53,557 nucleotides of DNA. Source: Bacteroidaceae bacterium (GTDB lineage: Bacteria > Bacteroidota > Bacteroidia > Bacteroidales > Bacteroidaceae). Positions 1 through 53,557 of this stretch are shown one piece after another (position 1 is the first letter of the stretch; every line of letters begins with the position of its first letter). Under the pieces are notes generated by a model, which saw nothing but the letters and a program-made list of their open reading frames with translations, was not told where the DNA came from and did no database searches. The stretch lies in assembly GCA_024401225.1 (NCBI GenBank), contig JAKSLM010000016.1, forward strand, positions 1 to 53,557. The letters are read 5' to 3'. Position numbers and translations under genes: made by a program.

Positions 1-107
1 CAATTTGAAAAGGAATAATATATAAAGTTTAGTCAATAATAATGTAAAGGGTTTTAGGTTAAGGGTAGCAGGGATGCTGCCCTTAATCATTTATATATAT
101 TATTGTC

Positions 108-1004
108 TCACACTTTCAGCATCTCGTCGGCTGCGATGACTTCGCGCATGAGGTCGAGGAATACGTTGGCGCTGCGCTTGCGGTAGGCTCCGCGGAGGAA
201 GTGAACGTAGGTGGTGAAAGGGGTGGATAGCTCGTCGATAGGGATGGCTACGAGTTCATCGATGTTTTGTACACTGCACTCGGATAGGATGGATATACAG
301 TTGGTGTGGCGCAGGAGTTGGATGAGCCCTCGGGGATCGTTGACTGTGGCACGCACATTGAGGTGGCCAATGTCTGCTCCCAGCAGTTGGTTGACTGCGT
401 TGTCGCCACTATGTCCCTGCTCGGGAAGGATGAAGCTCTGATTGCGAAGGTCGGCGAACGATAGCGACTTGCGAGTGGCCAGCGGGTGGGTGTCGCGCAT
501 TGCGGCACACATGCGGTAGGAGGTGACTGGCTCGCTATCGACCCAGTCCGTCTCGCCTGCCACGATGATGGAGAATGCCATGTCGAGTGCTCCGGAACGA
601 AGGTTGTGAATGAGGGCTGGGATGGTCATGTACTTGATGTTGAGCGTTACCTTTGGGTAGAGTTTCATGAAGCGCACCATGGTGCGTCGCAGATAAGGCT
701 CAAGGGTGTAAGTGAGTCCGATGGTGAGTTGTCCGCAGAGCAGACCGCGTACATCGTTCATGCGCTGACGGCAGTCGTCGGCATCGGCCACGATGCGGCG
801 TGCGAGAGGCAGGAGCATGGTTCCAGTCTCGGTGAGCATGACGCTGTGGGAGGTGCGATTGAAGAGTTGGGTGTCGAGCTCGTCTTCAAGACTCTTGATC
901 TGCTGGGATATGGCACTTTGGGAAAGGCAGCAGATGCGGGCTGCCTCGGTGAAGTTGAGAGTGTCGGCTATTGCCAGAAAATAGCGGAGTTGACGTAGTT
1001 CCAT
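108..1004 (-). CDS. LysR-family transcriptional regulator (OxyR-like layout)
   Basis: A 298-aa DNA-binding regulator. The N-terminal winged helix-turn-helix (residues about 1-60, with LNFTEAA and LSQSAISQQIKSLEDEL) is typical of LysR, and it is followed by a periplasmic-binding-protein-like effector domain. I start at MELRQLRYF, the usual LysR N-terminus. A longer reading to 1034 is unlikely because a -7 box (TACCTTTG on the minus strand, 1032-1039) would then lie inside the gene. It is divergent from the superoxide reductase gene, so control of that gene and of itself is plausible but inferred. Cysteines occur in the effector half, but I cannot say whether they form a redox switch. The family call is firm; the ligand is unknown. 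Confidence 0.9.
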   Translation of the reverse strand: MELRQLRYFLAIADTLNFTEAARICCLSQSAISQQIKSLEDELDTQLFNRTSHSVMLTETGTMLLPLARRIVADADDCRQRMNDVRGLLCGQLTIGLTYTLEPYLRRTMVRFMKLYPKVTLNIKYMTIPALIHNLRSGALDMAFSIIVAGETDWVDSEPVTSYRMCAAMRDTHPLATRKSLSFADLRNQSFILPEQGHSGDNAVNQLLGADIGHLNVRATVNDPRGLIQLLRHTNCISILSECSVQNIDELVAIPIDELSTPFTTYVHFLRGAYRKRSANVFLDLMREVIAADEMLKV

Positions 1005-1031
1005 AAGCGAGTGATTGTTGGTTTCCGACCG

Positions 1032-1039
1032 CAAAGGTA
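1032..1039 (-). promoter_or_regulatory. -7 promoter box for the LysR gene
   Basis: TACCTTTG on the minus strand matches the Bacteroidota TAnnTTTG element and lies about 28 nt before the chosen ATG. No clear TTTG is seen 19 nt upstream. Confidence 0.5.
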
Positions 1040-1139
1040 CACATTATATTTATAAGATAGGGATGTATACGATAAGTTTTTCTAATAGGAGGTATTATTT
1101 CTTTAATTAAAAAAGGTGATAGATGTGCGGAATTCGCTC

Positions 1140-1147
1140 TACCTTTG
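1140..1147 (+). promoter_or_regulatory. -7 promoter box for superoxide reductase
   Basis: TACCTTTG matches TAnnTTTG and gives a leader of roughly 75 nt before the ATG at 1228. The -33 element is weak. The space between the two divergent -7 boxes (1040-1139) is where a LysR operator would be expected. Confidence 0.5.
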
Positions 1148-1227
1148 CCAGCGAAAAAGAAATCGTATGTGTTATTTCCCCGCAAACGACACTTCGGAAA
1201 GGGGAGCAAAGGAAAGGAGATTGTAAT

Positions 1228-1665
1228 ATGGAAACTAAATTCTACAAATGCCCCGTATGCGGCAACGTAATCGTAAAGGCAGTGGACAGCGGCATGACGC
1301 CGATGTGCTGCGGCAAGACTATGTTAGAACTGAAACCGAACGTGCTGGAGGAGAAGACGGAATCGCACATGCCGGTGGCTGAGATCACTTCGGAGGACAC
1401 CGTGCTCAGCAATTGCGATCCGTTCTACCTTTACCATTGCGGAAGGCGCTACCACACTAAGGTGTTGGTGGGCAACAAACCTCATCCGATGAACAAGGAG
1501 CACAAGATCTGCTTCGTGTATTACGAGACGGAGAATGGCGGGCAGATACGCTATCTGAAGGCTGGAATGCCTGCCGAAGTGTGCTTCTATAGTACTGACA
1601 AACCTAAGGCTATCTATTCTTACTGCAATATCCACGGGTTGTGGAAGGTAAACCTCTTTGATTAG
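1228..1665 (+). CDS. Desulfoferrodoxin / superoxide reductase
   Basis: A 145-aa cytosolic iron protein that reduces superoxide to hydrogen peroxide without making oxygen, a typical defence in anaerobes. The N-terminus (MetKFYKCPVCGNVI, then MCCGKT near residues 28-33) has the CxxC plus CC ligands of a desulforedoxin centre. The rest carries the catalytic Fe(His)4Cys ligands: HMPVAEI, HPMNKEH and the C-terminal CNIHGLWK, where the Cys and His lie. Having both centres makes it the two-iron class. I start at the ATG at 1228; the reading frame is open further upstream to 1123, but that would place the promoter box inside the gene. A hairpin terminator follows. Electrons could come from the rubredoxin encoded at 35.4 kb (inferred). 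Confidence 0.93.
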   Translation: METKFYKCPVCGNVIVKAVDSGMTPMCCGKTMLELKPNVLEEKTESHMPVAEITSEDTVLSNCDPFYLYHCGRRYHTKVLVGNKPHPMNKEHKICFVYYETENGGQIRYLKAGMPAEVCFYSTDKPKAIYSYCNIHGLWKVNLFD

Positions 1666-1713
1666 TCGATGTGTATTACTTATTTTTTTAGTTGTTTTTA
1701 GGTAACAAGCAAG

Positions 1714-1755
1714 GAAAGCGTCTGCAGTGATTGCAGGCGCTTTCTGTTTTCTTTT
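1714..1755 (+). terminator. Rho-independent terminator after superoxide reductase
   Basis: Arms 1714-1726 and 1732-1744 pair over 13 bp with one G-U and a 5-nt loop, followed by a T-rich stretch. Confidence 0.7.
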
Positions 1756-1777
1756 AAGGTTAGAGGTTAGAATAAGC

Positions 1778-1817
1778 ATTCTTCACTCTTCGTTCTTCAC
1801 TCTTCACTCTTCACTTA
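1778..1817. repeat. Copy of the CTTCACT-type simple repeat
   Basis: Runs of TTCTTCACTCTTC lie directly against the stop codon of the DUF4332 gene. It contains the same core as the inverted pair around 6.2 and 6.7 kb, so the repeat is a dispersed family in this genome. Confidence 0.7.
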
Positions 1818-2222
1818 ATAAGTAAGTACTGGCTCGAGTTCCTTAGCCTGAGCAATCATGCGCTCTACCTCGCTGAGTGCTGGTACGCGGTTGCAGAGGT
1901 TCTTCTCCTCGTTGACCTCAACAAGCTTTGGATGGAGGTTGGCTGGCACGCGGTGGCGGAGTTCCTTGACTGTGTCGACACCTGCTGCTTCGAGAAGTTC
2001 GGCAAACTGTCCTGCGATGCCGTTGATACGGAAGAGGTCAGAATGGTTTGCCCACTTGAGGATGAGCTTTGGACTGATCTCTGTCTCCTCAGCCAATGCC
2101 TTACGGCCTGCTGGAGATGCACACTTCTGAAGATACTCGTCGGTTGTCTTGATGCCTGCTGCTTCAAGCTTTGCTGCGTAGACTGGGCCGATACCCTCTA
2201 CGTCGATGATTTTATAAGCCAT
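1815..2222 (-). CDS. DUF4332 helix-hairpin-helix protein
   Basis: A 135-aa protein with two helix-hairpin-helix-like repeats, seen as VEGIGPVYAAKLEAAGI near residues 8-24 and INGIAGQFAELLEAAGV in the middle. The GIGPxYAxKL pattern is typical of DUF4332 and of non-specific DNA-binding or scaffold folds; the biochemical role of the family is not known to me. It has its own strong promoter on the minus strand and seems monocistronic. The 3' end runs into a simple-repeat tract. Family call is good; function is not assigned. Confidence 0.8.
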   Translation of the reverse strand: MAYKIIDVEGIGPVYAAKLEAAGIKTTDEYLQKCASPAGRKALAEETEISPKLILKWANHSDLFRINGIAGQFAELLEAAGVDTVKELRHRVPANLHPKLVEVNEEKNLCNRVPALSEVERMIAQAKELEPVLTY

Positions 2223-2292
2223 GATACGTATGGATTTTTGGGGTTAGTAATGATGTCTTGGTAAAGAGGCGGAAAATCGTCTTTTCACGTTG

Positions 2293-2323
2293 CAAATATA
2301 CTCCTTTTTTTACGCAAAACAAA
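2293..2323 (-). promoter_or_regulatory. Consensus Bacteroidota promoter for the DUF4332 gene
   Basis: On the minus strand TTTG (2320-2323), exactly 19 nt, then TATATTTG (2293-2300). This is the best match in the window to TTTG-N19-TAnnTTTG and supports the taxonomic placement. Confidence 0.75.
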
Positions 2324-2384
2324 ATTTTTGTCCGCAAACAGCCTGTATTTTTGTCTTTTTCCTATGTTTTTTTGAAAAAGTTCG

Positions 2385-2392
2385 TACCTTTG
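2385..2392 (+). promoter_or_regulatory. -7 promoter box for the acyl-CoA synthetase fusion
   Basis: TACCTTTG lies 36 nt before the ATG at 2429 and argues against the longer reading that begins at 2258. Confidence 0.5.
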
Positions 2393-2428
2393 TGCCAAAA
2401 TAGAACAAGAATCATACGTATTGAACAA

Positions 2429-4936
2429 ATGGCAATCCATATTGACAAAATAGCCATAATGGCAGGTGATCGTAATGTCACCTATGGCGAAATGCTGTAT
2501 CACATCGGCGTTTATGCGCAACAGAGTAATACACAACCAGGCGACAAGAGCATCATATTCTGTGACAACTGTGAGGGATGGGTATACACCTTCTACTCTA
2601 TATGGATGAGGCAGGGCATAGCTGTGCCGGTGGATGCTTCGGCTACTGCCGAGGACCTGGCATACATCATCAACGACTGCCAACCAGTGAACATCTGGAC
2701 ATCGCGCAAGAAGACCGAGACGGTGCGCGAGGCAATGAAGTCGGTAGGCGTGGATCTGCCTCTGTTGATGATCGAGGACTATACTTGCATCGATCCTGAC
2801 AAGGACTATAAGTACGATGCGGCAAGCCTGGAATACAAGGGCGTGACTCTGCCTAAGGTGAGTCTGCTGGAGCTTACAGCGGATAGGGAACGTACTGCTG
2901 TAATCATATACACCTCGGGTACAACCGGTTCGCCTAAGGGTGTGATGCTGTCGTACGATAACATACTTGCCAATGCAGAAGCGGTAACGGACGTAGGCAT
3001 CTTCAACGGCGAGCGTCGCACTTTGATGCTTCTGCCTGTACACCACATCCTGCCTCTGCAGGGTACGATCATCGTGCCTCTGCGTTCGGGCGACGGTATC
3101 ATCATCTGTCCAAGCCTTTCAGGGCCCGACATCATGGAGACAATGTGCCGCGGTAAGGTGGCTATCATGATTGGTGTGCCACGTCTGTACCAGACGCTGT
3201 TCAACGGCATGAAGAAGAAGATTGATGCCCACTTCATCACCAGGATGCTGTTCTGGATATGCAAGAAGGTGGGCAGCAGAAGCCTCTCGCGTACGGTGTT
3301 TGGCAGCATCAGAAAGAAGATGGGCGGACACATCACCTACATGGTGAGCGGAGGTGCTGCACTTGATAAGGAGATTGGATTCGGTCTGAAGACACTCGGT
3401 CTCGATGTGCTTGAAGGCTACGGAATGACAGAGGCTGCTCCTATCATATCATTTACACGCCCGGGCGATATCATCCCTGGATGTGCAGGATTGCCTTTGC
3501 CATCGAACGAATGCAAGATAGTGGAAGGCGAGCTTTGGGCAAAGGGAAGAAACATCATGCAGGGATACTACAACCGTCCGGAGGAGACTGCTGCCGTGAT
3601 AACTGACGGATGGCTTCACACGGGCGACCTTGCCACTATCGATGAGGTGGGACACATCACCATCACCGGACGCACGAAGGAGATCATCGTGCTGTCGAAT
3701 GGTAAGAATGTCAATCCTGCCGAACTGGAGTTCAAGCTCGAGAAGTTTGATCTCCACGTGAAGGAGGCTGCTGTGGTTCAGGATGGCGATATGCTTCGTG
3801 CTGTAATCGTTCCTCAGAAAGAATGGGCGCGAGGACTCTCAGAGGCTGAGATTGAGGACAAACTGAAGAAGGAGGTGCTGCAACCTTACAACTCGTCGGT
3901 TGAAAACTATAAGAAGGTGATGAGCCTCTACGTGTACGATGGCGACCTGCCTCGCACCAAGATGGACAAACTGCAGCGATTCAAGATTCAGGCTCTGCTC
4001 AAGGCTGGAGTGCATAAGGCGCCAAAGCCAGACATCGTAGAGCCGGACTTCGAAGAGTACAAGATACTGAAGCAGTACATCATGGACGAGAAGCACCTCG
4101 ACGAACTGCTTCCTACCGACAATATTGAGACCGACCTTGCGTTCGACTCGCTCGACAAGATCAGTCTGCAGGGATTCATCGAGCAGACATTCGGCATGAA
4201 GGTGACTGCCGATCAGATCACGGCATTTGCCAATATCACCGCTATGGCGGAGTTCGTAGCCGACCGCAAGACTCGCATCGAGATAAGCGACATCGATTGG
4301 CACGACATTCTGCACCAGCCAGCCACAGAGAAATTGCCTGACACATGGCCTACCGGTCCTGCCATCGTGAGCTTGTTCAGAGCATGGTACAAGGCACAGT
4401 TCAAGGTGAAGGGAGTGGGACTGGAAAACATACCAGCCGAAGGCCCATTCATCATAGCTCCAAACCATCAGAGTGTGCTCGACGGAATGCTTGTGGTAGA
4501 ATATCTGAACAACAAGACCATACGCAAGACATACTTCTTTGCAAAGGAGAAGCACGTGAAGTCGGCATGGCGCAAGTGGATGGCTGCTCGCCACAACATC
4601 ATCGTGCTGAAGGATAACGACATGAAGGGCTCGGTGCAGAAGCTTGGCGACGCCTTGAAGCAGGGACGCAACATCATCATTTTCCCAGAAGGTACGCGTA
4701 CCAGAAACGGTAAGGTAGGGGAGTTCAAGAAGATGTTTGCCATCCTCGCCGTGGAACTTGGTGTGCCTGTCATTCCTGTATGTATAAAAGGAGCGTTCGA
4801 GGCTATGCCACGTGGCAAGAAGATACCTAACAGCCATCCTATCGAGGTGGAGTTCCTTCCAGCCATTAAGCCGGATGGAATGAGCTACGAGGAACTGGCA
4901 GCGAAGACTCAGAAAACAATTAAGGACAGGCTTTAA
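2429..4936 (+). CDS. AMP-binding acyl-CoA/acyl-ACP synthetase fused to an acyl carrier domain and a PlsC acyltransferase
   Basis: An 835-aa three-domain protein. Residues about 1-530 form an acyl-adenylating enzyme, with YTSGTTGSPKG near 160, GYGMTEA near 330 and GWLHTGD near 394. Residues about 540-620 look like an acyl carrier domain with the phosphopantetheine serine in AFDSLDK near 570. Residues about 650-835 form a 1-acylglycerol-phosphate-type acyltransferase with NHQSVLD (the HX4D motif) near 677 and FPEGTRTRNG near 751. The likely reaction is activation of a fatty acid, loading on the carrier arm and transfer to a lysophospholipid, as in E. coli Aas but with domains in a different order. 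I begin at MAIHID because the promoter box lies just upstream. No partner genes are in an operon; a strong terminator overlaps the stop. Confidence 0.88.
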   Translation: MAIHIDKIAIMAGDRNVTYGEMLYHIGVYAQQSNTQPGDKSIIFCDNCEGWVYTFYSIWMRQGIAVPVDASATAEDLAYIINDCQPVNIWTSRKKTETVREAMKSVGVDLPLLMIEDYTCIDPDKDYKYDAASLEYKGVTLPKVSLLELTADRERTAVIIYTSGTTGSPKGVMLSYDNILANAEAVTDVGIFNGERRTLMLLPVHHILPLQGTIIVPLRSGDGIIICPSLSGPDIMETMCRGKVAIMIGVPRLYQTLFNGMKKKIDAHFITRMLFWICKKVGSRSLSRTVFGSIRKKMGGHITYMVSGGAALDKEIGFGLKTLGLDVLEGYGMTEAAPIISFTRPGDIIPGCAGLPLPSNECKIVEGELWAKGRNIMQGYYNRPEETAAVITDGWLHTGDLATIDEVGHITITGRTKEIIVLSNGKNVNPAELEFKLEKFDLHVKEAAVVQDGDMLRAVIVPQKEWARGLSEAEIEDKLKKEVLQPYNSSVENYKKVMSLYVYDGDLPRTKMDKLQRFKIQALLKAGVHKAPKPDIVEPDFEEYKILKQYIMDEKHLDELLPTDNIETDLAFDSLDKISLQGFIEQTFGMKVTADQITAFANITAMAEFVADRKTRIEISDIDWHDILHQPATEKLPDTWPTGPAIVSLFRAWYKAQFKVKGVGLENIPAEGPFIIAPNHQSVLDGMLVVEYLNNKTIRKTYFFAKEKHVKSAWRKWMAARHNIIVLKDNDMKGSVQKLGDALKQGRNIIIFPEGTRTRNGKVGEFKKMFAILAVELGVPVIPVCIKGAFEAMPRGKKIPNSHPIEVEFLPAIKPDGMSYEELAAKTQKTIKDRL

Positions 4937-4956
4937 GCCCGTCCTTAATTGTTTTT
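4917..4956 (+). terminator. Terminator overlapping the stop codon of the synthetase fusion
   Basis: Arms 4917-4931 and 4937-4951 pair over 15 bp with one mismatch around a 5-nt loop, followed by TTTTT. The stop codon lies in the loop. Confidence 0.8.
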
Positions 4957-5008
4957 ATAAGGTATAGCCCGATGCCTCGTGACTCCGAGGCTTCGTGGCC
5001 CGTTTTGA

Positions 5009-6202
5009 TTACTTTGCCAATGCAAGAGTGTCGAGTGCGATCATGAGTTCCTCATCGGTTGGGATGCAGCATACTGTAACCTTTGAGTCGTCGGCCGAGA
5101 GGATAGCCTCAGTAGCGCGGCAGCTGCGGTTCTTCTGCTCGTCCATCTTGATGCCCATGAACTCGAGACCCTGAGTAGCGCCTTCGCGTACTTCCCACTG
5201 GTTCTCGCCTGCACCACCTGTGAAGAGGATGATGTCCACACCGCCCATAGCTGCAGCATACTGGCCGATGTACTTCTTGATGCGGTAGCAATACATCTCC
5301 TTTGCAAGGCGTGCCTTATCGTTGCCGTTGGCGATGCCAGCAAGGATGTCGCGGAAGTCGGACGAGCCTTCGCTTACACCAGCGAGACCCGACTGCTTGT
5401 TGAGGAGGTTGGAGATGCCCTTAGTGTCGAGACCGAGCTTGTCCATGAGGAAAGTGACTGCACCTGCATCGATGTCGCCCGAACGTGTACCCATGATGAG
5501 GCCCTCAAGTGGAGTGAGCCCCATCGAAGTGTCTACGCACTTGCCATCCTTGACTGCAGCTATCGAAGCACCGTTGCCGATGTGGCAAGTGATGATCTTC
5601 TTTCCCTCTGGATTGACGCCGAGGAACTCGCATACACGCTGCGAAACGTAGCGGTGGCTTGTGCCGTGGAATCCGTAGCGGCGAACGCCATACTTAGAGT
5701 AGAGCTCGTAAGGGAGAGCGTACATGTAAGCATAGTCAGGCATTGTCTGGTGGAATGCAGTATCGAACACGCCTACCTGTGGAATGGTAGGGAGGAGTGC
5801 AGAAACGGCGTTCACGCCCTTGATGTTGGCAGGGTTGTGGAGTGGAGCGAGGTCGTTGCAAGCGCTGAATGCTTCCATGACCTCAGGAGTGAGGAGTACC
5901 GACTTGTTGAACTTCTCACCGCCATGCACCATGCGGTGACCTACGGCATCGAGTTCGTTGAGATCCTTCATTACGGCATATTCGCCCTTTGTGAGTACGT
6001 CGAAGATGAGCTGCACGCCGGCAGTATGCTCCTCGATAGGCTTCTCAATCTTGTGCTTCTCTCCGTTGAGCTTTACGTTGATGAATGAGTCAGGAAGACC
6101 AATCTTCTCGATACCACCCGAAGTGATAACGCTCTGGTCGTCCATGTTGTAGAGAGCGTATTTGATGGAACTGCTACCGCAGTTAAGAACTAAAATTTTC
6201 AT
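5009..6202 (-). CDS. ackA: Acetate kinase
   Basis: A 397-aa cytosolic kinase of normal length that makes acetate and ATP from acetyl phosphate. The N-terminus MKILVLNCGSSSIKY holds the phosphate-binding Asn and GSSS; GHRMVHGG near 88-95 holds the substrate-binding Arg; VFDTAFH near 146 and MGTRSGDIDAG near 240 are ASKHA-fold signatures; TGGAGEN near 330 is the adenosine motif. It is downstream of pta in the same direction, giving the standard acetate-fermentation pair, but a four-helix-bundle gene and a pair of inverted repeats lie between them. No clear separate promoter is seen. Confidence 0.97.
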   Translation of the reverse strand: MKILVLNCGSSSIKYALYNMDDQSVITSGGIEKIGLPDSFINVKLNGEKHKIEKPIEEHTAGVQLIFDVLTKGEYAVMKDLNELDAVGHRMVHGGEKFNKSVLLTPEVMEAFSACNDLAPLHNPANIKGVNAVSALLPTIPQVGVFDTAFHQTMPDYAYMYALPYELYSKYGVRRYGFHGTSHRYVSQRVCEFLGVNPEGKKIITCHIGNGASIAAVKDGKCVDTSMGLTPLEGLIMGTRSGDIDAGAVTFLMDKLGLDTKGISNLLNKQSGLAGVSEGSSDFRDILAGIANGNDKARLAKEMYCYRIKKYIGQYAAAMGGVDIILFTGGAGENQWEVREGATQGLEFMGIKMDEQKNRSCRATEAILSADDSKVTVCCIPTDEELMIALDTLALAK

Positions 6203-6208
6203 TTTTTT

Positions 6209-6242
6209 AGTGAAGAGTGAAGAGTGAAGAGTGAAGAATTTG
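6209..6242 (+). repeat. Left arm of a 34-bp imperfect inverted repeat around the four-helix-bundle gene
   Basis: The arm reads AGTGAAGAGTGAAGA, two variable bases, then GAAGAGTGAAGAATTTG. It matches the reverse complement of 6736-6769 at 32 of 34 positions. Confidence 0.85.
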
Positions 6243-6307
6243 CTACCGCATGAGAAAGTCCTTCAGACTTTTGCTTACTGGGAGGTAAAGACTTTACTCC
6301 TGGCTGT

Positions 6308-6700
6308 TCACTTTAGGTTTGGGTTATTCTTTTTTATTGTTTTTAGAGAGGAAACTAATATCGATATTATTTCATTAAGATCATTTAGCATGCTCTCATG
6401 TTGTAATTTTGTAATGGATTTAGAGGAAAGTAGCATATTCAGCCACCTTTGCGTTTCATTTGCCTCTTTGAGTGAGATGTGAAGTTTTGTGATGAAGTCT
6501 GCTGGAGTTTGCGCGAATTGCGATTCTCCGACATTTGCTGATATGGAAGTTCCTGAGCGAAGTATTTGGTTAAGTATTGGCTTATAGGCTTTCTTGTTTT
6601 CGTCCAGAAATTGCACCATATTCAATATCCTCCCTGCAAATTTTTCACTTTTTACAAGGAGAGGTGAATGTTCGTGCTTATAAGGACTTCTTTCTGCCAT
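6308..6700 (-). CDS. Four-helix-bundle protein (S23/IVS-encoded family)
   Basis: A 130-aa all-helical protein. The hallmark is the helix with ILNQILRSGTSISANVGE near residues 42-60, followed by FITKLHISLKEANET, as in the 'four helix bundle protein' family, which was first found encoded in 23S rRNA intervening sequences. The molecular function is unknown. It sits between pta and ackA, two genes normally side by side, and is bracketed by a 34-bp inverted repeat, which suggests later insertion as a cassette. The N-terminus is longer than usual for the family (MAERSPYKHEH before the first helix), so a later start is possible. Confidence 0.8.
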   Translation of the reverse strand: MAERSPYKHEHSPLLVKSEKFAGRILNMVQFLDENKKAYKPILNQILRSGTSISANVGESQFAQTPADFITKLHISLKEANETQRWLNMLLSSKSITKLQHESMLNDLNEIISILVSSLKTIKKNNPNLK

Positions 6701-6735
6701 GCCAACTAAAAAAACAATGCATCCTCGGGCGTCAA

Positions 6736-6769
6736 CAAATTCTTCACTCTTCGTTCTTCACTCTTCACT
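6736..6769 (-). repeat. Right arm of the 34-bp imperfect inverted repeat
   Basis: Reverse complement of 6209-6242 with two adjacent differences. It lies between the pta stop codon and the start of the four-helix-bundle gene. Confidence 0.85.
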
Positions 6770-6781
6770 CCAAGATGCGAA

Positions 6782-7789
6782 TTACTTCGCATCCATCGCC
6801 TGGCACGCAGTAATAGCTACCATCTTATAGATGTCGTCTACAGAGCAGCCGCGTGAGAGGTCGTTGACTGGACGTGCAATACCCTGGAGGATAGGGCCGA
6901 TAGCGTCAGCACCACCAAGACGCTGAACGAGCTTGTAGCTGATGTTGCCCACTTCGAGACATGGAGCGATGAGCACGTTTGCATGACCTGCTATCTCGCT
7001 GCCTGGAGCCTTCTTCTGGCCTACTGATGGCACGAGAGCTGCGTCGGCCTGAAGCTCACCCTCGATCTTGAGCGATGGGTCGAGTTCCTTTGCAAGGCGT
7101 GTGGCTTCAACCACCTTGTCCACTACCTCATGCTTGGCACTTCCCATAGTTGAGAATGAGAGCATGGCAACGCGTGGATCGGCAAATCCTGCTACCGACT
7201 TGGCAGTCTGAGCTGTACAAACGGCAATCTGAGCAAGCTGCTGTGCGTCTGGCATAGGAGTCACGGCTACGTCGCCCATGACGAGCACACCTTCCTCACC
7301 GTACTGAGGAGTTTGGGTGATCATGAGCATTGCACCCGATACGCAAGTGATGCCTGGAGCACACTTGATGATCTGGAGTGCTGGGCGGAGAGTGTCGCCT
7401 GTAGTGGAAAGGGCACCGGAGATCTGACCATCGGCATCACCGCTCTTTATGATGAGGCATCCGAAGTAGAGTGGGTCAAGAACCTGCTGGCGAGCCTTCT
7501 CGATGGTCATGCCCTTCTTCTGGCGGAGCTGGAAGAGCAGCTGTGCGTACTCTTCGGTCTTGTCGGAAGTAGCAGGATCGATGATGGTTGCCTTACCAAT
7601 ATTTTTCAGTCCTAACTTGTCAGCAAGGGCGAGGATTTCTGCCTCGTTGCCGATAAGGATGATGTCAGCAATGTCGTCGGCAAGGCTCTTGTCGGCTGCT
7701 GTCAGTGTGCGCTCCTCAAGCGATTCTGGGAGCACGATACGCTGCTTGTTGGATTTTGCACGCGCGATGATACTTTCTATTAAAGTCAT
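6782..7789 (-). CDS. pta: Phosphate acetyltransferase
   Basis: A 335-aa enzyme that converts acetyl-CoA and phosphate to acetyl phosphate. The length matches the short catalytic form without the N-terminal DRTGG/P-loop part. Seen motifs are IVLPES near the start, GLKNIGKATIIDP, QRKK-type segment RQKKGMTIEKA, SGALSTTGDTLRPALQII (the phosphate/CoA region) and FADPRVAMLSFSTMGSAKHE. The C-terminus RLGGADAIGPILQGI is typical. It is the first gene of the acetate pathway unit and a -7 box lies about 110 nt upstream. Confidence 0.96.
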   Translation of the reverse strand: MTLIESIIARAKSNKQRIVLPESLEERTLTAADKSLADDIADIILIGNEAEILALADKLGLKNIGKATIIDPATSDKTEEYAQLLFQLRQKKGMTIEKARQQVLDPLYFGCLIIKSGDADGQISGALSTTGDTLRPALQIIKCAPGITCVSGAMLMITQTPQYGEEGVLVMGDVAVTPMPDAQQLAQIAVCTAQTAKSVAGFADPRVAMLSFSTMGSAKHEVVDKVVEATRLAKELDPSLKIEGELQADAALVPSVGQKKAPGSEIAGHANVLIAPCLEVGNISYKLVQRLGGADAIGPILQGIARPVNDLSRGCSVDDIYKMVAITACQAMDAK

Positions 7790-7900
7790 AATAATAGATT
7801 GGCTGAAAAGTTACTCAGTTAAGAAAGTTAGATGAAAACCTTATAGCTTGTTCGCTTTTCTTTTGCTTTGTTTATGTGTTAGAATTAATATTTTTCTCTG

Positions 7901-7908
7901 CAAAATTA
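7901..7908 (-). promoter_or_regulatory. -7 promoter box for the pta unit
   Basis: TAATTTTG on the minus strand fits TAnnTTTG, with TTTT at the -33 place 19 nt further up (3 of 4 matches). Confidence 0.45.
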
Positions 7909-7962
7909 ATGAATGAAAATGAAAAGAAAAAAGAATATGCAATAAAATTCAATATTTTTTAC

Positions 7963-7970
7963 TAACTTTG
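7963..7970 (+). promoter_or_regulatory. -7 promoter box for parC
   Basis: TAACTTTG 22 nt before the ATG at 7992. This supports that ATG over a longer reading from 7968. Confidence 0.5.
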
Positions 7971-7991
7971 CGCCAAATATACCAAAATACC

Positions 7992-10748
7992 ATGAGCGAG
8001 ATTACAGAAGACAATGGACTCCAGCCTGCCGACAACTTGCAGGAACAGGACAATACCGATGTGGCAGCTACCGATCTTACCGATGTGAGCAAGTTGCCGC
8101 CAAAGTCCGATTACGATCCATCAACCATGAAGGATAGCATCACTCACCACTTGAGCGGGATGTACCAGAACTGGTTCCTGGACTATGCTTCGTATGTCAT
8201 ATTGGAACGTGCCGTGCCTCACATCGTGGACGGACTGAAGCCTGTGCAGCGACGCATACTCCACTCCATGAAGCGTATGGACGACGGACGCTACAACAAG
8301 GTGGCCAACATCGTCGGACACACCATGCAGTTCCATCCGCACGGAGATGCTTCGATCAAGGATGCGCTGGTGCAGATGGGGCAGAAGGAACTGCTCATCG
8401 ACTGCCAGGGCAACTGGGGCAACATACTCACAGGCGACGATGCAGCCGCTGCACGTTACATTGAGGCACGCCTCTCGAAGTTCGCCCTCGATGTGGTCTT
8501 CAATCCAAAGACTACCGAGTGGAAGCTGTCGTACGACGGACGCAACAAGGAACCTATCGCCCTCCCGGCTAAGTTCCCACTCCTCCTCGCTCAGGGAGTG
8601 GAAGGTATTGCTGTGGGACTGTCAAGCAAGATCCTGCCTCACAACTTCAATGAGATATGTGATGCTGCAGTCCATTACCTTCACGAAGAACCATTCCAGC
8701 TCTATCCCGACTTCCTAACCGGAGGCTCGGTCGATGTGGCCAAGTACAACGATGGCCAGCGAGGCGGCAGCGTGAGGGTGAGAGCAAAGATTGAGAAACT
8801 CGACAATAAGACACTCGTCATCCGTGAGATTCCATACGGCAAGACTGCCGAGACGCTCATCGACACCATAACAAAGGGCGTGGAGAAGGGCAAGATCAAG
8901 GCACGCAAGATAGAGGACAATACTGCTGCACAGGTGGAGATCGTCGTTCACCTCGTTCCGGGCGTGTCGTCCGACAAGCAGATCGATGCACTCTACGCAT
9001 TCACCGATTGTGAAATCAGCATCTCGCCAAACTGCTGTGTCATCGATGAGCGCATGCCTAAGTTCCTTACCGTGAGCGATGTGCTCCGCAAGAACGTGGA
9101 CTTCACCAAGTACCTCATCAAGCGCGAACTCGAGATCCGCCGTGGCGAGATCCTTGAACAGCTGCACTTTGCATCGCTTGAGAAGATCTTCATCGAGGAG
9201 CGAATCTACAAGGGCAAGGAATTTGAAAATGCACCTGACATGGACCACGCCGTAGCCTATGTCGACAAGCGACTCGAACCATTCAAGGATCAGTTTGTGC
9301 GTGAGGTGACTCGCGACGATATACTCCGACTCATGGAGATCAAGATGGCTCGCATCCTCAAGTTCAACAAGGATAGGGCCGACGAACTCATTGCCAAGAT
9401 GAAGGCCGAGATCGAGGAGATCGACCGCGACCTCGCCAACCTCGTAGAGGTCACAGCCAACTGGTTCCGCTTCCTCAAGCAGAAGTATGGCGCCGACCAT
9501 CCACGACTCACTGAGATACGCAGCTTCGACACCATCCAGGCATCGACCGTGGCTGAGGCCAACCAGAAGCTCTACATCAACCGTGCCGAGGGCTTCATCG
9601 GCACCTCGCTCAAGAAGGACGAGTACGTGTGCAACTGTTCCGACATCGACGACGTCATCCTCTTCTACAAGGACGGAACGTACAAGGTGGTGAAGGTGAC
9701 AGAGAAAGCCTTCGTGGGTGAGACCGAAAAGTCGAAGAAGGAAAAGCGCAAGGCCGAGATCATACACATTGCCGTGTTCAAGAAGAACGACACGCGAACC
9801 ATCTACAACGTATGCTACAAGGACGGCGATACGGGAGTGACATTCATCAAGCGATTCAACGTCACAGCCATCACCCGCGACAGGGAATACGACGTTACGG
9901 CAGGCACACCTAAGAGCCGCGTGACCTACTTCACCGCCAATGCCAACGGAGAGGCCGAGATCATCAAGGTGACCCTCAAGCCAAATGAGAAAATCAAGAA
10001 ACTGGTGTTCGAAAAGGACTTCTCCGAGATAGCCATCAAGGGACGTGCAAGCCGTGGCAACATGCTCACAAAGAACGAGATCTACCGCATACAGCTCAAA
10101 GCCCATGGCGGCAGTACGCTCGGAGGCCGAAAAGTGTGGTGGGACCCAGACGTGCAGCGCATCAACTATGATGAGCATGGCGAATACCTTGGCGAATTCT
10201 TCAACAACGACACCATACTCGTCATCCTGCCTAACGGCGACTTCTACACATCCAACTTCGATGCCAACAACCACTACGAGCAGAACATCCTCCGCATCGA
10301 GAAGTTCAATGCAAAGAAAGTGTGGACCGCCGTGCTATGGGATGCAGATAATCAGAACCTGCCATACATCAAGCGCTTCTACATCGAGCCAGCAGCCAAG
10401 AAGCAGAACTTCCTCGGCGACAATCCCGACAGCCGACTCATCCTGCTCACCGACACCTACTATCCTCGACTCCTCGTCAAGTACAACGATCAGAACATCG
10501 ATCGTCCTGACGAAGAGGTGGATGCCGAGCAGTTCATCGCCATCAAGGGCTTCAAGGCAAAAGGCAAGCGCCTCACCATCTATCCTATCGGCAGCGTGAC
10601 CGAACTCGAACCTACGCGTATGCCAGAGCCCGAGGCAGATGCCAGCCCATCAGGCGAGGACGAACAGCCAGCAGTCGAGGATCCCGATGAGGGCAAGAGC
10701 GACCAGGACATCAGGGACGAGATTACAGGGCAGTTGAAACTGTTTTAA
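7992..10748 (+). CDS. parC: DNA topoisomerase IV subunit A
   Basis: A 918-aa type IIA topoisomerase subunit that cuts and religates DNA to decatenate chromosomes. The breakage-reunion domain is clear: HTMQFHPHGDASIKDAL near 110-127, NWGNILTGDDAAAARYIEARLS near 140-160, with the active-site Tyr in ARYIEARL near 156. SSKILPHNFNEI and the coiled region near 460-500 follow, then the C-terminal beta-propeller. The acidic tail (DEQPAVEDPDEGKSDQ) is a local extension. The ATPase partner ParE is not in the window. Alternative: GyrA, but the missing GyrA box and the Bacteroidota ParC-like NWGN/DCQGNWGN layout favour ParC. The antisense strand also reads open for over 500 codons; that is a shadow of codon bias. 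Confidence 0.9.
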   Translation: MSEITEDNGLQPADNLQEQDNTDVAATDLTDVSKLPPKSDYDPSTMKDSITHHLSGMYQNWFLDYASYVILERAVPHIVDGLKPVQRRILHSMKRMDDGRYNKVANIVGHTMQFHPHGDASIKDALVQMGQKELLIDCQGNWGNILTGDDAAAARYIEARLSKFALDVVFNPKTTEWKLSYDGRNKEPIALPAKFPLLLAQGVEGIAVGLSSKILPHNFNEICDAAVHYLHEEPFQLYPDFLTGGSVDVAKYNDGQRGGSVRVRAKIEKLDNKTLVIREIPYGKTAETLIDTITKGVEKGKIKARKIEDNTAAQVEIVVHLVPGVSSDKQIDALYAFTDCEISISPNCCVIDERMPKFLTVSDVLRKNVDFTKYLIKRELEIRRGEILEQLHFASLEKIFIEERIYKGKEFENAPDMDHAVAYVDKRLEPFKDQFVREVTRDDILRLMEIKMARILKFNKDRADELIAKMKAEIEEIDRDLANLVEVTANWFRFLKQKYGADHPRLTEIRSFDTIQASTVAEANQKLYINRAEGFIGTSLKKDEYVCNCSDIDDVILFYKDGTYKVVKVTEKAFVGETEKSKKEKRKAEIIHIAVFKKNDTRTIYNVCYKDGDTGVTFIKRFNVTAITRDREYDVTAGTPKSRVTYFTANANGEAEIIKVTLKPNEKIKKLVFEKDFSEIAIKGRASRGNMLTKNEIYRIQLKAHGGSTLGGRKVWWDPDVQRINYDEHGEYLGEFFNNDTILVILPNGDFYTSNFDANNHYEQNILRIEKFNAKKVWTAVLWDADNQNLPYIKRFYIEPAAKKQNFLGDNPDSRLILLTDTYYPRLLVKYNDQNIDRPDEEVDAEQFIAIKGFKAKGKRLTIYPIGSVTELEPTRMPEPEADASPSGEDEQPAVEDPDEGKSDQDIRDEITGQLKLF

Positions 10749-10757
10749 GTATATAAA

Positions 10758-11627
10758 GTGAACATCAAACCATCACATATCATAAAGCGCGGAATGACAA
10801 TGGCAGCAATGCTATTGTCATCCCTCGTCGTATGTGCTCAGCAGGAGCCAGCGCTTCATTCCACCCTTTACGGAGTGGGAACGACCAATGTGTACGACTC
10901 CTACCTCTCACCTTATAGTTATAAAGGAATAGATGGACGACTGATACGCGAAACCCTCCGCAACACATCGTTGTGCCACAAGCGCATCGCTTATCAGACC
11001 CTGGTCGATGTCGATGCTGCCTACACCACCAACTACTCCCAGACGGCACACGAATATGCTGGCGGAGTGCGCTACAGCAATTCATGGATGTACCATTGGA
11101 CCCTTGATTACGATCTTGAGACCGTGCCATCCGAGTTTCCTATCTCGCCTATCCATCCAGCGTTTCCAGGATTCCTGCACCTCTATGCCGGCCTCCAGCC
11201 ATCGGTCTATCTCGGAGGCATCTACAACACTCGCAACGGCAACAATCCAGCCCAGGCAAAGCTTGACCTGACCATCAATGCGACTATCATGGCGCAGTAC
11301 AACCTCAGCCTCTTCAATCGCGTGTTCCCAGTGCGCTATCAGCTCACCGCGCCGTTGGTTGGTGCAGCCTTCTCCATTCGCTATGGCCAGTCGTACTATG
11401 AACTCTTTGCGCGAGGCAACTACGATCACAACGTAGTTTTCACCCATCCCGCCAACATGCCAAGCATGCGTCATTTGCTCACCCTCGACATACCGGTAGG
11501 TCGCAACTACCTTCGATTGGGATGGAGCGGAGAGTTCCATCAGAGCCGCCTGAACGGCATCCGCTACCATTCCTATTCCAACAACTTCATGATTGGATTC
11601 ACGAAGTACTTCTACAAGACATTCTGA
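10758..11627 (+). CDS. DUF3316 family exported protein
   Basis: A 289-aa protein with an N-terminal signal peptide (basic residues, then MAAMLLSSLVVCAQQ). The rest is beta-rich with alternating aromatic residues, and ends in FMIGFTKYFYKTF, a terminal aromatic residue like that of outer-membrane beta-barrels. This pattern is known for DUF3316 in Bacteroidales; function is unknown. It starts 9 nt after parC, probably in one transcript. The first start codon is GTG at 10758; ATG codons at 10794 and 10800 are alternatives that keep a shorter signal peptide. Confidence 0.75.
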   Translation: MNIKPSHIIKRGMTMAAMLLSSLVVCAQQEPALHSTLYGVGTTNVYDSYLSPYSYKGIDGRLIRETLRNTSLCHKRIAYQTLVDVDAAYTTNYSQTAHEYAGGVRYSNSWMYHWTLDYDLETVPSEFPISPIHPAFPGFLHLYAGLQPSVYLGGIYNTRNGNNPAQAKLDLTINATIMAQYNLSLFNRVFPVRYQLTAPLVGAAFSIRYGQSYYELFARGNYDHNVVFTHPANMPSMRHLLTLDIPVGRNYLRLGWSGEFHQSRLNGIRYHSYSNNFMIGFTKYFYKTF

Positions 11628-11697
11628 AACCATGTGGGCAAGGTGTCGAACCTATGATGCGGACATTGCCCCCAACCCTCAGCAAACATATCATAAA

Positions 11698-11776
11698 CTC
11701 CTTGCAAGGACATCATAAACTCCTTGCAAGGACTTTGCTATTTCCTTACTAAGAGTTTGCCAACTCCTTGCAAGGA
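11698..11776. repeat. Cluster of three CTCCTTGCAAGGA palindromes
   Basis: CTCCTTGCAAGGA occurs at 11698-11710, 11720-11732 and 11764-11776; the first two are spaced by 22 nt and share the flank AAA before the motif. The same motif recurs near 35.6-35.7 kb. Confidence 0.9.
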
Positions 11777-11844
11777 CTTTGCCCTCTTCTTACTACCCCT
11801 CAATCCTCTTACTTCTTACTTTATACTTATTACTTGAAAGAAAT

Positions 11845-11910
11845 CTCTAACCTTTAACCTCTAACCTTTAACCTCTAACCTTTAACCTCTCACCTCTCAC
11901 CTCTAACCTA
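11845..11910. repeat. 14-nt tandem repeat CTCTAACCTTTAAC
   Basis: Three full copies and decayed partial copies in a row. The reverse-complement motif (GGTTAGAG) appears at 1758-1775 and 32063-32100, so this is a dispersed simple-repeat family. Confidence 0.85.
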
Positions 11911-12141
11911 AAAACTCCCCATCTCCCTACTAAATTATTACAACATATTGATAATAATGTTTTATCTTAGTAGAGCGTTGGCACATTTTAAACTAAAACT
12001 GTTTTTATTTGAAAGAAAAATGTTTTTCTCAATGTACCGAGTTATGGCACATTAAATGGTATATATGAGTTGGAAGAAGGCTCTTGGCATATGCCAGGAA
12101 CCTTTGCAATGTGTATGGAATGTATTCTGCGATGAGAGTCA

Positions 12142-13041
12142 TTATTGCCAGATTGGCTCCATTTCCCAACCTTTAGGGAATCCCATCGCCGCAAGGTCTA
12201 TTTCTGGGAATTCAACGAATAGCCAACGTAGTTTTGCAAGCATATCGTTGTTCGGAGAAATCCCCCCCAGGAAATACTTGATGACACATATATTGAAATA
12301 AGTTCTCTGAGGGTCGACTGGCAATGTTATCCAAGGATGGCTTATTCGTCTTGGCATCATAGGAAGAATGAAGTTCACCTTGTTCCATACTCTGGAATGG
12401 TGACAGCAAGAGTTTCTTACAAGCGTTAGTGTTGTAAGCCATGATTCAAACACCCTTGGCTGTAGTCCGAATATACGAGAGATTGCCTTTCTGATTCTGT
12501 CCTCCTTCAAATTACGATATACCATGTTAACTGAACCCATGGTTAGAAGTTCGCCAAGAATCCATGCAGGAGGATAAGGATTCGTGTACTCGTTCTTGAA
12601 ATGCTGTATAAAATCCTCTGTTGATTTACGATACTCCCTATCTATGAGATTAGTTGTGTCTGCAAAGGTGCGTGGGTTGGCAAAATGAACACTATTCATA
12701 AGCCAAAAATCATCACCTGACATTTCTGCCGTGACGTTCATGACTGCTTCTCTTACAGCTATCTCAATCTTCTCGATCTCATTTAGCAAAAGCATACGCA
12801 GCTTTTTGTCAAAGCGATATAACATCATGATCTTTTTGAAAGATGCGCCTGTTTTGTATTGATGTAAGTTCTTTGGCATCCTCAAAAAAGGATACATGTA
12901 TGCAGACAGACGATAATAGCCGATGCTTTCAATATATCGTTCGGCTTTTCGTTCATCGCCAATCTCTAGTCCTCGTGATTTAAGGATTTGAACTAAGTCG
13001 GTAGGACTTGAATATGTTTTCGTGAAGTTTCTTCTTGCCAT
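12142..13041 (-). CDS. Abi_2 family abortive-infection protein with HEPN motif
   Basis: A 299-aa protein of the AbiD/AbiF (Abi_2) type. The N-terminal part has the typical ERYIESIGYYRLSAYMYPF near residues 38-56 and LNEIEKIEIAVREAV near 85-99. Near residues 205-213 it has LVRNSCCHH, which fits the HEPN RNxxxH ribonuclease motif that defines the active site of this family. Members protect against phage by stopping cell growth or cleaving RNA. It is a single gene with its own strong promoter and has no close antitoxin partner that I can see. The AT-rich flanks suggest acquisition. The family is well supported; activity is inferred. Confidence 0.88.
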   Translation of the reverse strand: MARRNFTKTYSSPTDLVQILKSRGLEIGDERKAERYIESIGYYRLSAYMYPFLRMPKNLHQYKTGASFKKIMMLYRFDKKLRMLLLNEIEKIEIAVREAVMNVTAEMSGDDFWLMNSVHFANPRTFADTTNLIDREYRKSTEDFIQHFKNEYTNPYPPAWILGELLTMGSVNMVYRNLKEDRIRKAISRIFGLQPRVFESWLTTLTLVRNSCCHHSRVWNKVNFILPMMPRRISHPWITLPVDPQRTYFNICVIKYFLGGISPNNDMLAKLRWLFVEFPEIDLAAMGFPKGWEMEPIWQ

Positions 13042-13105
13042 ATCTAAAACAAAAAAGCCCCGCGCATTTGAGCATCAACGAGAGGCTTGGCGGGAACTAA
13101 CGATG

Positions 13106-13137
13106 CAAAGTTATAAAGAATTTATCAATCAAACAAA
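13106..13137 (-). promoter_or_regulatory. Promoter for the Abi_2 gene
   Basis: On the minus strand TTTG (13134-13137), 20 nt, then TAACTTTG (13106-13113), about 65 nt before the ATG. Confidence 0.65.
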
Positions 13138-13249
13138 TTATTCTGATGAAAATGCAATTTTAGGTGCATTTTTTAATGATTTCGTGCCAAAAATGAAATT
13201 TGGAACGCATATTTTAAGAGAATTTCGCTCGTATTTGATGAAAAATGTG

Positions 13250-13257
13250 TAACTTTG
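13250..13257 (+). promoter_or_regulatory. -7 box directly in front of the structured RNA
   Basis: TAACTTTG ends 8 nt before the base of the closing helix, so transcription would begin at the RNA's 5' end. Confidence 0.6.
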
Positions 13258-13262
13258 CAGTG

Positions 13263-13520
13263 TCGTGCCTACGCCGTGCCATCTGAAAAGGATGCGCGGA
13301 TGGGCGGGACACTACATAATGTAAAAGCGTCATCGATGCTTTGTCTATTGGCTCACTGAAACCTGAGAAATTTCACATTGCAAGTCAAAGGACAATGTCA
13401 GAAGTGAATGCTACGGGTATGCTATCATCGTATCCCGGGGTGTGCATGTGAGGGTATATTATATCCTCAAGGCACACTTTTTCGGAGTACGTGCAATATA
13501 CCGGCGTAGGCAGTCACTCT
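13263..13520 (+). ncRNA. Structured RNA candidate, about 250 nt, 6S-like rod
   Basis: No reading frame of note runs through this stretch, yet it is strongly foldable. The ends close with an 11-bp perfect helix (13266-13276 with 13502-13512). Inside are AAAGCGTC/GATGCTTT around a 3-nt loop near 13333-13351, TTCAC..ATTG/CAATGT..GTGAA further along, and GTGTGC/GCACAC enclosing GAGGGTATA/TATATCCTC near 13440-13480. A -7 box abuts the 5' end. A standalone rod of this size resembles 6S RNA, and I recall that a Bacteroidales 6S form exists, but I see no sequence hallmark that proves it. RNase P, tmRNA and SRP RNA signatures were looked for and not seen. Confidence 0.5.
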
Positions 13521-13677
13521 ACAAGTCAACTTGCAAGGGTTTTCTCAGGACCTCAGTGGCGGACGAGTAGAGTTGGAGGCCTGCGTTTTTTGCGTTATAG
13601 TAGTTATAGAACTTTCATTTCAAATTTTATTCATTTGCAACCATAGGGCCGAGGGAGCACTTAATACTATTTGCCAT

Positions 13678-14373
13678 ATGGGCGCATTAATTGTTTTAAT
13701 TGCTATTGTAGCACTTTGGGTATGGTGGAAGAAGAGCCACTACAATGACTCAAAATGGGTCAAGGAACGTATCGAGGGTCGTAACGAAGATCAAAAAGCC
13801 GTTATTCGTTATTTCTGCAATGACCCTGCTTGTTTGAGCAAGAAGCCAATCTCTGATGCAGAATACGATCAGATGGTTTTGGATGTTTTGAACTCAACCG
13901 ATTACAAGCAGAAGGCTTTGAACAAACTTGGCATTGACGAGGATCAGGTCAAAGAAATCGAACCTGTTCATTTTGAAGGGTTCGTGTATGATGAAAATGG
14001 TAAATCTTTTACCAAGTATGGTGATGATGGCAAGAGCCGCTCATCCAAGTATCAGGTTTCTTGGCTGTTCTTCAGTGCTACTCAGCTTTATCTGTACCAG
14101 AATACTTTCAACATGGATGAAGATGGTAAGCAAGAGGTGACAGAGGAATACTTCTACAAGGATATTACAAACTTCGCTACTTCTTCGGACACTGTAGAAA
14201 CTCCGTTCTATGATGCTAAAAAGGACAAGATGGTCCTCAAAAACGTTAACAGCAATCGTTTCCTTATGACTGTGCCAGGAAATAAATTCTATTGCTCACT
14301 TGAGCAGAACGACTACGCAGAACGTGCTATTCAGGGCATGAAGGCAATGCTTCGCGAAAAAAAGAACGCATAA
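13678..14373 (+). CDS. Membrane-anchored protein of unknown function, first gene of a five-gene operon
   Basis: A 231-aa protein with one N-terminal transmembrane helix (GALIVLIAIVALWVWW, residues 2-17), then a soluble part rich in Asp, Lys and Phe. I recognise no domain. The segment KYQVSWLFFSATQLYLYQNTF near 120-140 and FYKDITNFATSSD suggest a beta-rich PH-like fold, which is a guess. I start at MGALIV; the frame is open upstream to 13531, but that would run through the ncRNA's 3' side and has no gene-like content. The next gene begins 10 nt downstream, and the five genes are spaced by 4-13 nt, so they are one transcript. Confidence 0.75.
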   Translation: MGALIVLIAIVALWVWWKKSHYNDSKWVKERIEGRNEDQKAVIRYFCNDPACLSKKPISDAEYDQMVLDVLNSTDYKQKALNKLGIDEDQVKEIEPVHFEGFVYDENGKSFTKYGDDGKSRSSKYQVSWLFFSATQLYLYQNTFNMDEDGKQEVTEEYFYKDITNFATSSDTVETPFYDAKKDKMVLKNVNSNRFLMTVPGNKFYCSLEQNDYAERAIQGMKAMLREKKNA

Positions 14374-14383
14374 CTTTCTGAGT

Positions 14384-14800
14384 ATGAATCAGCCAATAAA
14401 CGAGGAAACTGTCAGAGACTATTGCTTACACCACGAATTATCGCGTCCTTATATAAATTTTTATAAGGTAATGTGTGTTATCTGTTTGTTGGTCGTTGTC
14501 GCAGTTGCTGTCTCCTACGTTCTTTGTCTATTGGCTGATTTCCCTTTCCTTCTTATATTTGAAGTCATAGTCCATGTAATATTGCTATGCTCAGCAAAAG
14601 CCCTTCTAAAGCTTTTGGTAAAATGCTATCAGCGCTATGCATCAGAAAAGACAAGACGTCAATGCTCTTGCATGCCTTCATGCTCTGAATATGCATTGCT
14701 CGCATTGGAAAAATATGTATGGCCCAAAGCACTATGGATGACGTGGCGACGGGTGACACATACCTGTTCTATGGCTGGTTATCATGTAGATTACCCTTAA
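14384..14800 (+). CDS. YidD-like membrane protein with N-terminal helices
   Basis: A 138-aa protein. Two hydrophobic helices lie at about 28-50 and 53-75, followed by a cysteine-rich C-terminal part with CSCMPSCSEYALLALEKY near 93-110, a Trp/Arg-rich helix, and HTCSMAGYHVDYP at the end. That PSCSEYA...C...GG/GYD-P layout is the signature of YidD, the membrane protein insertion efficiency factor. Ordinary YidD is about 70-85 aa and lacks the two helices, so this is a diverged, membrane-tethered version, probably not the housekeeping copy that lies beside yidC/rnpA. Location in this operon suggests a role in membrane upkeep (inferred). Confidence 0.7.
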   Translation: MNQPINEETVRDYCLHHELSRPYINFYKVMCVICLLVVVAVAVSYVLCLLADFPFLLIFEVIVHVILLCSAKALLKLLVKCYQRYASEKTRRQCSCMPSCSEYALLALEKYVWPKALWMTWRRVTHTCSMAGYHVDYP

Positions 14801-14813
14801 AACAATATATTCC

Positions 14814-16019
14814 ATGGGATTTTTTAATAAACTGCGAACTGATGGAGCAACATACGATGGTCAGGGAGAGGAGCGTCGTGGCTTCATTGATGTCATTCAA
14901 TACAATGGAGACCCTGACGATTTGGTCTGGAAATTTCCTTATAACAATCTCTCCATCGGTGCACAACTCATTGTAAACAAGAGCCAGGAGGCTATTTTTG
15001 TCAAAGGCGGAGCTGTATGTGATGTCTTCGGTGAAGGAACCCATACTCTTTCATCGAAAAACCTTCCTCTCCTTGACAAAATCATCAACCTTCCTTTTGG
15101 TGGCAGGTCTCCATTTGTTGCTGAAGTATGGTTTGTCAATAAGGTAATCCGTCGTGGACTTAGATTTGGCACACCAACCCCAATCCGAGTCGTTGACCCT
15201 CGCTATGCCGCAGCCGAAATGGCAATACCTGTTCGTGCTCATGGTGATTTCAGTATCAGGGTGACAGATAGTCTGTTGCTGCTCAATGAGTTTGTCGGCA
15301 CCCAGCACCTTTTTACTACAGATGACTTTGTAGAGAAGTTCTCGACAATGGTGGTGCAGGATCTCAACAAGAATATAAAGAAGTATTCTCGTGAAGAAAA
15401 CATCTCGCCCCTTGATTTCCCTGAGTATGCTCCAGAAATAGCAGATTACATCAAGCAAGCACTCCTTGACAGATTCTCGGCTTATGGCATCAGTCTTGAA
15501 GACTTCCAATTTGCCCATCTTGCGCCAAACGAAGATGATCCAATCGTCAAGGAACTCTATAATAACCGCATCGAGTCTGTCAAAGAACGTGAGCGCCGAC
15601 AGATACAAGGTTTCACTTATCAGCAAGAACGTCAATTCGATATCATGGAGACTGCAGCCGGAAACGAAGGAAGTGCAGGCGGCATGATGGGCGCTGGTAT
15701 GGGCATGGGTATGGGCATGGGAGTTGGAGCCGCCTTTGGTCAGCAAATGCAGCAGGTTTCCCAGTCAATGAACACGATGCAAGCTCCACCTCCACCACCA
15801 ACAACTTTCGCGCCATACTATCTTTATGTAAACAACAGCCAGCAAGGTCCATTCGACTTGCCAACATTGCAGACGTTGGCTTCTGCAGGCACACTCACTC
15901 CTCAAACTCTTGTCTGGAAGCAAGGAATGGCAGGTTGGGCTGCCGCAAGTAGTCAGCCAGATTTGATGGGTTTATTCGGAAGTACCCCGCCACCTCCTCC
16001 ACCACCAGTAATGCCTTAA
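14814..16019 (+). CDS. SPFH-domain (YdjI virion-core-like) protein with GYF_2 domain
   Basis: A 401-aa protein. Residues about 30-260 form an SPFH/band-7 domain of the YdjI-like type (DLVWKFPYNNLSIGAQLIV, GAVCDVFGEGTHTL, then SIRVTDSLLLLNEFVG). A low-complexity Gly-Met stretch follows near 285-305, then a Pro run, then a GYF_2 domain near 325-385 (YYLYVNNSQQGPFDLPTLQTLASAG). It ends in another Pro run. SPFH proteins assemble in membrane microdomains, and GYF_2 binds proline-rich peptides, so the tail could self-associate or recruit partners. It has no transmembrane helix itself. The zinc ribbon often found at the C-terminus of relatives is instead in a separate gene downstream. Confidence 0.85.
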   Translation: MGFFNKLRTDGATYDGQGEERRGFIDVIQYNGDPDDLVWKFPYNNLSIGAQLIVNKSQEAIFVKGGAVCDVFGEGTHTLSSKNLPLLDKIINLPFGGRSPFVAEVWFVNKVIRRGLRFGTPTPIRVVDPRYAAAEMAIPVRAHGDFSIRVTDSLLLLNEFVGTQHLFTTDDFVEKFSTMVVQDLNKNIKKYSREENISPLDFPEYAPEIADYIKQALLDRFSAYGISLEDFQFAHLAPNEDDPIVKELYNNRIESVKERERRQIQGFTYQQERQFDIMETAAGNEGSAGGMMGAGMGMGMGMGVGAAFGQQMQQVSQSMNTMQAPPPPPTTFAPYYLYVNNSQQGPFDLPTLQTLASAGTLTPQTLVWKQGMAGWAAASSQPDLMGLFGSTPPPPPPPVMP

Positions 16020-16023
16020 TGCA

Positions 16024-16593
16024 ATGAAGACCGTTACAAAAATAATAATGTGTTCCTGCCTGTTCTGCTATTTTGCAGGATTATGGATGATAGCCTCTCG
16101 CTTTGGTCTTATCAAACTGATAACTCGATACGGACTTGCAGAGTCGTTTGACCAAATACCTAAAGACTTCCCTCAGGTTAAGTATTTGTATGTTGGACTT
16201 GCCGTTTATACGTTATTGTATGCCATCCTTTCCTATTTTATATATAAATATAGCGAAAGGACAGCAAAGGAACAAGCTCAGCTCCAACAGGAAGCTTCCA
16301 TTGTTGTGTCATATGCAGAACGTATGAATGTGCTACTCTCACAATACGAACGTAGCAGTATAAGGGATGTGAAAGTAAGACAAAAACTTCAGACACTTTC
16401 CAGACAGATTGCATCATTACCGCCTGCCGTAGTGCGCAATGCATCGTTAAATTCTGAAGTGACGAATATTGTAAGTAGCCTTCAGGATCTTCTTGCAGAC
16501 GGTTGCTCGGCTGATGTTTTCTCGTCAGCCATTGACAATGCCCGCGATGCTATTGATTCCGTTAAGCGTAGAAGTGTAACATCAAATTATTAA
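16024..16593 (+). CDS. Two-helix membrane protein with coiled coil
   Basis: A 189-aa protein of unknown function. Transmembrane helices lie at about 8-27 and 55-74; the rest is a charged helical part with coiled-coil-like content (SERTAKEQAQLQQEASIVV and onward to residue 180). It starts 4 nt after the SPFH gene, so translation is likely coupled. The layout (two helices near the N-terminus, cytosolic coiled coil) fits a membrane partner for the SPFH protein, which is inference from the operon. Confidence 0.7.
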   Translation: MKTVTKIIMCSCLFCYFAGLWMIASRFGLIKLITRYGLAESFDQIPKDFPQVKYLYVGLAVYTLLYAILSYFIYKYSERTAKEQAQLQQEASIVVSYAERMNVLLSQYERSSIRDVKVRQKLQTLSRQIASLPPAVVRNASLNSEVTNIVSSLQDLLADGCSADVFSSAIDNARDAIDSVKRRSVTSNY

Positions 16594-16597
16594 GCCT

Positions 16598-17188
16598 ATG
16601 GAAATTATATCAATAAAATGTCCCAATTGTGGAGCAAGTATTACCACCAAAACTAAGAAGTGTGAATATTGCTGTAGTGACATTATGGTAAAGTCATTTA
16701 ATGCTTTATCTAATATGTCATTGCCACAAGTCAACAAGTATATGGCGGCATACCGTTCGGCAGCAGCAGAGCATCCAGCGCATAATGACGTGAACACATC
16801 AATTGGTATGTGTTTTTTGAAATTAAAAAAGTATGATCAAGCACTTGATGCTTTCGAGAAAGCTCAGGCCGACAATTTTGAGGATGCTACTCCGTTCTTT
16901 TATGCTGCAGTTGCACGTTTGAAGGGACGAAAACCATTCCTTTGTTCTCGCCCAGAAATAGATGCAATGGAAACGGACATAAATGCGGCGTTATCAATTG
17001 ACCCTCGTCCCGAGCAATATTATTTCCTTTCCTATATCGGACGTGACTACTTCAAGCGCAAGTTCCTGAAGCATGAACCGGCATGGGAGAGTCTGATGGA
17101 AGAAGCAGTGGATAATGGCCTCTCTCCTTCAGACGTAGAAGAGTTTCATGCCATGGTTGGTACACCGGTTGACGTATCACTTGATTAA
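16598..17188 (+). CDS. Zinc ribbon and TPR protein
   Basis: A 196-aa protein. An N-terminal zinc ribbon has CPNC (residues 8-11) and CEYC (22-25). The rest is helical with a tetratricopeptide-like repeat (IGMCFLKLKKYDQALDAFEKAQ near 68-89). This pairing of zinc ribbon and TPR is common in bacterial membrane-stress gene sets that include SPFH proteins. It is the last gene of the operon, 4 nt after the previous one, and a clear hairpin follows. Role is unknown beyond a likely adaptor. Confidence 0.72.
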   Translation: MEIISIKCPNCGASITTKTKKCEYCCSDIMVKSFNALSNMSLPQVNKYMAAYRSAAAEHPAHNDVNTSIGMCFLKLKKYDQALDAFEKAQADNFEDATPFFYAAVARLKGRKPFLCSRPEIDAMETDINAALSIDPRPEQYYFLSYIGRDYFKRKFLKHEPAWESLMEEAVDNGLSPSDVEEFHAMVGTPVDVSLD

Positions 17189-17235
17189 CAGCATGTATTT
17201 TCTCTCAAAATATCATGCATTCGTTCTGAATCAGT

Positions 17236-17272
17236 AATTGCAGCATCTCTATGTTTTAAAGATGCTGCAATT
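17236..17272. terminator. Hairpin after the five-gene operon
   Basis: Perfect 13-bp arms (17236-17248 and 17260-17272) with an 11-nt loop. The T run is short, but the place fits a terminator for the operon. Confidence 0.6.
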
Positions 17273-17328
17273 GCTTAAACATCTTGAGAATCTATATCAA
17301 CAACGATTTACATATTCTTTCTTTTGTA

Positions 17329-17709
17329 TTATGCTCTATATCCTTTTCTCTTCGTCTGCACTTTTCGCGAATTCTTGACCGACTTTGCTGCATGTAGCCA
17401 GCAACGGAGTCGGAAGTTTTCGTCCTCTTCATCCTTCTTGCGCCCATCCCAACCAGTCTCACTACTGACAGAGCCACCACCTGCGCAGGGGAGGCTGACA
17501 TAACTACCTCCCATGAGAGCTATAGCCACCTCGCGAACAAGTTTGGCGATGTCAGGCTTCTCAAAGAGGGAAAGCAGACCAGCAACATCTGATGACTGTT
17601 GCTGACGGAGATATTTTTCGCGACGAAGATTATCTCCGAGTTCACTCATATCATTCTGCTGCTTCAGATACAACTTCCGCTCACTTACGATACAGTTTTG
17701 GAGGATCAT
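17329..17709 (-). pseudogene. C-terminal relic of a Bacteroidales mobilization relaxase
   Basis: An open frame of 126 codons that looks like the tail of a MobB-type relaxase: a coiled region (LGDNLRREKYLRQQQ), then GGSYVSLPCAGGGSVSS, GWDGRKKDEEDENF and RCWLHAAK ending in a basic tail. The glycine-rich run, the W-GR-KDE box and the Arg-Cys helix recall the C-termini of relaxases of Bacteroides mobilizable elements. The catalytic N-terminal part with its Tyr and HUH motif is absent; the upstream sequence does not continue the protein. I read it as a remnant of a mobile element. An expressed small protein cannot be ruled out. Confidence 0.5.
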
Positions 17710-17810
17710 AGGGACAGGTACTGTTGTTCCAAGTCAAGTATAACACGGACCGCTTCTCCTCTCCCCATAACGAATGAATGGTTTGCAATATGCGTTGCAA
17801 ACTGCTAGAA

Positions 17811-19130
17811 CTATTTTCCCATGCTGATATAATCCTTCATTCGGTCAACCAATGTCAGCGGAAGGTTGAGTAGTCCGTCACGCATCTGAAGATTTTTTAA
17901 TGAACAGCGTACAGCAAGTTCTGGTTCGTATTTCTTGCGATATTCACTTAGGCTTTTTGCCTGTATGCTTTCCTTTGACTTCACCTCAATAGGTATAATT
18001 CGACTGTGATCCTCAATAAGAAACTCTACTTCTGCCTGATTGCCGGACGTCCAATAGAGCGGTTCAAAACCTTGGCAAAGTATTGACATCAACGAATAGT
18101 TTTCAGTCAACACTCCTTTGAATTCCGTAAATAGTCGGTTCTCATGCATCATCGTGCTACTCTCCAGATTGAACATGCGTCTGAGCAAACCTACGTCATT
18201 CAGGTACAACTTGAAAGAACTCTCATCTTTGTATGCTTTCAGAGGAAGTCGCACCGTCTCGGTGTTGCATACCTTATGTACTAGACCAGCTTTGCATAAC
18301 CAGTCAACAGCAGTTTCATACTCTCTGGCACGTGATCCTTTCTGCACCTCGGCGTATTTGAATCGTTTGTTGTCCTTTGCCAATTGTCGCTGCATACTGT
18401 TCCATACTTGCGTAATACGTATGATTTCTGAAGCTGTTGCATATTTCGCAAAGTCAAGAGGGTAAGCACGTAGGATACCATCAAGAGTCTCGTCAACCTC
18501 CGTTATGTCACCAGTCTCTATCCAGTCAGTTACAGCTTCGGGCATTCCACCCACAAGCATGTATAGCTTCAGTTTATCCTGTAACTCTTCTCGTATAACC
18601 TCTGGAAGCGTTTCGTGGGCTTTCCAAGTTCTTACAATCTCTGCTAAACGCTTGTCTGTGGCTTCAAGAAACTCGACGAATGTAAGTGGATAGAGTGTCA
18701 TGAAATCCACCTGCCCCACAGGAAATGAAAGTCCCTTCTTGCGAAGTGCTACACCAAGCAGTGAACCTGCACACGCTACGGCAAACTCTGGAGCATCCTC
18801 CTTGAAGTACTTCAAGGCATTTAGTACATCATCTGAATCTTGTATCTCATCCAGTATCAACAAGGTCTTCTCTGGCTGAATCGACTGCCCTTTAATCAAG
18901 GCAATCTGCTCCACAATGCGATGCGGTTCTTTCGTCTTCGAGAAAATCTCAGCTACAGTCGGTTCACGGTCTATGTTAACTACTACACAGTTGTCAAAAG
19001 CCACCTCGCCCAATTTTCTGAGCAGCCATGACTTGCCCACCTGACGTGCACCTTGCAGCAGCAAAGGTTTGCGCTTGCGTTTTGTCTTCCAGGCAATAAG
19101 TGACTCCAATATATCGCGTTTCAATTCCAT
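17811..19130 (-). CDS. AAA ATPase with DUF4143 domain
   Basis: A 439-aa protein. The Walker A motif is GARQVGKS near residues 27-34, Walker B is LLILDEIQ near 89-96, and sensor-like CAGSLLGVAL follows near 120. The C-terminal part, including WTSGNQAEVEFLIED and PIEVKSKESIQAKSL, is the DUF4143 nuclease-like fold with E...EVK. Such 'ATP-binding protein' genes are very common and often multi-copy in Bacteroidales; their role is not known to me and a link to mobile DNA or DNA repair is a guess. It is monocistronic, near the relaxase relic. Confidence 0.9.
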   Translation of the reverse strand: MELKRDILESLIAWKTKRKRKPLLLQGARQVGKSWLLRKLGEVAFDNCVVVNIDREPTVAEIFSKTKEPHRIVEQIALIKGQSIQPEKTLLILDEIQDSDDVLNALKYFKEDAPEFAVACAGSLLGVALRKKGLSFPVGQVDFMTLYPLTFVEFLEATDKRLAEIVRTWKAHETLPEVIREELQDKLKLYMLVGGMPEAVTDWIETGDITEVDETLDGILRAYPLDFAKYATASEIIRITQVWNSMQRQLAKDNKRFKYAEVQKGSRAREYETAVDWLCKAGLVHKVCNTETVRLPLKAYKDESSFKLYLNDVGLLRRMFNLESSTMMHENRLFTEFKGVLTENYSLMSILCQGFEPLYWTSGNQAEVEFLIEDHSRIIPIEVKSKESIQAKSLSEYRKKYEPELAVRCSLKNLQMRDGLLNLPLTLVDRMKDYISMGK

Positions 19131-19469
19131 AGTGTTAATGCTGATCTTATAAGTAGGTAATTAAAATTATTTTTATATTCGTCTTCGTAGGTGTGTCCTT
19201 AATACCTATACTCTCTTTTGTGTGTTAAAATAGAGCATATCTATTATAAAACTAATTTTGCTCACCTACTTTATATAGATATTTCGACCGCAAAATTAAC
19301 AAAAAAACATCGAACTGCAATGCGTATCTATGGAAAATGTGTAAATAATCACGTTTTTCATACGATAAATGTGGTATTTTTACACAAAAACGGCACATAC
19401 GGCGTTTTGGTACCTATTGAATTGCATGAGCCGGTTCACCTCTACGCTCATGGCATCAGCCATGGCTTT
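19131..19469. other. Gene-free stretch with the ATPase promoter
   Basis: An AT-rich 339-base space between the DUF4143 gene and the 5'-nucleotidase stop. Besides a -7 box at 19291-19298 I see no gene or RNA. Confidence 0.6.
19291..19298 (-). promoter_or_regulatory. -7 promoter box for the DUF4143 ATPase
   Basis: TAATTTTG on the minus strand with ATTG 19 nt upstream (3 of 4 to TTTG). The leader would be about 155 nt. Confidence 0.4.
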
Positions 19470-21032
19470 TCAATAGTTGATAGTGATGCGTCCCTGAGGC
19501 TCGGCATACTGTGAGGTGATGTGCGACTGCAGTTTCTCGGTAACGTAGTTTATCAGACATTGGTTGTAGATCATGATCTTGTTCTTGATCACCTTGTTCT
19601 TCTTCAGCTTGCTCTGCAGTCCGCCGCCTGTGATGCAGTAGTCGATGGTGGCAAGTGTGTAGGTTCGGCTGAGGTCCACTGGCTTGTACTCTTGGCTTGC
19701 GGCGTCAAGGATGAGGACATCGGTCACGAGGTCTTCCTTGCCTACATTGATAGTGTACTTGATGCCCGACACCTGTGGAAAGTCGCCGTTCTCTATAGGC
19801 AGGAATCGTGTACATGCCTTGAGGAGGTCCACCAGTTGTTCGCCTGTTATCTCCACCGTGCACACATAGTTGTCGTAAGGCAGCAGGCTGACCATGTCGC
19901 CATAGGTGATGTCGCCAGCCTCCATCTCGCTGCGGATGCCACCGCCGTTGGTGATGGCGAAGTCGGCACCCGTCATGATGCGGTAGGCGTCGGTTACGAT
20001 GTCGCCTGCGTTGGTCTCGCCGAGGCGTACAGCCTGGCGTCCTTCAGGAGTGAGTATGCGGAGCTTGACATCGCTCTTGCAGATAGGGCGGTTGATGAGC
20101 TCGTTGGCGAGTTGCAGCACGCTGTCGGTAGCTTGCTTCACTTCGATGTTCATCACCTCGATGTTGGCAGTTGGGATGATTGTCACCTTCTTGCTGCCAT
20201 CGGGCATGAAGAGCAGCTTGCCCACGTTTTTGAACTGTGTACCTGTCTGGGAATAGAGCACATCGTGACCTTCCTTGTTCTTTTTTGTGACGTGAGGAAT
20301 GGCATCGTGAGTGTGGCCATCGAGCAGGGCATCAATGCCCACGGTGTTCTCTATCAGTCCGTAAGAATCGACATTGAGGTCGTTCTTGTCCTCACCGAGG
20401 TGGGAGATGACTACCACGTAGTCGGCACCATTCCTTCGTGCATCCAGCACGGCCTGCTGCACAAGCTGGTAGGTGTTCTTCTCTGCCAGTTCGTTGAGTT
20501 GCTTGCCTGTCTCATCGAAAAATGCATATTCCTCTGTGTACAGCGCAGTAGGGGTCACTACGCCTACGAATGCCACTTTCTTCTTGCCGTAGGTCTTGAT
20601 GACGTAAGGTGCAAACACTTGCTTCTTTGACATGTCGAGAAGGTTGGCACACACCACGTTGGTGTTGAGTTGGTTCAACAGCTCATGCATACGCTCCATG
20701 CCGTAGTCGAACTCGTGGTTGCCAAGGGTCACGGCATCGTAGCGCATGTGCTTCATGATGTCCACGATGTACTGGCCATGCGAGATGGCGCCAGCAGTGC
20801 CTCCCTGCAGGTAGTCGCCATTGGACACGAGTGCCACGTGGGCGGTGTCGGATATGGCATCGCGCAGTCCGGCAAGGCGTGAATAGCCTTCAAGGCTACA
20901 ATGCACATCGTTCTCGAACAGTACTACAATGCTCTTCTCCCTCTCTGCCTGCAGATGGGAGGTGGTCTTGCAGCCGGAGAGGAGCAGGCTTCCCACTACC
21001 GACATGCATAGGTATTTGATGTATTTATTCAT
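19470..21032 (-). CDS. Lipoprotein 5'-nucleotidase / UDP-sugar hydrolase (UshA-like)
   Basis: A 520-aa surface or periplasmic phosphohydrolase. The N-terminus MNKYIKYLCMSVVGSLLLSGC is a lipoprotein signal with the lipobox Cys at residue 21. The metallophosphatase domain shows FENDVHC, SNGDYLQGG, GNHEFDYG, ISHLGED and DGHTHD, the metal ligands in order. The C-terminal 5'-nucleotidase domain has LGETNAGDIVTDAYR, ITNGGGIRSEMEAGDIT and YDNYVCT. It splits nucleotides or nucleotide sugars to scavenge nucleosides and phosphate. I start at the ATG at 21032 because the signal peptide begins there; an extra 25 residues upstream are not signal-like. Confidence 0.92.
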   Translation of the reverse strand: MNKYIKYLCMSVVGSLLLSGCKTTSHLQAEREKSIVVLFENDVHCSLEGYSRLAGLRDAISDTAHVALVSNGDYLQGGTAGAISHGQYIVDIMKHMRYDAVTLGNHEFDYGMERMHELLNQLNTNVVCANLLDMSKKQVFAPYVIKTYGKKKVAFVGVVTPTALYTEEYAFFDETGKQLNELAEKNTYQLVQQAVLDARRNGADYVVVISHLGEDKNDLNVDSYGLIENTVGIDALLDGHTHDAIPHVTKKNKEGHDVLYSQTGTQFKNVGKLLFMPDGSKKVTIIPTANIEVMNIEVKQATDSVLQLANELINRPICKSDVKLRILTPEGRQAVRLGETNAGDIVTDAYRIMTGADFAITNGGGIRSEMEAGDITYGDMVSLLPYDNYVCTVEITGEQLVDLLKACTRFLPIENGDFPQVSGIKYTINVGKEDLVTDVLILDAASQEYKPVDLSRTYTLATIDYCITGGGLQSKLKKNKVIKNKIMIYNQCLINYVTEKLQSHITSQYAEPQGRITINY

Positions 21033-21201
21033 TGCTTTATGCTTATAACTGGTAATTTGTAATTTCCATCTTATGGAAAAGTGATGCAAATATAGTATTT
21101 TATTCATAAATATCGTTTCTGTTTGCTATTTTTTGTTTATTATACACGTCTGAAAGATGGTAAAGTAGTGTTGTTTGGCAAAAAAAGCGTATATTTGCAG
21201 C

Positions 21202-22002
21202 ATGAAACGAATTGTCATCACTATCATATCCCTTATTCTTACCCTGTGCATCATGGCTCAGGGATCGGTCACGGCATGCAAGAACAAGGTGCCGGGATCG
21301 TACAATTACTGGTTCTACACCCCTGATCTGGACATGGGGCCTGATGCCCACTATCCGCTGCTCATATTCCTTCACGGACAGAGTTTGTGTGGCAATAACC
21401 TCGAGAAGGTGCGCAAGTATGGTCCAATAGATGCCTTGAAGCGAGGCAGGGTGATAGACTGCTACGTCATTGCACCACAGAACCCAGGCGGGTCGTGGAA
21501 TCCGGATAAGATCATGAAGATCATCGAGTGGGCAGAGAAGAACTATAAGGTCGACAGTTCACGCATCTACGTGTATGGCATGAGTCTTGGTGGCTATGGC
21601 ACCATCGATATGGTAGCTGCCTATCCCGACAGGATTGCTGCTGCCATGGCCATGTGTGGCGGTGCTACGGCAAAGGATCTCAGCGGACTGAACGAGGTGC
21701 CCCTATGGATTGTGCACGGCACAGCCGACAGGGCTGTACCTGTGGCTCAGTCGGACAAGGTGGTGGAGGCCATGAAGGCTGCAGGAAGCACCGACCGCCT
21801 CATATACACGCGCATGAAGGGTGTCGACCATGGCGGCCCGGCTCGCATCTTCTACATGGCGCAGACCTACGACTGGCTTTTCTACCATTGCCTTGACGAT
21901 GAGGGGCGTCCCGTCAATCGAGATTTCGAGATTACCCAGGAGGCTATGAAGAATGCGTATAAGGACTTGGGAAAGAATGCTTCGATGGAAGCGTATGAAT
22001 AA
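21202..22002 (+). CDS. Exported alpha/beta hydrolase (esterase/dipeptidyl-peptidase-like)
   Basis: A 266-aa secreted hydrolase. The signal peptide is MKRIVITIISLILTLCIMAQ. The fold is seen in LLIFLHGQSLCG (oxyanion region), GMSLGGYG near 127-134 with the nucleophile Ser, GTADRAVP with the acid, and GVDHGG with the His. This resembles the PHB-depolymerase/feruloyl-esterase-like group found in Bacteroidales polysaccharide loci. It points toward the mannan operon and shares a terminator with it, but it has its own transcript. A TATATTTG box lies only 4 nt before the ATG, too close for a normal leader, so the promoter is unclear. The natural ester is not known. Confidence 0.82.
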   Translation: MKRIVITIISLILTLCIMAQGSVTACKNKVPGSYNYWFYTPDLDMGPDAHYPLLIFLHGQSLCGNNLEKVRKYGPIDALKRGRVIDCYVIAPQNPGGSWNPDKIMKIIEWAEKNYKVDSSRIYVYGMSLGGYGTIDMVAAYPDRIAAAMAMCGGATAKDLSGLNEVPLWIVHGTADRAVPVAQSDKVVEAMKAAGSTDRLIYTRMKGVDHGGPARIFYMAQTYDWLFYHCLDDEGRPVNRDFEITQEAMKNAYKDLGKNASMEAYE

Positions 22003-22047
22003 AGTTAAAAGCGTTATCGTCAAGGAGACGATAACGCTTTTAACTTT
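22001..22047. terminator. Bidirectional terminator between the esterase and the mannan operon
   Basis: A 21-bp perfect stem (22001-22021 with 22027-22047) around a 5-nt loop, with A-rich and T-rich ends, overlapping both stop codons. It serves the convergent genes on both sides. Confidence 0.9.
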
Positions 22048-24278
22048 TATTCAGCAGTAAGATAAAGTACGCGGCTTGACCAGTCGTTCTTCTGATTGTG
22101 TTCCACATCGTGGCTGTAAGGCAGGTCGAGACCGTTCTGCATGAGGTAGCGGCCTGTGAATGTCTTGCCCTCCACGGCGAGTGGTGACTTGTCGATGCGG
22201 TTGAGCTCGTGTACCTTGTATTTCTTGTCAGGATCGAGTCCCGCCATGCGGACGACAGGGAAGTGCTGGTTCTGGAATGTTTCCAGTTTGTACCAATAGA
22301 ATACGGCCTTGTCCTTTGCCTCCGATACGTACATGAGGCTGGCAAGGTTGTCGCCCTCGTAAGGTGAATGCAGACGGTAGAGGTCGCCAAACTGCACTAT
22401 AGGGCGTATCATCTTGTAGTCGGTGATGGCCTGGCGGCAGAGTGCCTTTTCGGCATCGGTCATGTTCTTTGGCTGAATCTCCATACCGAGACGTCCCGAC
22501 ATAGCTACATCGCAGCGAAGCTTGAGGCTTGTGGTGCGGAACACGGTGTGGTTAGGTACTGCCGAGATGTGGCTTGCCATTGCGATGGCTGGGTAGAAGT
22601 AGCTTGTGCCCCATTGCATGAAGACGCGCTGGAGGGCATCAGTATTGTCCGACACCCAGAACTCGTCGAAGTAAGGCAGTACGCCCCACGATGCACGTCC
22701 GCCACCCGAAGCACATGCCTGGATGATGGTGTCGGGATACTTGGCACGAATGCGCTGGCATACCTTCTCCAGTCCCTCGTGGTACTTTATATAAAGGTGT
22801 GACTGGTCGGCTGCTGGCAGGTACTGGCTTCCGTGGTTCATGACAGGTGCGTTGGCATCCCACTTGATGTAGGCAATCTCTGGATACTTGGTTAGCAGAT
22901 TGTCAACGATGCCGAATACGAAGTCCTGCACCTTAGGGTTGGCAAGATCAAGCACTACCTGTGTGCCGCCACGTCCAAGTACTGGGTCACGGCCTGGTGC
23001 CTTGAGGATCCAGTCAGGATGCTTCTCGTAGAGTTCGGATGCGGTGTTTGCCATCTCTGGCTCAATCCAGATGCCGAACTTCACCCCGTTCTTCTTTGCA
23101 TCGCTCACGAGGCGCTCTATGCCTTCAGGAAGCTTGTTGGTGTCGACCACCCAGTCGCCAAGGGCTGCATTGTCGGTGAGTCGGCGATGCTTGTTGCCAA
23201 ACCATCCGTCGTCCATGACGAAGAGTTCACCGCCCATGGATGCGATGTCGTGCATCATCTGATCCATGCCCTCGTGGTTGATGTCGAAGTATACGCCCTC
23301 CCATGAGTTGAGCAGGATGTCGCGCATCTGATCGCCATGGCGAAGCTGGTACTTGCGACCCCAGCGGTGGAAGTTGCGCGATGCACCCGAGAGTCCCTCA
23401 TTCGAGTATGTGTATGCTACATGAGGGGTGGTGAATGTCTCACCCTTCTTCAGATGGTACTCAGAGTTGTCGGGATTGATGCCTGCGAAGTAGTAGTGGA
23501 ACTCAGAATCGTCAGTATCGATTGTGATGCGGTAGTTGCCCGAATAGAGTAGGGCTGCACCTATCACCTCGCCTGTGTTTTCCTGTCCAGGTCCGTTGAG
23601 CGAGAGCATCACTTCGTTGCGGTCGGAAGTGGCGTTGCGTACTCCGTCCTTGTTCTTGATCTCGAGCAGTCCGTTCTGAAGACGGTCGCATGAGAGCTGT
23701 GCCTCGCTTGCCCATGATCCATGGAAATGGTGAGCATAGACGTTGTTGCGGCGTATTGGCATGCATGAAGAGTAGAACTGTGTGAGAGTCACAGTGGCCT
23801 TCTCGGCATTGTTGTAGTCGGTCCAGCACTCGATCATGTCCACATCCTCGTAGGTCATGTAGTAGAGGTGGGCAATGGATGGGTAGAGTGGATCCTTGAG
23901 CGTGATGGTGAGCAGTTCGCCCTTGCGTGGAGCGCCGTTAGGAGCCTTGTCGCTCACGGGTGTCTTCTTATAGTCTTCCACAACGAGCTGAGTGGAGAGG
24001 TTGCCATCGGCATGGCGCATGGCAAATGCGGTCTCGGACTGGGTGTGGGTGGCACCGTAGGTAGGGTAGATCTCCAGGTGCGACCAGTTGGCATTGGTAG
24101 GCGAAGGCAGGGCAGCAAAATCGTTTGCCGAGAGCTTCGGACCGTAGTATACAAATTTAGGTTCTCCACCCTTCCAGATGTCGAGCACAAGCGAGTTGTG
24201 GGGAGTGGAGATCTCAACCTTCTCAGCCGATGCTGTCATGGCAAATAGGGAGAGGCATGATAGGATTATTTTTTTCAT
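22047..24278 (-). CDS. GH36 alpha-galactosidase
   Basis: A 743-aa exported glycoside hydrolase that removes alpha-1,6-galactose. The signal peptide is MKKIILSCLSLFAMTASA. The N-terminal beta-sandwich is followed by the catalytic barrel: EGVYFDINHEGM, FVMDDGWFG near 360, YIKWDANAP with the nucleophile Asp near 472, ACASGGGRASWGVL, and VSDNTDAL with the acid/base Asp near 542-545. Length is as usual for GH36. It is the last gene of the mannan operon, where it would trim galactose side chains from galactomannan. Being exported, it works outside the cytoplasm before uptake. Confidence 0.93.
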   Translation of the reverse strand: MKKIILSCLSLFAMTASAEKVEISTPHNSLVLDIWKGGEPKFVYYGPKLSANDFAALPSPTNANWSHLEIYPTYGATHTQSETAFAMRHADGNLSTQLVVEDYKKTPVSDKAPNGAPRKGELLTITLKDPLYPSIAHLYYMTYEDVDMIECWTDYNNAEKATVTLTQFYSSCMPIRRNNVYAHHFHGSWASEAQLSCDRLQNGLLEIKNKDGVRNATSDRNEVMLSLNGPGQENTGEVIGAALLYSGNYRITIDTDDSEFHYYFAGINPDNSEYHLKKGETFTTPHVAYTYSNEGLSGASRNFHRWGRKYQLRHGDQMRDILLNSWEGVYFDINHEGMDQMMHDIASMGGELFVMDDGWFGNKHRRLTDNAALGDWVVDTNKLPEGIERLVSDAKKNGVKFGIWIEPEMANTASELYEKHPDWILKAPGRDPVLGRGGTQVVLDLANPKVQDFVFGIVDNLLTKYPEIAYIKWDANAPVMNHGSQYLPAADQSHLYIKYHEGLEKVCQRIRAKYPDTIIQACASGGGRASWGVLPYFDEFWVSDNTDALQRVFMQWGTSYFYPAIAMASHISAVPNHTVFRTTSLKLRCDVAMSGRLGMEIQPKNMTDAEKALCRQAITDYKMIRPIVQFGDLYRLHSPYEGDNLASLMYVSEAKDKAVFYWYKLETFQNQHFPVVRMAGLDPDKKYKVHELNRIDKSPLAVEGKTFTGRYLMQNGLDLPYSHDVEHNQKNDWSSRVLYLTAE

Positions 24279-24299
24279 GATTTTATGAGTTGGGATTTT

Positions 24300-24372
24300 T
24301 TTTTCGTTTTTATCGATTAGTCGATTATCTCGATTTTTCGATTAATCGTTTAGCCGTTTAATCGTTTAGTAG
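24300..24372. repeat. CGATTAATCG-type low-complexity tract
   Basis: A run of overlapping CGATTA, TCGATT and CGTTTA words between GH36 and manA. The same words recur at 32103-32150. Confidence 0.7.
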
Positions 24373-24383
24373 CTTAATGCCGA

Positions 24384-25376
24384 TTATTGCATTGTTGCAG
24401 TCAGGAATGTAGCGTTGCCAAAGATGTAGAGGATGTTCTCGCTTGCAGGCACGAGTACAGTTTCGCCCTGATGAATGTCGATGCCGTTGATGTTGGCTTC
24501 GCCCCAGAGGCACATCACCACTACGAACGAGTCGCACTTGAAGTCTATCTGAGCAGCAACCTGGACCACTACACGATGAACGGTGAAGTAGGGGCAGTTG
24601 ATGAGCTGCGAGGTTGGTTTTGTGCTGTCGTAGGATGTGCGGTACTCTGGCCACACCTGATAGTCTATGGCGTCCTTTGCCTGTTCGACATGGAGCTCGC
24701 GCGGCTTGCCGTGAGCATCCTTGCGGCCGAAGTCATAGACTCGGTATGTGATGTCGCTGGTCTGCTGTATCTCGGCAAGGAAGTTGCCTGCCCCGATGGC
24801 ATGCAGACGACCTGCTGGAAGGAAGTAGAGGTCGCCATCATGGCTCTCGTGGGTAGCGATGACGGATGCCATAGGATTCTCACCTCCATTGCTGTTGTCG
24901 TGGCTGTCGCTTTCGCTGACCAGGCGCTCATAGTCCTCGGGTGAGATGCTCTTGCGCAGTCCGCTGTATATCTTGGCACCGATGTCGGCCTTGATGACGT
25001 ACCACATTTCGGTTTTGCCTGCGCATCCATGTCGCTCCATGGCAAGTTTGTCGTCGGGATGAACCTGCACGGAGAGGTCCTGGCGTGAGTCGATGAGCTT
25101 CACAAGGATTGGGAACTTGTTTCCAAACTTCTTGTATACCTTATCGCCGATGAGCAGCCCTTTGTACTTGTCGATGAGTTCGGTAAGTGTGAGACCTACA
25201 TCAACATCGTCGATGATGCCTCGCTCGATAGCTACGCTTTCGTGTCCAGGCACACCGCTTATCTCCCAGCTCTCTCCAATGTTTGGCTGAGCGGTATAGA
25301 TGCCTTTGAATGGTGCTATCTGGTAGCCTCCCCAGAGGGTTGTCTTGAGGTAGGGTTGGAACTTGTAGGGCTTCAT
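24384..25376 (-). CDS. manA: Mannose-6-phosphate isomerase, class I
   Basis: A 330-aa zinc enzyme that interconverts mannose-6-phosphate and fructose-6-phosphate. Zinc-binding and active-site motifs are QVHPDD near 103-108 and KTEMWY near 121-126, then PAGRLHAIGAG near 187-197. It starts MKPYKFQPYLKTTLWGG, the type I N-terminus. It lies in the mannan operon, where it links the phosphorylase product (via a phosphomannomutase not in this window) to glycolysis. Bacteroidales usually have more than one copy; this one is probably dedicated to mannan. Confidence 0.94.
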   Translation of the reverse strand: MKPYKFQPYLKTTLWGGYQIAPFKGIYTAQPNIGESWEISGVPGHESVAIERGIIDDVDVGLTLTELIDKYKGLLIGDKVYKKFGNKFPILVKLIDSRQDLSVQVHPDDKLAMERHGCAGKTEMWYVIKADIGAKIYSGLRKSISPEDYERLVSESDSHDNSNGGENPMASVIATHESHDGDLYFLPAGRLHAIGAGNFLAEIQQTSDITYRVYDFGRKDAHGKPRELHVEQAKDAIDYQVWPEYRTSYDSTKPTSQLINCPYFTVHRVVVQVAAQIDFKCDSFVVVMCLWGEANINGIDIHQGETVLVPASENILYIFGNATFLTATMQ

Positions 25377-25435
25377 ATTCTTTTGAGGTTAATTATTAGC
25401 TAGAGTTTTCTTTTCTTCACTCTTTACTTTGAAAG

Positions 25436-26710
25436 TTAAAATCTCTCGATAATTTCAAGACACATTCTTGAGTTATGGTACGGACACTTCCAGAATCCAG
25501 CGTGGTCATCAGTCTTGTTGATGTTGCCCTCAGGATCGCGGCTCCAGTACCATTCACCCAGTTCGTGGTCGATGAGGTTGTCCTTGATGTACTTCCAGCA
25601 TTGCTGTGCCTTCCAGAGCGAATCGCCTGTGTGCCAATGCTGGTGGATGTTCATCCATCCCACTACAGTCTCGGCCTGTACCCACCAGTGGCGGTCGGCA
25701 TCCACGTGACCGGTGTCGAGATTGGCCTCGTGAGTCATCGAACCGTCTTCGTTCAGTCCTTTCTCTGATGCCATGGCAACTTGTGCCACGATAGGCTTGA
25801 CCTTCTCAAGGGTGTTGTGGTGGTCGAGCACAAGTGCTGCCTCGTGCAAGAGCCATGAACACTCGATGTCGTGACCATAGCTTTCGAGGTGACCAGCTCC
25901 GCGTGTCCAGTCCATTTCGAAGAAGAGGTCGAGATGGCGAGTCTCAGGGTTAAGGATCTTATCGCAGAAGATGTCGATGAGGTTCTTGAGTGCCTGTTCT
26001 ACGCTTGCCTCAAACTCAGGCGAGAGGAAGGTGCAAAGTGGACTATCAGCCTTGCGCAACTCCTTTATCATGCGATAGAGGTTGGTGTAAGGCTCGATGA
26101 TGTGGAGGTGAGTGTTCTGCGACTTAGGGAAGTTTGCATCAAGTTCGGAGAGACGCATGTCGGCAATCTCGCCCCACTCGCGAGTCTGTGCTTCGATGTA
26201 ACCATTGTTCTCTGAGTCGTAAGCATGTTCCTCAATCATGGCATATAGGTGCATAGCCACCTTGAGAGCAGTCTCTGCATTATCATAGATGCCACAGTCT
26301 GCATCATCAAGAAGCGGAGCAACGGCTCGCACATATTCAGTCATGCCGTAAAGCATGAAACCGAGAGCATAGAACTGCTTCTTTGTGTCGAGAGGAGTGC
26401 CATTAGCGTTGAGGCTCCAGTATGTGCCACCGAATTCGGTGTCGAGAAAATGCTCTACGATGTACTCCTGTGCACGAGTGGCTGCATCAAGATATTCTTG
26501 CTTCTTGAGCACACGATATGCTGCAGAGAACGACCAGAGGATGCGGGCATTGAGAATACCACCCTTTGGAGCATCCTTCACAAGAGTGCCGTCGCCCTTC
26601 ATCTGTCCGTAGAAACCACCACGCTCGGTGTCCTGCATCTTATTTATCCAAAATGAGAGGATGTTGTTCTCCAACACCTCTCTCATTTCTTGTTTCATTT
26701 TATCTACCAT
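25436..26710 (-). CDS. Cellobiose 2-epimerase (AGE family)
   Basis: A 424-aa cytosolic alpha/alpha-barrel epimerase. Family features are RILWSFSAAYR near 55-65, YWSLNANGTPLDTKKQFYALGF near 98-119, GAGHLESYGHDIECSWLL near 265-282 and DRHWWVQAETVVGW near 340-353, with the catalytic His in HDIE and in the DRHWW region. In mannan pathways it turns beta-1,4-mannobiose into mannosyl-glucose, the substrate of the GH130 enzyme encoded two genes upstream. N-acylglucosamine 2-epimerase is the alternative family member, but the operon supports cellobiose/mannobiose 2-epimerase. Confidence 0.9.
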   Translation of the reverse strand: MVDKMKQEMREVLENNILSFWINKMQDTERGGFYGQMKGDGTLVKDAPKGGILNARILWSFSAAYRVLKKQEYLDAATRAQEYIVEHFLDTEFGGTYWSLNANGTPLDTKKQFYALGFMLYGMTEYVRAVAPLLDDADCGIYDNAETALKVAMHLYAMIEEHAYDSENNGYIEAQTREWGEIADMRLSELDANFPKSQNTHLHIIEPYTNLYRMIKELRKADSPLCTFLSPEFEASVEQALKNLIDIFCDKILNPETRHLDLFFEMDWTRGAGHLESYGHDIECSWLLHEAALVLDHHNTLEKVKPIVAQVAMASEKGLNEDGSMTHEANLDTGHVDADRHWWVQAETVVGWMNIHQHWHTGDSLWKAQQCWKYIKDNLIDHELGEWYWSRDPEGNINKTDDHAGFWKCPYHNSRMCLEIIERF

Positions 26711-26741
26711 ATTGTTTCAATTAAATCGAATACTCTTTCCT

Positions 26742-26775
26742 TCTCCTCCCCTATGGGGGAGGTCGGGAGGGGGCC
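26742..26775. repeat. GGGGGAGG hairpin repeat
   Basis: CTCCCCTATGGGGGAGG with a GGGAGGGGG tail between the epimerase and transporter genes. Relatives lie at 28211-28250, 29443-29471 and 35365-35398, always between genes. Confidence 0.65.
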
Positions 26776-26780
26776 GTTTC

Positions 26781-28124
26781 TTATTTCTTCAAAGGGAACT
26801 TATAAACCAATATACCCATGATGACAGCAATGGCTGCAGGAATGATAGAGAAGAGTGACCACACCATGCTCTTTACAGATTCCTCGTCTGTGATAGTCAC
26901 GATGGTTTCACCGGTTGTCATATCCTGTGTCGATACGAGTCCTGCCATACCGAGAAGAAGGGCGATGAGCGAACCTGAGATTGCACCACCAAACTTCTGA
27001 GCCATTGTACCAGAAGAGAAGATGAGACCTGTAGAAGATGTTCCGTTCTTCTCAGTTGCATAGTCAGCAACGTCAGCATACATAGACCAGAGAAGTGGAG
27101 AGTAGAAACCTACACCGATAGAAGTGAGGATAGATACTGCTACCATTACCCAGATGTATGAAGCATCCATAGGAATGAAGAAGTATGCAACTGAAGTCAC
27201 AGCACAGATTACTGCTGACCATACAAATGCCATACGCTTGCTGCCTACCCACTTTGTGAATACAGGAGAAAGTCCACCGAATACCATGCAGACAAATTCA
27301 CCGATACCCATGAATACGGTAAAGTTAATGATGAGTTGGCCGAATGTGATGTCGCCACCAAGGCAGTATGTAAACATGTAACCAGCAACAGCGTAGCGGA
27401 AACCATTGAAGAAGTTAGTGCAAACGGCTGTGAGAGTCACGAATACCCAAGGCACATTCTTCACCAAATCTCCATACTGCTTGAAAGAGAATTTCTCTGC
27501 ACGGATAGGCTTCAAACGTTCTTTTGTGAGAAGTCCGCAGGCAGAGGTCATGATTGCAGCAAGCAAACCGAAGCTTGCACCCAATACGGCATATTGATGA
27601 GCCTCAGTTCCACCTACTGCTTTCTGCAAATAAGGGAAGATGAACATCACAAGGAATCCCATTGCGTATGCACCTACCATGCGGTAAGAAGAGAATTGGT
27701 TGCGTTCGTCAGCATCATCAGTCATGACACCAAGGAGTGAACCATAAGGCACGTTGACCAAAGTGTAAAGTGCCATCATAAGAAGGTAAATGGTATAAGC
27801 ATATACACGCTTTGTTGTAGGATCGAAGTCTGGAGTGTAAAGCAATAAAGCGAATACCAAACCGTATGGGATAGCACCAAAGATAAGCCAAGGGCGATAT
27901 GTTCCCCACTTAGACTGTGTACGGTCTGCAATACTACCCATCAATGGGTCTGTTACAACGTCGAACATACGAGCGATGAGCATCAACAATGCTGCATCAG
28001 CGAATGTAAGACCAAATACGTTTGTGAAGAAGAGTGGGAATGCAATGGACATGATTTTCCATGTGATACCACCAGCAGCCGCATCACCAAGTGCGTAACC
28101 GATTTTTTCTTTTAATGAAGCCAT
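26781..28124 (-). CDS. GPH-type MFS sugar:cation symporter
   Basis: A 447-aa inner-membrane protein with about twelve hydrophobic helices. The N-terminus MASLKEKIGYALGDAAAGGITWKI and the loop FDVVTDPLMGSIADRTQSKWGTYRPWLI near 52-79 (the D-x-x-x-G-x-x-[AS]DRT-S-WG-RP motif) are the hallmark of GPH family glycoside symporters. It is in the mannan operon between the epimerase and the phosphorylase, and would import mannobiose or other manno-oligosaccharides. The motif is intact. No SusC/SusD pair is seen, so outer-membrane passage must use other genes or porins. Confidence 0.92.
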   Translation of the reverse strand: MASLKEKIGYALGDAAAGGITWKIMSIAFPLFFTNVFGLTFADAALLMLIARMFDVVTDPLMGSIADRTQSKWGTYRPWLIFGAIPYGLVFALLLYTPDFDPTTKRVYAYTIYLLMMALYTLVNVPYGSLLGVMTDDADERNQFSSYRMVGAYAMGFLVMFIFPYLQKAVGGTEAHQYAVLGASFGLLAAIMTSACGLLTKERLKPIRAEKFSFKQYGDLVKNVPWVFVTLTAVCTNFFNGFRYAVAGYMFTYCLGGDITFGQLIINFTVFMGIGEFVCMVFGGLSPVFTKWVGSKRMAFVWSAVICAVTSVAYFFIPMDASYIWVMVAVSILTSIGVGFYSPLLWSMYADVADYATEKNGTSSTGLIFSSGTMAQKFGGAISGSLIALLLGMAGLVSTQDMTTGETIVTITDEESVKSMVWSLFSIIPAAIAVIMGILVYKFPLKK

Positions 28125-28130
28125 ATTTAG

Positions 28131-28250
28131 TTTTAAGTTTTAGTTTTTGAGTTAGTAAGTTTATGAGTTTATGAGTTTTTGAGTTCTTAAAAAGAAAACT
28201 TGCCGGATGGTCTCCCCCTTATGGGGGAGGTGCCCTAAAGGGCGGAGAGG
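28131..28250. repeat. Low-complexity intergenic tract (GAGTTT words and GGGGGAGG hairpin)
   Basis: Repeated TTTATGAGTTT and TTTTTGAGTT words, followed by TCTCCCCCTTATGGGGGAGG and a CCCTAAAGGGCGG hairpin. The same words are seen at 35404-35437. Confidence 0.65.
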
Positions 28251-29410
28251 GTCTTCTTATTCTTTGCAACGAGTGCCTTGATAGTCTCGACCGACTTGCC
28301 TGTATAGAATTCATCCTCAGGTGTATTCATACAGTAGTCGATAAGACGGTCGATAGTGGATGTCGCAACATGCATACGAGTGTCGGAAGAAGCATAGTAG
28401 ATGAATACCTTGCCATCTTCATCAGCAATCCAACCATTTGCGAATGCCACGTTCATCACATCACCGATGTATTCCTCACCTTCAGGTACGAGGAAGTAGC
28501 CACCTGGCTGAGCAATGACCTTTGTTGGATCTTCGAGACTTGTCATATACATATAAAGTACATAACGAAGACCACTTGCACAACCACGAACACCATGAGC
28601 CAAGTGAAGCCATCCCTTAGGAGTCTTGATAGGATGAGGGCCTTCGCCGTTCTTCACTTCCATGATAGTGTGGTAATGGCGAGCGTTGATGATCTTCTCT
28701 TCCTTTACCTCTGCATTAGTGATATCGTCGATGAGTGCCCAACCGATACCACCGCCTGAACCTGCATCGATGAATCCATCCTGTGGACGAGTGTAGAGTG
28801 CGTACTTGCCATCCACAAACTCAGGATGAAGCACTACGTTACGCTGCTGACATTTTGCCTTGAGGTCTGGGAGGCGTTCCCATGTCTTGAGGTCCTTGGT
28901 GCGAGCGATACCGCATGTTGCAGTAGCTGCCGAAAGGTCGTTAGGCATAGAGTCGTCGTGACGCTCTGCACAGAATAGGCCGTAGATCCAACCGTCCTCG
29001 TGTGCTGTGAGTCGCATATCGTAAACGTTGGTTGCCGGAATCACATCCTCGGGCATTGTGATAGGCTCATCCCAGAAGCGGAAATTGTCGATTCCGTTTG
29101 GCGACTCTGCCACAGCGAAGAACGACTTTCTGTCAGCTCCCTCTACGCGTACTACGAGCAGATACTTGCCGTTCCACTTCATGGCACCTGAGTTGAGCGT
29201 TGCATTCATCATGATGCGCTGCATGAAGAATGGGTTGTCCTTCTCATCGAAGTCGTAGCGCCACTCGAGTGGAGTGTGCTCGGCTGTGAGGATTGGGTAC
29301 TGGTACTTCTCGTATATACCGTTGCCCTCGATAGGTTCATTCTTGCGAGCAAGAAGAGCCTCATGCTTGGAGCGAACGGCTTGCACTTTTGTTTCAAATT
29401 CTTTTGACAT
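28235..29410 (-). CDS. GH130 4-O-beta-D-mannosyl-D-glucose phosphorylase
   Basis: A 391-aa cytosolic phosphorylase that splits mannosyl-glucose with phosphate into mannose-1-phosphate and glucose. The five-bladed propeller is seen in repeated strands, with VIPATNVYDMRLT holding the catalytic Asp near residue 131, then CGIARTKDLKTWERL, NVVLHPEF, and GYFLVPEGEEYIGDVMNVAFANG. This matches GH130 subfamily 1, of which the B. fragilis enzyme is the known example. It is second in the operon after the mannanase; the epimerase and isomerase on the same transcript complete the route. No signal peptide, as expected. Confidence 0.93.
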   Translation of the reverse strand: MSKEFETKVQAVRSKHEALLARKNEPIEGNGIYEKYQYPILTAEHTPLEWRYDFDEKDNPFFMQRIMMNATLNSGAMKWNGKYLLVVRVEGADRKSFFAVAESPNGIDNFRFWDEPITMPEDVIPATNVYDMRLTAHEDGWIYGLFCAERHDDSMPNDLSAATATCGIARTKDLKTWERLPDLKAKCQQRNVVLHPEFVDGKYALYTRPQDGFIDAGSGGGIGWALIDDITNAEVKEEKIINARHYHTIMEVKNGEGPHPIKTPKGWLHLAHGVRGCASGLRYVLYMYMTSLEDPTKVIAQPGGYFLVPEGEEYIGDVMNVAFANGWIADEDGKVFIYYASSDTRMHVATSTIDRLIDYCMNTPEDEFYTGKSVETIKALVAKNKKTLSAL

Positions 29411-29482
29411 AATCTATATGTTTGTCTTATTATTATTCTTTCTTGACCCTCCCTTTAGGGAGGACAGGGTGGGTCCCTCTTC

Positions 29483-30631
29483 TTATTTTACCTTCTTGAT
29501 GTCATTAAGGAACAGGAAATTCTTCTGCTTTGACCATGCCTTGAAGTCATCGGCAGTATTTGCCTCCTTCGATGCTCCGAAGTGTTCCTTCTTATAGTTG
29601 CGCCAAGGCAGGAAGTATGCTATCTTGTACTTCTCAATGATAGGCTTGAACACCCTCTGCCACCATGTGGCGTCTGGACTGTTCTGATAGCCGCACTCGG
29701 TCATGGCGAGCAGTTTGTCGTGCTTCTCGCATATCTGTGTGAGCAACTGCAGGTCGGCATCCAGTTGGCGCTTGAAGTCAGCCTCCGTGCCCCACTGGTA
29801 GGCATCCTCGCCTATGAGGTCCACGCGGTCGTCGCCAGGGTAACGCTTCATCCATTCTTCCTCGGCCCAGTTGCCCTGAAGGTTAGGGGAGAATGACCAC
29901 ACGATGCTCGTTGGCAACTGGCTGTTGATGTAGTCCTGAGTCATGTTCCACAGTTCGTGATATTCCTCGTCCGAGCAGTTCTTCTGTCCCCACCAGAACC
30001 ATGAACCATTGTTTTCGTGCCAAGGGCGGAAGATGACAGGTATAGGGTTGCCCTTCTGGTCGGTCAGCGACTTCATGAAGTCGGCCACACGGCCCAGCCA
30101 TTGCTGGAAGCGGTCGTACTTTCTGCCCCCCTTGAGGATGGAACGTACGGTGAGTCGTGGGTCAATCTGCTTGCCGAGGCTCTCCAGTCCTGCCTCCTTG
30201 AACTTCACCATAGCCTTCTCATACTCCTCGATGTCCTTCTCAATCCATGCTGTGGTGCCGATCATCGGGTTGCGTGGATGCCACGATATGGTGATGATGC
30301 CGCCGCGCTCATGGTGTCTGACTATCTCGTCGTGCATGCGCTGGAAAGGTACGCTGTCCAGATTTTTTGCATCGCCCATCTCGATGCCGCCAAGGTCGAA
30401 TCCCATCACGGCAGGGTAGTCGCCCACGAGTTCCTTCGTGTCGCTTCGGTCCATGTCCCAGTCCCAGCTTATGCCATAGAATGGGTCGTCCTGATGACCG
30501 TACATGTAGCCGGTCTTGACGATCTTCTTAAGTCGTCCGATAAGTTGCTCTCTCGGTGTCTTTGGTGCAGCATCAGCAACACACATGCACACCGTGAGCA
30601 GGGTAATAGTTAGTACAGATCTTAGTCTCAT
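29483..30631 (-). CDS. GH26 endo-beta-1,4-mannanase
   Basis: A 382-aa exported enzyme that cuts mannan chains. The signal peptide is MRLRSVLTITLLTVCMCVADA. The catalytic barrel shows YMYGHQDDPFYG near 40-53, ITISWHPRNP near 114-123, FRPWHENNGSWFWWG with the acid/base Glu near 205, and AMTECGYQ with the nucleophile Glu near 310. The length is that of a single GH26 domain without a binding module. It is the first gene of the operon, so the promoter at 30714 controls the whole set. It would make manno-oligosaccharides for import by the GPH symporter. Confidence 0.94.
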   Translation of the reverse strand: MRLRSVLTITLLTVCMCVADAAPKTPREQLIGRLKKIVKTGYMYGHQDDPFYGISWDWDMDRSDTKELVGDYPAVMGFDLGGIEMGDAKNLDSVPFQRMHDEIVRHHERGGIITISWHPRNPMIGTTAWIEKDIEEYEKAMVKFKEAGLESLGKQIDPRLTVRSILKGGRKYDRFQQWLGRVADFMKSLTDQKGNPIPVIFRPWHENNGSWFWWGQKNCSDEEYHELWNMTQDYINSQLPTSIVWSFSPNLQGNWAEEEWMKRYPGDDRVDLIGEDAYQWGTEADFKRQLDADLQLLTQICEKHDKLLAMTECGYQNSPDATWWQRVFKPIIEKYKIAYFLPWRNYKKEHFGASKEANTADDFKAWSKQKNFLFLNDIKKVK

Positions 30632-30713
30632 ATATGAAAATTAGGTTTTTAAAGTAGGTATACAACATTATCTTTTTAAATAATGTATATGATACACTAT
30701 GTTAATTCGGTTG

Positions 30714-30721
30714 CAAAGTTA
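30714..30721 (-). promoter_or_regulatory. -7 box of the mannan operon
   Basis: TAACTTTG on the minus strand, about 83 nt before the GH26 ATG. No TTTG is seen 19 nt upstream, which would fit an activated promoter (inferred). Confidence 0.5.
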
Positions 30722-30818
30722 GCGTAAGTTATGCAATATCGCTTTGCGTTTTTTGTTCAAATATGCCACTTTGGACATTTTTTTATCTTCAAGTACCTAA
30801 ATTACGGCAAAATTGTCG

Positions 30819-30826
30819 TACCTTTG
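30819..30826 (+). promoter_or_regulatory. -7 box of the ATP-grasp gene set
   Basis: TACCTTTG, 43 nt before the ATG at 30870, divergent to the mannan promoter with about 100 nt between the two boxes. Confidence 0.5.
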
Positions 30827-30869
30827 CACCCGAAAAGAACAAAGAAATATATAACAAACACAGCCCATT

Positions 30870-32063
30870 ATGAATTTTGTATTTATATCTCCAGCCTTCC
30901 CAAAGAAGTTCTGGCAATGGTGTGACGCATTGAAGAACAATGGTGTCACAGTGCTCGGTATCGGCGATACTCCATACGAGGAACTCTGTACCGAACTTAA
31001 GAATTCACTCACAGAGTACTACAAGGTTAGCAACATGGAGGACTACGACCAGATGTACCGTGCCGTAGCCTACTTTGCCCACAAGCACGGCAAGATAGAC
31101 TGGATTGAGTCGAACAATGAGTACTGGCTTGAGCAGGATGCACGCTTGCGTACTGATTTTAATGTGACTACAGGATTGAAGTCGGACAAGATCCTTTCCA
31201 TCAAGGAGAAGTCCGAGATGAAGAAATACTATGCGAAGGGTGGTATACGTACAGCCCGTCAGATCAAGGGCTCAGAGGGCATCGAGGCTGCTCGCCGCTT
31301 CTCCGAAGAGGCTGGTTTCCCGCTCTTTGTCAAGCCTGATGTAGGCGTAGGTGCTACCGATTCGTACAAGCTCAACAATGTTGAGGAACTCAATAACTTC
31401 TTCGCTACGGTCAACTACTTCGACTATGTCATCGAGGAGTTCGTGACAGGCGACATCTGTACCTACGATGCCATCATCAACTCCAAGGGCGAGCCTATCG
31501 TAGAGTCGATGTGCGTGTGCCCTCCAAGCATTGCCGACATCGTAAACAACAACCTCGACTCCACCTACTACGTTGAGAAGGAGATCAACGAGAACCTCCG
31601 CTTCTGGGGCCGCCAGACAGTAAAGGCATTCGATGTGCGCCGCCGCATGGTGCACCTCGAGTTCTTCCGTCTCGATCGTGCTCACAAGGGACTCGGCAAC
31701 AAGGGCGACTTCGTGGCTCTTGAGGTGAACATGCGTCCTGGTGGTGGATTCACTCCCGACATGATCAACTATGCCCACGAGGTCGATGTGTATAAGATAT
31801 GGGCCGAGATGGTAGCTTACGATGAGCGCCGTCTTCCAGATCCTCACGACGACTATTACTGCGTCTTCGCTGGTCGTCGCGACAATGTGCGCTATGCTCA
31901 TTCGCACGAGGACATCATGCAGAAGTATGCATCATCACTCAAGATGTGGGACCGCCTTCCTGCCATCCTTGCAGGAGCCATGGGCGACCAGACCTACATA
32001 GCTCGTTTCCGCACACGTGAGGAGATGGATGAGTTCCTTGGCTACGTTTGCCATAGAGTGTAG
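30870..32063 (+). CDS. ATP-grasp ligase, carbamoyl-phosphate-synthase-like
   Basis: A 397-aa cytosolic enzyme. The N-terminus MNFVFISPAFPKKFWQWCDALKNNG is a pre-ATP-grasp Rossmann part. ATP-grasp features follow: GFPLFVKPDVGVGATDS near 148-164, YVIEEFVTGDICTYD near 186-200, and the metal-binding FVALEVNMRPGGGFTPDMIN near 279-298. Such enzymes join a carboxylate to an amine or similar through an acyl phosphate. The substrate is not evident. Two small hydrolase genes follow in the same direction, 121 nt and 1 nt apart, and probably work on the same compound. It is close to the mannan operon but divergent from it. Confidence 0.85.
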   Translation: MNFVFISPAFPKKFWQWCDALKNNGVTVLGIGDTPYEELCTELKNSLTEYYKVSNMEDYDQMYRAVAYFAHKHGKIDWIESNNEYWLEQDARLRTDFNVTTGLKSDKILSIKEKSEMKKYYAKGGIRTARQIKGSEGIEAARRFSEEAGFPLFVKPDVGVGATDSYKLNNVEELNNFFATVNYFDYVIEEFVTGDICTYDAIINSKGEPIVESMCVCPPSIADIVNNNLDSTYYVEKEINENLRFWGRQTVKAFDVRRRMVHLEFFRLDRAHKGLGNKGDFVALEVNMRPGGGFTPDMINYAHEVDVYKIWAEMVAYDERRLPDPHDDYYCVFAGRRDNVRYAHSHEDIMQKYASSLKMWDRLPAILAGAMGDQTYIARFRTREEMDEFLGYVCHRV

Positions 32064-32160
32064 AGTTGAGAGGTTAGAGGTTAGAGTTGAGAGGTTAGAA
32101 TATCATCGATTAATCGGTTAATCGACTAATCGAATTGATGTTTTAACCGTTTAATCATAA
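32063..32160. repeat. Low-complexity tract of GAGGTTAGA and CGATTAATCG words
   Basis: GTTAGAG/GAGGTTAGA words lead into overlapping CGATTAATCG palindromes. Same word families as at 11845-11910 and 24300-24372. Confidence 0.7.
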
Positions 32161-32184
32161 ATCACGAATCATAAATCAAAATAA

Positions 32185-32922
32185 ATGAACATACAATATC
32201 ACAAAGAGTGGAGCCACAGCCTCGGCCGCGATATGGAGTGGAAGGAATACGGCGAAGGCTCACACTCCATACTTGCCATACCTTCGCAGGACGGCCGCTT
32301 CTACGACTGGGAGGCCTATCAGATGGTAGCCACCCTCTCGCCTTGGATCGAGAGCGGAAAGGTGCGCCTCATCTGCTGCGATGGCATCGACTGGGAGACA
32401 TGGTCAAACTTCGGAGGCGACAACCGTTGGCGTATTGAGCAGCATGAGCGCTGGTTCCATTATATAGTCGACGAACTGCTGCCTCGCTGCCGCCGTTGGG
32501 AAGGCGAGACATTCCTCGTCACGGGCTGCTCGATGGGCGCATTCCATGCAGCCAACTTCTTCTTCCGCCGTCCTGACATCTTCGATACCCTCATAGCCAT
32601 GAGCGGACTCTACAATGCGGGCTATGGATTCCCATACTATAGCGACGAACTCACATACGCCAACTCACCTCAGGACTTCCTGCGCAACATGCCATCCGAC
32701 CACCCTTGGATGCAGATGTACCGCCAGCGCCGCATCATCGTGTGCATAGGTCAGGGCCGATGGGAGGAGGAGACGCTTGCAAGCACACGCGACCTCGACA
32801 CCATCCTCGCCGAGAAGGGTGTTCCTGCATGGTTCGACTACTGGGGCTACGATGTCGATCACGACTGGCCAAGCTGGCGCAATCAGCTCGCTCACTTCAT
32901 GAACAACATCAAACCGCTGTAG
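32185..32922 (+). CDS. Alpha/beta hydrolase-fold esterase (first of two)
   Basis: A 245-aa protein without a signal peptide. The nucleophile elbow is GCSMGAFH near residues 113-120; an acid and His probably lie in the last 70 residues, where DVDHDWPSW near 221-229 holds the His. The start MNIQYHKEWSHSLGRDMEWKEYG with many aromatic residues fits the 'esterase-like' group of the Esterase D family. The gene lies between the ATP-grasp gene and a second hydrolase, separated from the latter by one base, so the pair is translated together. Substrate unknown; both being cytosolic speaks against action on intact polysaccharide. Confidence 0.8.
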   Translation: MNIQYHKEWSHSLGRDMEWKEYGEGSHSILAIPSQDGRFYDWEAYQMVATLSPWIESGKVRLICCDGIDWETWSNFGGDNRWRIEQHERWFHYIVDELLPRCRRWEGETFLVTGCSMGAFHAANFFFRRPDIFDTLIAMSGLYNAGYGFPYYSDELTYANSPQDFLRNMPSDHPWMQMYRQRRIIVCIGQGRWEEETLASTRDLDTILAEKGVPAWFDYWGYDVDHDWPSWRNQLAHFMNNIKPL

Positions 32923-32923
32923 G

Positions 32924-33667
32924 ATGGTCATAAAATTTCCGTATTTCTTTACCCCAGGCGGCGAGGACCGCACCATCCACATGTATTTGCCAAACGACTA
33001 CTACGATAGCGATGAGCGCTACCCGGTGGTCTATATGTTCGACGGCCACAACCTCTTCTACGACTGCGATGCCACCTATGGCAAGTCGTGGGGACTGGCT
33101 GACTTCCTCGACCATTGGCACAAGAAGGTCATCATAGTGGGCATGGAGTGCTCTCACCACGGTCATGAGCGCCTTGCAGAGTACTGCCCTTATCAATTTT
33201 CCGAGCGTGCCGTAGGCAAGGTCGTAGGTCGTGGAGTCAAGACTATGAACTGGTTTGTCAAGGAACTGAAACCCTACATCGATGCCAACTACCGCACATG
33301 GCCTCATCGTGAGGCTACAGCCATAGCCGGATCGAGCATGGGAGGCATGATGGCATTGTTTGCCGTGCTGCGCTACAACAAGTACTTCTCCAAGTCGGCA
33401 GCCATCTCGCCCGAGTTCTTCGCAACCCTGCCACTATTCATCAAGGAACTCACCCGCCGCCGCATGCATCCCGATACCCGCCTCTTCATGAGCTGGGGGA
33501 CCGAGGAGGACCGACGCGGATGGATGACCAAGCGCATCCTCAAGATGGAGGCTGCCGTCCAGAAGCATGGCTTCAGCACCTGGCTCTACCATCAGCAGGG
33601 AGGCCAGCATTGCGAAGCCGACTGGGAGAAGCAGATTCCTACATGGATGGAGTTCCTTTGGGAATGA
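32924..33667 (+). CDS. Alpha/beta hydrolase-fold esterase (second of two)
   Basis: A 247-aa protein of the Esterase D (PF00756) type. YPVVYMFDGHNLFYD near 38-52 is the oxyanion region, IAGSSMGGMMALF near 125-137 carries the nucleophile Ser, and GGQHCEADW near 226-234 carries the His. It has no signal peptide. The two neighbouring hydrolases share the fold but little sequence, so they may be an old duplication or act on different steps. Its stop faces a 98-bp inverted repeat that separates it from the aldolase gene. Confidence 0.85.
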   Translation: MVIKFPYFFTPGGEDRTIHMYLPNDYYDSDERYPVVYMFDGHNLFYDCDATYGKSWGLADFLDHWHKKVIIVGMECSHHGHERLAEYCPYQFSERAVGKVVGRGVKTMNWFVKELKPYIDANYRTWPHREATAIAGSSMGGMMALFAVLRYNKYFSKSAAISPEFFATLPLFIKELTRRRMHPDTRLFMSWGTEEDRRGWMTKRILKMEAAVQKHGFSTWLYHQQGGQHCEADWEKQIPTWMEFLWE

Positions 33668-33714
33668 CGTTGGAGTAAGTGAACAGTATATTAGTTTTGC
33701 CTTCGGCGAACGAA

Positions 33715-33812
33715 AATTACCCGCAAATTGCCCGTGAATTTAATCGTAAATGCTTTTACTCTTGAACAAAGTAAAATTTACGAAATAATTTACGGGCAAT
33801 TTGCGGGTAATT
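33715..33812. repeat. 98-bp inverted repeat between convergent genes
   Basis: Perfect 21-bp arms (33715-33735 and 33792-33812; AATTACCCGCAAATTGCC and its complement). The interior also folds: TCGTAAAT/ATTTACGA and TTTTACT/AGTAAAA, giving a long nested hairpin. It could be a terminator for both convergent units or a small REP/MITE-like element. Confidence 0.9.
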
Positions 33813-33851
33813 GACGTTGAAAAATATATTCTCCTCCTAAGAGGGCTCCCT

Positions 33852-34799
33852 TCACACTTCCTTATTCTTCACTACCGACTCATAGTAAGCCACGTAGTCG
33901 TCCTTCTGGTCGCTTGCCATCCAGGCCATAGCTGAGCGAGGGTGGTCATTCTGCGAACCGGTGATCATGTATGGGATGAAGTAGCCCCAGTCGATCTCCT
34001 TCTGCAATGGATGAACATGATCCTGGATGCACTTGAGGATAGGCTCGAGCTTGTACTTAGGATTCTTGAGGAACGAGATGAGCAGCTCCATAGGGCAGTT
34101 GCCTGCACCGCGACCAATGCCGAGCATCGTAGCATCGAGCATGTTGGCACCGCTGCGTATGCACTCGATAGTGTTGGCGAATGCCAACTGAGTGTTGTTG
34201 TGACCATGGAAACCGATAGTCTTGCCAGGCAAAGCATCGATGTACTTGCTTACAAGGCCGTGGATATCCTCCGAATAGAGGCTTCCGAAACTGTCGACGA
34301 GGTAGAAGGTACCAACGCGCGAGTTGGCTACATCCTCAAGCACCTGGTCGAGCACGCGCTCCCCAACCTTCGATACAGCCATGAGGTTGATCGTAGCCTC
34401 ATAGCCCTTGTCCATCACGTGGTGAGCCAATTCGATAGCCTTGTCAATCTGATAGTCGTAGCAAGCCACGCGGAACAGGTCGACCACGCTCTCGTCCTTA
34501 GGACGGATGTCATCAAACTTGATGCGGCCTATGTCGGCCATAACCGAAAGCTTGGTGTTGGTATTGTTGTCGCCTACTATCTCGCGGAGCTCATCCTCAG
34601 CACAGAACTTCCACGGACCGTACTCAGAGCGTGGGAACTGGTCCTCACTGCTTATGTAGCCGATCTCCATATAGTCCACCCCTGCCTCTACGCACGAGTT
34701 GTATACGCCCTTCACAAAGTCCTTGCTGAACTGCCATTTATTCATCAACCCACCATCGCGAACGGTGCAGTCGAGAATCTTGATTTCTTTTCTAAACAT
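33852..34799 (-). CDS. HMGL-like aldolase (4-hydroxy-2-oxovalerate-aldolase-like)
   Basis: A 315-aa DRE-TIM-barrel enzyme. The N-terminal KILDCTVRDGGLMNKW is the metal/pyruvate-binding 'CTxRDGG' motif. YMEIGYIS near 44, GTFYLVDSFGSLYSEDI near 160-176, and GFHGHNNTQLAFANT near 192-206 with the HxH ligands follow. Length fits the group that includes HMG-CoA lyase, homocitrate synthase and oxovalerate aldolase. The start is the ATG at 34799, one base after the stop of the chorismate mutase gene. Sugar/keto acid cleavage or condensation with pyruvate or acetyl-CoA is likely; the exact reaction is not known. It lies in an operon with the chorismate mutase. Confidence 0.82.
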   Translation of the reverse strand: MFRKEIKILDCTVRDGGLMNKWQFSKDFVKGVYNSCVEAGVDYMEIGYISSEDQFPRSEYGPWKFCAEDELREIVGDNNTNTKLSVMADIGRIKFDDIRPKDESVVDLFRVACYDYQIDKAIELAHHVMDKGYEATINLMAVSKVGERVLDQVLEDVANSRVGTFYLVDSFGSLYSEDIHGLVSKYIDALPGKTIGFHGHNNTQLAFANTIECIRSGANMLDATMLGIGRGAGNCPMELLISFLKNPKYKLEPILKCIQDHVHPLQKEIDWGYFIPYMITGSQNDHPRSAMAWMASDQKDDYVAYYESVVKNKEV

Positions 34800-34800
34800 A

Positions 34801-35109
34801 TTATATATTTTTGATTTTCTTTTCTTCATCGATGAAGTATTGTATCAGATTGTCATACATCCGTTCCACCACGTCGGCATTCAGCCCGCACTCCTCAGCC
34901 CATCGGCGTCGGCATTCCAGCACCGCCCTTCTGCGTTCAGGCGCCTCAATGCTTCCTGGAGTGCTGTCCTTATACTTCACCACCTCCTTCACGTACTGGA
35001 AACGCTGGCTTAGCAGGTCGATTATCACGTGGTCGATACGGTCAATCTCGTTGCGCACCTCTGCTATGTTAGTACATTCCGAAGGCTTCTTGCTGTTTAT
35101 GTTAAGCAT
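34801..35109 (-). CDS. Chorismate mutase, AroQ type
   Basis: A 102-aa all-helical protein. EVRNEIDRIDHVIIDLLSQRFQYVKEVVKYK holds the first long helix with the catalytic Arg and Lys of the AroQ/PchB class, and the second half has APERRRAVLECRRRWAEECGLN. It converts chorismate to prephenate, or as isochorismate-pyruvate lyase splits isochorismate; I cannot tell which from this. It is not fused to prephenate dehydratase or DAHP synthase, as in the core aromatic pathway. The pairing with an aldolase suggests a specialised pathway. I start at MLNINSKKP, since a promoter box lies at 35153-35160 and the longer reading would cross it. Confidence 0.85.
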   Translation of the reverse strand: MLNINSKKPSECTNIAEVRNEIDRIDHVIIDLLSQRFQYVKEVVKYKDSTPGSIEAPERRRAVLECRRRWAEECGLNADVVERMYDNLIQYFIDEEKKIKNI

Positions 35110-35445
35110 CAATTGTTGTTCTACTTTTGTTGTTTGTAAATGAAATGGGTTGCAAATATACCACATTTTTTTCACACTACCCTCATTTTGTCACAGAAAC
35201 TGGCAAAAAAGCGTGATATTGTTATGTTTCCTATCCATACTACCGCCCGCCGCTCGCTGTTCTGCCACCGCCGACGGTTATCCTACCATTAACACTTACA
35301 ATGGCAATCCCATCTTTCGCATCCCTACAACACCTACCTTTGCAGCGTCTAGACAAAAAAGAGCCCCCTCCCGACCTCCCTCCATAGGGGAGGAGAAGAG
35401 AACTCATAAACTTAAGAACTTAAAAACTCAAAAACAATGTCAATT
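35110..35445. other. Intergenic stretch in front of rubredoxin
   Basis: Divergent space with the chorismate mutase promoter on one side and a GGGGAGG hairpin repeat plus AACTTAAAAACTC words (35365-35437) on the other. No gene seen; a rubredoxin promoter is not obvious. Confidence 0.5.
35153..35160 (-). promoter_or_regulatory. -7 box of the chorismate mutase/aldolase pair
   Basis: TATATTTG on the minus strand, 43 nt before the ATG at 35109. The -33 element is weak. Confidence 0.5.
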
Positions 35446-35625
35446 ATGGAAAAGTTCAAATGTGACGTCTGTGGTTGGGAATACGATCCTGCCAGAGGCG
35501 ATGCGAAAGCAGGCATCAAGCCAGGTACCCCATTCGAGGACCTGCCATCCGACTACACTTGTCCTCAATGTGGAGCCGACAAGGGTTCATTCTCAAAATG
35601 TAAGGCAGGCATGAAGTGCAAATAG
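35446..35625 (+). CDS. Rubredoxin
   Basis: A 59-aa iron electron carrier. CDVC (near residue 5) and CPQC (near 39) hold the four Cys ligands; [10 protein letters not shown], the acidic loop [12 protein letters not shown] and the end CGADKGSF are standard. The C-terminal tail KCKAGMKCK has two extra Cys beyond the normal end (about 52-54 aa), which is unusual. An upstream ATG at 35437 adds three residues and is equally possible. It may feed electrons to the superoxide reductase; that is a known link in other anaerobes, but inferred here. Confidence 0.92.
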
Positions 35626-35704
35626 TCCTTGCAAGCATTCACTCATCTCCTTGCAGGGGAATCGGTCAACTCCTTGCAAGGAGTAATCCATTTCCTTGCA
35701 AGGA
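35626..35704. repeat. Cluster of four TCCTTGCAAGGA palindromes
   Basis: TCCTTGCAAG at 35626, a decayed copy at 35647, CTCCTTGCAAGGAG at 35670-35683 and TCCTTGCAAGGA at 35693-35704. Spacing is about 22-24 nt. Same motif as the cluster at 11698-11776. Confidence 0.9.
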
Positions 35705-35721
35705 GATTTAATATCCGATAG

Positions 35722-35794
35722 TCGGGATGACGTGACTCGAACACGCGACTCCTACGTCCCGAACGTAGTGCGCTACCAACTGCGCTACACCCCG
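35722..35794 (-). tRNA. tRNA-Pro(CGG)
   Basis: 73 nt fold into a full cloverleaf: acceptor CGGGGTG/CATCCCG with one G-U, D arm GCGC/GCGC, anticodon stem CTACG/CGTAG with loop TTCGGGA giving anticodon CGG, and a T arm with TTCGAGT. CCA is not encoded. It marks the edge between ordinary genome and the AT-rich defence island, which lies on its 5' side. Confidence 0.93.
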
Positions 35795-35850
35795 CTGCTT
35801 TCCTTGAAAGTCAACAACTTAGCAATTTTAAGTCTATTTTTCGACCTCAA

Positions 35851-35872
35851 ATTGGTGGAACATTGGTGGAAC
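35851..35872. repeat. Tandem 11-bp repeat ATTGGTGGAAC
   Basis: Two exact head-to-tail copies next to the 5' end of the tRNA gene. Such short direct repeats beside a tRNA resemble arm-type integrase sites, but no integrase gene is visible. Confidence 0.7.
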
Positions 35873-35980
35873 ATTTTGAAATGACACCCTATTTTATCCT
35901 CCACAATATCATTAACTTTCAAGAGCACTTTTGCTAAAGAAATGGACTATCATCGCTACCGCCCACACTTTTTGCAGATG

Positions 35981-36012
35981 CAAAGTTACTATTTTTTCTT
36001 GAATTACACAAA
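35981..36012 (-). promoter_or_regulatory. Strong promoter-like pair without an evident gene
   Basis: TTTG (36009-36012), 20 nt, TAACTTTG (35981-35988) on the minus strand. The next feature downstream is tRNA-Pro, about 180 nt away. Confidence 0.55.
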
Positions 36013-36158
36013 ATTCACATTGATTATATTTGTCATCTACCAATAAAACCTCATTTTTCAACTACTTTGATTTCCATCTCAACAGACTTTCTTTTTGTAT
36101 ATTGCGGCAAATGAAACAATGATTCATTAGTGTTCCTTACATTATTTGACAAGTACAA

Positions 36159-37679
36159 CTATTCAAATAGTCCCATAATCTTTGCGTTACCTTCCTCAAT
36201 AGTCTTGATAAAATCAGATTTAACATCAGCCTGCATTGGAGATCTTTTTACTAATTCTAGAATATTATCAAGTTGCTTCTTCCGTTCTCTCTTCATTCTG
36301 TTTGTTTCCTCATTTTGTGCTCTACCCATAGACTTGAGAAGACAACTAAGGAATTTACCTACAGCATTGAAAAGAGTAACTAAATTATGTGCATTTTTTA
36401 GGTTCTCCAGAAGTTTAATATCGTCAAGAGTACTTAATATCGCAGGTACGTCATTTACATGTGCTAATATATTTCTTTCAGGTTCTTTTTTACAGATGCT
36501 TTCAAATTTGTTGCTAAATTCGGTTGATTCCCTCATCAGTACTTCATCATCCTCTGGTATCATAGCATGAATGCTTGTCCACAGACTCTTTTCATTTTGT
36601 CCCTTGTCGAATCCGTAGAAATGCTCTAATGCTGAATCTTTTGTAATATAGATTCTTGAAAGGAAAAATTCCTTCTCGAATGGAGTCTCTGCAATGATAT
36701 AATTTCTTAGTGCACAAGCTAATTCTCCACCCATGAAATAGATCAGCATCTGTGCAGAAGCCAACTCTTGAAAATCTCCTACAATTTTTGGTGGGTTTTT
36801 CATTTGTGTAACTTCTAACAAATACTCTGCAACCTTCTTAAACCGTTTCTTCTGTGAATAGAAACCATCAATATTCTTGGAAGCCTGTTCAATAAATTTT
36901 TCTAGTATCGGAACAAAATCCTCTTGTTTATTTAGACGTTCAGCTACCAGAGATACAACTTCAGAGACTATTGATTTTTCACACCTGTTGTAATTGCTGT
37001 TAATTAATGATTTTGTTAATAAACTATTGATTGTTAGTTTTAGGTGCAAAACAAACTTTCGTATGCGTTCTGTCAATGCTAGGAATGGATTACATACAGA
37101 TTTTGTCATTTCCTCTATGTTGACAGATATTGTAAGATTGTAAACGAACTCTATATCCTTATTGTAATGATATGTGATGTCCCTTAATTCCTTATTCTTT
37201 AATTTTGACTCGCTGAAATCTAACAAATCATTAGTGATCGTTTCTAATTCTATATTGAACTGTGAAAGATTTAATTCCGTTAGCCTTTGCTGTAGTTTCT
37301 TAATAAATGCCTTGTTCTGATTGCGCACTTTTGTATCTTTGAAATAATATAAGGACTTATAGCACTCCTGGATATTCGCATAAATGAGCTTCGTGTAATA
37401 TAGGTTCTCAAATTGAGAACTGCAACAAAGGGCAGCCCTTAACGTTGCACACAAGTCAATTGCCGAATAGTTTATTACTAAAAGAATCTCATCGCAAAGA
37501 TCTAATATCTGAAACAATGGTTTACTTTGAGGATTTGAATTTTTCTCATTTGTCCGATAATGTTCTAACGCCCAATCTTGTTCATCAAGAGCAGGTCGGA
37601 CATCATTGATCGTAGCTCCTAAAGCCTCATAGAGATTACGGAAAGAAGGTGCATTATAAATTGGATTGAGCTTCGACAT
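36159..37679 (-). CDS. Helical protein with HEPN-type RNxxxH motif
   Basis: A 506-aa, mostly helical, AT-rich protein that I do not recognise. The notable feature is RNILAH near residues 401-406, which fits the RNxxxH motif of HEPN ribonucleases, in a helix followed by VNDVPAILSTLDDIKLLENL. A second helical unit in the first 200 residues (with CATLRAALCCSSQFENLYYTK) may be a non-catalytic HEPN-like repeat. It lies downstream of the defence operon in the same direction, 27 nt after the decayed DUF1016 gene. A toxin or effector role is plausible; a chance match to a six-residue motif is the alternative. Confidence 0.6.
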   Translation of the reverse strand: MSKLNPIYNAPSFRNLYEALGATINDVRPALDEQDWALEHYRTNEKNSNPQSKPLFQILDLCDEILLVINYSAIDLCATLRAALCCSSQFENLYYTKLIYANIQECYKSLYYFKDTKVRNQNKAFIKKLQQRLTELNLSQFNIELETITNDLLDFSESKLKNKELRDITYHYNKDIEFVYNLTISVNIEEMTKSVCNPFLALTERIRKFVLHLKLTINSLLTKSLINSNYNRCEKSIVSEVVSLVAERLNKQEDFVPILEKFIEQASKNIDGFYSQKKRFKKVAEYLLEVTQMKNPPKIVGDFQELASAQMLIYFMGGELACALRNYIIAETPFEKEFFLSRIYITKDSALEHFYGFDKGQNEKSLWTSIHAMIPEDDEVLMRESTEFSNKFESICKKEPERNILAHVNDVPAILSTLDDIKLLENLKNAHNLVTLFNAVGKFLSCLLKSMGRAQNEETNRMKRERKKQLDNILELVKRSPMQADVKSDFIKTIEEGNAKIMGLFE

Positions 37680-37706
37680 TATATTGTATATTTGTTAATG
37701 AGTTAT

Positions 37707-38036
37707 TTATGTTTGTTCATCCGATTTGCAGTCTTCATCCTCTGGAATCAGTGCTTTCTAGCCTTCCTCTGGTGGCAACAGTTCCTTCAGTTTGTTGAGA
37801 GTTGTCTTGTAGGTTGCAACGCCCATTGGCTTGAGATAATCCTGAAGGACATACTCAACGTATGCTTTGTTTGCCTTCTTGCACAGGATGAGACCTACTG
37901 ATGGATTCTCGTCAAGTAATCACAATTCGGTAGTCCCGACTACCGAATTAGGTATTTCAATTTTGGCAGTCACAACTGCCAAATTAAATTCTTCGTTAGC
38001 CTGCAATTCGCTAATCCGGATTAGTGAATTATCCAT
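37707..38036 (-). pseudogene. Decayed DUF1016 (YhcG-type) nuclease gene
   Basis: On the minus strand the frame reads MDNSLIRISELQANEEF and onward, stops at a TGA, then continues in the same frame with DENPSVGLILCKKANKAYV, EYVLQDYLKPMGVATYKTT and LPPEEG before a second stop. That tail is the conserved C-terminus of DUF1016 proteins, homologous to NPSIGLLLCRTKSEKK and TLRGMTQPLGVSEYE in the intact copy at 44.3-45.4 kb. The nuclease core and the N-terminal half are gone. Three AATT-bounded palindromes fill the N-terminal remnant. A recent loss in a duplicated gene is likely. Confidence 0.85.
37924..38030. repeat. Three AATT-bounded palindromes inside the DUF1016 remnant
   Basis: 37924-37949 (12-bp perfect arms), 37959-37985 (8-bp perfect core) and 38005-38030 (13-bp arms, one mismatch). 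Each is 26-27 bp and begins and ends with AATT. Arms differ in the centre (CGGTAGTC, TTGGCAGT, CGCTAATCC), so they are a family, not copies. Confidence 0.9.
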
Positions 38037-38122
38037 ATTTTTATTCTCATGACTATTGAGGGTGTATCAAGAGCATTATGACTTTTGATACACTCTCGTC
38101 TCATTTGGTCTATTGATTGTTA

Positions 38123-38734
38123 CTATAGCTTGTTTATCAAAACCTTTATTTCAAGTAGTTTGTTATCGATATTGTTGAGCATAGTAAGAATAAGAGATGT
38201 ACGCTCTGCCGAATAATCGGCAATATTATCCGTTATTTCAATATCTTTTGGTTCAGATTCGCTCGCATTTGTTTGTGTTAGAAGGTTTCTTAACTCTTTA
38301 AGATAAACTTTAAGTTGTTCATCGTTTTTGTTTAGTTCTGCATGGATTTTTCCATGAGAGTTTTCTAAGATATACTTAAAAATGCTTTTCTTTCGAGTTC
38401 TAATTCGATGTTCGAAACTGACAACTTTTTTGTAATCAATTTGTTGCCCGTTGCTGTTTTGGAATGTATTATCTAATTCTTCAAGAATTCCTTCTATTAC
38501 TCCAATTTTAGCAAGGTACATATCTTTCTCTATCCTTTTATCTTGAACTTCTTTTTCTAAAATCCATGCTATATAGATGCCCATGATAATGGTAACTATA
38601 AGGGTAATAACATCTACTATATTGAATGTGAGTTCAAGAGTACATTCCAACACTTGCCATTTATTTCCTATAATCCAACCAATAGCAAGAATTATGATTC
38701 CAAGGACTATTTCAGCGGTTGTTCTTTTGCTCAT
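38123..38734 (-). CDS. Two-helix membrane protein, last gene of the defence operon
   Basis: A 203-aa protein with transmembrane helices at about 7-24 and 38-56, then a cytosolic helical part of 140 residues with many charged residues. I know no family. Its start overlaps the DUF4325 gene by 23 nt, so it is translated in coupling with it. In defence gene sets a small membrane protein at the end often acts as the effector that damages the membrane or as an anchor for a sensor. That role is inferred from position; there is no motif to prove it. Confidence 0.75.
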   Translation of the reverse strand: MSKRTTAEIVLGIIILAIGWIIGNKWQVLECTLELTFNIVDVITLIVTIIMGIYIAWILEKEVQDKRIEKDMYLAKIGVIEGILEELDNTFQNSNGQQIDYKKVVSFEHRIRTRKKSIFKYILENSHGKIHAELNKNDEQLKVYLKELRNLLTQTNASESEPKDIEITDNIADYSAERTSLILTMLNNIDNKLLEIKVLINKL

Positions 38735-39053
38735 AGGCTTCTTTGAGATATTGGTTGATTTCTTCTATATACTCTTCATCTTCTTGCGATACAAGTTCTA
38801 ATGTTTCGAGTATTGTACTATATGCTATGTTATCTATGCGAATTAAACCGCCAAAAGCTTCTTCCAAAAAGGAAGTCCCCAAACCAGCAGTTCCATCTAA
38901 TATCACACACAATTTTTCATTAGAATCTATTGCTTCTTTCAACTTAGGGAGAAGAACTTGTGTCCTGAACTCCTGTCCAGAATGATCACCTTCCTTGGGA
39001 AATCTTGCGCCAGGAATGCGACTAAAGTCTTTTGCTATTGATATTGTTATCAT
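38712..39053 (-). CDS. DUF4325 STAS-like protein
   Basis: A 113-aa protein. EFRTQVLLPKLKEAI and KLCVILDGTAGLGTSFLEEAFGGL (residues about 29-70) are the DUF4325 signature, a STAS-like fold related to anti-sigma factor antagonists. The GTSFLEEAFGG loop is where phosphorylatable Ser or Thr lie in true STAS antagonists. It starts within the end of the GHKL gene (4-nt overlap) and overlaps the next gene by 23 nt, so the three form one translational unit. By analogy it may bind the GHKL partner as an on/off switch. Confidence 0.85.
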   Translation of the reverse strand: MITISIAKDFSRIPGARFPKEGDHSGQEFRTQVLLPKLKEAIDSNEKLCVILDGTAGLGTSFLEEAFGGLIRIDNIAYSTILETLELVSQEDEEYIEEINQYLKEAYEQKNNR

Positions 39054-40147
39054 ACGTTATTTAAATGTTTGTTGTTTTCATTAAGTTCCCAATATATATA
39101 TGTTCCTACGAATTGATTTTTGAGGGTTTTATATATATTGTTTTTACAATCAGCAAGTGCATCATTTGTAATTATTACTAAATTTGATATTTGATTATCA
39201 CTAAAAGCCTTATATACTCCTGGTAATCCTTTACCTCTATAGTAGTTACCTGTTGCTGTTTTATGAATACTTCCATCAAGAAGCAACCGCAAGAAGTCGC
39301 CATTATTTTGAGGTTTAAGGATATTGAATATTCGTGATAAGTATTTCCAGAATTTACCTTTTTCGTTCTTATTGATACTTTCAATAATTCCGACTCCGTA
39401 GTCAATAAACGAAAAACATGCTTTGTTTTTTTCTTTATTATATGAGACAGTAGTGTACCAGTGATGCTCATTTGGACCATTTAACGATGCGTGGTTGTTG
39501 GTGTTCTGCATCAATTCAAGGTATGTTCTTTGTACACCTGTACATCTTTTAGGTTCCCCCCATATCATTTTTGAAACAGTTGATATTAAACGATCTGACA
39601 AGTCAGAGTCAACCGTTTTATTTGCATGAGTAAAGATACCTTTATGACCTCGAATGGTTATTTGATCTCCACGCGTCTCATATAAGTGCTCAAAGAATCC
39701 AGAATTCAGCAGTGACATCCTTGCGCTATATTTTTTAGGATGATCACCATTGAAATCCACCATTTGGTTCTTAAATTTAATCATGATTGAAAGTAAAACA
39801 ATAATCGCTCCACTTGCAATCTTATCTACATTTTTAAGTACAACGAATACCTTTTCTCTCTTTTGCAAAGAGTGTTCCAGTGTACTTATAAACTCCAAAG
39901 TACCTTCTGGATTTTCTATCATTGATAGACACTTAGGAGCTTCTATATGCTTATAATTATGATATGCGCGTTCTATTTGTTTGGCTTGTTTCTCAATACT
40001 TAATCTTCTGCGGATTTCTTCTTTTGAGAGACCTTGCAACATACGCCTTTTCACTCTCTTGTTTTTTAGAGAGCGGACTTTCAGTCGGAATGATTTTCTA
40101 GCAATATTTGAAATTACTCTTTTTTGCTTTGCTGTTAATTTCTTCAT
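39050..40147 (-). CDS. GHKL ATPase with N-terminal STAS-like part
   Basis: A 365-aa protein. After a very basic N-terminus (residues 1-60) comes a STAS-like region (TLEFISTLEHSLQKREKVFVVL and ASGAIIVLLSIM, about 85-160). The C-terminal half is a GHKL/histidine-kinase-type ATPase: N box ELMQNTNNHA near 211-220, G1 box DYGVGI near 249-254 and G2 box GKGLPGVY near 303-310. No His phosphoacceptor (H box) is seen, so it is more like SpoIIAB/anti-sigma kinases than a sensor kinase. It begins 2 nt after the methylase gene, tying it to the restriction part of the operon. Confidence 0.82.
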   Translation of the reverse strand: MKKLTAKQKRVISNIARKSFRLKVRSLKNKRVKRRMLQGLSKEEIRRRLSIEKQAKQIERAYHNYKHIEAPKCLSMIENPEGTLEFISTLEHSLQKREKVFVVLKNVDKIASGAIIVLLSIMIKFKNQMVDFNGDHPKKYSARMSLLNSGFFEHLYETRGDQITIRGHKGIFTHANKTVDSDLSDRLISTVSKMIWGEPKRCTGVQRTYLELMQNTNNHASLNGPNEHHWYTTVSYNKEKNKACFSFIDYGVGIIESINKNEKGKFWKYLSRIFNILKPQNNGDFLRLLLDGSIHKTATGNYYRGKGLPGVYKAFSDNQISNLVIITNDALADCKNNIYKTLKNQFVGTYIYWELNENNKHLNNV

Positions 40148-40149
40148 TC

Positions 40150-43100
40150 TTATTTGTCGTAGCCAAAATTATACCATGCCTTCATAACGAGACGTTTGGT
40201 GCGGTATTCACCGTACTGGCGTATCTCGTTGTCCTTCAGCACTCGGAAGGTTTCGTTGATGCAACCTTCACCACACACATCTTCTGGGTCGAGGATGTAT
40301 CGTAACTCTTCTGTTGTCAAGCCGTAGAGGTGAGCGAAGATAGCATCAAGTTCTGCCTGCCATACTGCACGCTGATCTGGATTGTAGATGAAAGGTTCTT
40401 TCTCACGGAGCTGTGGAATAACAATTTGTTGCTCTGAAGAGAGTTCTTGGTACAACTCTTCTGCCCATTCATCAAGGTCATGATTAAAATAGCACAGTTT
40501 AATTACACGTTTAACAATCTCCCATGACATTGTCGATGATATTTGCTCTTTTTTGAGGACGGGGAATTGCTTGACAAAGAAGGTACTCATATTTATACCT
40601 CCGAGTTTCTGCCTAACCACAAAATCAAATGTCAGTGATGAAAGCATTCCTTGAAGAATTGCAATATCATATGTACTTCTTTCGCTATACATTAAGGTTA
40701 TACTATTTCCTGAACATGATTTTCTTGGCATAATTGAAGAAATAAATGTTCTACTATCTACACTTCTTGTAATTACACGAAAACCGAAGAACCAATTATG
40801 ATTCCATTTCCATAAAACTTTCCCCTTAGAATTCTTCTTGATTAATTTTCCTTCTACAACATCTTTGTCAACCCAGTACCATGATACAATAGACGATTGG
40901 GGATCTTTATACTCATTTTCTGTAGGGGAAGGTATAGCATTAGGCCTTCTATCACTAATAGGCCAGGTACCGAAATGATGATTGTACAAATAAATCATCT
41001 TTCCCTCGTACAATGGAACAAAGAATTGTTTACCCTTAAAGAAAACCCCATCCTTAAACTCATAGCCATTTTCAATTAATTGCTTGTATGTTCTAAAATA
41101 ACCAGAATCATTGGTCATATGGTACATACTTGATGTCCGATATTCCCATGGATTCTCTTCAGTAATCTCGTTTTGTAAGATTTGAGAATTCTGATATATT
41201 TTCTTTGTAATTCTTGCGTCTCGTTCAGTTCTGAATGTTGGGCATGTAGTAGTATTTGGATTTAATTTGGCTATTTCGGTAGTTTTTATTCTATATATTC
41301 GATTGGGATCTGAGAGATGATCAATTCTTGTTAAATAAAAACCACACGATACATCACGAGGCAATAATGACTTATTAGCTGCAGTTAGCAAACAGAACTT
41401 GAACATACGGTGTATATCAAACAGTCCTTCTCTATTCTCAAAATCAAATAAAGATACAAGACGATTTTCTTTTACCAGTTTGGCAAAAAAATCTTTATTT
41501 GAATCATTTGTGGCAATACCTGTAGGAATGACCATACCCCATGAATCTTTTGAAAACTCTGCGCATAGTTCAGCAAATAACAAGTATAAATCAACATCAC
41601 GGATTTCTGCACAATTAAACCTTCCACAGAAACGTACGAAGTTACTGTAGAAACCATTTTCAATCAAATCCTCACAATAAGATTTAAATAACTCGCTATC
41701 TTCAGTTTGAAGATTGTCTATCATTTTTTTTCTTTTTGAGGCGGGTGATGCATTTGCTATATCTGTACGACCATGTTTTGCAAACCATTCTTCATCCTCA
41801 ATTTTTATTTTATCCCATGGTGGATTTCCACACATAACGTCAAATCCTCCATCATAAGCAAATACGTCAGGAAATTCAATGCACCAATGGAAAAAACCAA
41901 ATTTTTTGGACATTCTTGATACTTCATGTTTGAAAGAAGCTTCTATTGGTTTATAATCAATTGTCGGATTGGTAGTTTGTTTGATTTCTTCGAGAGCTTG
42001 ATATACGGTTCTTGTGTATGGAATAGACCGGCTTATCTTAGAAATTCCTTCTACACTAAATGTCAAATCTGTTAACTTAAATTGTTTGTAAAATGCATAC
42101 GTGTAAATATCACATGCTCTTCTTAAACATTTAACTCTTGGTGAAATCATTAATGATTCCCAGCGATTTTGCTTTTGTCTTGACTCTTCCAGATTGTCTT
42201 CTGGCATTAATGAGATTTCTTTAACTAATTCTGCTAGACCAATTTGCTCTTCGCTGATTCCATACATTACATTTTCATTGTCAAATAAAGACATTTGGAC
42301 GCCTGCAATTTGCGCATCTTTTAGCATCTTAACATCTTTAAGTGCTTCTGCGTTTAAATTCTTGATAGCCTTTAGCGACTCTTTGCTATCTGCAGAAAAT
42401 GCCTCGTTTGGAACTCCGTCAAGAAGCATGTCAAGATCTGTTACACCAACTACGGAGTTACCGCAACGAATATGATGGTCAAGGAATGACAGAGGCTTGC
42501 CAGCACAATAACCTTCAATCCAAAGCACCACCTTACACAGTTCTACAGCATCAGGATTGTAATCGACTGCATAGACACACTTCTGAATAACGTCACGAAG
42601 AGCCTCACGGTAATCAAGTGATGCAGGATTATCTTCACCGGTGCGGATGGTGCAGACATACCATGCAATAGTACGAGCCATAGCAAGAACGATATGACCA
42701 GAACCACTGGCAGCATCGCACACCTTCATGTTAAGGAGAGTTTTAACCTTCTCTTCCTTAGTGGCGCATGAAGCTATCTTCTCTTCAACAACAGGGATGA
42801 GGGTTGTCTTGATAAGACTCTGAACGAGGTCAGGACGAGTGTAGTAACTACTCGTACTCTGGCGATCGAGACCACCAACAAAGCCGAAGTCCCAGTTAGG
42901 CGCTTCCATTCCCTTTGTTATGAATGGACGCTTCTCCAATATTCCCTCATAGACAGAACCAAACTCCTCAACGTCGAGAGAGGAATAATTTATCTTCACT
43001 CTCTGTCCTTTTTCATCAGTAAACTCGTTGAGGGCAGCAAAGGCTGTAAGCAGAGAATCGTTGCTGATTCTGCAATCCTTAAGATAGTGAAGCGTATCAC

Positions 43101-44259
43101 TATCGAACAGTACACCTCCAAGAGGCTTGATGCCAAGCGGTTCACCAAACTTTTCATTCTCAAAAAGTCGGAAAGTGTCCATCAATCCCTGCCAAAGGTC
43201 GAAATAATGACGTTGGCGAAGATACATGAGCTCACTCTTCTTGCGAAGACGGGTAGCGGCATAGTACTGTTTATATATTTCCTGAAGTTTGCACAGACGT
43301 TTATAGTCCTCATGCTCAGGAGCAGGAATCTGATATACGAGTCCTCTTTCTTCAATGATGAAAAGGAATAGGAGTCGGTAGATGAAGTGTATCAGTTCTT
43401 TGTTAAGTTCTACAGCGGAGAATCTTCCGTCAAGTAAAGCATTGCGTAATGCTTCATTTCCTTCACCATTACCCCTTACAGCTGCACGACCGATTGTTTC
43501 CATGGTACGCTGGACAGCCATAGAAAGACCGTTGCGAATACGGTTGCCACTCTCGATGCTCATGTTGAAGTAACGTTCCATGATGCACTGTTCGTCACCG
43601 CTGACACGGAAACGAGTAGCATGGAGCAGTCGGAACATAAGGCAGAACTCCGTATATTTGTCCTCTTCAAGCATACGCTGGAGGTCAAACTCAATGTATG
43701 TCAACTTGACCAACTGTCCGGTATTGCGAAGAATACGCAGTACGCGACCATTTGCAACAATGCCATAGACATTCTCAGTGTTGTTGAGATACTCCAGCAT
43801 AGTTGCATGAGGTGACTTCTTACGCATAGCACCTTTGGCACGATAATCCAGAGAACACTTGTCAAGGGTGTCTATATCAGCATCACCAGTCTTATCCCCG
43901 ATAACGATGATAGGCAGATTCTTCAAATCCTGGCAGATATGAGAAATCTCAAATGAAGAGCCATTAACTAGTGTGCTTGAGGTTTGGCGTGTCAGTTCAT
44001 AGCCAAGGCAAGAGAACAGGCGTTCCATCAGTTCACGAGAACGTCTGGTACCATAAGGATCGCCAGCAGCGCTACGCTCATTGAAGAACTTCCAATCGTT
44101 GCGGAAACTACTCCAAACATAGTCAATAGTATGCTGTACAGGAGCATCAAGACCAAAGTCCTGCTCGCTGTTACCCTTCAAGGTGTTGTCCGTCTCTATG
44201 CTGTGCAGTATGTCATCAGAGAGGAAATGATCGTATATATGTATGCTTGTATATTCCAT
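40150..44259 (-). CDS. Eco57I/PglX-like class I adenine-specific DNA methylase
   Basis: A 1369-aa methylase. SAM-binding motif I is KVCDAASGSGHIVLA near 511-525, just after the YYTRPDLV entry motif near 465-472, and the catalytic motif IV is CGNPPWDK near 809-816. The type and size match PglX of BREX, DrmMI of DISARM and type IIG Eco57I enzymes. A separate nuclease domain is not obvious in the N-terminus. It likely marks host DNA (N6-adenine) as self. The region from about residue 636 to 1213, which has motif IV and the target-recognition part, is much poorer in G+C than the rest of the gene, a sign of segmental exchange. Confidence 0.9.
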   Translation of the reverse strand: MEYTSIHIYDHFLSDDILHSIETDNTLKGNSEQDFGLDAPVQHTIDYVWSSFRNDWKFFNERSAAGDPYGTRRSRELMERLFSCLGYELTRQTSSTLVNGSSFEISHICQDLKNLPIIVIGDKTGDADIDTLDKCSLDYRAKGAMRKKSPHATMLEYLNNTENVYGIVANGRVLRILRNTGQLVKLTYIEFDLQRMLEEDKYTEFCLMFRLLHATRFRVSGDEQCIMERYFNMSIESGNRIRNGLSMAVQRTMETIGRAAVRGNGEGNEALRNALLDGRFSAVELNKELIHFIYRLLFLFIIEERGLVYQIPAPEHEDYKRLCKLQEIYKQYYAATRLRKKSELMYLRQRHYFDLWQGLMDTFRLFENEKFGEPLGIKPLGGVLFDSDTLHYLKDCRISNDSLLTAFAALNEFTDEKGQRVKINYSSLDVEEFGSVYEGILEKRPFITKGMEAPNWDFGFVGGLDRQSTSSYYTRPDLVQSLIKTTLIPVVEEKIASCATKEEKVKTLLNMKVCDAASGSGHIVLAMARTIAWYVCTIRTGEDNPASLDYREALRDVIQKCVYAVDYNPDAVELCKVVLWIEGYCAGKPLSFLDHHIRCGNSVVGVTDLDMLLDGVPNEAFSADSKESLKAIKNLNAEALKDVKMLKDAQIAGVQMSLFDNENVMYGISEEQIGLAELVKEISLMPEDNLEESRQKQNRWESLMISPRVKCLRRACDIYTYAFYKQFKLTDLTFSVEGISKISRSIPYTRTVYQALEEIKQTTNPTIDYKPIEASFKHEVSRMSKKFGFFHWCIEFPDVFAYDGGFDVMCGNPPWDKIKIEDEEWFAKHGRTDIANASPASKRKKMIDNLQTEDSELFKSYCEDLIENGFYSNFVRFCGRFNCAEIRDVDLYLLFAELCAEFSKDSWGMVIPTGIATNDSNKDFFAKLVKENRLVSLFDFENREGLFDIHRMFKFCLLTAANKSLLPRDVSCGFYLTRIDHLSDPNRIYRIKTTEIAKLNPNTTTCPTFRTERDARITKKIYQNSQILQNEITEENPWEYRTSSMYHMTNDSGYFRTYKQLIENGYEFKDGVFFKGKQFFVPLYEGKMIYLYNHHFGTWPISDRRPNAIPSPTENEYKDPQSSIVSWYWVDKDVVEGKLIKKNSKGKVLWKWNHNWFFGFRVITRSVDSRTFISSIMPRKSCSGNSITLMYSERSTYDIAILQGMLSSLTFDFVVRQKLGGINMSTFFVKQFPVLKKEQISSTMSWEIVKRVIKLCYFNHDLDEWAEELYQELSSEQQIVIPQLREKEPFIYNPDQRAVWQAELDAIFAHLYGLTTEELRYILDPEDVCGEGCINETFRVLKDNEIRQYGEYRTKRLVMKAWYNFGYDK

Positions 44260-44265
44260 AGGGAT

Positions 44266-45435
44266 TTATTTGGTGGAGTTGTCGGAAAGCTCGGAATTAT
44301 CCTTTGTTGACGTTTCCGTTTCGTTTTCAATTTCCTCGATAGTAGGAATGCTGGAGCGTATAGAGTCTGCAATTCTTTGCGTTTCATACTCACTGACTCC
44401 AAGAGGCTGAGTCATTCCACGAAGAGTATATCTTACTTTCTTCTCGCTCTTTGTACGACACAAGAGCAGACCGATTGAAGGATTGTCTTCAGGAGTCTTG
44501 ATGAAATCATCAATAAGTGAAACGTAATAGTTGAGTTTGCTGACATATTCAGGTTTGAACTCTGTTGTCTTGAGTTCTATACCTACATAACGATGTTGCT
44601 TCAGATGATACATCAGCAAGTCAATGATTGCTTCATCATCCTCAGGGTCGAGATGCACCTGATGCCCTACGTATGCAAAACCACGTCCCATCTCAGTAAG
44701 GAATTCAGTGATTTTCCTTACAAGTTGGTTTTCAAAATCAGTCTCACGCTTTACCGTGGACATATCTACAAAACCGAGATTGTAAGGGTCTTTGAACATC
44801 TGGACCACGAGGTCAGAGTCAGGAGCGGGTAAAGTCGTATGGAAATTGTTAATGGCTGTGCCCTGTCTGTGATAGAGATCGCTGTCAACCTGCAAGAGCA
44901 TTATATCCCTTGACCAACCTTCCTGCGCAGTCTTTATGATGTAGAAAGCCCGTTCATCATCAGACAGATTCTTTGACAACAAGGAAATATGATGATACCA
45001 TGTTATTTGTGCTAATGGCAGTTGCATGAACTGTTCTCCAGCTTTCTCCAGAAGAGCAGGCATATTTGCAGATGCCTGTGGTAATTCGGCAAGCGTGGCT
45101 TGCCAAATTGACTTGTCTCGTATTTTGGCAAGTGGCACTTGCCAAAATGGGAAATCGGGATAAGACTCCGCAAAGCGCTTCATACTGCGCAGGTTACGTT
45201 CAGAATAGCCACTATCATTGCCAAACTCTCTAATCAAATCCTCTGACAGCATCTTTATGACACCAGTCCCCCATCCCTGCTCTTCTTGTTTGCGTATAAT
45301 CTCTCTTCCCAAAGAGAAGTAATGAGCCAGATTAGAGGCATTAAGCTGCATGACGGCTTTCATCCTCATCTTGCGTATGCTCAGGATGATTTCATTGCGC
45401 CATTCTTTATATGTATTTACTGATATTTCTTTCAT
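44266..45435 (-). CDS. DUF1016 (YhcG) PD-(D/E)XK nuclease
   Basis: A 389-aa protein. The N-terminal half (RIVRKQEEQGWGTGVI-like segment EIIRKQEEQGWGTGVIKM, then LSEDLIREFG and SERNLRSMKRFAESYPDF) is the DUF1016 helical domain. The C-terminal half is a PD-(D/E)XK nuclease with IIDLLMYH near 268-275 and VGIELKTTEF near 282-291; Asp and the ELK triad lie there. Between them, residues about 95-120 come from two in-frame palindromes (WQVPLAK and WQATLAE). Proteins of this family are often found with restriction or toxin genes. It lies 6 nt before the methylase gene in the operon. Confidence 0.9.
   Translation of the reverse strand: MKEISVNTYKEWRNEIILSIRKMRMKAVMQLNASNLAHYFSLGREIIRKQEEQGWGTGVIKMLSEDLIREFGNDSGYSERNLRSMKRFAESYPDFPFWQVPLAKIRDKSIWQATLAELPQASANMPALLEKAGEQFMQLPLAQITWYHHISLLSKNLSDDERAFYIIKTAQEGWSRDIMLLQVDSDLYHRQGTAINNFHTTLPAPDSDLVVQMFKDPYNLGFVDMSTVKRETDFENQLVRKITEFLTEMGRGFAYVGHQVHLDPEDDEAIIDLLMYHLKQHRYVGIELKTTEFKPEYVSKLNYYVSLIDDFIKTPEDNPSIGLLLCRTKSEKKVRYTLRGMTQPLGVSEYETQRIADSIRSSIPTIEEIENETETSTKDNSELSDNSTK
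45083..45148. repeat. Two AATT-type palindromes inside the intact DUF1016 gene
   Basis: 45083-45109 (12-bp arms, one mismatch, 3-nt centre) and 45122-45148 (13-bp perfect arms around one base). Both are 27 bp and are read in frame as IWQATLAEL and FWQVPLAKI. Confidence 0.9.
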
Positions 45436-45440
45436 TTGGA

Positions 45441-48320
45441 TTAACCGATTTTGGGGATGAATACGTATGCAGCTATGACATCCATAGGCAGTACAGGTTC
45501 TACGACCTGGTACTCAGATGCTTTCAAGTATGTGCGATACTTAGTGAATGCTTCCACCAAGTGTGACGCACGTTCCATAGCTATGTCATCAGTGTGAAGT
45601 CGAAGAGTTGCTTCGTCGTTTGCCCATTCCGTTGCACGAGTAAGAATGTTCTTCTGAGCTGCAATATCTACACTGCCAGAAGCCTGTGCGTTAAGAAACA
45701 GTTCGCGTGATTCTTCCTGTGAGAGAAAATCGTGATCTTCGATTTTTCCACGATAACCTATGAATATCATTTCTTCTCCAACAAGTTCGCGTTCAGTGAT
45801 TTTTTTATCCCTGATAACACTACGGACACGCATAAGAAGGATTGACGTTCTCTTCTTTACTTCTGATGTTTCCATCACCATAGCACGGCAAGCAGCCAAA
45901 TCACCGCCATTGATAGAGTCATTTACAACTCCTCGTGACAGATCTTCTACGAAGGTATGGTTACGACCAATATACATGTAGTGCTTTGGTGTAGGTGAGG
46001 CAAAGGATATGCGCACAAGTCCTTTGCTGTTCGCTACATCCTTGAAATAATGCCTTAGTCCTGCAGGAAGGTCAAGCAATTGGAAACTATAGCATAACGG
46101 TGCATCATGCTTTACGTTTACCTCGGCATTCTCCAACTGAGAAATAACGAAACGGCATGTATCATCAACTCCACCAATGACATTTCTTGCTTCATTAAGT
46201 GTCGTTGTGAGACGAGTAGGATCCATCTGCCTTGTGTTGTGGGCAAAATAGGTATGAGAAAGTTTCTCGTTCTCAACCATCTTCTTCAACTGAATCTCAC
46301 GTTCTTCCTCCTGCTGCCGCAACCATTCCGTATCATTGTCAAACAGGGATAGCTGCATGTAGTCAGATTGTGTAGGAGCCTTAGCATCGAAGATTCGCTG
46401 CATAATGGTTTCCATGAGGGTTTCATCATTATCAGCGATAGGCAGATATACACCAAGACGCTTACGGATTTCCTCTTGTTTCTTGTAAAGGATATTGAGG
46501 ACTATATCGTCAACAGGATTGTTCTTTGCATGAAGTGTAGAGATAAGCACCTCATTGGCAGTCTGACCGAAACGGTCAATACGTCCATTACGTTGCTCCA
46601 TACGGTTAGGGTTCCAAGGGAGATCATAATGGATAACCGCCTCGAATCCTTGCTGAAGGTTGACTCCTTCTGAAAGGCAGTCTGTACAAACGAGTACATG
46701 ACGTTCTTCCTTTGCAAGAATATCAATCTTCATCTTGCGCTCTTCGTCAGACAAGCGGCTCGTAATAGTGTCAACGACAACTTTCTTAAGTTTCTTGTCT
46801 TTAGAGAGTTGTTCTGCAATATACTTTCCAACATATTCAGCTGTTTGGATATACTGACAGAACACAATAGGGTTCATGCCACTGTTGAGAGAAGCTTTTA
46901 CCACATTGAAAGCCTGTTTGACTTTCTCGTCAGTATCGGTTTCCTTGATATGTTCAAGAGTACGAATAAACTCCTTGAACTTCTGTTTGTCATCAGCAGC
47001 AACCTTCTCCAGAGCATCAGGCATGACATCGTCAGAGTTAAGCAAGTCCTTCAGGTGGTCATTGAAAGAATATACCTTATCTGTAGTATCATCTGTTTCT
47101 GAATCAGAAGAATCGGATGCCTTGTCTATTTTGTTCTGCAACATACTGATACCTGCATCAGGACTCGACATTACACCTCGCATGAGAGCGAGGAGATCCC
47201 AATAGATATAGCGTTGCTTGCGCTTATCTTCACCTTTTACGAGTTCAAGACCACTCTTGATGTACTTGATAATACTTCCAAGGAGATTGTGATATTCAGG
47301 CTTATATGAGTATTCATCACCATCAATCATAACACGCTCAGGGAAAACAACTTCATTTCCGAGATATTGCTTGATGTCTGCACGGCGACGCTGCACAAAG
47401 TATTGTGAAAGTTCCTCACGCTCCTTTGCTGTTTCAAGGCTGTAGTGCTCAAACTTAGGATTAAGCAGTCCTATGAGTGACTGAAATTCCTCAGTCTGAC
47501 CACTATGAGGGGTAGCAGTAAGGAGCACCATCTGCTGACTAGGTTTCTCTGATAGGTCTTTGAGAAGTCGATAACGCTGTTGTTGATATTTCGTTCCACC
47601 TGCAGGTCTTGCACAAGTATGTGCTTCATCAACAATAACAAAGTCGGGGCAATGGTCGAGGAATATATTGCGACGATTGTCCTGTTTGATATAGTCTATT
47701 GATATTACCTGGAATGGAATATCTCGGAATATGTTCTGGTCGGCACGAAGTTTCTTCTCCAATCTGCTGACTGTAGAAGATCGAATGATCTCTGCATCAA
47801 GTCCGAACTTATCTTTTATTTCATTCTGCCATTGCTCACAAAGATGCGGAAGACAGACAACTGCAAAGCGGTTAATCTCTCCACGGTCAAGAAGTTCTTT
47901 GGCAATAAGAAGTGATTCCAATGTCTTGCCAATACCTACGTCATCAGAGATAAGCAAGCGTATTTTCTCTTGCTTAAGGGCAAGAATGAGAGGAACCATC
48001 TGATATGGGCGCGGTTCAAACGAGAGTCTGCCAAGGCACTGGAATGGTCCGGCTATGTCACGGAATGACAGGCGGCAAGCATTGTAAAGTATCTGTGCAG
48101 CAGACTTATAGCTATACTTGTTTATATCGTCAACGGATGGACGGCGGAAATTATAAGACTTTATATCAAGGTTATCACCATAAAGGGGACGAAAAAGACC
48201 AATGGTCTCTGCATCTGTTCCTCCCAAAGGCTTGATGACAAGAAGTTCGTCGTTCTCGGATTGATGTACAACCCAAGGACGATTACGAAATTCTACGAGT
48301 GTGCCGGTTTTGAAATCCAT
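45441..48320 (-). CDS. SNF2/RapA-like helicase (DrmD-like)
   Basis: A 959-aa ATP-dependent DNA translocase. An N-terminal small beta part (MDFKTGTLVEFRNRPWVV) precedes the SNF2 motor: Walker A SDDVGIGKT near 124-132, the DEAH box VDEAH near 226-230, LLTATPHSG near 270, and the C-terminal motor with QRNGRIDRFGQ near 574-584. Length and layout match DrmD of class 1 DISARM and other defence-linked SNF2 proteins. No nuclease motif is evident. It lies 9 nt after the large helicase gene and 5 nt before DUF1016 in the operon. Confidence 0.9.
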   Translation of the reverse strand: MDFKTGTLVEFRNRPWVVHQSENDELLVIKPLGGTDAETIGLFRPLYGDNLDIKSYNFRRPSVDDINKYSYKSAAQILYNACRLSFRDIAGPFQCLGRLSFEPRPYQMVPLILALKQEKIRLLISDDVGIGKTLESLLIAKELLDRGEINRFAVVCLPHLCEQWQNEIKDKFGLDAEIIRSSTVSRLEKKLRADQNIFRDIPFQVISIDYIKQDNRRNIFLDHCPDFVIVDEAHTCARPAGGTKYQQQRYRLLKDLSEKPSQQMVLLTATPHSGQTEEFQSLIGLLNPKFEHYSLETAKEREELSQYFVQRRRADIKQYLGNEVVFPERVMIDGDEYSYKPEYHNLLGSIIKYIKSGLELVKGEDKRKQRYIYWDLLALMRGVMSSPDAGISMLQNKIDKASDSSDSETDDTTDKVYSFNDHLKDLLNSDDVMPDALEKVAADDKQKFKEFIRTLEHIKETDTDEKVKQAFNVVKASLNSGMNPIVFCQYIQTAEYVGKYIAEQLSKDKKLKKVVVDTITSRLSDEERKMKIDILAKEERHVLVCTDCLSEGVNLQQGFEAVIHYDLPWNPNRMEQRNGRIDRFGQTANEVLISTLHAKNNPVDDIVLNILYKKQEEIRKRLGVYLPIADNDETLMETIMQRIFDAKAPTQSDYMQLSLFDNDTEWLRQQEEEREIQLKKMVENEKLSHTYFAHNTRQMDPTRLTTTLNEARNVIGGVDDTCRFVISQLENAEVNVKHDAPLCYSFQLLDLPAGLRHYFKDVANSKGLVRISFASPTPKHYMYIGRNHTFVEDLSRGVVNDSINGGDLAACRAMVMETSEVKKRTSILLMRVRSVIRDKKITERELVGEEMIFIGYRGKIEDHDFLSQEESRELFLNAQASGSVDIAAQKNILTRATEWANDEATLRLHTDDIAMERASHLVEAFTKYRTYLKASEYQVVEPVLPMDVIAAYVFIPKIG

Positions 48321-48329
48321 ATTTGCTAA

Positions 48330-51300
48330 TTAGTTTACCGGAGTGAATATATCAGGGTGACTGTTGATGAACTCTTCAAGAGGTGTTGCGTAATGCCAGG
48401 CAAGTACAACGAAACCTGCATCTTCGAGAACTTCACGTTTGTGGCGGTCATCTTCTTGAACTTCTGGGCGGTCATGTGGAGTGCCATCACAGAATATGAC
48501 AATGCGATTGCCATACATAAAGTCTGGCTGTACATAGTATTCGTCAGGGAACATCGGTTGCGCCTTGTCTGGAAGACGTAAACGATGATCATGAAGATAC
48601 TTTAAGAACTCATATTCTGTCGAACTGTTGTGGTCACGCTCTGCTTCAAGAATACGATACTGCTCATCATAGCTTGTCTCAACACCTGCATGATGTACCT
48701 CTACGGTAGCCTGTTGCATTATCTTCAATGCAGAGTATATCTTGCGAATATCTATCTCCGGATGGAAAGGTTGATTATAGTAATTGAGCAAATTACTGTA
48801 GTCTGCCGGAGTCAGACTATTCAGTTCATCTGGCGTAAGATCTTTCTTCTTACCAAAGCATATCTCATAAGCTCTTGCAACGACCTCACGGTATGAGTCT
48901 GGCTCCTTAACTAGTCTGTCAAGTACACCAAGTGAACCTTCTGCATTCTCATAGATGAATACATTCGGAACATTACCTTCACCCATAACATCTGCACCGA
49001 TTTCACTTCCTTCTACTTGGAATACATCCTCTATAGCTTGCTTGAAAGCATACAAGAATGTGCGAACAGCTCCCTTATCTTGTAAGAGGAGAGCTTGCAA
49101 TGGCTGAATATAGATTGCATTGGCAGTAGTTTCAGTAAACAGTTTGACGAATTTTACATTTTCTGCTTTTTCTGAATGTTGTTCTTGTTCGGTTCGAATC
49201 TTCGCCAAATCATTATTACTTATCCAAATTCCTGTTTTTGTGTCAAAAGCAAAACCATTGCTGCTATCATCATTGCGTGATTCGAGGATGTAAGTAATAC
49301 GGCATGATGGAATATAGCGTATGTTTGCAAGATGCTGACCGTTACTCTTCAGTTCCATCTCATGAATGGTACGAGGGTCATCACTGGAGAAGAAGGTCTT
49401 TGTCTGATAGTATTTGCGATTACGCTCTTCTTCCTGACAAGTGATCTTCTCCCGTTCTGTAGCAACCATGTCTTGCGCCTGTATGCAAGTTCCCGGAATC
49501 AGTTTAGCCAAGCCATCAAGGGATTCTCCTGTTATTATGTCAGTATGGTGTTCGCTACTCTCCTGATCCTTATAGACGACACCAGTCTTCGGATTGTAGA
49601 AGAATTTGTGGCTAAGAGGATCTTGGGTAAGTAACATACGGCTGATACGGAACTTTCCTCCATTGTTGTATATAATGTTCTGCGGTCCAAACTCACTTAA
49701 GGCAAGTGACTTTGGACGGCTGAGAAACTCAACGGCATCACTCTTATACTGGAGCATGGCACGCTGAGGGAGTTTTGTAAAGTTGTAACCTGGAAGGAAT
49801 CCTTCACTGGCAAGGTAACGATAAGGGTAGAACTCATTTTCTTCCCTGTTCTTACCTTGATTTACTCCAAGAAGCATGTCACGCTGATTCTCACCACGAG
49901 CCTGACGCATGTGTGCATCACGCTTCTCCTGAGAACTTTCACCGTATGTACGATCATTGATGATACGGCTTGCTTCCTCTATCTGAGTCTGAGCTTGCTT
50001 ATAAAGGGCACGCCAACGGTCAAGTGAATGGTCAAAATCATTTTCATATGAATTTAGGATGTTATCTATCCATGTATCTGTAAACCAACGAGGAGATTCT
50101 GACTCCATCCTTTCAGAAAGGAAGGTATCTGACATTACCTTCTTGAAAACATCTTTGATTTCTTGCTTACGTTCTACTGATAGTCTAAGATGAATACGAA
50201 CTTCGTCAAGCAACGTGATATTGTTGATGTCACTGTAGTCAACAAGTTTTGATACACCATCAGACAGTTGAGGGATTGGGCAGAGTGACAAGATGGTTGA
50301 ATGAAGGTGTGTGCGGAACAGTTCTTCATTTACCAATTCCATACGTGGTGCCTTTACTTCACCCTTAACCATCTTCTCTGGATTGTGAAGATAGAAATTC
50401 TCGTGTGAGTTACGAGGACGGCAATATGTATAGACAAGTGCTGCCTGACCACTACGTCCAGCACGACCTGCACGCTGTGTATAGTTGGCAGGAGTTGGTG
50501 GTACGTTACGCATACCTACAACTGACAAATCCTTTATATCAATACCAAGCTCCATTGTAGGGGAACAGTATAAAACAGGGAACTTTCCTTCGCGGAACTC
50601 CTGTTCACGCAATTCACGTTCTTCCTTTTGTACTTGACCTGTATGGTCTTTCGCTTCAAGATTAACAGAGCCAAGAGGTATGTTCTGGTAGAAATTCTGG
50701 AAGTATCGGTTTGGATGATAGACAAGTTGATCGTATTCAGCGAGTACCCTGATACGAGTCATATCACGACGTTGAGTCTCTTTGTCACCAGCTTCCCATA
50801 ATACAGAACCATAGTCTAACTGATAAGTCCCGTCACCATTGTCAATGATATAGTTCTCCAAGACATGGAAGAGTCGCTTCATGTAATCAATGTATGCTTC
50901 TTCACTGCCAAGAGGAATGTTTACGTTATGCTTGTTGAGGTAATCTTTTACAAATGTTGCGAGTTTACTCCTATAGCCACCGCTTTCAAGGTTGAAATCG
51001 TTTCTGCGACGTGGCTTGACAAGGAAAAGTTCATGATAAGTGTCTATCCTGTCGTTTTCATCAAGAGTCCAAGGTTTCTTGAGATTATCACGAATAGCCT
51101 TCATTGTATCTTTTACTTCTCCTTCCTTTCGGTCTGGTGTATAGATACAAAGTTTGTGACGGAAGAAGTCAAGAATCTGAATAATGAATTCTTCTTTTTC
51201 TTCGTCATTGAGTCCTTCTAATTCTTCAACATCGTAAAGACGGTCAGAATCATTGTCGCCAGTTATCTCGTCATGAAGATATTTATAGTTGATGTTCAGA

Positions 51301-53507
51301 AGAGCGCAATCTTCAAGGTTTGGCATTATGACCGTCCAGTTTCCAGCAAGATCATCAAAGATAATAGTGGAAAGATACTTCACCATAATATCTTTGATGT
51401 CGTCTGCACGTCTTCCCTTTACCTCACGCTGAGAGTATTCAGCAAATGGAAGATGAAGATTTTCAAAAACGAGACGGGCTATCTTTGTGCTATCAATAGG
51501 TTCTGTCGTATCTTTGAGTGCATTCCATATAGCTGAACGTATCTTTCCTATGCGGATAAAGTCATTGAAATGACCTGCTTGTAGCGCTGCATCCTGTCGG
51601 GCATCAACAAACGTCATTACCTTACGGTCTTTCTCTTCGACACCCATCTGTTGCATGAGTATGATGTCTTCGTATGACAAGACCGTTGTTGCAGTACTTC
51701 TACCTTCACCGCCAATCTTTGCAAGTTTTGACCATTCTGATTGTTTACCTTTGAATACAGCAAGGGATGTAGGATCAAACTTTAGCGGTGATGGAACATA
51801 TACTGCCTCAAAGTATTCGTAACCCTCAAAGACAGACTCAAAAGAATATGAACCATCTGTACGGACAAATATTTTACGAGGCAGACGCTCCTGATAGTTC
51901 TTCTTAAGTTTACGTTCGCCTTTTCTGTTTACAGTGAACCATTCTTCCGGTAATTCCTCAGAGTTCTCATCAAACATATAGTCATCTGCAGTCTCATTCT
52001 CATGTGGAAGAATAATGTAACCGCTATTCACGTCACCTTCATCCTCAGTCACAACACGCCCATCAAAACTACGTGGTACGAGTCTTTGAGCTCCAGTTTC
52101 AAGACTTATTACATAGAACTCATGACCGCTAAGACGGCTAAAGACAAGAGGATAGTACATAATCTTAATGTCGCCATGTGACAAATCCTCGCAGTAAAGT
52201 TTCTCTTCTACTGTGATACGACGATTTGTCGTACTTCCTATTGTTGCATATACATTACCGGTCTGAGGGATAAACTGATGTACCTTGTATGGAAGGATAT
52301 GCGTACCCTTCCCTATGTTGATTCTGTTACACCAATCAAGAACTTCGAGAATATGATTCTGGCACTTAGTTATCTCAATGCCAATCTTGACACTGAGCTT
52401 GCCTGCCATATCTTCTATCGTTATAGGATTGCCACGGAAGTACTTATGCTCCTTTCTTACATAGTTAAGGGCAATTTCTTGTTCTATCCATATAGCAGTA
52501 GGATATGACACCGCCATATTCTCGTCAATATCCAAAGGTACACCAGTGTTTATTGCATTCCTAAGTTCTGCATCAGAAGGTTCGTCTTCTTTCAGACCTA
52601 TGCTGAGGGTTTCATCAATAACTTGATCTTTGGTGTATGTACTGCCAAATATACATGAAGCAACCTCTGCAACCTTTTCTTTCTGTTGTCCATAAGTCAT
52701 GGTCTCATCTGCAACCATTGTAGCAGATGTACCAAAGCAAAGTACTTTGCCAGCAGCCTGAGCTTTGATACGACGAATAAGGAATGAAACGTCACTTCCT
52801 TGCATTCCACGATACGTATGCAATTCATCAAACACAAGGAAATGGAGATTTTCAAGGAAACAGTTTCTAAGTGACTGCTCACTTCCTGCACGAGTCATGA
52901 GAAGTTCCAGCATCATATAGTTGGTCAAAATGATGTTGGGAGGATTCAGCTGCATCTTGGTACGAGCTTCATCATTCTCCTGTCCTGTGTATTTACCGAA
53001 AGTAAAAGGTGACTTACGACCAGTTTTTTCTTCAAACGCATCTTTGTAACGGTTCAATTCTTCCCACTGAGAATTGATAAGAGCATTCATTGGATATACA
53101 ATGATAGCTACAGTCTTATTCTCACACTCATCCTCATGGTTGAGTATGTAATTGAAGATTGTAGCCATGAATGTACGAGATTTACCTGATCCCGTACCAG
53201 AGGTTACGATAAACTCTTTATCCTGACATCCTAATTCTATTGCTTCTTGTTGATGCTTGTAGAATGATGTAGCAAAGAATAACTCAAGGTCTTTGTGTAT
53301 AGGAAGCCCATTAGCAATCATTTCCTTAACTCCAACTCCCTTTTCGAAGTTAGGGTTAAATTGAATGAGTGCTTTAGGCCATAATTTCTCTGTTCGGATG
53401 GCATCATTAACTTCATCCTCAATACGCTTATCCTTAATAGTGACAAAACTTTCGAGGTATGATTTATAGCTGTCCTTCAGTTTATCGTAAAGTCCAATGA
53501 TATTCAT
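48330..53507 (-). CDS. DEAH helicase with DUF1998-like region and C-terminal nuclease-like domain
   Basis: A 1725-aa protein. The first motor has TSGTGSGKS at 102-110 and the DELH box near 228 (LVFDELHTYRG); after a long insert, the second motor shows YCSPTMELGIDIKDL and QRAGRAGRSG near 1010-1019, as in MrfA, DruE and DrmB helicases. A DUF1998-like segment follows (LLYAL-type run FLYAFKQAIEDVFQVEG, then EGSLGVLDRLV, near 1490-1560), but the usual Cys cluster is missing: the place reads DYSNLLNYYNQPFHPEID. The last 90 residues look like a Vsr/DUF559-type PD-(D/E)XK fold (EYEFLKYL, YYVQPDFMY, IVIFCDGTPHD). It heads the operon; the promoter is near or beyond the right end. Its start MNIIGLYDKLKDSYK looks natural. 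Confidence 0.88.
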   Translation of the reverse strand: MNIIGLYDKLKDSYKSYLESFVTIKDKRIEDEVNDAIRTEKLWPKALIQFNPNFEKGVGVKEMIANGLPIHKDLELFFATSFYKHQQEAIELGCQDKEFIVTSGTGSGKSRTFMATIFNYILNHEDECENKTVAIIVYPMNALINSQWEELNRYKDAFEEKTGRKSPFTFGKYTGQENDEARTKMQLNPPNIILTNYMMLELLMTRAGSEQSLRNCFLENLHFLVFDELHTYRGMQGSDVSFLIRRIKAQAAGKVLCFGTSATMVADETMTYGQQKEKVAEVASCIFGSTYTKDQVIDETLSIGLKEDEPSDAELRNAINTGVPLDIDENMAVSYPTAIWIEQEIALNYVRKEHKYFRGNPITIEDMAGKLSVKIGIEITKCQNHILEVLDWCNRINIGKGTHILPYKVHQFIPQTGNVYATIGSTTNRRITVEEKLYCEDLSHGDIKIMYYPLVFSRLSGHEFYVISLETGAQRLVPRSFDGRVVTEDEGDVNSGYIILPHENETADDYMFDENSEELPEEWFTVNRKGERKLKKNYQERLPRKIFVRTDGSYSFESVFEGYEYFEAVYVPSPLKFDPTSLAVFKGKQSEWSKLAKIGGEGRSTATTVLSYEDIILMQQMGVEEKDRKVMTFVDARQDAALQAGHFNDFIRIGKIRSAIWNALKDTTEPIDSTKIARLVFENLHLPFAEYSQREVKGRRADDIKDIMVKYLSTIIFDDLAGNWTVIMPNLEDCALLNINYKYLHDEITGDNDSDRLYDVEELEGLNDEEKEEFIIQILDFFRHKLCIYTPDRKEGEVKDTMKAIRDNLKKPWTLDENDRIDTYHELFLVKPRRRNDFNLESGGYRSKLATFVKDYLNKHNVNIPLGSEEAYIDYMKRLFHVLENYIIDNGDGTYQLDYGSVLWEAGDKETQRRDMTRIRVLAEYDQLVYHPNRYFQNFYQNIPLGSVNLEAKDHTGQVQKEERELREQEFREGKFPVLYCSPTMELGIDIKDLSVVGMRNVPPTPANYTQRAGRAGRSGQAALVYTYCRPRNSHENFYLHNPEKMVKGEVKAPRMELVNEELFRTHLHSTILSLCPIPQLSDGVSKLVDYSDINNITLLDEVRIHLRLSVERKQEIKDVFKKVMSDTFLSERMESESPRWFTDTWIDNILNSYENDFDHSLDRWRALYKQAQTQIEEASRIINDRTYGESSQEKRDAHMRQARGENQRDMLLGVNQGKNREENEFYPYRYLASEGFLPGYNFTKLPQRAMLQYKSDAVEFLSRPKSLALSEFGPQNIIYNNGGKFRISRMLLTQDPLSHKFFYNPKTGVVYKDQESSEHHTDIITGESLDGLAKLIPGTCIQAQDMVATEREKITCQEEERNRKYYQTKTFFSSDDPRTIHEMELKSNGQHLANIRYIPSCRITYILESRNDDSSNGFAFDTKTGIWISNNDLAKIRTEQEQHSEKAENVKFVKLFTETTANAIYIQPLQALLLQDKGAVRTFLYAFKQAIEDVFQVEGSEIGADVMGEGNVPNVFIYENAEGSLGVLDRLVKEPDSYREVVARAYEICFGKKKDLTPDELNSLTPADYSNLLNYYNQPFHPEIDIRKIYSALKIMQQATVEVHHAGVETSYDEQYRILEAERDHNSSTEYEFLKYLHDHRLRLPDKAQPMFPDEYYVQPDFMYGNRIVIFCDGTPHDRPEVQEDDRHKREVLEDAGFVVLAWHYATPLEEFINSHPDIFTPVN

Positions 53508-53557
53508 AACTACATATTTGTTGGTGCAAGCAGATCTCTTCTATCTACTCCAAGGAG
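53508..53557. other. Window edge upstream of the defence operon
   Basis: 50 bases in front of the large helicase gene. Too short to tell whether more genes of the operon lie upstream; no clear promoter is seen. Confidence 0.4.

Follow-up and report, generated by a model that had tools for sequence, protein, structure and literature searches.

Seven closely packed minus-strand genes at the end of a contig from a Bacteroidaceae bacterium (JAKSLM010000016.1) raise the question of whether they form one phage-defence system or several, and which systems these are. The window, i.e., the whole stretch of DNA analysed here, is the entire contig (53,557 nt), and gene 1 starts 50 nt from its end, so that an extra upstream gene is possible. 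All seven ORFs were confirmed as real (Table 1), and their coordinates agree with the packing described in a sequence-only reading of this DNA (gaps of 2-9 nt or overlaps), with gaps of 9, 5, 6 and 2 nt from gene 1 onwards, followed by overlaps of 4 and 23 nt. The 443 nt behind gene 7 carry no further operon gene, and genes 5-7 close the operon. The inverted repeat in this stretch scores as terminator-like only in the plus direction; between positions 37600 and 53557, neither promoter-like sites (47 vs. a mean of 43.6 expected by chance) nor terminator-like sites (8 vs. 9.5) were in excess. The GC content of genes 5-7 (0.32-0.37) is lower than that of genes 1-3 (0.41-0.43), which fits separate origins of the last three genes and the core of the operon.

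Table 1. Position and assignment of the operon genes and the adjoining repeat in the window.
Feature	Position	Strand	Size	Assignment
Run of seven ORFs	38123..53507	-
Gene 1 (P1)	48330..53507	-	1725 aa	YprA-family helicase, ARMADA Type I-like, with C-terminal Vsr/DUF559-like tail
Gene 2 (P2)	45441..48320	-	959 aa	SNF2/BrxHII/RapA-like helicase
Gene 3 (P3)	44266..45435	-	389 aa	DUF1016/YhcG PD-(D/E)xK nuclease
Gene 4 (P4)	40150..44259	-	1369 aa	Eco57I/PglX-like adenine methylase
Gene 5 (P5)	39050..40147	-	365 aa	Basic N-terminal tail, STAS-like domain and GHKL ATPase
Gene 6 (P6)	38712..39053	-	113 aa	DUF4325 STAS-like switch protein
Gene 7 (P7)	38123..38734	-	203 aa	Small membrane protein, putative effector
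Inverted repeat	38057..38098	.	17 bp	25 nt past gene 7; possible operon end

The sequence-only reading knew of no named system with this gene set, a view overtaken for the core by the ARMADA systems described in a 2025 preprint by Bell et al. (PMC12458937). ARMADA Type I usually consists of YprA, BrxHII-like and PglX-like genes in this order, with a Vsr-type nuclease tail on the YprA protein; the gene order is reversed in some Type I systems, and BrxA-like, beta-barrel zinc and MarR-like insertions are among the features of the type (PMC12458937). The window shows this three-gene order as 1, 2, (3), 4, and from their sequences genes 1, 2 and 4 appear to constitute a Type I core in the published order (PMC12458937), with a putative nuclease-like tail on gene 1. 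The window differs in a DUF1016/YhcG gene inserted ahead of the methylase and in the three cassette genes that follow the methylase; YhcG, DUF1016, GHKL and STAS are all absent from the main text of the ARMADA preprint (PMC12458937). Type II, in which BrxHII, PglX and YprA are followed by a RelE-GajB-like helicase, has a different order, as seen against the E. coli ATCC 8739 array, and no GajB-like gene is among the seven.

Gene 1 had been read as a DUF1998-like helicase with a fused nuclease-like tail. The helicase part stands (DEAD and Helicase_C in Pfam), the tail is seen as a DUF559 match below the cut-off (E 0.0042), and the Pfam DUF1998 model was not among the matches at E 0.01; the YprA family assignment is based on full-length relatives. 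Matches to gene 1 were found at E 1e-40 in 30 of 395 genomes of the phylum, its own included, and they are longer than 1,500 residues in 22 of the 29 others. A PDF and CDG..HD pattern is kept in the tail (15-row alignment), for which a PDB search returned no relative. In a tree holding one ArmC (Type II), one DruE and no Type I reference of the preprint, gene 1, on a long branch, falls with order-matched relatives in a 14-row clade (support 100/100) that excludes ArmC and DruE of E. coli. Gene 2 matches SNF2 in Pfam and aligns with ArmA of the E. coli ARMADA II system (27% identity over 535 positions, E 4e-46), and gene 4 matches Eco57I (E 3.7e-16) and ArmB (23% identity, E 2e-22). Among 20 fetched loci of the phylum that show all three core genes, 17 have the Type I order, although L047 and L059 contain cut or broken stretches, and the other 3 have it reversed; genes 2 and 4 are present, upstream, in L050, L052 and L055. 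The core order was also seen in all five plasmid loci examined out of 71 matched records.

That the operon is instead a variant of DISARM or Druantia, working as one seven-gene machine, draws on several model scores but is highly improbable. DISARM class 1 shares with the window a DrmD-like helicase and a DrmMI-like methylase (PADLOC models for DrmMI and for type IIG enzymes match gene 4), and Druantia III shares a YprA/DruE-like helicase, DruE3 being the top PADLOC model for gene 1 at 258 bits. These scores are low or partial, however: the NCBIfam matches stay below cut-off, with DrmD at 324 bits on gene 2 against a cut-off of 610, and the DrmA models of PADLOC give weak or generic helicase matches with genes 1 and 2. 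No drmB or drmC match was found among the seven genes (PADLOC, Pfam and NCBIfam), a comparison with DruH of E. coli gave no match at E 1, and in the tree gene 1 is separate from DruE of E. coli as described above. The earlier opinion that the locus is neither plain DISARM nor plain Druantia holds, and membership in DISARM, Druantia or Dpd (DpdE is the top PADLOC model for gene 2) was rejected on weak or partial scores.

Gene 3 is clearly assigned by family (YhcG_C, E 2.6e-50; DUF1016_N, E 8e-32; PADLOC PDC-S02, E 3.5e-122), and a phmmer search of the ORFs of L036-L093 and L097 found no relative at E 1e-3. It is best described as a putative accessory insertion between the second helicase and the methylase.

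The family calls made for the locus were borne out, among them that of a STAS-like region in the GHKL protein. CapKS and VapKSC share a kinase-STAS logic, and capKS was found directly downstream of an R-M system in 88 of 443 cases (Chambers et al. 2026, PMC13373217). By profile comparison, P5 and P6 are distantly homologous to the kinase VapK and the antitoxin VapS of VapKSC (PMC13373217). P5 has no Pfam family at E 0.01 and no relative in a PDB search. Its 33-row alignment (A4) keeps the ATPase motif residues N215, D249, G251, G253 and G307 in every row and E211 in 32, and it aligns with VapK (hhalign probability 97.2, E 3.4e-11) at a score of 83.2 vs. a maximum of 22.5 over 100 column-shuffles, the VapK set being three proteins picked by their VapS neighbours, Escherichia VapK not among them. 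In CapK and VapK an aromatic residue stacks on ssDNA (PMC13373217). Such a residue was not located in P5: the position that aligns with the Trp shared by all three VapK proteins (residue 109) is aromatic in none of the 33 rows, and the ligand may thus differ from that of CapK and VapK. P6 carries DUF4325 (E 6.5e-9) and aligns with VapS (probability 94.7, E 5.7e-8; score 50.6 vs. a shuffled maximum of 17.8 over 100 column-shuffles). The top PDB match of its family profile is VapS (9z7o, E 0.11), which window P6 alone did not find; the VapS set itself retrieved the VapS structure at E 2e-18. Where the phosphosite S48 of VapS aligns, residue 60 is Ser or Thr in 31 of 34 family members and residue 61 is Ser in 33 of 34; in the window these are T60 and S61. 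P7 matches no PADLOC, Pfam or NCBIfam family at E 0.01. As the sequence-only reading had it, P7 shows two predicted transmembrane segments (hydropathy peaks from residues 5 and 28), N-terminal to a soluble remainder. Transmembrane peaks were found in all 33 third-gene proteins scanned, the window's included (26 with two, 7 with one; L084 was left out of the alignment).

The cassette resembles VapKSC in its three packed genes for a STAS-GHKL kinase, a STAS switch and an effector. It differs in its third gene, which in VapKSC codes for the toxin VapC, a PIN nuclease (PMC13373217; example locus L125), and here for a transmembrane protein with no VapC-like PIN match, and in the Lys/Arg-rich N-terminal tail of P5 (family median 61 residues). 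A membrane branch of the kinase-STAS switch was not found in the open-licence PMC literature; the GHKL passage of PMC12137116 describes a Shedu protein with a GHKL domain in an architecture other than that of the cassette.

The order of genes 5-7 is repeated at all 33 other places with flanking sequence, in about nine phyla (L093, whose contig ends in gene 5, was left out; L077 and L056, L086 and L057, and L090 and L058 are each one place and were counted once). In each of 33 loci gene 6 comes after gene 5, with gaps of -101 to +18 nt between mechanically called ORF starts, and the position of the gene 7 relative behind gene 6 is conserved, this third gene being recognised by place and not by profile in 7 of the 33. 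No gene-1 relative (E 1e-10) was present in the flanks of any of the 32 such loci on genome contigs, which speaks against the earlier treatment of the seven genes as one set. Conversely, the cassette family was missing from 27 ARMADA-type loci (22 of the phylum, 5 on plasmids) searched with gene 5 and gene 6 profiles, where the flanks of the phylum loci mostly reach 1.4-5.9 kb behind the methylase; this likewise argues against a seven-gene DISARM or Druantia machine. As the cassette and the core do not co-occur in the other loci of this sample, within their flanks, the seven genes are read as two modules plus a YhcG insertion, and a single seven-gene system was rejected.

Among 13 tightly linked cases, window included, the cassette follows a DNA-targeting operon in nine, which fall into seven classes: Type I (L067, L075), Type II (L072, and L082 with one gene between), Type III (L062), BREX-like (L089, one gene between), Shedu-like (L076), Dnd-restriction-like (L061, with a transposase between) and, in the window, ARMADA. 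L079, where gene 5 lies in two frames, was left out of the gene 5 alignment; it was also left out of these cases because the neighbour upstream is part of the same broken gene. Family scans of chosen neighbours placed restriction genes at 12 of 33 cassette places, and a protein panel placed them at 1 of 19 random loci (p 0.018), a modest enrichment with unlike methods on the two sides and a small control. With the same panel on both sides and self-hits removed, the counts were 9/32 vs. 1/19 (p 0.07), the panel being drawn from cassette loci and two of the nine matches being to a methylase-RadC fusion. PADLOC matched 256 families for the neighbours (90 of 141 listed) vs. 62 for the controls (90 of 151 proteins), and restriction and methylase families are among the 25 listed for the neighbours and absent among the 25 listed for the controls; we place little weight on this contrast because the results are pooled and one control locus holds CRISPR genes.

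A second ARMADA locus, L038, also carries a kinase-STAS pair. Behind its methylase lie CapK-like, CapS-like, DUF1508, ThiF and JAB-like genes. The CapS-like protein matches CapS (PDB 9Z71) at E 1e-7; the CapK-like protein, which has no PDB relative, is the one weak match of the gene 5 profile among the ARMADA-type loci (E 1e-5) and belongs to another branch, that of CapK. Together with the window cassette, a kinase-STAS switch is thus found behind ARMADA twice, in two forms.

We propose, with about even confidence, that the locus is a two-tier phage-defence operon joining DNA attack by an ARMADA Type I core to a portable kinase-STAS-membrane cassette. In the first tier, the products of genes 1, 2 and 4 would attack DNA, with the PglX-like methylase marking self DNA and with the Vsr-like tail of the first helicase and the added YhcG nuclease as extras. 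P5 would be a kinase that rests until a nucleic-acid danger signal appears, most likely DNA ends or single strands from phage replication or from the upstream-encoded enzymes. Once active, it would phosphorylate P6 at T60 or S61; P6, presumably bound to P7 until then, would release it, and the freed membrane protein could stop the cell through membrane damage or growth arrest. Since the cassette recurs in one order after restriction systems that are unrelated to each other, it may be an exchangeable back-up alarm. On a wider reading, for which we see the balance as level, the cassette would represent a third, so far undescribed branch of the CapKS/VapKSC group, a membrane-acting fuse placed 3' of at least seven classes of DNA-targeting defence, whose effector would be triggered by DNA damage when a restriction system fails or fires. 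ARMADA cores would have taken up such switches twice, in the window with a membrane protein and in L038 with CapKS and ThiF/JAB genes.

The cassette could instead be a CapK-CapS-like regulator of the neighbouring defence operon, in which phosphorylation of P6 by P5 would switch the expression or activity of that operon, with P7 as a membrane anchor or sensor feeding P5. CapK-CapS, which controls immune operons and often lies next to R-M systems, has been studied more closely than any other relative (PMC13373217). It has the same STAS-GHKL kinase and STAS substrate, a similar pair stands behind the ARMADA core of L038, and P7, being membrane-bound, could sense envelope stress. But CapK carries an HTH and CapS a wHTH and both precede the operon they control, whereas the window cassette stands last, no HTH or wHTH Pfam domain is found on gene 5 or 6, and P6, unlike the STAS-wHTH protein CapS, is 113 aa long with no DNA-binding family match. 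The order of kinase, STAS protein and third gene also copies VapKSC, whose third gene is a toxin; regulation seems unlikely. Somewhat unlikely, too, is that the cassette is an independent toxin-antitoxin-like passenger at operon ends, unrelated to its partner system. It lacks a co-directional neighbour within 100 nt upstream at 21 of the 33 loci, counting L079, its base composition is unlike that of the core, and its closest relatives by gene 5 (L061, 67% identical; L062, 64%) adjoin quite different systems. A passenger fits poorly, however, with the tight cases, whose partners are mostly DNA-targeting defence operons, and with the related switch behind ARMADA in L038.

If the two-tier proposal is right, it joins ARMADA, a direct and non-abortive attack on DNA, with ssDNA-activated STAS kinases as damage switches, and a cassette that plugs in after many restriction systems would account for a link between cutting as the front line and a membrane response as the last resort. 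It would also caution against naming a whole operon as one system although its parts are swappable. The cassette is a small module and easy to test.

On mobile elements, gene 7 had no match in the plasmid search, gene 5 none in the phage collection, and a viral scan with VapK none. Gene 5 was found on one Leptospira plasmid with a stand-alone cassette (L127, left out of all counts) and at one IMG/VR locus, where the contig ends. Weak partial matches were seen in G053 and G086. With VapS fragments as queries, a short gene with DUF4325 was retrieved from a Leptotrichia plasmid, and a phage record proved to carry a vapKS pair; the third ORF of the phage record gives a PIN match below threshold and has no PDB relative.

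The sequence-only reading had proposed seven closely packed genes on the minus strand, and the ORFs stand as claimed: the first five are separated by 9, 5, 6 and 2 nt, and the last two junctions overlap by 4 and 23 nt. The window spans the entire contig of the source assembly, so that 50 nt separate the start of gene 1 from the contig end. At the other border, gene 7 is followed after 25 nt by a 17-bp inverted repeat and after 443 nt by the first further minus-strand ORF of at least 80 aa; this low-GC ORF of 506 aa has no Pfam match, and a comparison with the ORFs of loci L036-L093 and L097 gave no relative at E 1.

Genes 1, 2 and 4, identified by family scans as a YprA-type helicase, a BrxHII/RapA-like SNF2 helicase and an Eco57I/PglX-like methylase, form a core that is an already-known system. 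In a 2025 preprint (PMC12458937), ARMADA Type I consists of these three genes (YprA, BrxHII-like, PglX-like), for the most part arranged in this order, and the YprA protein terminates in a Vsr-type nuclease; some Type I systems have the gene order reversed. Counting the window's own genome, 30 of 395 phylum genomes have relatives of gene 1 at E 1e-40 or better, and more than 1,500 residues align in 22 of the 29 others with a match. Among 22 phylum loci with gene 1 relatives fetched for gene-order comparison, 17 have the order YprA, SNF2, methylase, counting L047, whose gene 1 is cut at the contig end, and L059, whose gene 1 lies in two frames and whose gene 4 is cut. L040 and L054 stop within or behind gene 2. 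In L050, L052 and L055, which belong to a separate YprA clade, gene 1 comes after genes 2 and 4, the reversed order. The loci of this reversed-order clade (SNF2, methylase, YprA) are L050/L135, L052/L137 and L055/L136, and the L050 methylase bears a strong DUF559 domain (E 1.5e-36). Matches were also obtained in 71 plasmid records, and all five examined (two Burkholderiaceae, Roseomonas, a Chloroflexota bacterium with extra genes in the locus, and Rhodococcus) share the window's order. In a maximum-likelihood tree built from 25 YprA proteins, window gene 1 falls into a clade of 14 rows (support 100/100) that excludes E. coli ArmC (ARMADA II) and DruE; the window branch is long and its position inside the clade tentative. 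Both references come from ATCC 8739 and are taken as ARMADA II and Druantia III because PMC12458937 so describes that strain.

Gene 3, inserted between helicase 2 and the methylase, is a DUF1016/YhcG gene with both domains detected by Pfam, and in the ORFs of loci L036-L093 and L097 phmmer found no relative at E 1e-3. Elsewhere this slot holds different genes, namely a Fic protein in L036, a 336-aa protein without family assignment in L037 and a four-helix-bundle protein in L131. A second, broken DUF1016/YhcG C-terminal fragment downstream of gene 7 (40.5% identity to gene 3 over 37 aa) is the remnant of another YhcG gene.

Genes 5 to 7 encode a STAS-GHKL protein (P5), a DUF4325 STAS-like protein (P6) and a transmembrane protein (P7), and this cassette is of the CapKS/VapKSC kind, with a membrane-protein gene in third place. 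As described in PMC13373217 (2026), the STAS-GHKL kinase of CapK-CapS and VapKSC phosphorylates the STAS protein, whereby a promoter or the VapC toxin is freed; ssDNA requirement is shown for CapK and proposed for VapK, and the word "transmembrane" is absent from the main text. A cassette with a membrane third gene was not found in print among open-licence PMC papers.

P5 consists of a tail, a STAS-like domain and a GHKL ATPase; in its homologues the tail is Lys/Arg-rich (median 61 residues, 21 K+R, 4 D+E), and in the alignment the GHKL residues N215, D249, G251, G253 and G307 are conserved in 33/33 and E211 in 32/33. For comparison, three vapK/vapS pairs were found by VapS similarity, in an unannotated phage record, a Deinococcus plasmid and a streptococcal phage, and their VapS set retrieves the solved VapS (E 2e-18). 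Of the third genes, the Deinococcus one matches the solved VapC (E 1e-8) and that of the unannotated phage record has a sub-threshold PIN match, while the streptococcal pair is without an annotated PIN gene. The hhalign probability is 97.2 for P5 against VapK, across STAS and GHKL, and 94.7 for P6 against VapS, with four cross-pairs and 100 column-shuffles per comparison scoring far lower. VapS S48 (taken as chain residue 66 on the probable reading that 18 extra residues form a tag) aligns with P6 residue 60, which is Ser/Thr in 31/34, and the adjacent Ser61 is present in 33/34. The kinship of P6 and VapS rests on profile-profile comparison, since VapS is the top PDB match of the gene 6 profile at E 0.11 and was not found in the PDB with the single P6 sequence.

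One genome scan with the gene 5 profile gave 32 loci, whose titles point to Bacteroidota, Fibrobacterota (Chitinispirillia), Acidobacteriota, Omnitrophota, Pseudomonadota, Spirochaetota, Latescibacterota, Paceibacterota and UBP6. With L097 added, gene 6 lies behind gene 5 on the same strand in 33/33 loci, followed by the third ORF, and genes 5 and 6 overlap in 23/33 by mechanical starts. A TM peak is present in all 33 third-gene proteins scanned (the window's included, L084 left out); in seven loci, where the gene 7 profile has no match, the third gene was placed by position. The cassette is uncommon, as a gene 5 sequence search matches 4 of 296 phylum genomes and the profile finds 6 of 395, including one weak, partial match. 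No gene 1 relative at E 1e-10 occurs in the 32 cassette loci, of which L065, L061 and L082 comprise less than 9 kb in total; in L062, gene 2 has an SNF2 match. A Leptospira interrogans plasmid (L127) bears the same kinase, STAS-like and third genes beside a nucleotidyltransferase/HepT pair.

When the nearest upstream ORF of at least 90 aa is taken as the neighbour, it is co-directional and within 100 nt of the cassette in 12 of 33 loci and in the window, and in nine of these 13 tight cases a DNA-targeting operon stands upstream (see table). In the other four, the neighbours in L068 and L097 have no known family, that in L078 is an S24/HTH repressor, and that in L081 is an SLFN-like gene within an AAA-containing cluster. 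Restriction genes in other orientations lie near the cassette in L063 and L079 (Type I) and L064 (Type ISP), and a DNA-targeting system is therefore in the flank at no fewer than 12 of 33 places (window plus 32 loci), a lower bound because the scans covered chosen neighbours. A protein panel, itself drawn from cassette loci, matched 9/32 of these loci with self-hits removed versus 1/19 in a small control of random phylum loci (p 0.07), the control match being PglZ-like.

Features of the window and of the compared loci
Place	Coordinates	Strand	Feature
window	12142-13041		Abi_2-family abortive infection gene
window	35721-36000		tRNA-Pro gene
window	36159-37679	minus	506-aa ORF
window	37803-37913	minus	DUF1016/YhcG C-terminal fragment
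window	38123-53507	minus	genes 1-7; ARMADA upstream of cassette
window	40150-41739	minus	methylase C-terminal part
L038	947-5304		CapK-like, CapS-like, DUF1508 (YegP-type), ThiF and JAB-like genes behind ARMADA core
L127	6971-8799		kinase, STAS-like and third genes
L067			HsdS upstream of cassette
L075			HsdR of Type I operon upstream of cassette
L072			Eco57I methylase behind AccI, upstream of cassette
L082			HpaII endonuclease and methylase upstream; 133-aa gene intervenes
L062			Type III Mod and Res upstream of cassette
L089			DUF6079-methylase-PglZ upstream; 234-aa gene intervenes
L076			SduA upstream of cassette
L061			DndD/DndH-like genes upstream; transposase intervenes

Most likely, a DNA-attack tier is coupled to a kinase-STAS-membrane tier, a reading based on the genes, their order, homology, conserved motifs and recurrence. 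A nucleic-acid signal would activate the kinase tier, phosphotransfer within the kinase-STAS tier could then release P6 and P7 from each other, and P7 might act on the membrane, the cassette presumably functioning together with ARMADA. An aromatic residue is found in 0/33 P5 sequences at the column of the invariant VapK Trp, which is probably the stacking residue of PMC13373217, and this would count against ssDNA as the exact signal.

The cassette could instead be a CapK-CapS-like controller of the neighbouring defence operon and not a membrane effector, and one ARMADA-type locus, L038, speaks to both readings. It gave the one, weak match (E 1e-5) when 27 such loci were scanned with the gene 5 and 6 profiles. 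Behind its methylase are encoded a 284-aa STAS-GHKL protein, with hhalign at 89% to both the P5 and the VapK profiles (score 48.8 versus shuffle maxima of 23.6 and 21.0), and a 205-aa protein matching the solved CapS (9Z71, E 1e-7). Further downstream follow genes for a DUF1508 protein (the YegP family), for a ThiF protein and for a protein that looks JAB-like by eye. According to PMC13373217, YegP-like genes stand behind 57 capKS pairs. Together, the genes behind the L038 methylase may form a Bub-type operon controlled by a kinase-STAS switch. ARMADA cores thus bear kinase-STAS switches of two branches with differing outputs, which supports the coupling of ARMADA to a switch and counts for the controller reading too.

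GC content is 0.32-0.37 in genes 5-7, 0.41-0.43 in genes 1-3 and 0.50 at positions 20000-35700 of the contig, values consistent with a lower-GC island that derives from two or more sources. Within the methylase, the C-terminal part has a GC of 0.36 versus 0.43 in the N-terminal part, as if the target-recognition half had been swapped. The tRNA-Pro gene marks the border where GC drops from about 0.48 to 0.35; since the island lies on its 5' side, ordinary 3'-end integration is not obvious. The Abi_2-family gene lies in a second GC dip of the contig.
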